Positions 1 to 33,091 of a stretch of 33,091 bases of DNA are shown here, piece after piece. Location of the stretch: positions 1 through 33,091 of IMG/VR virus record IMGVR_UViG_3300032116_000792; one strand, written 5' to 3'. Position 1 is the stretch's first letter, and every line of letters begins with the position of its first letter. The notes beneath the pieces were generated by a model. The model made no database searches, was not told the origin of the DNA, and worked only from the letters and a program-made list of their open reading frames with translations. The DNA comes from a virus. Made by a program: the position numbers and the translations under genes.

Positions 1-417
1 AACTTTTACAAGTATGCCGCCTCTTGCTGCCAAAAGCAGGGCCTCTTTGGCGCACAGAAGTTCTTTGAGAACGAATCCGCTGACGAGCTGAAGCATTACT
101 ACAAGCTCCGTGACTTCTTTAACGACAGAGGGGACGAAGCTGATATGCCTCAAGTGGACGAGGTGGACTTCAAGGAAGGCATTGACTTAATGGGAATCCT
201 TGACGCAGCCTATGAATTAGAGAAGGAGCTTGGAGATTTCTATAACGACTTCTATTTCTCCACGAAGGATGCCACCGTTCAAGTAAGGATTCATAAGTTT
301 GTGAAGATACAGACGAAAGCTGTGGGCGAATATGGTGACCTGATTGCACGTCTTTCTCTCGTTTCGGAATGTCCCGGTGGTTTGTTAATTTTCGACCAAG
401 AACTCGGCAATAAATAA
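1..417 (+). CDS. Ferritin-like diiron protein, 5' end outside window
   Basis: The frame is open from base 1 to the TAA at 415-417, giving 138 residues; the start lies upstream. The ATG at 145 is internal and would remove a helix. The visible part reads as ferritin helices A (end) to D: a Tyr/Ala helix followed by QKQGLFGAQKFFE, then the metal-site signature ADELKHYYKL with Glu29 and His32 (E50 and H53 of E. coli FtnA), an NDRG turn, a helix AAYELEKEL with Glu72/Glu74 near FtnA E94, and a last helix KFVKIQTKAVGEY with Gln104 near FtnA Q127. FtnA E130 appears lost (Ala/Val). Ferritins oxidise Fe(II) and store it as mineral in a 24-mer cage; activity here is inferred. The next gene starts 2 nt downstream, so it is probably co-transcribed with virion genes. 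A Dps-like or rubrerythrin-like relative is the main alternative. Confidence 0.7.
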   Translation, partial: NFYKYAASCCQKQGLFGAQKFFENESADELKHYYKLRDFFNDRGDEADMPQVDEVDFKEGIDLMGILDAAYELEKELGDFYNDFYFSTKDATVQVRIHKFVKIQTKAVGEYGDLIARLSLVSECPGGLLIFDQELGNK

Positions 418-419
418 CA

Positions 420-3400
420 ATGGCTAAACTTCCTTGCCCTCCGCAGTCCCGTATCTACACGCTGAAAGATACGGGCGAAACTATGTCGTACGACCAGGTG
501 CGTGAGTACCTCATGTCCAATCCCGAATTGTGGCTTGGCAAGGGAGAGGCGAAGGAGATTAAGAAGGAGGAAAAGTCCACAGAATTTGGCAAAGCACTAT
601 CTGCAAGTAGTAGATTTAAGCCTAAAGAACTTGTTGTATTTGATACTCCTATTGTTGGCCCTAATGGAAATAAACTTGTTGCCTACCAATGGGCTTACGA
701 GTGGACAATGAAAGAAAACAAAGAGGGAGAACTTGTTGATAAGCGAATTTCTGATTGGACTCAAGCGGAGTCAAGTGCTGAAACGGGAAGAGATGTGGTG
801 CATAAATTTACCGTTCAAAAAACAGATGGAAGCACCGTAACCGTAAGCTCAGAAACTATACCTTCGCTTTTAGGATATGTTGATGCCAAACAAATGAAAG
901 GGCTGCCTTCTGTTGTTTCTGCCGTTAAGACATTGGCAAAACAACGTATGCAGCTTGCCATAATGGAGGCCCAAGAGGCGGAATATAAAGCCTTAGAAGA
1001 AAAGTTTGAGAAAGCCGACAAACCAGAAGTAAAAGAAGTGGCAGACCCTGCTGCTGAAAGGTTTGGTATAAATAAAGAGGGCGAGTTTACCACCTATGGA
1101 ATGGGTGATGTGTCCGTTAGGCAAGATAATAGATACAATTGGGATACCAAAAAATTTGATAAAGTTCCCCTAAGCAGAGAAACTATTAAAGAATTAGAGC
1201 GCAAATGGGTTTTAAAAAGAATAGAAGAGGCTGGAGGTAAATACCCAAGCAATATCACCGACCTAAGAAATCGTGTTAAGAGACAAGAAAGGAGAGTAGA
1301 AGAAGCTACAAACTCAAAGATTACAATAAAAGAACAAGAAGGGGAGAAGGCCGAAGGCAAGAGGGCAGACCCCGTTATTGAAGCCCTTGACAAGGGGAAA
1401 ATCAAAGGCGTAGCCGGAATGAACGCTGCCGTATGGAATGCCACTATTGATGCCATCAAAGCAGCCTACCTTGCAGGAAAGTCCGTTGCCGAAGCCATCA
1501 ACGAAGGCATTGCCTATCTGAAGAGTAAAGGGGAGGAGGTGTCTAAGTATCAGGATGCTCTTGATGACATACGGAAAGCAGAGAAGCCGAGAGTGGCTAC
1601 ATTCTTTTCGGGAGCCGGAACAATGGAGGCGGCTCTCCCAAAGTCTGAGTCTGTAATGGCTGTTGAGTATAGCCCTACATATATGAAGGCGTACAACGAT
1701 GCTTTCGGAACAGAGTATGAAGCAAGGGATGTAACGCAAATAGACCCACAAGAAGTTAAAGCCGCTAACCCAAACATCTTCCACGCTTCTCCTGTCTGCA
1801 AGAACTTCTCAAAAGCAAAGAATGCTAAGACAGTGGAGAAATCCGATATGGATTCTGCTGAAGCTGTGGCACGCGTAATTCGTGAGGCAAAACCTCCTGT
1901 GGTTACGATAGAGAATGTGCCAGGATACAAAGACACCGTTCCATTTGAGGCAATAATTAAGGCTCTTGAGGATGCTGGATACACTTACGATGTTGGGGTG
2001 TATAATGCCGCAGACTATGGAGGCGTTCAAAACAGAAAGCGTTTACTTGTCCGTGCCGTAAAGGATGGTAAACTTCCTGCGCTTCCCAAAAAGCAAAAGC
2101 CCGGCGATTGGTACAAGGCTGTAGAAGACTTAATTGACGATGCCCCCGATGCTCCATTCACAACCAAAACAAAGGAAAAGAACTGGGAGCAAGAGAGGAT
2201 TGATGAAATGATAGCAGATGAGAGGTTAGACCCATCCAAGCCCATCATTACAATGGGTGCTTCTGCCTATCAAGGAGAGGCTGCGGCAGCAAATTCTGGC
2301 AATCCATCTCCTACACTTTTAAGTTCATCAAATCAAGTCCCTCGCATCATTATGCCTGATGGCAGAATAAAACGGGTTACACCCGAAATGATGAAGCGGC
2401 TTATGGACTTGCCTCTTTCCTATCCTGTCCCTGTCGATGCCAAGGTGGCAAAAGAGGTGCTTGGGAATGGAATGGATGGCGCATTCACAAAGGCTCTTAT
2501 TGAGCCATTGATTAAGCAACTCTCCCCCGAACAAGAACTCAAACAAGCCTTCGACAAATGGAAGAGCGAAACGGGCAAGCTCGGCATCGTTCCTAATTGG
2601 GAACGGCAGGCCAAGGCTGACATTGAGCTGTTCAATGCCGCCAAGAAATACCTCCTTACGAAAATAGGCCAAGGAGCTTACGCCTTTGAGCAGTTCCTAA
2701 AGGACCTCGCAAAAGCGAAGGTGGAAAACATTGACGAAGACAGAAGTAAGTGGAAGAAGTTTTACAATGACACGATAAAGGAGGCAGCTCCGGCAGAAGA
2801 AGGTAAGGCCACAACGCCTCCGCCTCCTGTAACGCCTCCGCCACCAACAGGCAAAAGAGAAATGCCCGAAGGGGAAGGAAAAGAAACGGAGAAGCCTATT
2901 TTAGGCAGAGCGTTCAGAGGAACTACAGATGAAGCCCTTGCTGAGAAACTTGCTAAAATGGGGCTTTATAGAAAGCCCGCAAGCATAGAGGAAGCCGACA
3001 AAATAGGAGCAGAAACAGTGGCTCTTATGGGTGTGGACAAGGCCATAGAACTTGGCGTAAAAGGAGATGTTCCTAATGGCTTTGTTCGTATGGGAATATT
3101 CAAGGCTATTCTTGCCGACCTTAAAAAACAAAGAGATGCTCTTGTTATTAAGGAGGGCCCTGCGGGAGAGCAAGCATATATGGATGCTCTTGATGAAATA
3201 AACGACAAGAGGGCGGAGGCTATGGCTGCGTTTTCTCCATCTGTTACGGCAGCTGGTCAAATCCTTAGAGGATTTCAGGAGATAATAAGAAATGAGGAGT
3301 TTGAGTTTGACTATGAATTTCGTAAGGACAATTTTAAAACATTGTTTGGCGATGAGGCATACACGAAAGAAATAGACGAGCGATTTAAGGAGTATGACAA

Positions 3401-6260
3401 GAAACTGAAGGATGCCGCCAAGAAGCGCAAAGAACTTGAAAACAGAATAGCAGAACTTGAAGCGCAGGGCATAGTTGATAACATTAATCAAGAGAAAAAG
3501 ACATCGCCTGTTTCGTTTTTTAAACAAGCAGCAGAGCGTGTAAGGAAATTAAAATTTTCTCGCCCAGGGATGTTCAGTGCGGCCACTCCGGCCACGCTTG
3601 CCTGGGATGCCACTATTGAGGCTGTTGCTGTTGTTCTTGACGCATCAGGAACGCTTGAGCAAGCTATTGTTGCAGGGATTAAAAAACTTAAAACAACAGA
3701 TTGGTACAAGTCGCTTACGGATGCTAAAAAGAGTGCTGCCGAAAACGAAGTGGCTAAATATGTTAAAGATGGCTACATTCTGAAGGCAACTATAGATGAG
3801 GATGGAATTATACAGATTCCTTCAGGATTGCTGCGTTCTTATGTTACAGCAGGAATTAATGATGCTCAGGCAATCATAGATGATATGCTCTCCTATCTGA
3901 AAGAAGCGGATAGCGAAATAACGGCATCAGATGTACGCACTGCAATATTAGAGGCGGGGAAGAGAGAAGCACCGACACAGAATCAAATCACTCAAAGCGT
4001 TAATGACCTCAAATCCATTATAAGGATGTTAGGTCAGCTTGAGAAGATAAGGGCAGGGGAAAGAATCACCAAGAACGAAGGCAAGAAAAAGCAAATGCGG
4101 GATGCTGTTGCCAACCTTAAAAAGACCATAGAGGACAAGCATCTTGAAGTTTTTGGAACAAAGCCTGGCGCATTGACGGATGAGCAAAGATTGGCTAACA
4201 TAAAAAAGAATGCACAGAAGCGCATTAACGATTTAAGGGCCATGAAGCCTCGTCCCGAAGTAAGGGAACGAGTAAAGTGGGATGCGGAAATGGAGGCCCT
4301 TGCCAACGAAGAGTTTCGATTGAAAGAAAAATGGGATGATGAATTTGCTCAGGCTCGTTATAAAAAACTAAGCGACTGGCAGAAGTTTGGAAGAGGGGCG
4401 TATCTTGGAATCAATCTATCAAAAACCGTAATGTCGGGAATGACCGACCTTGGTATTATACTCATTCAAGGAGCCACACTACCATTTAGGAGCGCAAAGC
4501 TAACGGCAAAGGCATTGGCAAACATGGCAAAGGTTATTCTCAGCCATGACGAGTTTGTGAGGCAACAAAGAGTGATTAATGAAAGCGACTTGTATAGAGT
4601 TGCAAGGAAGAGTAATCTTGATATGCCTCAAGTGTCAGGAATGGAGATTGACAAATTGGAAGAATCGAGCCTGGGCGCATTTGGTGAAAAAGCATTTGAC
4701 GTTCTGTTTAAGCCATTTGATTACATTCCAAAGGTGGGGCCGAAAATGTATGAATGGGCCAAGAAGCACATTAACATCCCAAGGGTTTTGAACAGAATGC
4801 AGACCTCCTATCTAAACACGCTTAGATATGGAACATTTGCATTGAGCGCAAGAAGCCTTATGGAAAAAGGCATCACCTATCAGGATAATCCGCAAGCCTA
4901 TAAGGATGTTGCTGAGGCAATTAATACAATGAGCGGTCGGACAAAAATTGGAGCGGAGAACTCCCCCGCTGTGATGAGGTTCTTGAATCTTGTATTTTAT
5001 TCGCCAAAGAATGCCATGTCATTGCTTAAAATATACACTCCTTATGTGTTAATCGAAATAGGCAAGAAAAGAGCAGAGGCATCGGGATTTGCAGGAATGT
5101 CAGAGGCACAGCAAACAATGATAAGAACGCTTGCGGGTGCTATAGCAATTCCTTCGGCTCTCTATCTTATGATGAAGGCTCTCACGGGATGGGATGAAGA
5201 AGACGAGGAAGAAAAGAAAAAGGAAGGAAATGTATCTTTGGACATAGAGAATCCTCAAAGCAGCGCATTCGCTAAGATACGCATAGGCAATCAGCTATTC
5301 GACCCTTGGGGAGGAAGAGCGCAGCTCATAACATTACAAGCCAGGCTCATTATACATTACGTTGGAAATGGAAGGGCTTACAAAGACCCATACACGGGAA
5401 TAGAAAAGAGGCTTTCGGAGGTTCAAAGATTTAAACACCCTGTCGGTCTTGCAGGGGAATACATCAAAGGAAAGTTTTCTCCATACGCAAGAGCAGCCTT
5501 TACATTAGGAACTTCCGAGCAAGTGAAGGGCAAGAGGTGGTATGTAAGAAGACCTTTAGATGGTGGTAAAGAATTTGACATCTTAGACCCTATAAAAGAA
5601 AGCTACACAAACATTACATACGAATCCGTAAAGGAGCTGTATGGTAACCAACCATTGACAGTAAGCGAAATAATGACCTTATTCCTTATTGCGGGTGGAG
5701 GCGTTACCACGCTGAACAATCAGGATGAGCAATCAATTCTCACCAAAGTGAGAGAAAAGCTGTCGCCCGAAGAAGACGAAAGGCGGAAGTTTGCCAAAAA
5801 CCTTGCATCCTACATTAAGGACGAAAATATGATAGGAGCTGAAGAGGTGTATGACCAAGCAATAGGCGTGAAAGGCAATGAGAAAAAGTCCGAACTGATT
5901 ACAAAAAGAAGGGAGCACGCAGACAAACTATTCTCTTCGGCAAAGAAGGATGGCATTGCCTCTAAGTGGACGATAGATGTAGAGGACAGGCCAAAGGTGT
6001 TTGCTTTGTTATACAAAAACGAGCCTATTAAAACCACCTCCCGAACTAAGGAAGAGAAAAAGGTTGTTTACGATGCCTACAACAATCTTACGCCCGAAGA
6101 AAAAGCGGAAATTAAGTTTGACTATGAGATGGAATATGAGGAGTTGATAAATATTGCCAAGGGCCTTGACCATCTAAATAAAACTCCGGGGAAATACTTG
6201 AAGGAGGTTAATCAAGTGGAATGGGTGAAGGAATATAAAAAAGCAACAGGCAAGAAGTAA
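420..6260 (+). CDS. Giant polyvalent protein with embedded DNA cytosine-C5 methyltransferase
   Basis: 1946 residues, with the start ATG 2 nt after the ferritin stop. Residues about 391-700 form a complete C5-methyltransferase: motif I TFFSGAGTMEAA (about 394-405), motif IV SPVCKNFS with nucleophile Cys460, motif VI IENVPGY (Glu498), motif VIII QNRKR (537-541), motif IX RVTPEMMKRLMDLP (about 651-664) and motif X GNGMDGAFTKAL (about 682-693). Such enzymes methylate cytosine at C5 using S-adenosylmethionine. A Pro-rich linker follows (about 800-815). Two related helical segments (about 336-372 and 1055-1105) share a W(N/D)ATI(D/E)A...AI..GI pattern. Near the C-terminus are a hydrophobic segment (about 1565-1591) and a block with AFAKIRIGNQLFDPWGGRAQ (about 1615), resembling the large polyvalent-protein-associated domain LPD38. 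Proteins of this kind are known in phages and conjugative elements and some are injected with the genome; injection here is inferred. The protein is otherwise Lys/Glu-rich and helical. Confidence 0.8.
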   Translation: MAKLPCPPQSRIYTLKDTGETMSYDQVREYLMSNPELWLGKGEAKEIKKEEKSTEFGKALSASSRFKPKELVVFDTPIVGPNGNKLVAYQWAYEWTMKENKEGELVDKRISDWTQAESSAETGRDVVHKFTVQKTDGSTVTVSSETIPSLLGYVDAKQMKGLPSVVSAVKTLAKQRMQLAIMEAQEAEYKALEEKFEKADKPEVKEVADPAAERFGINKEGEFTTYGMGDVSVRQDNRYNWDTKKFDKVPLSRETIKELERKWVLKRIEEAGGKYPSNITDLRNRVKRQERRVEEATNSKITIKEQEGEKAEGKRADPVIEALDKGKIKGVAGMNAAVWNATIDAIKAAYLAGKSVAEAINEGIAYLKSKGEEVSKYQDALDDIRKAEKPRVATFFSGAGTMEAALPKSESVMAVEYSPTYMKAYNDAFGTEYEARDVTQIDPQEVKAANPNIFHASPVCKNFSKAKNAKTVEKSDMDSAEAVARVIREAKPPVVTIENVPGYKDTVPFEAIIKALEDAGYTYDVGVYNAADYGGVQNRKRLLVRAVKDGKLPALPKKQKPGDWYKAVEDLIDDAPDAPFTTKTKEKNWEQERIDEMIADERLDPSKPIITMGASAYQGEAAAANSGNPSPTLLSSSNQVPRIIMPDGRIKRVTPEMMKRLMDLPLSYPVPVDAKVAKEVLGNGMDGAFTKALIEPLIKQLSPEQELKQAFDKWKSETGKLGIVPNWERQAKADIELFNAAKKYLLTKIGQGAYAFEQFLKDLAKAKVENIDEDRSKWKKFYNDTIKEAAPAEEGKATTPPPPVTPPPPTGKREMPEGEGKETEKPILGRAFRGTTDEALAEKLAKMGLYRKPASIEEADKIGAETVALMGVDKAIELGVKGDVPNGFVRMGIFKAILADLKKQRDALVIKEGPAGEQAYMDALDEINDKRAEAMAAFSPSVTAAGQILRGFQEIIRNEEFEFDYEFRKDNFKTLFGDEAYTKEIDERFKEYDKKLKDAAKKRKELENRIAELEAQGIVDNINQEKKTSPVSFFKQAAERVRKLKFSRPGMFSAATPATLAWDATIEAVAVVLDASGTLEQAIVAGIKKLKTTDWYKSLTDAKKSAAENEVAKYVKDGYILKATIDEDGIIQIPSGLLRSYVTAGINDAQAIIDDMLSYLKEADSEITASDVRTAILEAGKREAPTQNQITQSVNDLKSIIRMLGQLEKIRAGERITKNEGKKKQMRDAVANLKKTIEDKHLEVFGTKPGALTDEQRLANIKKNAQKRINDLRAMKPRPEVRERVKWDAEMEALANEEFRLKEKWDDEFAQARYKKLSDWQKFGRGAYLGINLSKTVMSGMTDLGIILIQGATLPFRSAKLTAKALANMAKVILSHDEFVRQQRVINESDLYRVARKSNLDMPQVSGMEIDKLEESSLGAFGEKAFDVLFKPFDYIPKVGPKMYEWAKKHINIPRVLNRMQTSYLNTLRYGTFALSARSLMEKGITYQDNPQAYKDVAEAINTMSGRTKIGAENSPAVMRFLNLVFYSPKNAMSLLKIYTPYVLIEIGKKRAEASGFAGMSEAQQTMIRTLAGAIAIPSALYLMMKALTGWDEEDEEEKKKEGNVSLDIENPQSSAFAKIRIGNQLFDPWGGRAQLITLQARLIIHYVGNGRAYKDPYTGIEKRLSEVQRFKHPVGLAGEYIKGKFSPYARAAFTLGTSEQVKGKRWYVRRPLDGGKEFDILDPIKESYTNITYESVKELYGNQPLTVSEIMTLFLIAGGGVTTLNNQDEQSILTKVREKLSPEEDERRKFAKNLASYIKDENMIGAEEVYDQAIGVKGNEKKSELITKRREHADKLFSSAKKDGIASKWTIDVEDRPKVFALLYKNEPIKTTSRTKEEKKVVYDAYNNLTPEEKAEIKFDYEMEYEELINIAKGLDHLNKTPGKYLKEVNQVEWVKEYKKATGKK

Positions 6261-6265
6261 CTTTG
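6258..6265 (+). promoter_or_regulatory. Possible -7 element directly upstream of the 1146-residue gene
   Basis: TAACTTTG matches the Bacteroidota -7 consensus TAnnTTTG and is followed by C, but it includes the stop codon of the preceding gene and ends only 4 nt before the ATG at 6270. No convincing -33 TTTG lies 19-21 nt upstream. If used, the transcript would be leaderless or nearly so. It may be chance. Confidence 0.3.
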
Positions 6266-6269
6266 CAAT

Positions 6270-9200
6270 ATGATACACAGGATAGACAGGGTGAATCCCG
6301 ATGTGGACGACAGGGTGATAAAGCCTAACGAGGCACGGATGGCCGTGAACCTCCGTTTCGGAGCCTCTACAGAGGACACCAACCTTTCGGGCGGAACGCT
6401 CGTGTTAGGCAATACGGAACTCCCGTTCACCCCTCCTGCTGGCACGAACAAGGTGGTGGGCGTATATGCCGACCTTGAATCCCGGAACGTTTTCTTTGCC
6501 CTCTACAATAATCAGGGAGCGAACACAGCGGCCCAGCACGGCATCTATCGCATATCAGGAGCGGACAATTCTGTACAGCCTATTGTTCAGGGAGCGTGGC
6601 TGAACTTTCAATCAGACGATGCCTATAACGTTTCCATAACGGGCGTGGACGGCAAGCTGTATTGGACGGACAATGTGAACGAGCCTCGCATGGTGAATGT
6701 CGAAAAGGGCATCAGAACGCAAGCGGGCGACACAGAGGATGTCTATCCCATAGCTGCCGTTCAGGATTGGTTCTATTCGCAAATCAAAAGGCCGCCGGGG
6801 CAGCCGCTTGTCATTACGCCCGTATTAGGACAGGAGGAACTCAGCAGTACATTTACAAACAAAACCCTAACGAACACGGGGCTTCAGTTTTCCTATTATT
6901 ATGTGTACGATAACTTTGAGGAAAGCCGTCTTGCTCCGTTTACATTCAACAGCTATGCCGTTTATAATGTTACACTGACAATCCCAGAGCCCGAGTTTTC
7001 GGAATACACAACATACAAACAGCTCATTAAGGCTGTTGTGATTGTTGTACGGAACGGGAATGATGGGGCGTGGAGGGAGCTTGTATATGAAACCAATGAA
7101 GGAACAAAAAGTTCATGGTTTTTTACAGACATTCTAACGGCTGTCAAAAACATAGTAGCCTCGGACATAATAGATGCACGATTTGACAGTGTTCCTTTGA
7201 AGAGCGGAACAAACGAAATTGCCCAAAACAGAATCAATCACGGCAATTATGTCTTGGATGAGCAGGCCGTAAGTGGCGTAACGTTTGAGGCAAGTATAAT
7301 TTCAATATCTGATGTTGTAAACTCAGGGGGTGACTTCCCTATAACAGACGCAAAATATTTTCTAAACTCATTTGTCCCTTGGGGAAGATATACAATAGGG
7401 CTTGAGTTTGTTGATAAATTTGGTCGCACCTATCCTGTTAATAACACGGTGGAGGTAACGACTCCTCCCATGAAAATGGCATATCAAAATCTTGCGGGAA
7501 CTTGGTATGCGCCAGGAAACAAAATATCAGTTTTCACGGGCAATGAATATAGGTTTGTTAATGTTCCTGTTTACGAACAAGGTAAGTCACTTGCTACAGG
7601 AAATTATTTTAACACCGTTGCTCAATATAAAATAAAAGGAACACTTCCTGATTGGGTGGACAGGGTGAACGTTGTAAGAAGCAAAGCAAAAAACATTGTC
7701 ACTATGCACCAAAGCATAGGAAATATGTATTTGTGGTATGAAACAGAAGCCCAAGAGCCAAGGTTTTTCTCTTTCGTTCAGCAGATTAATACGCAATATA
7801 ACATACAAGGCGTATTGAGAAATTATAATATGTCTTCTATTTATAATGCAGACGAAAAAACAAAATATACATTTAAGGGGTATGTCATCAAGTTTAACAA
7901 TAACGAACCATTTGTTTTAACAGATAATTTGTATGTAACTATTTATCAGTCTTATGTTGCGGCAGCTATATCAGGCGAGCAAAACGTAAACAACTATGCA
8001 AACTACAAAATCCTCATTCCAAATTACCTTGATGATGTGGGGTTGTATTCAGAGGTGGTCAAATATAAAGTGCATACAATTGATGGCGACCGAATTTATA
8101 TCAAAGCAAACGACCCAATTTTAAGACACCCTATTGCGGTGAACAACCCAAATATTCCGCAGGCTGTCTATCTTACACCCTATTCCTATATGATAGGGGC
8201 CTTTGACCCAACAGTAAGTTCCGTTACGGCTGCACAAAATCCCGATAAATACTATCCGCTGATATACAACTTTACGCTGACAAAGGAGGTGAATGTAGAT
8301 GAGCAAATCGTTTATGTTACAGAAAACTCCTACAGTGCAGAGGAGTTTAAAACACTTGTTGGGCCAAGCGGGAATAATGAAATTATAGGATGGGCAAAAG
8401 GCGATGCGGCCTTGTGTTTGGCAAGAAAAACCTATTCGGCTACGGTGGCAACAGTGAATATGTATATATTGCCCGAAGCTCAAAATCCAGAAAACGGAAA
8501 GCCAATTATAAATCAAGGTAAAGAAATCCGCCAGCCCGCATTTGATTGGCTTGGTACGTTCATCTCCATGTCGCCTCGTGACATTTACGCACAGCAATGG
8601 AATCAGAACATAGGCCAAATCAACACCACCAACTACAAGGAATCTCAGAACAGAAGGCTGCCAAGCAACATTTGCTTTTCCGGCTCCCTTGTTCAGGGGA
8701 CACAAGTGAATGGCCTGAACAAGTTCAACTCCCTTGACTTCCGTCAGGCTCCTGCTGAGAACGGCCCCATCACCTCCCTTGTCACTACGAATGCGACACA
8801 GAGAGAACCAGGCGTTCTCCTTGCCATAGGAACGTACGGAGTAGGTTCGTTCTATTACGATGCCATTCAGCTTACAAATGTGGACGGCACAAACAACGTA
8901 ACGACAACGGATTCCTATCTCGCCTCACAGAGGCCGTTGCTTGGACAATACGGAACGTCAAGGCCAATGAGCGTAACAAAGACACCCTTAGGCACTGTCT
9001 ATTGGTGGAGTGATGTGGTGAACGATTTAATACGCTACACGAATGCCGGGCTTGAAAGGCTTGGGAATACGTTCTCGTTTGCCAACTATCTCCGCAGAAC
9101 CTATAACGAAAATCCGCTCCTGATTACATGGTATGACCAAGTGACGGACGAAATCAATCTGCTGGGAACAGGCGTGAGAGCTGCCGTGTTCTCAGAACGC

Positions 9201-9710
9201 TATAAAACGTTTCAGGGGGAGCGGGATTATTTCCTGAATGGAATCACACCGGAACGGGCAATAGGACTTCCTACAAAGCAATTTTGGTTTGTAAACGGAA
9301 GGGTGTGGATGGCAGACGTAAATCAATCGGGCGTGGATGATAACTTCATTTTTGGTGCGTACAGAAATCCCAATCTCACCATCATAACTAACGAATCCCC
9401 TGCCGCTGTTAAGCGTTGGAATCAGGTGAAAGTGTTTGGCAACAGGCCGTCCTCCACCATCCTGAGCACAACAGGGTTTGACACAATAACAGAAGAAACT
9501 CTCACGTCCTTTATTGCTCCGGGTTATTACATTCAAAGAAAGGGGGATTGGGGAGCTGCAATACGCAGGGCCTCTAACACGGAAGGAGGACTACTTGCAG
9601 GGAAACTTATGGAAAGTAGGATAATATATTCTAACTTTGCGTTTAGCGCACAAGGATTCGACAAGCTGAATTTTATAGAAATAAAGAGTAACGTTTCAAT
9701 AGTTCAATAA
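6270..9710 (+). CDS. Large beta-rich virion protein (muzzle / tail-hub type)
   Basis: 1146 residues with no signal peptide or membrane segment. The N-terminus combines an RIDRVNPDVDDR start, a VVGVYADLESRNVFFALYN block (about 63-81), a GIYRI segment and VDGKLYWTDNVNEPRMVNV (about 126-144). That strand-turn pattern with LYWTDn..PR is typical of beta-propeller-like structural proteins of crAss-like and other Bacteroidota podoviruses, such as the muzzle protein that closes the tail tip. The rest is a succession of short beta-strand sequences rich in Asn, Thr, Tyr and Val. It sits between the polyvalent gene and the portal gene, in keeping with a tail role. Bases about 7260-8530 are visibly richer in A/T than the flanks, which could mark a faster-evolving or exchanged central domain. 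The structural role is reasonably sure; the precise name is an inference from pattern. Confidence 0.55.
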   Translation: MIHRIDRVNPDVDDRVIKPNEARMAVNLRFGASTEDTNLSGGTLVLGNTELPFTPPAGTNKVVGVYADLESRNVFFALYNNQGANTAAQHGIYRISGADNSVQPIVQGAWLNFQSDDAYNVSITGVDGKLYWTDNVNEPRMVNVEKGIRTQAGDTEDVYPIAAVQDWFYSQIKRPPGQPLVITPVLGQEELSSTFTNKTLTNTGLQFSYYYVYDNFEESRLAPFTFNSYAVYNVTLTIPEPEFSEYTTYKQLIKAVVIVVRNGNDGAWRELVYETNEGTKSSWFFTDILTAVKNIVASDIIDARFDSVPLKSGTNEIAQNRINHGNYVLDEQAVSGVTFEASIISISDVVNSGGDFPITDAKYFLNSFVPWGRYTIGLEFVDKFGRTYPVNNTVEVTTPPMKMAYQNLAGTWYAPGNKISVFTGNEYRFVNVPVYEQGKSLATGNYFNTVAQYKIKGTLPDWVDRVNVVRSKAKNIVTMHQSIGNMYLWYETEAQEPRFFSFVQQINTQYNIQGVLRNYNMSSIYNADEKTKYTFKGYVIKFNNNEPFVLTDNLYVTIYQSYVAAAISGEQNVNNYANYKILIPNYLDDVGLYSEVVKYKVHTIDGDRIYIKANDPILRHPIAVNNPNIPQAVYLTPYSYMIGAFDPTVSSVTAAQNPDKYYPLIYNFTLTKEVNVDEQIVYVTENSYSAEEFKTLVGPSGNNEIIGWAKGDAALCLARKTYSATVATVNMYILPEAQNPENGKPIINQGKEIRQPAFDWLGTFISMSPRDIYAQQWNQNIGQINTTNYKESQNRRLPSNICFSGSLVQGTQVNGLNKFNSLDFRQAPAENGPITSLVTTNATQREPGVLLAIGTYGVGSFYYDAIQLTNVDGTNNVTTTDSYLASQRPLLGQYGTSRPMSVTKTPLGTVYWWSDVVNDLIRYTNAGLERLGNTFSFANYLRRTYNENPLLITWYDQVTDEINLLGTGVRAAVFSERYKTFQGERDYFLNGITPERAIGLPTKQFWFVNGRVWMADVNQSGVDDNFIFGAYRNPNLTIITNESPAAVKRWNQVKVFGNRPSSTILSTTGFDTITEETLTSFIAPGYYIQRKGDWGAAIRRASNTEGGLLAGKLMESRIIYSNFAFSAQGFDKLNFIEIKSNVSIVQ

Positions 9711-9711
9711 C

Positions 9712-10605
9712 ATGGCAGTAGAAAACTGGGAAATGCCCGCCATTGGAGCGGGAGCCGCCTTCCTCGGAAGCATTCCTCAAATGGTTGAGGCCCGCAGGCT
9801 GAAGAAAGAACGGGAACGTCTTTTAAAAGAAGGCCCCGGAGGATTTACGCCTGTTGAACAGGAACAAATGGCTGCTGCCCGTGCAAGGGCCGCCTCTTCT
9901 CTCGCTCCGGGGTACGCTCAGGAAATGGAGGGTATTTCTCAGCAGCAAGCTGATGTCCTTGCGGCAGGAAAGAGAGGAAGCCAAACAGGAAGCAACTTGC
10001 TCAACCTTCTGTCAAGAATGAACGCACAGGGGCAAGCCGCAAGGCGTAACCTTGCCATGCGTGGAGCACAGACTCAAAGGCAGGCACAAAGCGAACTTGG
10101 CTCAATGGCTATGGGAGCGGATGCAAGAAGAATGCAAAGGCAGCAGCTTTATGAGCGTCAAATGGCGGCTCTTGATGCGGCAAGAAGGCAATATGCTGTA
10201 GAGCCTTTCATGGCCCCCCTGAAAGGGGCTATGGCCTTTATGCCTGCGGAGGGGATTAAGTTTACCAAAGGAACGCCCAAAACAAAAATGGACATGACAA
10301 TTCCCGAAACCCCCAAGATGGGGTATGGGGAGAATCTTGAGTTTCAATCTCAATATAATCGACCTTCTGTAGCCGACAATGTTCCTCGCAATCTTCCTTT
10401 TGCCCCTGCTAATTTAAGACAAGGTTTAACAGGACTTGAAAGAGAACCGTCTATGATGGCTGCTCCCTATACGGGAGAAACCGAAAGGGAGTATTTGATA
10501 AGAAATCCTTTGAGGAATACATCCATAAGGCCAGATTACATTCCTCGGCTTCCTAACACAATGGATGTAGAAAGTCCAATTAGAACTCCATATACCAGAT
10601 TCTAA
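9712..10605 (+). CDS. Ala/Gln/Arg-rich probable internal virion protein
   Basis: 297 residues, starting 1 nt after the previous stop. Residues about 10-25 are small and hydrophobic (IGAGAAFLGSIPQM). Then come a charged helix (ARRLKKERERLL), a PGGFTPVEQEQM turn, and about 120 residues of Ala/Gln/Met/Arg-rich helix (about 55-170). The C-terminal third is Pro-rich and probably unfolded. This composition resembles small ejection or internal virion proteins encoded beside the portal in Bacteroidota phages. No enzymatic motif is visible. The gene is abutted exactly by the portal gene, so it is almost certainly a late structural cistron. The specific role (ejected protein, portal-associated core or tail ring) cannot be told from sequence. 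Confidence 0.5.
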   Translation: MAVENWEMPAIGAGAAFLGSIPQMVEARRLKKERERLLKEGPGGFTPVEQEQMAAARARAASSLAPGYAQEMEGISQQQADVLAAGKRGSQTGSNLLNLLSRMNAQGQAARRNLAMRGAQTQRQAQSELGSMAMGADARRMQRQQLYERQMAALDAARRQYAVEPFMAPLKGAMAFMPAEGIKFTKGTPKTKMDMTIPETPKMGYGENLEFQSQYNRPSVADNVPRNLPFAPANLRQGLTGLEREPSMMAAPYTGETEREYLIRNPLRNTSIRPDYIPRLPNTMDVESPIRTPYTRF

Positions 10606-12924
10606 ATGTTCGCACCAGACCTCTCAGCCCCCTTTGACAAGAAGAAATCCAACGAGTTTGGCAAAGCCTTTGCTACGGGCTTGGAGTCTTGGCATCTGAT
10701 GCAAATTGAAAGCCCCAATTTCCCCAAAAGGAGATGGGCCGAAAACTATCAATACGCATTAGGGAATCAAACCTATCTGCGTACCACGCAACCCATTGAC
10801 AACCTTGTAGGAACGGACAGTCAGACACTCCCCGGAGCTGACTTGCGCAACATGAAGCTCACCTCTACAATATTGGAAAGTATTGTAGGGAAGCTGAACA
10901 AGCAACGCTTTCGTCCAACAGTTTCCATGATAGATGCGCTTGCTATGGGGCAGCGCAACGACATGAAGGCCAAAATGGAGCTTGCCATGTATCTCAAGCA
11001 GCAAGGCATGGAGATGGAGCAGATAACGCAACAGCTCGGCCTTACGCCTGATGAGATTCCAATGGACACCACAGAGCTGCAAATAATGATAGATTGTATG
11101 CCTCAATTCGTTGAGGAAATGAATCTTGAATTAGCTCTGAATAAAATAGGGCACGAAAACAGTCTTGAAACCCTTGCGAGAATGGCAGACTATGATGATG
11201 CCATTACAGCCGTGAGGGGTCATTATATTAATCGCATCAATGGCAAACGGCAAATCGAATGGCTGGACCCGCTTAATAGCGGCCATAGTATGTCCTTTTA
11301 TCCTGATGGGCGTGATATTGTTTGGAGCTACAGAATACGCCCTATCCCTGTTGAACAAGTACGCATCGAAGCGCAGGAGTTCCTCACGGACGAACAACTC
11401 AGCAACCTGAGAGGAGGGCAATTCAGCCTTCTTTACAATTGGCTGTTTTGGTGGAACGCCTCCAATCAGCAAAACTATTTGACAACATTCACAAACACAT
11501 ATACAGACTATGTACTCGTCATGGACTTTGAGTTCGTCACCACCGACCTACTCTATACAAATGTCAAAAACGGGAGGGCTTATAATGGATATACCAAGAA
11601 AACTCCCGGAAAGGATGGCGATGTGTACACAGCTAAGGTGCAGAACCTCTTCGGGGGGAAGTATATATGCGGCTCAGGCTACCTGTACGACTACGGGGTT
11701 AAGCCTGGGATTCGTCAGCCTATCGTAACACGGAACGAGGATGCCTTTAAGGTGAACGCCTCTAAGGTGTATGGCTCATTTGTGTGGTATCACTCCTCAA
11801 TGGTGAGAGGAGAATCCATCTCCATCATTGACAGAGCCAAGCCGCACATTGACGCTATTGAAGACACTTTCAAGAAGTTCAAGACATACGTAAAAGAGTT
11901 CCTTCCTTGGATGCTTCGTGTGGACCAGGATGCCTTGGCCGACCTTGCCATGAAGGAAGGGGATGAAGTGACGGCAGAGGACTTAATGACTACGCTCCTT
12001 GAAAGGGGAATAGGCGTTGTTTCTTCTTCTGCCTATAAAGGATTCCATAACGCCTCCGTTAAGGATGCCATTGCTATGATAGGCAATGACGGGGGAGGAA
12101 ACCTTCAAATATTGTGGAGTTTGCTGCTTCAGCAAATTAACCTCCTGCACGATGTTGTGGGCGTTCCTAAGCTTGATACAGGAGGGGGTGTTAGTCCTGA
12201 GCAAGGAAAGGCTGTAAGTCAAATGCTCCTTCAGGGGAGCGAAAATGTTCTCTCAGGGATTATGGCCTCCAAAATAGGGCTGTACACAACCCTTTGGGAA
12301 AACCTGATGTATGACATCATGCAGACAGGGGAGGTGGGCGTAGTGCAAAACAAAGCCTTCTCCATTCCTCAAGGCAATCCTGACGAGCGCATTCCCAATC
12401 TTGTTGTAGAGCCATTACCTACGGACATAGACTGGCAGGACTTGTTTGCCAAAGCCCAACAGGCTCTCGCAGCAGGAAGCCTCACAATGGACCAATATGC
12501 CTACCTGAAAATCATAGACAATATGAAGCAGGCATGGGGCTATTTGTCCGTTCAGCAGAAGCGCAATGACATCAAGAAAGCGCAAATGCAGCAAATGGCC
12601 GACCAAGCCAACACGGAGCGTCAGATGATGAGCAATCAGCAGGCGCAGGAAGGCAAGGAAAGGCTTGAACAAATTAAAATTATCGGGAATGTAATTCAGG
12701 AGTATGCAAAGGCCGCCTTTGCCAACCCTATGAATAATCAGAATCCTGAAGTAATTTTGCAGAGAATACAAATAGAATTAGAGAAAATGTATGGAAACAC
12801 AGGAAACGCAAGTGGAGAACAGCCTTCCGCAGGAGGGCCTCCAGTACAGCCAACAGGAGGAGCAGAACAGTTTGCCGTTCAAGGTGGCGAAGGTGGAGGA
12901 CTTCCCTTCGAACAACCTGCCTGA
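10606..12924 (+). CDS. Portal protein
   Basis: 772 residues; the ATG directly follows the previous TAA. The assignment rests on size, on position just before a scaffold-like and a capsid gene, and on pattern: an N-terminal segment with RRWAENYQYALGNQ, the LTSTILESIVGKLNKQRFRP helix (split here: LTSTILESI, VGKLNKQRFRP), an alternating alpha/beta wing with IEWLDPLNSGHSMSFYPDG, a long helical stretch around GESISIIDRAKPHIDAIEDT, and a stem/crown part with GVPKLDTGGGVSPEQGKAVSQ. The last 40 residues are a Gly/Pro/Gln-rich tail. Portals form the dodecameric DNA channel at one capsid vertex and anchor the tail. The last 134 nt are also coding in another frame for the scaffold N-terminus. Confidence 0.75.
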   Translation: MFAPDLSAPFDKKKSNEFGKAFATGLESWHLMQIESPNFPKRRWAENYQYALGNQTYLRTTQPIDNLVGTDSQTLPGADLRNMKLTSTILESIVGKLNKQRFRPTVSMIDALAMGQRNDMKAKMELAMYLKQQGMEMEQITQQLGLTPDEIPMDTTELQIMIDCMPQFVEEMNLELALNKIGHENSLETLARMADYDDAITAVRGHYINRINGKRQIEWLDPLNSGHSMSFYPDGRDIVWSYRIRPIPVEQVRIEAQEFLTDEQLSNLRGGQFSLLYNWLFWWNASNQQNYLTTFTNTYTDYVLVMDFEFVTTDLLYTNVKNGRAYNGYTKKTPGKDGDVYTAKVQNLFGGKYICGSGYLYDYGVKPGIRQPIVTRNEDAFKVNASKVYGSFVWYHSSMVRGESISIIDRAKPHIDAIEDTFKKFKTYVKEFLPWMLRVDQDALADLAMKEGDEVTAEDLMTTLLERGIGVVSSSAYKGFHNASVKDAIAMIGNDGGGNLQILWSLLLQQINLLHDVVGVPKLDTGGGVSPEQGKAVSQMLLQGSENVLSGIMASKIGLYTTLWENLMYDIMQTGEVGVVQNKAFSIPQGNPDERIPNLVVEPLPTDIDWQDLFAKAQQALAAGSLTMDQYAYLKIIDNMKQAWGYLSVQQKRNDIKKAQMQQMADQANTERQMMSNQQAQEGKERLEQIKIIGNVIQEYAKAAFANPMNNQNPEVILQRIQIELEKMYGNTGNASGEQPSAGGPPVQPTGGAEQFAVQGGEGGGLPFEQPA

Positions 12925-13837
12925 GGACGCTCCTATTGAAGACAATCTGCCTCCCGCAGCGGAAGGAGAGCAGCAGGCGCAGCCTGAAGGGAATATAGAC
13001 GATATAGAAGCCCTTCGTGCTAAACTTGCCCAGCTTGAAGAACAACTGCAAAGCAAGGAGGCTCCGAAGGTGGAATACAGGATGCCCGAAGAGGTGCTCA
13101 ACCTCCTCAACAATCCTGAAACACTTTCCGTCCTGAATGAGGACTATGAGAACAAAACCGTTCTTGACCTCATCAAAACGGCCTTTAAGGAGGCCAATCC
13201 GTGGGCGAAGACAGACCGCCACATTGAAGCGCACTTGAGAAGACAATATCCTGATATTGACTTTGATATTCCCGAAAATCTCGGACTTGCCGAGGAAGAC
13301 TATGACGCTATTGCGTGGCAGGCCGAAGGCATCCGCCAACAGCTCATTTCCCAGCAGAACGAGATAAGAGGGCAGTTAGAGTCGGCAAAGAGCCCTGCTT
13401 TCACGCAAGAGGATTTGGATGGCTATCAACAGCAATTCAATATGCTTGTAGAGGATGGCATCAAGGGCATCAAGCCTGAGCCTTTAGCCTTGGAAATTCC
13501 GGGGTATAAGATGCCTCAGCTTGACTTTGAGAAAGTGAAGGATATTGTTTATAGTGATGCTGTTCCATTGTCGTTAGACGCAAATGGCAATGTGTGGCCT
13601 AACATGAGGGCTGCACAAGCTATGGCAGAATTGGAACTGCTCAAGAGCCAGATTCCGGCGATGTTGGAAGCGGCACGGAGAGCAGCCCCGAAGGAGGCCG
13701 TTGAAGCGATTAATAGAACGCTGAACAATCAAGTACCCGCTCAGAGCGCAGCACCAATCGACCCAAAACAGCTATCAAGTGCGAAAGCACCGATGCTAAA
13801 TGGAATGAGAATCGTGGGCGTTCAGGCAACATTTTAA
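12791..13837 (+). CDS. Capsid scaffolding protein (probable)
   Basis: 348 residues, lying between portal and major capsid protein, the usual place for a scaffold. It is strongly acidic and Gln-rich at the N-terminus, with a coiled-coil segment IDDIEALRAKLAQLEEQLQ at about residues 69-87, a long helical middle (IAWQAEGIRQQLISQQNEI; a second helix AMAELELLKSQIPAMLEAAR at about 278-297) and a basic/Ser-Ala C-terminal tail that could bind the capsid shell. The ATG at 12791 lies within the portal gene, giving a 134 nt overlap; the next in-frame Met is about 100 residues on, inside what looks like conserved sequence, so the long form is preferred. Scaffolds guide procapsid assembly and leave before or during DNA packaging. 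No protease motif is visible. Confidence 0.6.
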   Translation: METQETQVENSLPQEGLQYSQQEEQNSLPFKVAKVEDFPSNNLPEDAPIEDNLPPAAEGEQQAQPEGNIDDIEALRAKLAQLEEQLQSKEAPKVEYRMPEEVLNLLNNPETLSVLNEDYENKTVLDLIKTAFKEANPWAKTDRHIEAHLRRQYPDIDFDIPENLGLAEEDYDAIAWQAEGIRQQLISQQNEIRGQLESAKSPAFTQEDLDGYQQQFNMLVEDGIKGIKPEPLALEIPGYKMPQLDFEKVKDIVYSDAVPLSLDANGNVWPNMRAAQAMAELELLKSQIPAMLEAARRAAPKEAVEAINRTLNNQVPAQSAAPIDPKQLSSAKAPMLNGMRIVGVQATF

Positions 13838-13860
13838 AACAATTTTAACAAAACAAGAAA
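13838..13860 (+). promoter_or_regulatory. A/T-only-type leader of the capsid gene
   Basis: The 23 nt between the scaffold stop and the capsid ATG are almost entirely A and T (AACAATTTTAACAAAACAAG then AAA) and contain no GGAGG-like site. In Bacteroidota, strong translation initiation relies on A-rich unstructured leaders, so this fits the high expression expected for a capsid protein. Confidence 0.45.
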
Positions 13861-15312
13861 ATGGCAAATCCATTGTACGGGGTACAAGGCTCATCAGCCA
13901 ATAGCCCACAAACCGTAGCAGATGCTGCGCTCCTGTCCGGCCTCGCCGACAGCACCTCATTCGTCCGTGATTTTTGGCCCACCTTGCTTGACCGTTATCC
14001 TGACCGTCAGCTCATCGAAAACGGCCTTATGGCTCACCTCGTTGATAACAAGGCTTTCGTAGGTGTTCAGACTAACACTCAGCAGGTGTTCCACGCTGAA
14101 CAAGATTCAGTGTTAGCTACCCTCACTGTTCAATCTGCTCCCACTTCTTTGGGCGGTAACGCATACAGAATCGTTGTAGATGCTACGCAGTATAACGGAA
14201 CTACAGGCCCCACTGGCTTCTTCAACTACGCCACTGTAGGACAGAATTTTCAGCTTGCTAACAATCCTAATGTGATTGCTAACGTTTATGCTGTTGCTTT
14301 CCCAAGCACCACAGGCGCAGCCACGCACACCATTGACGTTTACAGCAACGGAACCGTAAACCTTGCTACAGCTATTGCTGCTGGCGACACTCTCCTTCCT
14401 CAAGATGCTGTGAATGATGTAAACGGAGACTTCCCTAACGGTAGCGTTCGTGGATGGGCTCGTTATGGCGTGAACTTCCAGTATATGTCTACTGGTTCTG
14501 CCATCGTTGGTCAGGACACCTACAATCAGGCGTTCATGTTCCAATTAGAAGGTGGTCAGTCCATCCTTGCTCCTCGTATCTTCGCTGATGCTCTGATGAC
14601 CGCAATGCTGCGTAAGTCTGCTGCCATCACCGTTGGTAAAGGCGATAGCTATGGCGGTAAGCAAACCACCGTTGGTTTCGTATCTGCTGCTCAGGCTTTC
14701 GGCTTGACAGATGACTATGCTGCGGGTGGCGTTCAAATGTCTAACTTGGAAGACATCGGCATCCGTCTTCAGAACCGTGGTGCTGGTACAGAACTTGACC
14801 TTTGGGGTGGATACAACTTCCTTCAGAGCATTCAGCGTAACGCTCTGTCTCCTCTGACGGGCGGTGCTGTTCAGTACATCTCCGGTGAAATGAACGATGG
14901 CAATGGTCGTCCTGGCCTGAAGAAGTCCCTTGGTCACTTCATCCTTGGTAAGTTTAAGGTGAACCTGAACGAGGCTTCTGAGTGGGCGCACAAAGCCATG
15001 TACTCTCCTGATTTGGGTGGTTCTTCCCTCACTTCCGGCTATTGGGCTAATGCTTTCTGCATCATCCCGAAAGAGCAAGTGGCCGTTCCTCGCGAACTCA
15101 CCAACACCACTTACACCGTTACTGCCCCGATGTTCCGTGTTCTTCAGTTGAAAGCTCCTGTAACTACAGGCGGTACTCCAGTGATGAACCAAATCGTTAA
15201 GCGTGACCCTGCTCACTTTGGCGCAATGAAGTATCAAATCATCAACAACGAATACTTCGCTGCTCAAACCATGCTTGCTAACAAGCTGTACTTCGGAGGA
15301 ACTATCATCTAA
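13861..15312 (+). CDS. Major capsid protein
   Basis: 483 residues directly after the scaffold. The sequence shows an N-terminal arm (ADAALLSGLADSTSFVRDFW), an insert rich in Gly/Thr/Asn (about 100-200) and a long alpha/beta core ending in FAAQTMLANKLYFGGTII, fitting an HK97-fold capsid subunit. Codon use supports very high expression: nearly all Arg codons are CGT (about 14 of 16 counted by eye) and Gly is mainly GGT, unlike the AGA/AGG and GGA habit of the neighbouring genes. A rho-independent terminator follows 20 nt after the stop. Several hundred copies per virion are expected for this product. The exact family is not identified by name. Confidence 0.8.
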   Translation: MANPLYGVQGSSANSPQTVADAALLSGLADSTSFVRDFWPTLLDRYPDRQLIENGLMAHLVDNKAFVGVQTNTQQVFHAEQDSVLATLTVQSAPTSLGGNAYRIVVDATQYNGTTGPTGFFNYATVGQNFQLANNPNVIANVYAVAFPSTTGAATHTIDVYSNGTVNLATAIAAGDTLLPQDAVNDVNGDFPNGSVRGWARYGVNFQYMSTGSAIVGQDTYNQAFMFQLEGGQSILAPRIFADALMTAMLRKSAAITVGKGDSYGGKQTTVGFVSAAQAFGLTDDYAAGGVQMSNLEDIGIRLQNRGAGTELDLWGGYNFLQSIQRNALSPLTGGAVQYISGEMNDGNGRPGLKKSLGHFILGKFKVNLNEASEWAHKAMYSPDLGGSSLTSGYWANAFCIIPKEQVAVPRELTNTTYTVTAPMFRVLQLKAPVTTGGTPVMNQIVKRDPAHFGAMKYQIINNEYFAAQTMLANKLYFGGTII

Positions 15313-15332
15313 TAGCTTCCACGAAAAAAATT

Positions 15333-15362
15333 AGGGCCTTCTGAAAAGTTGGCCCTTTTTTT
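15333..15362 (+). terminator. Rho-independent terminator after the capsid gene
   Basis: AGGGCC (15333-15338) pairs with GGCCCT (15351-15356) around a 12 nt loop, and seven T residues follow. It lies 20 nt past the capsid stop and upstream of a new leader, so it probably limits read-through from the portal-scaffold-capsid transcript. Confidence 0.8.
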
Positions 15363-15365
15363 GTT

Positions 15366-15371
15366 TATTTG
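15366..15371 (+). promoter_or_regulatory. Weak candidate -7 element restarting transcription after the terminator
   Basis: TATTTG followed by CC resembles a shortened TAnnTTTG box, with the 2 nt spacer missing. It begins 4 nt after the terminator T-run and 28 nt before the preferred ATG at 15399. No good -33 box is visible because that region is the terminator stem. Position is the main argument. Confidence 0.3.
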
Positions 15372-15398
15372 CCTAATAAATATAAAACAAAACATTAT

Positions 15399-16373
15399 AT
15401 GGTAGTTTCAAACGACAGAAATGGCATTAGCGAAATCAACACGTGGCCCGAAGAAGTGGAGGCAAAGTTGATTGAATTGCAGCCGGGAGACATTGTAAAG
15501 GTGAAGCTCAACCCCAACCTTTGGTTTAGTGTCCTTGAGCAAAGAGGAACGAGTCAAGATTATAATCGCCCCACATCATCAGGGATGGTGAAGAAAATCG
15601 GACAGCATGGCATTCCTTCTCCTTGGACAATCAGGTGGGAAAGGCAACCCTTTCAGATTGGATTTCTTGAGGGCTATGACGCACAAGGTACGCCACGTTA
15701 CACCCATCCGCTCTTTAACGAGCAAGGAGAAATGATATTTGATGGAGACCGTGTAGGAGACAGAGAGCGTTTCTTTGCCATTCAGCTACATCCTCAAATG
15801 AAATCCGACCCTCTGACAGGACTTGAGCGCAGGAACTGGAAGTTCGAAATCGTGGACGCTGAGAAGGAAAGCACAGGCATCACACAGAACTTCGAGGCTA
15901 AACTTGCTCTCCTGAACAAAATCAAAGACCTGAACGAGCAGAGCCTGAATACGCTTATGAAGCCAATGGTGTATGGCCGTTCATTCTACAGCAAGCCTGA
16001 CCTCGTAGGAAAGCCTAAAGCCTCCCGTGCCATTCTTGTTAAGCAAGTGGAAGAAGGAAGGATTAAGGAGGTGAACGACACGCTCAAATTGCTTGACGAG
16101 GTGAATAAGATTGGCCTTGTATATGATGCCTTAGTAGCTAAGAAGCTCATCTGTACAGAAACAAAATTGCTTCGTTACGATGGCCTTGAAATTTGTACCT
16201 TTGCAGAGGAGATAAGCATTCCCAACATGGAAGAGGCAGCCATCAACATCTTTAAATACGCAAGCCACTTGCCTGTGTTTGAGGAGAAGGTGATTGAGTT
16301 TCTTCGTGAAGGATATGAGAGTGCTAAATCCACTGTTCACAAAGCCCGCAGGGGTGTAAAAGGAGAAGAATAA
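15399..16373 (+). CDS. Unknown late protein, 324 residues, after capsid
   Basis: I do not recognise the family. The preferred start is the ATG at 15399, preceded by an A/T-rich leader (AAATATAAAACAAAACATT); an upstream TTG at 15369 would add 10 residues but lies inside the candidate promoter. The N-terminal half looks beta-rich (PGDIVKVKLNPNLWFSVLEQ) with an RERFFAIQLHPQM segment, and the C-terminal half (about 170-310) looks helical, with long Leu/Lys/Glu repeats and a basic tail (KSTVHKARRGVKGEE). There are no catalytic motifs, signal peptide or membrane segment. Position straight after the capsid gene suggests a virion component such as a head completion or connector protein, but that is inference. 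It overlaps the next gene by 1 nt (TAATG). Confidence 0.6.
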   Translation: MVVSNDRNGISEINTWPEEVEAKLIELQPGDIVKVKLNPNLWFSVLEQRGTSQDYNRPTSSGMVKKIGQHGIPSPWTIRWERQPFQIGFLEGYDAQGTPRYTHPLFNEQGEMIFDGDRVGDRERFFAIQLHPQMKSDPLTGLERRNWKFEIVDAEKESTGITQNFEAKLALLNKIKDLNEQSLNTLMKPMVYGRSFYSKPDLVGKPKASRAILVKQVEEGRIKEVNDTLKLLDEVNKIGLVYDALVAKKLICTETKLLRYDGLEICTFAEEISIPNMEEAAINIFKYASHLPVFEEKVIEFLREGYESAKSTVHKARRGVKGEE

Positions 16374-16573
16374 TGGACACCGTAGAAACATTGTATGGCA
16401 AATACCTCGCTTCATTGGGGTTTGACATTCAGGGGGGCTGCACGGCAGCTTCCATAAAAACACAAACGCTCCTTGCGTTCTATCAGGAAGTGGTGTTTAG
16501 GCAGAGCGGAGCTGTCAATGACAATGTGACGGCAAACCAACTCCTCACCTTTACATATCAGAACTACCAATAG
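16373..16573 (+). CDS. Small unknown late protein, 66 residues
   Basis: The ATG overlaps the preceding TAA by one base, indicating translational coupling. The product begins MDTVETLYGKYLASLGFDIQ and continues with one helix (TQTLLAFYQEVVFRQ) and a Thr/Asn-rich end. It has a single Cys and no membrane segment. I recognise no family. Its place between capsid and tail-type genes suggests a head-tail joining or decoration factor, but nothing in the sequence proves it. Confidence 0.5.
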   Translation: MDTVETLYGKYLASLGFDIQGGCTAASIKTQTLLAFYQEVVFRQSGAVNDNVTANQLLTFTYQNYQ

Positions 16574-16582
16574 CGCAAGGCA

Positions 16583-16648
16583 ATGTTTCTACAAGATAAA
16601 ACGAATCAGGAGGGGGTAATAGCCCTCCTTTTCTTTTTACAGAAATGA
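16583..16648 (+). CDS. 21-residue ORF spanning a terminator, possible leader peptide
   Basis: ATG at 16583, 9 nt after the previous stop; the frame reads MFLQDKTNQEGVIALLFFLQ then K and ends in TGA at 16646-16648. The stop overlaps the ATG of the next gene as ATGA. The hairpin and T-run of the terminator lie within its codons 9-19, so a ribosome translating it would cover the hairpin. It may be a leader peptide allowing read-through or translational coupling, or simply chance in a short open stretch. Confidence 0.3.
   Translation: MFLQDKTNQEGVIALLFFLQK
16608..16638 (+). terminator. Rho-independent terminator or attenuator just before a start codon
   Basis: AGGAGGG (16608-16614) pairs perfectly with CCCTCCT (16623-16629) over an 8 nt loop, followed by TTTTCTTTTT. 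The hairpin ends only about 6 nt before the ATG at 16645. No separate promoter for the downstream gene is visible between them, so it may act as a leaky terminator or attenuator and also hide the start region. Confidence 0.7.
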
Positions 16649-17082
16649 ACACAAAACTTGGCCTTCATGTGGGAATCAAGGAAAAGATTCCTCAGACAGA
16701 GCAGGAGAAGATAGCCTATCTGGCTTCTATTTATGCCTGGCAGGAATGGAATGGTCCGCTCATTTTAGCTTGTGATGAAGATTTTTATATGTGGCTTCAC
16801 GACTTCGGAGCGGAATTTTTCTATGTGGACATCATTCCTCTAAACTTGGAATACGAAACGGAGGAGGATGTAAAAAAGCATTTCAAGCATCATACGCCTT
16901 ATGAATTATATTTTGTTGGCCTTCAAGACAGAGCCATGATGGATGGGGATGGGAAAGTAATTGATTTAAAGGAATGCTATGAACAAAAAGATTTTGTAGA
17001 TTTGCAATTAGAACTTCTTCCTGAAGAATATAAGAAACTGATATGGCAACAACCCCAATACCCGGAGGCCAAACACCCGTAA
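16645..17082 (+). CDS. Unknown late protein, 145 residues
   Basis: Begins MNTKLGLHVGIKEKIPQ and is acidic, with aromatic-rich segments (ASIYAWQEW, DFYMWLHDFGAEFFYVDIIP) and a C-terminal helical, Glu-rich part (LQLELLPEEYKKLIWQQ). It has no Cys motif, signal peptide or membrane segment. I recognise no family. It overlaps the next gene by 40 nt in a different frame, and its start is coupled by ATGA to the short ORF upstream. The alternation of short strands and helices suggests a small globular alpha/beta protein. Location between capsid and tail-type genes suggests a virion or assembly role; this is inference. Confidence 0.55.
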   Translation: MNTKLGLHVGIKEKIPQTEQEKIAYLASIYAWQEWNGPLILACDEDFYMWLHDFGAEFFYVDIIPLNLEYETEEDVKKHFKHHTPYELYFVGLQDRAMMDGDGKVIDLKECYEQKDFVDLQLELLPEEYKKLIWQQPQYPEAKHP

Positions 17083-17867
17083 GGCTTATTTATACGGCTT
17101 CGGGAATCGTATTTGCAAAGGCAAACGACAACAACAAGGCCATTGCCTTAACGCAATCAGGCGCAGGAACGCTCACGGATGTCATCAATCCCGTAACATT
17201 TGCTACAGGGAAGATAACAACAACAAACGGAAGCACGGCAGTTATGGGAGTGGACACTCTTTTTTTAACTGACTTCAGGGTGGGACAATTTCTTTTCTAT
17301 TACAACAATGCGGGTGACCCCGTTTTGGTGGGGAAGATAGCGAATGTGATTTCAGATGTTTCTCTTACGCTGACATCAAATGCTCCTTCTTCGCAGACAA
17401 GCGTGAATTGCGGAATGGTAAATGTTGTCCTTGGACTGACAGAAAACTTTCTGATTCGCATTCCTGTTCCAATTGATTTATTAACAAACTCGGCCATATT
17501 GCCCAATTGGAACGCATACAAGAATTTAACAACGGGATTTAACAACACTGCCTCTAATAATCTTGAGCAGTATAGTGCCGTAAATTCTCCCCAAACAATC
17601 GGAACGGCAGTGAACATTCCGTACACTATTACGCCATTGTATAACTTTCAAAGTTTTCAAACAACAATAGGCGGTCAGCAGGTGACAAGATTGTTTCAGA
17701 CACCCGCCAATTTCCCGTTATTCTGCTTTGCCGAACTCAATCCAAATGGAGAGGCCCTTCCTGCGAACACATTGTATAAATTGTTTGCCAGCGAAAGGTT
17801 TGAGCTCAACGGGATAAATGTATTAACAAATTATAATCCATCATTATTAACACAAGCCGGATACTAA
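17043..17867 (+). CDS. Beta-rich virion protein, copy 1 of a tandem paralogue pair
   Basis: 274 residues of Thr/Asn/Ser-rich beta sequence. It aligns by eye over most of its length with the following gene product: both have a GKI/GTITTTN strand, an FLFYYNNAGDPVLVGKIAN segment (YLYYIDSTTGAYVLMGQIAS in copy 2), a region with LP(N/D).xAxxxx..G.NNT....LE, an IPYTI/IPFTI strand, and the ending LLTQAGY/LATLQGAGY. The ATG at 17043 overlaps the previous gene by 40 nt; a later start would remove the N-terminal strands. The product is probably a capsid decoration, neck or tail-tip protein. No catalytic residues are seen. Confidence 0.6.
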   Translation: MATTPIPGGQTPVRLIYTASGIVFAKANDNNKAIALTQSGAGTLTDVINPVTFATGKITTTNGSTAVMGVDTLFLTDFRVGQFLFYYNNAGDPVLVGKIANVISDVSLTLTSNAPSSQTSVNCGMVNVVLGLTENFLIRIPVPIDLLTNSAILPNWNAYKNLTTGFNNTASNNLEQYSAVNSPQTIGTAVNIPYTITPLYNFQSFQTTIGGQQVTRLFQTPANFPLFCFAELNPNGEALPANTLYKLFASERFELNGINVLTNYNPSLLTQAGY

Positions 17868-17868
17868 T

Positions 17869-18702
17869 ATGCCTTCATACAGTTCAGAGGTAAAATACTA
17901 CCGCATCAACGCCAACAATACGGCAATTGCCACGACTAATGATGGCACAGGCTCCACTGCGCCTACAGAGGAAATAACAGCTCCTGTTTCGGGAGGTACA
18001 TACTCAAGCGGAACAATAACAATTACAAATCAAACTGCGGGCGCATTCAGTGCTTTCTCGGTTAATCAATATTTGTATTACATTGATAGCACCACGGGAG
18101 CGTATGTTTTGATGGGGCAGATTGCCTCCATAGGAAGTCCTGCCACCACATTAACACTTACAGCAACGGCACTTGCCACTCCTGCCTCAGCGGGAGCATC
18201 TCTTGTTGCCTCCTTCTTCCTCATCACAAACACCGAGAGTTTATATCTCCGTGTAGCTTGTAGCACCACAGAGGCCACCGTACCCGGCACAACCTTGATT
18301 CCCGACTTCAGCGCATGGCGTACATCTGTGAACGGAACAAACAACACTTCCATTACAAACCTTGAGCGAATCAGTAATGTAGGAGTTCCTGTAAGCACAG
18401 CATCTCCCACGGAGTCCATTCCTTTCACGATTCAAACCATGAACGTGTTTACCACAGGAAGAGGGAATACAGCAAGTTTTTGGCCTGCGGGGACAAGTTT
18501 GCCCTCCTATATGTGGATAAAAATCACCCCCGCTTCCTCAAACAATAATCTGTCAAGCAAAACAATGTACCGCTTCACCACCCAAGAGTCTTTCAATGGC
18601 ATACAAGTGGGGAATAATACATCGCTTGCAACCCTTCAGGGGGCGGGATACAATGTTTCGGCCACAATAAGCAACACCGCAACACCAGGAGGAACTAATT
18701 AA
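17869..18702 (+). CDS. Beta-rich virion protein, copy 2 of a tandem paralogue pair
   Basis: 277 residues, beginning 1 nt after copy 1. It keeps the same order of elements as copy 1 (YLYYIDSTTGAYVLMGQIAS, then LIPDFSAWR, NNTSITNLERISN, IPFTIQTMNVF, MYRFTTQESFNG, TLQGAGY), with an added Ser/Thr/Gly-rich N-terminal stretch and a short C-terminal extension after GAGY. Divergence at the residue level is high, so the duplication is old or under diversifying selection. Repeated beta proteins of this size downstream of a capsid gene are commonly decoration or receptor-contact proteins; the role here is inferred. The last base of its TAA is the first base of the next ATG (TAATG). Confidence 0.6.
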   Translation: MPSYSSEVKYYRINANNTAIATTNDGTGSTAPTEEITAPVSGGTYSSGTITITNQTAGAFSAFSVNQYLYYIDSTTGAYVLMGQIASIGSPATTLTLTATALATPASAGASLVASFFLITNTESLYLRVACSTTEATVPGTTLIPDFSAWRTSVNGTNNTSITNLERISNVGVPVSTASPTESIPFTIQTMNVFTTGRGNTASFWPAGTSLPSYMWIKITPASSNNNLSSKTMYRFTTQESFNGIQVGNNTSLATLQGAGYNVSATISNTATPGGTN

Positions 18703-19613
18703 TGCCTGCACAAATTGTTTTCAGAACTCAGGGGGCGGCCACTTCGTTCATTTCAACAACGAATGGCGTTCCCATTTTTCTTTCATCCTCACGGGCTGTA
18801 AGCTTTCTGAACACAATCAACAGCACTCCCTTGTTCCTTTCGGCAAGTAAGCGGGAGGTGTTTGTTACAACTACAAGCAGCAATCCCCTTTTCATTACAG
18901 CTTCTCAAAGCATTGCCTTTGCGGTAACGCCTGACACTGCCACAACAAAGTTGCTTGTCCTAAAAATAGGCGAACTTACATTTGATTCGGGGCAGACGTA
19001 TGTAGAAGTTCCTGATGCTACAGGAGAATATGATGCCACAACAAACCCCGGCGGATGGAATCCCGATGGAGACCCTCCTGTTGTAGGAAGGCCAGCAAGG
19101 GATGAGGCATTGCTTTGGACTGTGTACAGAATATGGAGCAAGCCCGAAGCTGATGGCTATGGCATAAATACACAAACGCCTACAACGCAGCCAGACGAAA
19201 CGGAAGACCCATACAATTACACGCTTACATTCCCCACAGAAACCATAAACGAGGAGGCTGTTCCCATCAGAGGAATTTATCAAATCATAATGATGGCTGC
19301 CCCTCTGAACGAAAATTATCCTGATTATGTTGGGGATGAAAACTTAACGCAAAGAGCCGAAGAATATCCTGATTGGTATGTAACGAGCGTAGGCGTAATG
19401 GTGGACCCTGATGTGATAAACTGCTTGAACAACAAGCGTTATCAGTTCCTTCAGGGCGTAATGTGCGGCAAGTGTGACGAAGAGTATCTGAATTTCTATG
19501 GCATATATGTAGGAATGAATAACGCTATGGAGGTTCAGGAGTGGGACAGAGCTGTAGAGTTTTACGAGAAATTAAAAGAAATTTGCGCCTGTGAGAGTTC
19601 TTGTGGGTGCTAA
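18702..19613 (+). CDS. Probable tail/neck protein with 19-residue repeats and Cys-rich end
   Basis: 303 residues. The N-terminus holds three 19-residue repeats (residues 16-72). The middle (about 80-200) is beta-rich and acidic with YVEVPDATGEYDATTN and ALLWTVYRIWSKPEADGYG. The C-terminus is helical and Cys-rich: INCLNN, VMCGKCDEEYLNFYGIYVG, and finally EICACESSCGC, seven Cys in the last 63 residues. A CxxC next to a long helix followed by a CxC end looks like a small metal- or disulphide-stabilised helical module; I associate this pattern with Bacteroidota phage structural proteins, but cannot name a family. It lies directly upstream of the giant fibre gene, so it may connect the fibre to the tail. 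It overlaps the previous gene by 1 nt. Confidence 0.55.
   Translation: MPAQIVFRTQGAATSFISTTNGVPIFLSSSRAVSFLNTINSTPLFLSASKREVFVTTTSSNPLFITASQSIAFAVTPDTATTKLLVLKIGELTFDSGQTYVEVPDATGEYDATTNPGGWNPDGDPPVVGRPARDEALLWTVYRIWSKPEADGYGINTQTPTTQPDETEDPYNYTLTFPTETINEEAVPIRGIYQIIMMAAPLNENYPDYVGDENLTQRAEEYPDWYVTSVGVMVDPDVINCLNNKRYQFLQGVMCGKCDEEYLNFYGIYVGMNNAMEVQEWDRAVEFYEKLKEICACESSCGC
18747..18917 (+). repeat. Three in-frame 19-codon repeats
   Basis: Phe16, Phe35, Phe54 and Phe73 are spaced exactly 19 residues apart. Within each unit a Pro-[IL]-Phe-[LI] strand recurs at the same place (VPIFLSSS, TPLFLSAS, NPLFITAS). The nucleotide sequences have diverged, so these are protein-level repeats, probably successive beta-hairpin blades or a short fibrous shaft. 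Confidence 0.7.
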
Positions 19614-19625
19614 TTAGAAAACATT

Positions 19626-22600
19626 ATGGCTAATTTTCTTGACGACCTTTCCGTATATAACGCCAAGGCAGCCTTGGTGATTTCTCAAGTGGCCGCTGAT
19701 GGCAACACAGACAAGGCCAACATGATGAGCAGTTTGAAAACAACTGCCAACGACACCACGCTTTCGGAAGCCATTCGTCTTAATGCCCTGACGGCTCTCA
19801 TTAATTTGGGAAGCCTTCTTGACATTCCCCTGCCTCCCTATTTCCCGCTGACAACAACGTATGCTAATACGGAAACATATGTAGGCATACACGATGACCT
19901 GACAGGACTACAAGGAGGCGCACCAGGAGAATACTATCACGTTACACTTGCCGAAAGAAATAGCATAGCCAATGCCGCTACGGTGGGGGATATTTCATGG
20001 GCCAACCTTACAGGCAGCTACACAGACAATGTGACATTTGCCGCGCAGTTTAATGCAAAGCAGGATGCCCTTACGGGTCCCGGCTATGTGAAAATGGTGG
20101 GAGGCGTTGTAACGTATGATACAAGCACATTCCTATCCACCATCAGCGGCATAGCTGCCGGAGGGGAACTGAGCGGAACATACCCCAATCCTACGTTAAG
20201 CAACGCTGCTGTAATCAGCAAAGTGCTTACGGGATTCACGGGGACATCCCTACCTATTCAAATTACATCTGCTGACAGCATATTGTCGGCCATTCAGAAG
20301 CTGAACAATAACATAGCAAGCATTATTGTTAGCCCTCCGGGGGTGTCCACTGTTGCTCTCACAACAAACTCAGGAACGGTATTCACGACAACAACAACGG
20401 CTCAGACAGGAGCTGCTACGCTTGATGTTTCGCTCAACACGCAAACGGCAAGTAAATTCCTCGCCTCTCCAACGAGTGCTTCAGGAACGCCTACATTTCG
20501 GGCTTTCTCCTCCATAGACCTCCCCGACAGCGGAGCAACGGCAGGGGTATACGGAAGCGCCTCTCTGATTCCGGAAATCACTGTGGATGCCAAAGGGCGC
20601 ATCACGGACATTAAAACTGTAGCCGCTGCTGCCGGAGGTCAAGTGAATAGCGTTACGCTCACCATTCCTTCCATATTCGGCACTGTAACGAACACGGGAA
20701 CGGCCTCTGCTGTTAATTTAACTTACGGCCTTGTCAATCAGACCGCAAACTATGTATGGGCAGGGCCCGTATCAGGAGCGGCAGCAGCTCCCGCTTTTCG
20801 CCTTTTAGTAAGCGATGACATTCCTGCTTTACCCATAAGCAAAATCACGGGGCTGACAGAAACGCTAAGAGGGTATTTAACAACAAGCCTTTCGGATGGA
20901 AGTATTTGGATAGGGAACACTTCCAATGCTGCTGTTCCAAGGGTGATGTCAGGGGATGTCACCATTAGCAACTTAGGCGTAACGGCAATTGGAGCCGCTA
21001 AGGTGCAATACTCCATGATTCAGGATGTAACGACACAGACATTGCTTGGCCGTTACGATGCCCTTGATGGGGAAGTTCAGCAAATTACATTGTCGGGAGA
21101 CTTCGTTCTTGATTCAGGAACGGGTGTTCTTTCTCTTGACGCTCCTGTCGCTCCTGTTGTAACAACAAAGGGCGACCTTCTTGGTCACGATTTGACAAGT
21201 CAGGCAAGGCTTCCATCAAGCGGAATAGATGGTGACCTTTTGATTGTGGACGGTGCTGAGAGCCTTGGCCTCAAGTGGGTGACGGCTCAGGGGGATGTAG
21301 AGGTGGACACCACGCTTTTGGATGGAACGCTTAACATTACAGCCGGAGCTGTTACGCTTGCCAAGATGGCAAACCTCGCTGCCAATAGAATTATAGGCAA
21401 CAACACAGGAAGTTCTGCTACACCTCTTGCCCTCACAGGAACGCAAGTGACGGCAATGCTTGACCAGTTCAGCACAACGGCAAAAGGCTTAGTTCCTGCT
21501 GCGAGTGGTGTAGGAGATACGACAAAGTATCTTCGTGGAGATGGAAGCTGGCAAGCCATTACAGGAACAGGAACTGTCACTTCTGTTTCTGTTACAACGG
21601 CCAATGGGTTTGCCGGAACGGTGGCAACGGCCTCAATAACGCCCGCCATTTCTATGTCCCTTAATAGCCTCACGGGCGTTCTGAAAGGGACAGGAGCAGC
21701 AATAGCTGTGGCTACGGCGGGAACGGATGTTGTTACGCCTGGTCAAATCACGCAGACATCAGGAGCGGGCTCAGGACTGACAATGGCTTCCGGCAATCTG
21801 CTTGGACGTGTAACATCATCGGCAGGACCAATTGAGGCTATTGCCGTAAACTCTTCGCTCTCCCTTAGCCTCCCATCGGGAGTGCCCACCCTCGGCCTGA
21901 ATCTCGGCAACGGGAACGTCTTTACGGTGCAGCAGCAGATGCCTTCCATAAGGCTGAACGGAAGCACAAGTGGATTTATTTCTTTCACGCCCCCTGCTAT
22001 AGCAGGAGCGCAGGCATACACATTGCCTTCTGCGTTCCCAGGAGCAGGGACAACAAGTTATTTAACAAGCAATGATGCGGGGGTGTTGGCATGGGCTTCG
22101 GCAGCAGGAACAACGACAGCATCTGTTACATTTGATGCCGTTGCTGGAGATACGGCTCCAAAAGTGTTTAATGGTAGCCAGCCAATGACAATTGGCTATG
22201 CCACCGTAGGCGCACAGCAGCTAAACGCCAACCTCACAGGACTTTCTGCTCTTACATATGCAAGCGGAACGCCCTTCGTGAAGATGACGGGAGCGGGGAC
22301 GTTCAGCCTTGACACGAACACATACATTTCAGGAACGACAACACAATATGCGGTTCTTGTGGGAGGGGCGGCAAATTCAATTGCCTCCATTACGCCTGTT
22401 GTTTCAAACAAGTTGCTCATCAGCAATGGCACTTCTGCCAATCCGGGATGGACAGATGCTTCGTATTTGGCAACAACAACGCAATACGGCATTCTGTACA
22501 GCAGCGCAACAAATGTTTTGTCAGAGATTACTCCTCCTCTTACTTCCGGCTTGTTCCTTCAATGGACAGGAAGTGGATATACATGGGCATCAGGAGGAGG

Positions 22601-25460
22601 CGGAGGAGGCAGCGGAACGGTTACGAATGTTTCTGTGGTTTCTAACAATGGCTTTGCCGGAACTGTTGTCAATCCCGATACAACACCCGCCATCACCCTT
22701 TCCACTTCAATTACAGGCATTCTGAAAGGAAGCTCAGGGGCTTTAACGGCTGCCACTCCCGGAGTGGATTACGCTCCCGCCACATCAGGAACTTCTATTC
22801 TGAAAGGAAACGGGAGCGGAGGGTTTGCCAATGCTACAGCAGGGACAGACTACTTGACAAGCATTGGCCTTACAATGCCTTCTGCTTTCACCGTAACAAC
22901 CAGTCCTCTCACGGCTAACGGGACATTCGCTGTCACAGGCGCAGGAACAGTTAGTCAATATGTTCGTGGAGACGGAACGCTTGGAATATTCCCTTCTATA
23001 GGAGGCGGAGGAGGAGGCTCTGTGTACTACCTGAATGGAGGCGTAACTGCAAGCCCAAGTTCGATTGGCGGTGTTGCTATGAAGCAACTTAGTAAGGCCC
23101 CAATCACCGCTGGAGCATCAGTTGATTTTACAGCAAACACAAATGGAGCCACAATAGCCTCTTTCCTCACTGATGCGGGAGACCCAAATCAAACATCTAT
23201 TCCTGCTGGTATATGGGTATTTGAATGCTATCTATCAGCAGCAGGGAGCGGCTCTGCCCACCCCACCGTTCAAGCTGTTGTTGAAACATGGGACGGAACC
23301 ACCTTATCTGTCATTGCAACAGGTGTCGCTGAGGAAATAACAAACGGAACAACAAAAGACCTTTATCAGTTTGCTGTAACAATTCCAACAGGAACAACTA
23401 TTTCGCTTACTGATAGGGTGGTTGTGCAGATAAAAGTGGTGGCAGCAGCAAGCAAAACCATCACTTTATACACACAGAACGGCAATGTTTCAAGCGTAAC
23501 AACAACATTCCCGAATGGCATTGCCTCTCTGAATGGCCTCACTGCGGCAACGCAATTGTTCGCCAACGGCACATCAGGAACAGCCCCTGCCTTTGTTAGT
23601 TCAACAGCAACACACACGCTAAACATTCCTCTTGCCTCGGCATCAAGCGTAACGGCTGGGCTTATAAGCAAGACGGAATACGATACCTTCAACGGCAAGT
23701 TGGCAAATGTCCTCACAACAACGGGGGACATTATATACTCAAGTAGTGGCACAACGGCAGCGGCACTTCCAATAGGAACGGCCAACCAAGTGCTTGCTGT
23801 GTCTGCTGGACTTATCCCAGAATGGAAGACAATAGCGGCAGGAGGTGATGTAACAGGCCCATCAAGTTCTGTGGATGGCAACTTTGCCGTGTTTAACAGC
23901 ACAACGGGAAAGATAATAATGGAAAGTGCTGCTGCCTCCCTTACAGCGGCTGGCCGTGCTACATTTAATAGTGGGGTGAATGTAGGGGTGAGTGGCCCAA
24001 CAGGTACAACAGGAACGCTTGTGTTTCGGAATAGTTCTAATGCTTTCACAACAACACTACAACAATCAATATCATCCACGGGGAGTGCTACATACACATG
24101 GCCTATAGCCGCAGGAACGGCTGGTCAAATTCTTTCTACGGACAACTCTGGCAATTTGTCATGGATAAATGCTGGTGCTGGTAATGTAACAACGAGCGGG
24201 ATTGGTCAGGTAATAACGGGTAGCATATTTTTCCTTAGCAACATTCAGGTAAGGGATTCGGGACAAACTCGTAACATAACACTTGCTGCCCCAACAACTG
24301 GGGGAACAGGTTCGGCAACAATAACATTCCCTGTTTTAACAGGAACCGTTGCCCTTCTTGAAAACACTCAGATTTTTACAGGAGCAAAAACATTTGATGG
24401 AACAGGAGGAACAATAACATTTAGTCGTGCCGCTTCATCTGGTTCTGCCATAAGCATCACGGGCACAGGAGCAGCAGCAACAGCTCAATTGGCTTTTTCG
24501 GGAGGCACAATGAACTGGGTAAATTTTGGGACAACGGGGACTGCCGCACCTGTTAGTGTTCTAACTCCAGCAAATAGAAGCGCCGGAACTAAAATTGTTT
24601 TGTATCCAAATAGCAGTACGGGCAATTATGATGCAGCATTGGGGGTTTCATCGGCCAGTGCAATGTGGCTTTCTTCCAACACTATTTCTTTTTATGTAGG
24701 AGCGAGCACCAATATAGAGGTGAATGGGCAGTTTGAATATGGCAGTGGAGGGGCTTTGAGAGGACTTAGGCTTGCATCAAACAATATTAATACAAATAAT
24801 AATTCTCTTCTATTTATTGGAGGAGGCGCAACAAATGCCTGTGGGTATATTGAGTTTAGCACGGCAGCAACAGCAACAGGAGGATGCACAAGCCCCACAA
24901 CAATACGCAGCGCAGGGACAAAGTTGTTATTCCAAAGTGCATTTGGAACTTCCGGGTTAGATGCTGCAATTGGAGTTAATACATCCTCAGAGGTATGGTT
25001 TGCTGCACATAATTATACCAACGGATTTAGATTTTATACCAATGACTCCACTACGCCAAGGCTTACAATTAACAATAATGGTTTGACACTTACAGATGCC
25101 ACCACCGTTGCTCTGATTGCTGCCACAGCCACAACGGCAAATGTTTTCAACACCGTAGCCACCACTGTAAACTTTGCAGGAGCAGCGACTGCTTTAACAA
25201 TTGGGGCAACAACGGGAACAATGACCTTGAGAAATCCGACTATTAACTTTAGTAACGCATCGGGTGTTCTTCAAATTAACGGCACGCAAGTGGTGCGGTC
25301 AAGAATACCTGGATGGGGCGCACCAACTGGTACAATCAGCAGAGCAGCGTTTACAACAACGGCCTCTGGCAGCTATGTTCAGGCTGAATTAACGGCCACA
25401 ATAGAAGCATTAAAAGCAGTAATTACCGACCTTAGAACTCACGGATTAATTAATAACTAA
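19626..25460 (+). CDS. Giant repetitive tail fibre
   Basis: 1944 residues of low-complexity Gly/Thr/Ser/Ala/Asn beta sequence with no Cys-rich or catalytic part. The N-terminus (about 80-140) carries the linker GGAPGEYYHVTLAER and a DALTGPGYV segment common in phage fibres. Recurrent modules follow: xQTAxx...PxFRxxxxxDIP units at about 270-305 and 368-402; GTVTSVSVTTANGFAGTV (about 648) and GTVTNVSVVSNNGFAGTV (about 997), each followed by ITGILKG..AATPGVDY-like sequence; SLNGLTAATQLFANGTSG (about 1300). The end is a helix, AELTATIEALKAVITDLRTH then GLINN, as in trimeric fibres whose C-terminus nucleates folding. Such fibres bind host surface polysaccharide or protein; the receptor is unknown. 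No peptidase_S74 autoproteolysis signature was seen. Confidence 0.8.
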   Translation: MANFLDDLSVYNAKAALVISQVAADGNTDKANMMSSLKTTANDTTLSEAIRLNALTALINLGSLLDIPLPPYFPLTTTYANTETYVGIHDDLTGLQGGAPGEYYHVTLAERNSIANAATVGDISWANLTGSYTDNVTFAAQFNAKQDALTGPGYVKMVGGVVTYDTSTFLSTISGIAAGGELSGTYPNPTLSNAAVISKVLTGFTGTSLPIQITSADSILSAIQKLNNNIASIIVSPPGVSTVALTTNSGTVFTTTTTAQTGAATLDVSLNTQTASKFLASPTSASGTPTFRAFSSIDLPDSGATAGVYGSASLIPEITVDAKGRITDIKTVAAAAGGQVNSVTLTIPSIFGTVTNTGTASAVNLTYGLVNQTANYVWAGPVSGAAAAPAFRLLVSDDIPALPISKITGLTETLRGYLTTSLSDGSIWIGNTSNAAVPRVMSGDVTISNLGVTAIGAAKVQYSMIQDVTTQTLLGRYDALDGEVQQITLSGDFVLDSGTGVLSLDAPVAPVVTTKGDLLGHDLTSQARLPSSGIDGDLLIVDGAESLGLKWVTAQGDVEVDTTLLDGTLNITAGAVTLAKMANLAANRIIGNNTGSSATPLALTGTQVTAMLDQFSTTAKGLVPAASGVGDTTKYLRGDGSWQAITGTGTVTSVSVTTANGFAGTVATASITPAISMSLNSLTGVLKGTGAAIAVATAGTDVVTPGQITQTSGAGSGLTMASGNLLGRVTSSAGPIEAIAVNSSLSLSLPSGVPTLGLNLGNGNVFTVQQQMPSIRLNGSTSGFISFTPPAIAGAQAYTLPSAFPGAGTTSYLTSNDAGVLAWASAAGTTTASVTFDAVAGDTAPKVFNGSQPMTIGYATVGAQQLNANLTGLSALTYASGTPFVKMTGAGTFSLDTNTYISGTTTQYAVLVGGAANSIASITPVVSNKLLISNGTSANPGWTDASYLATTTQYGILYSSATNVLSEITPPLTSGLFLQWTGSGYTWASGGGGGGSGTVTNVSVVSNNGFAGTVVNPDTTPAITLSTSITGILKGSSGALTAATPGVDYAPATSGTSILKGNGSGGFANATAGTDYLTSIGLTMPSAFTVTTSPLTANGTFAVTGAGTVSQYVRGDGTLGIFPSIGGGGGGSVYYLNGGVTASPSSIGGVAMKQLSKAPITAGASVDFTANTNGATIASFLTDAGDPNQTSIPAGIWVFECYLSAAGSGSAHPTVQAVVETWDGTTLSVIATGVAEEITNGTTKDLYQFAVTIPTGTTISLTDRVVVQIKVVAAASKTITLYTQNGNVSSVTTTFPNGIASLNGLTAATQLFANGTSGTAPAFVSSTATHTLNIPLASASSVTAGLISKTEYDTFNGKLANVLTTTGDIIYSSSGTTAAALPIGTANQVLAVSAGLIPEWKTIAAGGDVTGPSSSVDGNFAVFNSTTGKIIMESAAASLTAAGRATFNSGVNVGVSGPTGTTGTLVFRNSSNAFTTTLQQSISSTGSATYTWPIAAGTAGQILSTDNSGNLSWINAGAGNVTTSGIGQVITGSIFFLSNIQVRDSGQTRNITLAAPTTGGTGSATITFPVLTGTVALLENTQIFTGAKTFDGTGGTITFSRAASSGSAISITGTGAAATAQLAFSGGTMNWVNFGTTGTAAPVSVLTPANRSAGTKIVLYPNSSTGNYDAALGVSSASAMWLSSNTISFYVGASTNIEVNGQFEYGSGGALRGLRLASNNINTNNNSLLFIGGGATNACGYIEFSTAATATGGCTSPTTIRSAGTKLLFQSAFGTSGLDAAIGVNTSSEVWFAAHNYTNGFRFYTNDSTTPRLTINNNGLTLTDATTVALIAATATTANVFNTVATTVNFAGAATALTIGATTGTMTLRNPTINFSNASGVLQINGTQVVRSRIPGWGAPTGTISRAAFTTTASGSYVQAELTATIEALKAVITDLRTHGLINN

Positions 25461-25831
25461 TGAGCAACTACAACATCATCGTCCCCATCAGCAACGAACC
25501 CGTGTACGGCTTCAAGAGAACAGCAACAATGGTTGCTCTTCAAATTAATGCCTTGCCATCTGTGGGGAGCAACATCAACCTCATCGTTCAGGTGAATTAC
25601 TTTGACCAAAACGATGTCCCTATGGAAATCATTCCCGCAAAGAATGTCTATCTGATTGCCGACAACAGCACCTGCGTGGACAGCAGAGGCAACATTGTCC
25701 CCTGTGACAGCCCTGATGCGGTGATGACAGAGTTTGAATATTACATGAGCCTTCTGCCCACGCCTGTAATAATTGAAGACCTTGTGGTGGGGAAGATACA
25801 GCAGGCAGATGCTGCCGGACTATTTAACTAA
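25460..25831 (+). CDS. Small virion-associated protein downstream of the fibre, unknown
   Basis: 123 residues; the ATG overlaps the last base of the fibre TAA (TAATG), implying coupled translation. Predicted beta strands alternate (NYNIIVPIS, TMVALQINALP, NINLIVQVNYF, KNVYLIAD), with a two-Cys loop (TCVDSRGNIVPCDSPD) and a C-terminal helix. It has no signal peptide or membrane segment. Coupling to the fibre suggests a fibre-associated factor: an assembly chaperone, a cap, or an attachment adaptor. I recognise no named family. Confidence 0.5.
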   Translation: MSNYNIIVPISNEPVYGFKRTATMVALQINALPSVGSNINLIVQVNYFDQNDVPMEIIPAKNVYLIADNSTCVDSRGNIVPCDSPDAVMTEFEYYMSLLPTPVIIEDLVVGKIQQADAAGLFN

Positions 25832-25837
25832 CAAGCC

Positions 25838-26071
25838 ATGAAAGGAGACAAGAAATACACGGCCACCATTAACGGCAAGACTCGGAGCTTTGGAGCGAAG
25901 GGATATTCCATCTCTCCCGGCACGCCCAAGGGCGATAATTATTGTGCTCGTAGCTCAGGGATTAAGCCATGCAAGAATCCGCCCTGTGCAAATGCCCTCT
26001 CACGGAAAGCCTGGGGCTGCGTGGGCAAAAAATCTGTAGCCTCTAAGGCTGTGAAATTCACAAGGAAATAA
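25838..26071 (+). CDS. Small basic Cys protein (CARSxGI / LSRKxWxC type)
   Basis: 77 residues, strongly basic, with the motifs DNYCARSSGIKPC, NPPCANALSRKAWGC and a Lys-rich end (KSVASKAVKFTRK). I associate the combination GD.YCARS.GI...LSRK.W.C with very small proteins recurring in Bacteroidota phages; their function is not known. Four Cys could bind one zinc or form two disulphides. The start ATG lies 7 nt after the previous stop. The basic charge would suit DNA binding in the capsid, but that is speculation. A promoter for the next gene begins 10 nt after its stop. Confidence 0.55.
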   Translation: MKGDKKYTATINGKTRSFGAKGYSISPGTPKGDNYCARSSGIKPCKNPPCANALSRKAWGCVGKKSVASKAVKFTRK

Positions 26072-26080
26072 AACCTTTTG

Positions 26081-26088
26081 TATATTTG
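26081..26088 (+). promoter_or_regulatory. Bacteroidota-type promoter, -7 element
   Basis: TATATTTG followed by CG is an exact match to TAnnTTTG. It lies in the 44 nt gap between genes, 28 nt before the ATG at 26116, leaving a leader of roughly 20 nt (A/T-rich). The -33 box is weak (an ATTCA around 26056). It likely starts a transcript for the lysis-side genes. Confidence 0.6.
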
Positions 26089-26115
26089 CGCATATAATAT
26101 ATAAAAACAAATTAT

Positions 26116-26541
26116 ATGACAAATTTCAAAACACTGTTGCTGCTCCGTTCATTTAACGAGCAACTCCAAAAAAGTATTGATGGTGCGGAAAACATCATCC
26201 CCCTCGTACAACTGAAAAAGGTTGTGAAGAAGTTTAATGACAAGTACGAAGAGTTCGATGAGACGGTGGAAGACCTTCGGCTTGACCATTGCTTTAAGGA
26301 GGGAAACAAAATTGTCAGGGACGACAAGGGAAACTATCAATGGACAGCAGAGGGGGAGAAAGCCTTCCGCAAAGCCTACAAGGAACTGCTGAACAAAGAA
26401 GTGCAGCTCGCTCCCGATTTCAAGCCGCTCAACTATTACGAACTCGGAATGGCTCTGCCTGCTGACTTTCTAAAGCAGAACCCGTGGGAGGCAATGGCTG
26501 AGGTGCTTGCTCCGTTCTACACATACGCAACAGATTTCTAA
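26116..26541 (+). CDS. Unknown protein, 141 residues, first gene of the lysis-side group
   Basis: Begins MTNFKTLLLLRSFNEQLQKS and is almost entirely helical and charged (KKVVKKFNDKYEEFDETVED; a later FRKAYKELLNKEVQL), with a C-terminal hydrophobic stretch (LAPFYTYATDF). It has one Cys and no membrane segment. The gene has its own promoter. The small helical acidic character and place after tail genes recall tail assembly chaperones, but these usually sit before a tape-measure gene, which is absent here. I do not recognise a family. Confidence 0.5.
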   Translation: MTNFKTLLLLRSFNEQLQKSIDGAENIIPLVQLKKVVKKFNDKYEEFDETVEDLRLDHCFKEGNKIVRDDKGNYQWTAEGEKAFRKAYKELLNKEVQLAPDFKPLNYYELGMALPADFLKQNPWEAMAEVLAPFYTYATDF

Positions 26542-26548
26542 CAATACA

Positions 26549-26812
26549 ATGAAACTTCAGGAGATTCTTGAAATTAAGGCCAACATCATTGAGATAGCAA
26601 AGGATTCGCCTCTCATTGCCTACATGGCCTTCTACGAGCCGCTTCACAAATGGATGAGCGGAGTGGCCGCCGGATGGGACCCATCGGCAAAGTTTTTCCT
26701 GAATGTCGTAATGACAATATATGGAATCTTTCGCATCATTGACATCATAAGGGGATGGAACAAGCCCAAGGACGATGATGACAATGACAGCGAAAAGAAT
26801 GGTTCCGTTTGA
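26549..26812 (+). CDS. Small membrane protein, 87 residues
   Basis: The start is the ATG at 26549 (MKLQEILEIKAN), 7 nt after the previous stop; a TTG 42 nt upstream is unnecessary. One clear membrane segment lies at about residues 48-67 (FFLNVVMTIYGIFRIIDIIR), preceded by an amphipathic region (SPLIAYMAFYEPLHKWM) that may be a second one, and followed by a highly acidic tail (KPKDDDDNDSEKNG). Size, topology and position directly before the spanin-like gene make it a second holin or lysis-accessory candidate. The gene overlaps the spanin-like gene by 38 nt. Alternatively it is a membrane protein unrelated to lysis. Confidence 0.5.
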   Translation: MKLQEILEIKANIIEIAKDSPLIAYMAFYEPLHKWMSGVAAGWDPSAKFFLNVVMTIYGIFRIIDIIRGWNKPKDDDDNDSEKNGSV

Positions 26813-27377
26813 CACACTTTTTAAGGGCATCTTCCTTGTTCTCTTTGCCGCACTCCTGTACGACAACAGCAGAATAAGAAGACAAAACGAAAGGCTGGGG
26901 AACGACATCTCTGGCCTTTCTGTTGCCCTCTCCGCAAGCGTGGACACAACACGCAATGCTGCCCGACAAATGAGGGCACAGACAGCTACAATTGTCCTTT
27001 CTCAGGAGGCCGCAAATGATTTGCTGAAAAAGGAAATGCGTTCCATAAAGGAACAGTTTGACATTCGCATAAAGGGCCTGAAGAGTTACACACAAACAGG
27101 CGTTACATACACAATTCCTGTGGCCGCTCTCGGAAGGGACACAATAATATACAACAACAAGGAAATCGTGTATTACACGCCCTATGGAACGCTCTACACA
27201 AACGGAGACAGCATAGAGGGAGCTATTGTTCTGCGAGACACAATACGCATTGCTGTAAGCAAGGGAAAGCGTGAGCAGTGGTGGAAGATATGGAAGAAAC
27301 GCCCCATTGTTACGAATGCCTTCATGGCCTCTCCCGACGGAAGCATAACAGAATTGAAGAGCGTTCTCGTTGAATAG
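26775..27377 (+). CDS. Spanin-like (Rz-type) membrane-anchored protein
   Basis: 200 residues. An N-terminal membrane anchor (about 15-33, TLFKGIFLVLFAALLYDN) is followed by a coiled-coil-like region (SRIRRQNERLGN... to about 90) and a beta-rich C-terminal part (YTIPVAALGRDTIIYNNKEI; WWKIWKKRPIVTNAFMASP). This layout, N-in anchor plus periplasmic coiled coil, is that of Rz-type inner-membrane spanins, and the ...ASPDGSITELKSVLV ending resembles proteins of Bacteroidota phages in lysis loci. Spanins fuse inner and outer membranes at the last lysis step; no outer-membrane lipoprotein partner was found, so it may act alone or with another product. Several ATGs (codons 1, 2, 4, 9) are possible starts; the first is listed. 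Confidence 0.5.
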   Translation: MMTMTAKRMVPFDTLFKGIFLVLFAALLYDNSRIRRQNERLGNDISGLSVALSASVDTTRNAARQMRAQTATIVLSQEAANDLLKKEMRSIKEQFDIRIKGLKSYTQTGVTYTIPVAALGRDTIIYNNKEIVYYTPYGTLYTNGDSIEGAIVLRDTIRIAVSKGKREQWWKIWKKRPIVTNAFMASPDGSITELKSVLVE

Positions 27378-27385
27378 GAATTTGC

Positions 27386-27393
27386 TATATTTG
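27386..27393 (+). promoter_or_regulatory. Bacteroidota-type promoter, -7 element abutting a start codon
   Basis: TATATTTG followed by CATT and then ATG at 27398. The box matches TAnnTTTG exactly. With the usual spacing the transcript would begin at or within a few bases of the ATG, giving a leaderless mRNA, unless translation starts at the ATG at 27446. The -33 region is weak. Confidence 0.6.
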
Positions 27394-27397
27394 CATT

Positions 27398-28327
27398 ATG
27401 CACAATGCCTTCCACATAACGCCCGTCAAAGGAATTTCCAAGCCAATGGAGGGCGGGAAATGGAGCATCATTGAGGAGTTCAATGGCAATTCCCATAATG
27501 AGGGAGGCATAGACCTTGAAGTGTCAGGGGGCTATGTTAAGCGCATTCATTCTCCTTACGAGAAGCCTGACGAAATAGCCAAGAACGGCAGGATGTGGAA
27601 GAACATAGGAGCTGCTGCCTACGGGGCAGGAGAGGGCCTTCTTGACACGCTCACATTTGGAGCGACAGACCAATTGACAGACCTCGGCTACGAGGCCCTG
27701 CAAAAGGCAGGAGGAAGCTCTGCTGATGAAATCAGGGAGCAGAACTCCATTCGTGGATACGGCACGGCAGCAGGGGCTATAACAGGAGGAATACTTTCGG
27801 GAGGAGCCACAACAGGCTCTGCCATTCAGCAGGGAGCGAAAGGAATAGGAGCAGGCGTAGGCCAGGGTTCTCCCGACAGCAAGGCAGCTCAGGCTATAGG
27901 CACATACCTCCCTCTTGCTGGAAGCATAGCCGGGATGGCAACAGGGAACGCAGGATATGCTGCGGGAAGTAAGATGGCAGGCTTTGCCTCCAAGGCCGGA
28001 AAGCTTACGAAGTTCAACCCCATGATACAAGGGGCTCGTTCTGCTGTGAGCAGCATAGGACAGGAACGGCAGCCTCTCAACCTCGGCCCTACACAGGAGG
28101 TGATTCGTCAGGCCACGCCTTTCCTTTCCCCGAATATGATGGAGGGCTATAGGCAGCTTGGGCAGGAAATCAGAGGCACAGCCTCTCCCCGCAGAGGAAC
28201 GGGAGCAACGGAAATGGATGGGGCAGAAAACTATCCCATGACAGGAGGGCCAATACAATTCCAGCAGCAGCCCGTGTACGCCTCTGATGCCTACAATTAT
28301 TTAAAAAACTACGGAATCAATGCCTAA
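27398..28327 (+). CDS. Gly/Ala-rich membrane-active virion protein candidate, unknown
   Basis: 309 residues. The N-terminus has EEFNGNSHNEGGIDLEVSGG (about 28-47), a motif (G.SH..GGI) I associate with proteins of Bacteroidota phages. It is followed by about 130 residues of small Gly/Ala/Ser segments with hydrophobic stretches (YGTAAGAITGGILSGGATTG; TYLPLAGSIAGMATGNAGYA), the kind of sequence that could insert in membranes like an ejected virion protein. The C-terminal third is Pro/Gln-rich. The promoter at 27386-27393 lies immediately upstream, so the start may be leaderless; an alternative start is Met17. It overlaps the next gene by 8 nt. Function unknown. Confidence 0.5.
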   Translation: MHNAFHITPVKGISKPMEGGKWSIIEEFNGNSHNEGGIDLEVSGGYVKRIHSPYEKPDEIAKNGRMWKNIGAAAYGAGEGLLDTLTFGATDQLTDLGYEALQKAGGSSADEIREQNSIRGYGTAAGAITGGILSGGATTGSAIQQGAKGIGAGVGQGSPDSKAAQAIGTYLPLAGSIAGMATGNAGYAAGSKMAGFASKAGKLTKFNPMIQGARSAVSSIGQERQPLNLGPTQEVIRQATPFLSPNMMEGYRQLGQEIRGTASPRRGTGATEMDGAENYPMTGGPIQFQQQPVYASDAYNYLKNYGINA

Positions 28328-28496
28328 GCACATAGAAGCGGAGGGAGGAGAACTCCTTATACAGACAAGCAAAGGCTACACAGCCATCATCCCGAAGAAC
28401 ATGGCCTCGTGGGTGAAGGAACATATTAAGAGCGGGAATCACGCTGCTGTGGACCATTATGTAAAGGGCCTGAAAGAAGTGAAGCATAAGAAATGA
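28320..28496 (+). CDS. Small unknown protein, 58 residues
   Basis: ATG at 28320 overlaps the previous gene by 8 nt; the stop TGA overlaps the next ATG (ATGA). It begins MPKHIEAEGGELLIQTSKGY, continues TAIIPKNMASWVKEHIKSGN and ends in a basic helix (YVKGLKEVKHKK). The E.EGGE..I......IIPK pattern recalls a segment found as part of longer proteins in related phages, so this may be a split-off C-terminal module of the upstream G.SH..GGI protein. It has no membrane segment or Cys. Confidence 0.55.
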   Translation: MPKHIEAEGGELLIQTSKGYTAIIPKNMASWVKEHIKSGNHAAVDHYVKGLKEVKHKK

Positions 28497-28618
28497 AGAA
28501 GACATCAAACGCTCCGGCAGCTAAGACAACATTCGGCAAACGCCGGGAGGGCAAGCATCAGAAATCACATGGCCCAAAGGACAGCAAGCCAAAACAATAT
28601 AAAGGACAAGGAAAATGA
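28493..28618 (+). CDS. Very small Lys-rich protein, 41 residues
   Basis: ATG at 28493 and TGA at 28616-28618, with 4 nt ATGA overlaps on both sides, which is strong support for a real cistron despite its size. The product is extremely basic and ends KPKQYKGQGK after GKRREGKHQKSHGPKD. I recall short proteins with the same kind of ending (...P...K.Y.GQG) in Bacteroidota phages. It may bind nucleic acid or be packaged in the virion. Function unknown. Confidence 0.55.
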   Translation: MKKTSNAPAAKTTFGKRREGKHQKSHGPKDSKPKQYKGQGK

Positions 28619-28983
28619 ACAAACTAAAAGACCTGTGGGTGCAATGGCACGAAGTGATATTGGCTCCCGTTTACTATTTTGGATTCCTGATTATTTACAA
28701 TCAAGTGAGCCTGTGGCTGCATGATGAGGCGGCAGCCCTCTATCCCATTGGGAGGTACATTGATATGCTTTCCGTTCCTTCCCGTTACTACATCGTTGTC
28801 GTAATAGGAACGCTCGGCTTCCGCATCAATACGCCTTCCCTGTTCAAGGCTGTGTTCGGGGACAGGGCAAACGGAAAGACAAGGGACAACATCATTAAGG
28901 ACAATCATTTCCAAACGCTATGGCTTGCTTTGTTTTCCTATGGCTTGCATTTGCTAATTGCAGCCCTGTGCTCAATGAAATAG
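28615..28983 (+). CDS. Holin candidate with three membrane segments
   Basis: 122 residues with hydrophobic segments at about 14-33 (VILAPVYYFGFLIIYNQVSL), 57-70 (SRYYIVVVIGTLGF) and 101-119 (LWLALFSYGLHLLIAALCS), separated by a charged loop (FGDRANGKTRDNIIKDNH). Size and topology fit a class I holin, which forms inner-membrane holes timing lysis. It is followed by and overlaps the CHAP endolysin by 64 nt, the normal holin-endolysin pairing. ATGA coupling links it to the small basic gene upstream. The family is not named from sequence. Confidence 0.6.
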   Translation: MNKLKDLWVQWHEVILAPVYYFGFLIIYNQVSLWLHDEAAALYPIGRYIDMLSVPSRYYIVVVIGTLGFRINTPSLFKAVFGDRANGKTRDNIIKDNHFQTLWLALFSYGLHLLIAALCSMK

Positions 28984-29432
28984 AATGCCTTCTGGCTACG
29001 GCCAAGAAATACATAGGCATTCGTGAGCAGGGAGGAAACAACAGAGGCCCTGTTGTGGACAGAATAATTACAGAGGCGGGAGGAAAGCCGGGGCAGGCGT
29101 GGTGCAGCTACATGATGATATATTTATGGAGGCAGTGCGGCATCCCTCACAAGGGAACGAATGGCATGGCAATGTCGTGGGCTAAGAAGGAACGAGCTGT
29201 AAAGGCCCGTCAGCAAGTGAGAGCAACGGATGTGTTTACGGTGTATAACAAGGCCCTGAAACGCATAGGCCATGTGGGCATGGTGTACAAAGTGTTTCCT
29301 GAAGAGCCATTCTTTCAGAGCTTTGAGGGCAATGTAAACTTCCGAGGCGACAGGGAGAGCGTAGGCTCAGGGGCTAAGTGCCTGATGAGGGAGTACGGGA
29401 ATGTGAATGGTATTTTCAGGTGGACGAAATGA
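28920..29432 (+). CDS. CHAP-domain endolysin
   Basis: 170 residues. The CHAP (NlpC/P60-like cysteine amidohydrolase/peptidase) core shows the catalytic Cys62 in QAWCSYMMIYLW, His118 in RIGHVGMVYK and an acidic/amide residue in EGN (136-138). Upstream is a helix typical of phage forms (CLLATAKKYIGIREQGGNN). The enzyme would cut peptide or amide bonds in peptidoglycan. The first 18 residues (MACFVFLWLAFANCSPVL) are hydrophobic like an export signal, but that stretch is encoded within the overlap with the holin gene; a GTG at about residue 17 is an alternative start that would give a cytosolic enzyme released by the holin. The Asn before Cys14 does not make a good lipobox. Confidence 0.8.
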   Translation: MACFVFLWLAFANCSPVLNEIECLLATAKKYIGIREQGGNNRGPVVDRIITEAGGKPGQAWCSYMMIYLWRQCGIPHKGTNGMAMSWAKKERAVKARQQVRATDVFTVYNKALKRIGHVGMVYKVFPEEPFFQSFEGNVNFRGDRESVGSGAKCLMREYGNVNGIFRWTK

Positions 29433-29460
29433 AAAGAAAAAAGGGAAGCATTTGCCTCCC
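29431..29460 (-). terminator. Rho-independent terminator for the minus-strand gene array
   Basis: Read on the minus strand, GGGAGGC...GCTTCCC forms a hairpin with one internal mismatch (29443-29460) followed by TTTTTTCTTTTC (29442-29431). It begins right at the endolysin stop and lies where late and early transcripts converge. On the plus strand the hairpin lacks a good T-run. Confidence 0.65.
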
Positions 29461-29506
29461 CTGTTTCATTTCATGTTCAATCTATTAAACCGATAACATA
29501 CACTTT

Positions 29507-29785
29507 TTACGAGGGCAAATGTACAACCCATTCCGCAATAATTTCCTCCTCTTTTCCTCCCTCTATTCTCCCTCCTTTCTCCTTCTGTAGCCACAGACAG
29601 AAAGCTAAAAGCTGCTCGCACCTGACGCTCTGATTGAAGAACTGTTTCTTCACCACTTCGCACAGGGCTTTCTGGTTCTCCATTGTCAGCCTGATGTCTC
29701 CCATTCCCATGTGGGCCTCTGAGTTTCTCAGCAACTCAAACGCTTTCTCAAGCGTGGGCATTTCCCTTATTGTTCTCCATCTCAT
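29507..29785 (-). CDS. Unknown small protein, last gene of the minus array
   Basis: 92 residues from the ATG at 29785 (MRWRTIREMPTLEKAFELLR), 1 nt after the stop of the gene before it; an ATG at 29836 would add 17 residues but overlap that gene by 50 nt. It is helical, with two Cys in the second half (RCEQLLAFCLWLQ) and a Lys/Glu-rich stretch before an EEEIIAEWVVHLPS end. I recognise no domain. Position at the end of a tightly packed early array suggests a small host-interaction or regulatory protein. The terminator lies about 45 nt downstream. Confidence 0.5.
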   Translation of the reverse strand: MRWRTIREMPTLEKAFELLRNSEAHMGMGDIRLTMENQKALCEVVKKQFFNQSVRCEQLLAFCLWLQKEKGGRIEGGKEEEIIAEWVVHLPS

Positions 29786-29786
29786 G

Positions 29787-30008
29787 TCAATACACCATTT
29801 CGTCAAGGGAGAGGTGATTGTCCTGAATGATTTCATTGCAGGCGTTCAGGAGTGTCTCAGGATTAATACTATCGTGTTCGTTGGCGGCTTTCTTGATTTC
29901 TTCCATAACGGAATGTAAAGCCCATGCGAGTTCCCAATTGCGTACACAACGGATGTGAGCCACTTGCTCGTCTCTTTCGTTCAAATTAAATTCCAATACA
30001 GCTTTCAT
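29787..30008 (-). CDS. Small phage protein of the MKAVLEFNL type
   Basis: 73 residues beginning MKAVLEFNLNERDEQVAHIR. That start, a short amphipathic strand followed by a helix with (W)ELAWALHSVMEEIKK and a ...LDEMVY end, is recognisable as a small protein widespread in tailed phages, function unknown. Usual lengths are 70-90 residues, so this is complete. Its ATG overlaps the stop of the upstream gene by 4 nt (ATGA), showing an operon. The short size and early position fit an accessory replication or regulatory protein, which is inference only. Confidence 0.65.
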   Translation of the reverse strand: MKAVLEFNLNERDEQVAHIRCVRNWELAWALHSVMEEIKKAANEHDSINPETLLNACNEIIQDNHLSLDEMVY

Positions 30009-30394
30009 ATCGCGTCTTGTATTTTATGGTTGGTGATGATGTTTAAGGAAAGGAATATTTGTTTCTCAAAGCCCTCCTCTTTGAAGTGGAGGTATTTGCC
30101 CATGTCTAACGCAAGCTGCCGGGAGAACAAATAAGTTCCGTATTCGTCCGTAAGTTCTATTTTGTCAAACCTCTTGGCCTCACGCAGGACATATTCGTTA
30201 AAGCCGTAGGCGTTGGCCTTCAGCATGAGATGTTTGTCCCTCTTGCGGCTCACTTCCAGCACCCTGTCAGCAAGGCGTACACGGCCTATGTTGCGTCCTG
30301 CCTTCTTGCCCTTCAGGTGGAGCGTGATGTAGAGGAAGCCGTCCTTTTCGTCCGCTTCAAAGCGGTGGCCTTCTTTACTCGTTATTGCTGCCAT
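30005..30394 (-). CDS. Unknown early protein, 129 residues
   Basis: Starts MAAITSKEGHRFEADEKDGF. The N-terminal half is beta-rich with basic turns (KGKKAGRNIGRVRLADRVLE), followed by SRKRDKHLMLKANAYGFNEY and LSLNIIT near the end. The K.KHL....AYGFNE.VL segment resembles a conserved small protein I know from Bacteroidota phages, function unknown. No catalytic motif. It overlaps the neighbouring genes by 4 nt (downstream) and 20 nt (upstream), so it belongs to one transcription unit starting at 30707-30714. Confidence 0.6.
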   Translation of the reverse strand: MAAITSKEGHRFEADEKDGFLYITLHLKGKKAGRNIGRVRLADRVLEVSRKRDKHLMLKANAYGFNEYVLREAKRFDKIELTDEYGTYLFSRQLALDMGKYLHFKEEGFEKQIFLSLNIITNHKIQDAI

Positions 30395-30686
30395 TGTCTT
30401 CGAATGCGTTTATGTGTTCAATGAATCTGTCCCGTTCCTCGTTGTCAAGGTCGTAGAGCTTCCACACCATGTCCACAATAGCGGAATTGATGTCGTCCTC
30501 TGCCTGTGCTATATCAGAGCCCAACCCCTGGTGGAGGAACTTCTCAAACTCCTGAGCGTGGTGCATCAGGCGATTGAAGTGCATCTTGGCTTCGTTACGA
30601 AGCACCTTGCCGGAGTGTTGTATAACAACGCCCGATTCAATGACACCCCTGACAAAGCAGGTGAATTTGCTAAAATCGTTCTTCAT
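30375..30686 (-). CDS. Unknown helical early protein, 103 residues
   Basis: Starts MKNDFSKFTCFVRGVIESGV, all helical afterwards, with an acidic C-terminal half (IAQAEDDINSAIVDMVWKLY; RFIEHINAFEDNGSNNE). It is the first gene after a clear minus-strand promoter, 21 nt from the box to the ATG. The sequence does not show a known fold signature. It probably heads the four-gene operon 30686 to 29507. Confidence 0.6.
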   Translation of the reverse strand: MKNDFSKFTCFVRGVIESGVVIQHSGKVLRNEAKMHFNRLMHHAQEFEKFLHQGLGSDIAQAEDDINSAIVDMVWKLYDLDNEERDRFIEHINAFEDNGSNNE

Positions 30687-30706
30687 ATTGTTTTGTTTTC
30701 ATGTGG

Positions 30707-30714
30707 CAAATGTA
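30707..30714 (-). promoter_or_regulatory. Bacteroidota-type promoter on the minus strand, -7 element
   Basis: On the minus strand TACATTTG followed by CC matches TAnnTTTG. A TTGC at about 30738-30735 stands at the expected -33 position. The ATG at 30686 lies 20 nt past the box. It serves the four small genes down to 29507. Confidence 0.6.
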
Positions 30715-30745
30715 TAGGAATTATTTCACATTCTGCAAGGGGGAG

Positions 30746-30775
30746 AAAAGAAAAAAGCGGAGAAATTTCCCCGCT
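30746..30775 (-). terminator. Rho-independent terminator between two minus-strand operons
   Basis: Minus-strand AGCGGGGAAATTTCTCCGCT is a near-perfect inverted repeat (one A/C mismatch), followed by TTTTTTCTTTT. It lies 36 nt after the stop of the 50-residue gene and just before the promoter at 30707-30714, so it separates two units. Confidence 0.75.
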
Positions 30776-30811
30776 CGTTTCCGTAACATAAACGAAATAA
30801 AAAAACTAAAC

Positions 30812-30964
30812 TTATTTTTTCTTGGCTGTCTTAGCAGCTTGCTTGAATGCTTTTGCTGTGGGCGCACCGGGGTCTCCCGGTTTCCTCATTTTCTCTCCGC
30901 TGCCTGCGGCAATGCGAGCCTTCTTGGCGTTGAGATTTGCGTATAGTCCTGCTGGCTTCTTCAT
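30812..30964 (-). CDS. Small basic phage protein, [10 protein letters not shown] type (50 residues)
   Basis: The reading is [20 protein letters not shown] followed by [20 protein letters not shown] and a Lys/Ala tail ending in KTAKKK. The pattern YANI(H/N)AK+.[16 protein letters not shown]...F is a very common tiny protein of tailed phages and other viruses, function unknown. Length matches the family. ATGA overlap with the upstream gene supports it. Very basic; nucleic acid binding is possible but unproven. Confidence 0.75.
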
Positions 30965-31077
30965 TTCTTCTTCATGGGTTTAGCCATAGGAGCGGGCTTC
31001 ATGGCAGGCTTAGACTTTCCGGCTTTCGACATGGCAATGGCCACGGCCTGCTTCTGAGGAATTTTTTCTTCACGCAT
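30961..31077 (-). CDS. Tiny basic phage protein with [15 protein letters not shown] motif (38 residues)
   Basis: Starts [20 protein letters not shown] and ends in a Lys/Pro/Met-rich tail ([16 protein letters not shown]). The K..QA(V/I)AIA(L/M)S.A(G/R)K core is that of small phage proteins such as the DUF6496 type, here without their usual N-terminal extension. Its TGA overlaps the next ATG. No minus-strand promoter is evident in the 52 nt gap upstream, which instead holds a plus-strand promoter, so it probably depended on transcription from beyond the HNH gene. Confidence 0.65.
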
Positions 31078-31083
31078 TTTGCT

Positions 31084-31091
31084 TATATTTG
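31084..31091 (+). promoter_or_regulatory. Bacteroidota-type promoter of the HNH gene, -7 element
   Basis: TATATTTG followed by CG matches TAnnTTTG exactly, with a T-rich stretch (31061-31067) at the expected -33 place. The ATG at 31130 is 38 nt downstream, giving a leader of about 32 nt. It lies right at the start of the oppositely oriented 38-residue gene. Confidence 0.6.
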
Positions 31092-31129
31092 CGCTAATTG
31101 TTTTTTGACTTGAACCCTTTTTTAATGGC

Positions 31130-31708
31130 ATGGCTAATAAAAATTTAAATGGTAAAACAATAAATTGTGGATTCTGCGAGAAGCCATTTTACATTCCAAA
31201 GAACAGATTTGAAACTGCGAAGTTTTGTTCATTATCTTGTAAATGGAAGGCAGAGATTACAAAGGAAAAAAGAAATTGCCTGTATTGCAATAAAGAATTT
31301 GAAGTTATTGCTAATAGAGGAACTACTGCAAAATATTGCTCCAATCCTTGTAAGGGTAAAGCATACAATAATCGCAACGGAACCATAACTACAAATTGCG
31401 GGAATTGTGGAATTGAGATACGAACATCCCCATCTCGTAAAAGAATTTTTTGCAGCACCAAATGTAGAGGAATCGGTCATAGAGTCGAAACATTTAAAAC
31501 TAATGGTGGTGTTAGAAAAGCCTTGAAAACAAGGGGTTTGATTGTTTCTTGTCAAAAGTGTGGCTATTCAGAGCATCCAGAGATATTGGGAGTCCATCAC
31601 AAGAACAAAAATAGACATGACAATAGAATGGAAAACCTTATTGTTTTATGTCCAAATTGTCATTCATTGGAACACGCGAGGTCAATTGTTCATTCGGTAA
31701 ATAAATAG
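31130..31708 (+). CDS. Zinc-ribbon HNH endonuclease (probable selfish element)
   Basis: 192 residues. Three successive zinc ribbons: C13/C16/C33/C37, C50/C53/C70/C74 and C90/C93/C108/C112, the second pair in each written as (F/Y)CS..CK-like. A C-terminal HNH domain follows: CQKC (141-144), the HH pair at 156-157 in [20 protein letters not shown], and [10 protein letters not shown] with C174/C177/H178. HNH enzymes cut DNA using one metal ion; the ribbons would bind target DNA. It stands on the plus strand inside a minus-strand array, has its own promoter and is more A/T-rich than its neighbours, all typical of a free-standing homing-type endonuclease. An ATG at 31125 is out of frame and soon closed. 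Confidence 0.85.
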
Positions 31709-31722
31709 GGGTATACTCACCG

Positions 31723-31968
31723 CTAATATTCTGTGCAAAATATTGGCGTTTGTTCTCCCATGTACGCCCCTGAAACATTATAGTAGAAGTACTCGGAAGC
31801 TTCCTCGTCTGTCATCCCTTGTTCCATCAGGCACTCAATACACTTTGTGACGCTGTAAATGAGTCTGCCAGATGTTTCATCTAAGCCAATAATGGCCTCA
31901 TCAAACCCATCAGCCTTCAGGAATGTTTCGTCAGGATGATTCTCAAGGATTTCTTCTAACATATTCAT
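31723..31968 (-). CDS. Small phage protein (YNVSGAYMGEQTPIF type), unknown function
   Basis: 81 residues, acidic, with the conserved-looking strings DGFDEAIIGLDETSGRLIYS, KCIECLMEQGMTDEEASEYF and YNVSGAYMGEQTPIFC. I recognise this as a small protein present in many tailed phages of diverse hosts, without known function. It starts 4 nt after the stop of the Mom-like gene (ATG at 31968; an in-frame ATG at 31962 is an alternative) and shares its transcript. The acidic character could suit a DNA-mimic or inhibitor, but this is speculation. Confidence 0.65.
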   Translation of the reverse strand: MNMLEEILENHPDETFLKADGFDEAIIGLDETSGRLIYSVTKCIECLMEQGMTDEEASEYFYYNVSGAYMGEQTPIFCTEY

Positions 31969-31972
31969 GTCG

Positions 31973-32650
31973 CTAAAATAAAACTAATTGAACTGTTGGC
32001 TTATAAGAGGAGTCATACCTTTTATTGTCGCCTTTTGGATATGCGTGTAAAGAATACACAAGGTCTTTTAGCATTGCACTAACTTCCTTTCTGTTGCCCA
32101 AGAACTTAAAATACCTGTGCTTTTTAGTGTATTCACCAAGAGTAACATCAGGGTCTTTTTCTGCCCACTCAGACATAGATGTAAATCCCATTGAACAGGC
32201 CGTCCTTGGGTGCACTTCTGTTCCCTTGTAAAAAACTTGTCGCTCGTGTATTTGGTTGAGCCCCGTGTACACCCAATTGGTTGCCTGATATATGTAGCCA
32301 TTATGCCCAAATGTGTAATCTGCATACGAAACCACACAACAAGGCTTGGGCAGTGCCTTTAGGGCTGCCGAAATAAAAAATGAAAGAGAGTTCTTTTCCA
32401 GCCCATCATTAACACAAAGCCTATTCAACTCAAAGGTTTTAACACGATAGGAATGGAATATACTTTCCCCATCATTCATCACCCTTGGAGGGCATCCAAA
32501 TGTACAGATGCCCACCATTTCGCTGCCTATGAATAACCCGAATGAGTATTCAATGCTTGGTATTCTTTTGGCGTAATGCTTGTAAAGAAGCCATTCCTTG
32601 CATTGAAAGCTGTCAATAGACCTCACCTTGTATTTATTAGCAAGGCTCAT
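31973..32650 (-). CDS. Mom-like DNA adenine modification protein (GNAT fold)
   Basis: 225 residues. Segments diagnostic of the Mu Mom family appear in order: LLYKHYAKRIPSIEYSFGLF (21-40), VGICTFGCPP (46-55), FELNRLCV (73-80), NSLSFFISAALKALPKP (87-103), VVSYAD (106-111) and GYIYQATNWVYTG (118-130). Mom of phage Mu converts adenine in DNA to a carbamoylmethyl derivative and blocks many restriction enzymes; the fold is that of GNAT acetyltransferases. The same chemistry here is inferred. In Mu, Mom is tightly controlled because it is toxic; no such control (for example GATC clusters or a com gene) is evident here. It lies between two small genes in one operon, with 1-4 nt gaps. Length is close to the family norm. 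Confidence 0.85.
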   Translation of the reverse strand: MSLANKYKVRSIDSFQCKEWLLYKHYAKRIPSIEYSFGLFIGSEMVGICTFGCPPRVMNDGESIFHSYRVKTFELNRLCVNDGLEKNSLSFFISAALKALPKPCCVVSYADYTFGHNGYIYQATNWVYTGLNQIHERQVFYKGTEVHPRTACSMGFTSMSEWAEKDPDVTLGEYTKKHRYFKFLGNRKEVSAMLKDLVYSLHAYPKGDNKRYDSSYKPTVQLVLF

Positions 32651-32651
32651 T

Positions 32652-32867
32652 TTATTTGAAGGCTAACATTCTCCTCGCCCACATCTTTATTTTTTGCAGC
32701 CTTGATGGCGGCTCCCATGTATAGCCATCCGGCGTTTCAATGTAGGATTCTTTATCAGCAAGATGAGTCATAAGCCCATTCTCGTTGTATTCATACCCCT
32801 CTGGGAACAAAGGAGGCCAAAATGGTGGCTCTTGTTTTTTTCTTTTCTTCTTAAATATGTTGAACAT
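32652..32867 (-). CDS. Unknown small protein, 71 residues
   Basis: The ATG at 32867 (MFNIFKKKRKKQEPPFWPPL) begins 7 nt after the upstream stop; an ATG at 32897 would add 10 residues but overlap that gene. The basic N-terminus is followed by a Pro/Trp/Tyr-rich middle (GYEYNENGLMTHL, YTWEPPSRLQ) and a basic helix (KIKMWARRMLAFK). No membrane segment. It stops 1 nt before the Mom-like start, so the two are co-expressed; whether it assists modification is unknown. Confidence 0.5.
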   Translation of the reverse strand: MFNIFKKKRKKQEPPFWPPLFPEGYEYNENGLMTHLADKESYIETPDGYTWEPPSRLQKIKMWARRMLAFK

Positions 32868-32874
32868 AATCTTC

Positions 32875-33091
32875 TTATTTAATCTGTAATGATACATTCT
32901 CTTTCAGGAACGCCCCAGGCACTTCCCCTCCCTCTTTCAAGGCAGCACTAATGGCACTCTTGCTCACTTCCTTCTTCACCACCCAGAACGCATCAGGCAC
33001 TTCCGTTTCATCCACTATTTCCACAGCCTGAGACTTGCGTGTAGACAGCTTAAACAAGGGCGTTTCGTAACGCTTCATTCCTGTCTTGTCT
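32875..33091 (-). CDS. Gp157-like protein, C-terminal part, truncated by window edge
   Basis: The frame is open to the window end, so the ATG at 33078 (MKRYETPLFKLSTRKSQAVE) is probably internal. The visible 72 residues match the C-terminal half of the Siphovirus Gp157 family: TPLF.(F/L)S.RKS..VEI.DE, a (V)P-x-(F/Y) turn, then KSAISAALKEGGEVPGAFL and a final LQIK. Gp157 proteins (about 160-180 residues, with an N-terminal coiled coil) are encoded near recombination and single-strand-binding genes in many phages. This suggests that replication or recombination genes lie beyond this edge. The neighbour downstream starts 7 nt after its stop. Confidence 0.7.
   Translation of the reverse strand, partial: DKTGMKRYETPLFKLSTRKSQAVEIVDETEVPDAFWVVKKEVSKSAISAALKEGGEVPGAFLKENVSLQIK

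Follow-up and report, generated by a model that had tools for sequence, protein, structure and literature searches.

A cytosine-C5 DNA methyltransferase within a giant polyvalent protein of an uncultured virus of bacteria, a candidate for delivery with the virion

The giant gene and its neighbourhood

The DNA analysed here (the window) is a stretch of 33,091 bases from an IMG/VR record of an uncultured virus of bacteria. An open reading frame at 420..6260 (+ strand, ATG start) encodes a giant protein of 1946 aa, exactly as in the original prediction, and nine relatives have an equivalent gene in this place. Directly upstream, at 1..417 (+), is a ferritin homologue whose 5' end is cut by the contig; the full copy of this gene in one relative (L002:7446-7937) matches a bacterial ferritin in the PDB (E 1.6e-10). 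The ferritin homologue is kept at the same place in L002 and in a second relative, L003, and may serve in iron storage or oxidant protection within the structural block.

The giant gene ends 9 bases upstream of a gene for a muzzle-like virion protein of 1146 aa (6270..9710, +), which matches phrog_14478 (1.5e-24) and gp97 of Cellulophaga phage phi38:1 (9e-13, 7e-8) and reaches an E-value of only 0.048 with Pfam crAss_MUZ_C. A portal protein at 10606..12924 (+) matches phrog_6547 (7.8e-22) and the portals of phi38:1 and Elemovirus. Both have homologues in phi38:1 (gp97 for the muzzle-like protein, gp91 for the portal) and among Elemovirus proteins annotated as structural. Profile searches of the PDB with the muzzle, portal and giant C-terminal alignments matched no chain. 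Further downstream, a second giant open reading frame (19626-25460, +, 1944 aa) has a weak C-terminal match to a tail needle (4e-4) and no Pfam family. On the opposite strand, at 31973..32650 (-), lies a gene for a Mom-like DNA modification protein (PF25680, 6e-35; phrog_1384, 2e-50), which gives the virus two predicted functions in DNA modification. The Mom-like gene was not found in the records of the nine relatives, several of which are fragments. An HNH endonuclease-like protein is encoded near it, at 31130-31708 (+).

All features of the giant lie on the + strand. Its first 45 residues (420..554; MAKLPC...SYDQVREYLMSNPELW) form a conserved N-terminal tag and a candidate virion-targeting signal. 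Behind the tag is a mobile module (residues 52-306, 573..1337) that is 70% identical to residues 1455-1703 of a neighbouring upstream giant protein in L003. A helical linker (residues 310-390, 1347..1589) is conserved together with the methyltransferase in L002 (dN/dS 0.09). The cytosine-C5 DNA methyltransferase (DCM) domain itself occupies residues 391-700 (1590..2519), carries motifs I-X and is identified by both profiles and predicted fold. The region of residues 812-1040 (2853..3539) is partly common to L002, L005, L006, L007 and L009. The remainder, residues 1041-1946 (3540..6257), is a helical C-terminal region termed type A, which is shared with L005 and L007 and has distant relatives in L012, L013, L108-L111 and L113; in its place, L002 has an unrelated-looking region, type B.

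The "membrane-type" regions of the original prediction were recovered as hydrophobic stretches in the C-terminal half, clearest at residues 1566-1590, where an acidic run follows. Of the 10 syntenic giants, 7 have such a hydrophobic helix with its acidic cluster (residues 1566-1602, 5115..5225, in the window giant) near the C-terminus; the element also occurs in phi38:1 gp101 and where the LPD38 match of L046 begins, compared with 2 cases among 177,705 residues of control open reading frames. A Pfam scan of the window giant returned PF00145 as the sole significant family; no LPD model matched, LPD38 (PF18857) included, and neither an SF2 helicase nor LPD36 was detected. The flanks had been described as LPD-like, and this holds for related proteins rather than for the window giant itself: LPD23 is present in the syntenic giant of L011, and LPD22, LPD23 and LPD38 occur in giants with the same DCM. 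An hhalign comparison of the window C-terminal region with the LPD38-bearing region of L046 was not significant, and types A and B gave no significant profile match to each other, to phi38:1 gp100/gp101, to Elemovirus gp88 or to L011. AlphaFold modelled the last 906 residues with a mean pLDDT of 62, too low for the model to be used in a fold search.

Other viral loci link this protein to giants annotated as structural. One part of L108 matches the window C-terminal region (3e-40, 5e-25), and another part matches stretches of gp101 (2e-12) and Elemovirus gp88 (3e-7), with E-values that refer to a small local set. The helical module of the window recurs in a giant of L111 encoded after a muzzle gene and a gene of 484 aa, a layout that parallels phi38:1, where gp101 comes after gp97 and gp100. 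The giants linked in this way are annotated as virion structural proteins in cultured Cellulophaga and Flavobacterium phages. From its gene block and these domain links, the window giant probably resides in the virion. The prediction that it is ejected with the genome has indirect support, from the same block of muzzle and portal genes, the same links, the precedent of crassvirus cargo proteins and the analogy with the packaging signal of DarB.

The methyltransferase domain and its clade

PF00145 matches residues 393-694 of the giant (profile positions 4-319 of 324, E 1.2e-29, 104 bits against a cut-off of 22), TIGR00675 passes its cut-off of 100.65 bits with a score of 101, and PHROG 116 matches at 5.7e-41. 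The motifs follow one another in order: I (TFFSGAG, residue 394), IV (HASPVCKNFS, 455), VI (TIENVPGY, 496), VIII (QNRKRLLVRA, 537), IX (RVTPEMMKRL, 652) and X (LGNGMDGAFTKAL, 681). The AlphaFold model of the domain is confident (mean pLDDT 92.3, pTM 0.88), and its best structural match in the PDB is M.HhaI (E 7e-16, TM 0.72), also the nearest solved protein by sequence (8.8e-11). Profiles, motifs and the M.HhaI-like predicted fold all agree with the prediction of a complete cytosine-C5 methyltransferase at about residues 391-700. The further claim that all key motifs are present in order is correct as to order, but motif IV (1782..1811) is noncanonical. Motif IV usually reads P-P-C or P-C, whereas in the window it reads S-P-V-C, with valine replacing proline directly before Cys460 (1797-1799), the predicted catalytic cysteine.

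Across the 30 clade members compared, HASPVCK, E498, N499, R539, R541, N683 and G684 are invariant. The target recognition region is little more variable than the core (36% versus 43% mean pairwise identity). Between the window and L002, dN/dS is 0.06 for the DCM (dS 0.86), a sign of strong purifying selection; the portal has a similar value, 0.05, and the muzzle-like protein a higher one, 0.17. Sequence and model together lead us to infer that the DCM is catalytically competent.

When viral contigs were scanned for the DCM by means of peptide patterns that include motif IV, 80 loci were returned, of which 57 were analysed. These contained 53 HASPVCK open reading frames (median length 2262 aa, largest 4952): 36 of at least 1300 aa, 9 of 550-1299 aa and 8 shorter, and since motif IV was part of the search pattern, the proportion of 36 in 53 holds for HASPVCK-type enzymes only. 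When 15 of the giants were scanned against Pfam, the DCM was found in all 15, ART-PolyVal in six, LPD38 in two, and LPD22, LPD23, MuF_C and ParB_N in one giant each. A maximum-likelihood tree placed 45 rows in one clade with support of 100/97 (35 giant, 5 intermediate and 5 short), the short members being nested among the long ones. At one locus, L053, a second and free-standing DCM (12877-14577, 566 aa, phrog_116 3e-87) lies a few kilobases from the DCM-bearing giant.

An exact search for HASPVCKN in 84,980 species genomes recovered a single member, a 3980-aa open reading frame of Prevotellamassilia timonensis (L098:530-12472) with motif IV near residue 3225; no clade member was found in 394 other Bacteroidota genomes. 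Several repeated pairs of 133- and 362-aa open reading frames follow this giant gene. The best plasmid matches to the clade are about 29% identical, and the P. timonensis member scores 398 bits against the profile, compared with at most 66 bits for the ordinary DCMs of the same genome, results on which we rejected a plasmid or cellular origin of the clade. Among the matches listed, cultured phages had distant DCMs only, free-standing or shorter. By these sequence comparisons the clade is nearly virus-only. HASPVCK can serve as a marker motif for finding such systems, and possibly new cytosine methyltransferases.

Module exchange at one gene position

Relatives with the same layout came from two scans, the first one and a further one for which the downstream muzzle-like protein was the query. 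The ten proteins at this gene position, that of the window included, range from 1384 to 2991 aa. All ten begin with the tag of about 45 residues, which was found in no other open reading frame of the retrieved loci, and behind it their modules differ. In L013 (3788-9991), an insertion of about 190 residues splits the tag into two halves.

Besides the window giant, a single syntenic giant among the nine relatives, that of L002, contains the DCM. The two proteins are 65% identical over residues 310-986 and 86% identical over DCM plus linker; the L002 giant lacks the 52-306 module, and its C-terminal half is a different one. The syntenic giant of L003 has no DCM, its copy of the 52-306 module being in the neighbouring giant gene, and in that of L011 LPD23 (4e-12) is accompanied by a metallopeptidase-like region. 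Anywhere in the records of the nine relatives, several of which are fragments, a DCM was found only in L002, L007 and L009, and in the latter two it is encoded outside the syntenic giant, by open reading frames 482-648 aa long. By eye, and with weak or no Pfam support, the DCM slot contains ParB-like segments in L005 and L013, an acetyltransferase-like segment in L013 and an HExxH-type segment in L012.

Since relatives without a DCM exist, the domain is dispensable for the particle. Its intactness amid exchanged surroundings marks it as a functional module and not debris. An assembly chimera was rejected as the source of this arrangement: the same DCM and linker occur with different flanks in a contig from another metagenome (L002), and independent contigs likewise contain the main modules. 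The term polyvalent protein, used in the original prediction, is well suited to a gene position at which modules are swapped behind a constant tag and whose DCM has relatives in company with ART-PolyVal, MuF-C, LPD and ParB domains. We regard it as almost certain that the window giant is polyvalent and that its DCM is intact. Exchange of effectors at one fixed gene position lets one ask which host defences drive the choice of cargo.

Possible roles and known systems

On balance we favour the view that the giant is a polyvalent protein carried as virion cargo, packed by means of its tag and ejected with the DNA, and that its DCM protects the incoming genome from restriction. The tag of about 45 residues would recruit the giant to the particle, and the modules behind it would be exchangeable effectors, here including a cytosine-C5 DNA methyltransferase. 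The C-terminal helical region, with its membrane-type helix and acidic cluster, may help the giant to be stored or to pass through tail and envelope. At infection the giant would enter along with the DNA. Using SAM from the host, its DCM would methylate cytosines within short target sites on the entering genome and, by analogy with P1 DarB, shield it from the restriction enzymes of the host ahead of early expression. Progeny DNA would receive another, distinct modification from the Mom-like protein. Against this explanation stand the motif IV without proline before the cysteine, the failure to find an SF2 helicase, which the DarB model requires, the existence of relatives without the DCM, and the non-significant direct profile comparisons of the C-terminal region with gp101 and with L046. 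More tentatively, and with rather less than even confidence, we extend it to the clade as a whole: a nearly virus-only C5 branch may have specialised as a virion-delivered effector in the giants of many uncultured phages, tag-packed, threaded into the cell and methylating before expression with no helicase partner.

Anti-restriction before any phage gene is expressed, as originally proposed, is plausible given the precedent of P1 DarB; a late-expressed enzyme that methylates progeny DNA before packaging is equally conceivable. This second course is the main rival, although we consider it unlikely. The giant would then be a virion or late structural protein whose DCM acts on newly replicated DNA in the producing cell, with packaged copies as a by-product. 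The gene does lie in a structural block beside muzzle and portal genes, expected to be late in related phages, and methylated progeny DNA requires no ejected enzyme. Mom of phage Mu modifies progeny DNA in the producing cell in just this way. What such a role leaves unexplained is the constant N-terminal tag, and why the enzyme is kept in giant polyvalent proteins across the clade though free DCMs are common in phages.

Ejection could also serve another target, the DCM acting on host DNA, RNA or regulation (for example on transcription, or to trigger or blunt a defence) rather than on phage DNA. ART-PolyVal, MuF-C and ParB domains of related giants are predicted to act on host molecules (PMC5512222), and the small difference in identity between target recognition region and core is unlike a fast-changing anti-restriction specificity. 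We nevertheless hold this to be improbable, as the closest solved relatives are DNA-C5 methyltransferases and DNMT2-type tRNA enzymes score lower. Less probable still is a catalytically dead domain, retained as a structural or DNA-binding remnant. The valine directly before the catalytic cysteine would suit such a remnant, and it was largely rejected in view of the dN/dS of 0.06, the invariant HASPVCK and key residues E498, N499, R539, R541, N683 and G684, and the confident model.

The favoured role as ejected cargo has its nearest parallel in P1 DarB, likewise a phage giant that contains a DNA methyltransferase domain and is proposed to act at DNA entry. In DarB, 30 N-terminal residues suffice as a capsid-targeting sequence (PMC9024508), to which the conserved tag of the window giant, a candidate targeting signal, may be analogous. 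DarB combines an N6-adenine (EcoKI/TaqI-like) methyltransferase with an SF2 helicase and LPD36 (PMC5512222). The window enzyme belongs by contrast to a different family, that of the C5-cytosine methyltransferases, and the giant showed neither a helicase nor LPD36, DarB being compared by its published description. The window giant would work like DarB but does not belong to its family. With the polyvalent proteins of Iyer et al. 2017 (PMC5512222) it shares a multidomain giant architecture, a structural neighbourhood and the exchange of modules between homologues. The census in the main text of that paper holds adenine methyltransferases only, the word "cytosine" appearing once, in a reference title, and the window giant differs in carrying a C5 enzyme. 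In the open-licence literature we found no paper joining C5 methyltransferases with polyvalent proteins.

Proteins gp45, gp46, gp47, gp49 and gp50 of PhicrAss001 are encoded near the muzzle gene, were detected in virions by mass spectrometry and have been proposed to be ejected; the sections of the report on which we draw mention no DCM domain in them (PMC10172136). The window giant gene likewise adjoins a muzzle-like gene, and the profile of that muzzle-like protein matches no PDB chain. The giants gp101 of phi38:1 and gp88 of Elemovirus, annotated as structural, are encoded downstream of muzzle and portal genes homologous to those of the window and are connected to its giant by domain links through L108-L111; gp101 also has the hydrophobic-acidic element. 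Neither has a visible DCM or a direct significant profile match to the window giant. The tag offers a testable address for cargo loading in muzzle-type phages.

M.HhaI and M.HaeIII share the fold predicted for the window DCM and the same order of motifs. They are free-standing restriction-modification enzymes with a canonical motif IV, whereas the window DCM is embedded in a giant and has the SPVC variant. To our knowledge, P1, whose enzyme modifies adenine, is the main known case of anti-restriction by a methyltransferase delivered as protein. If the role favoured here is correct, a separate and nearly virus-only C5 branch in giants of diverse uncultured phages would show that such delivery has more than one origin and is common.
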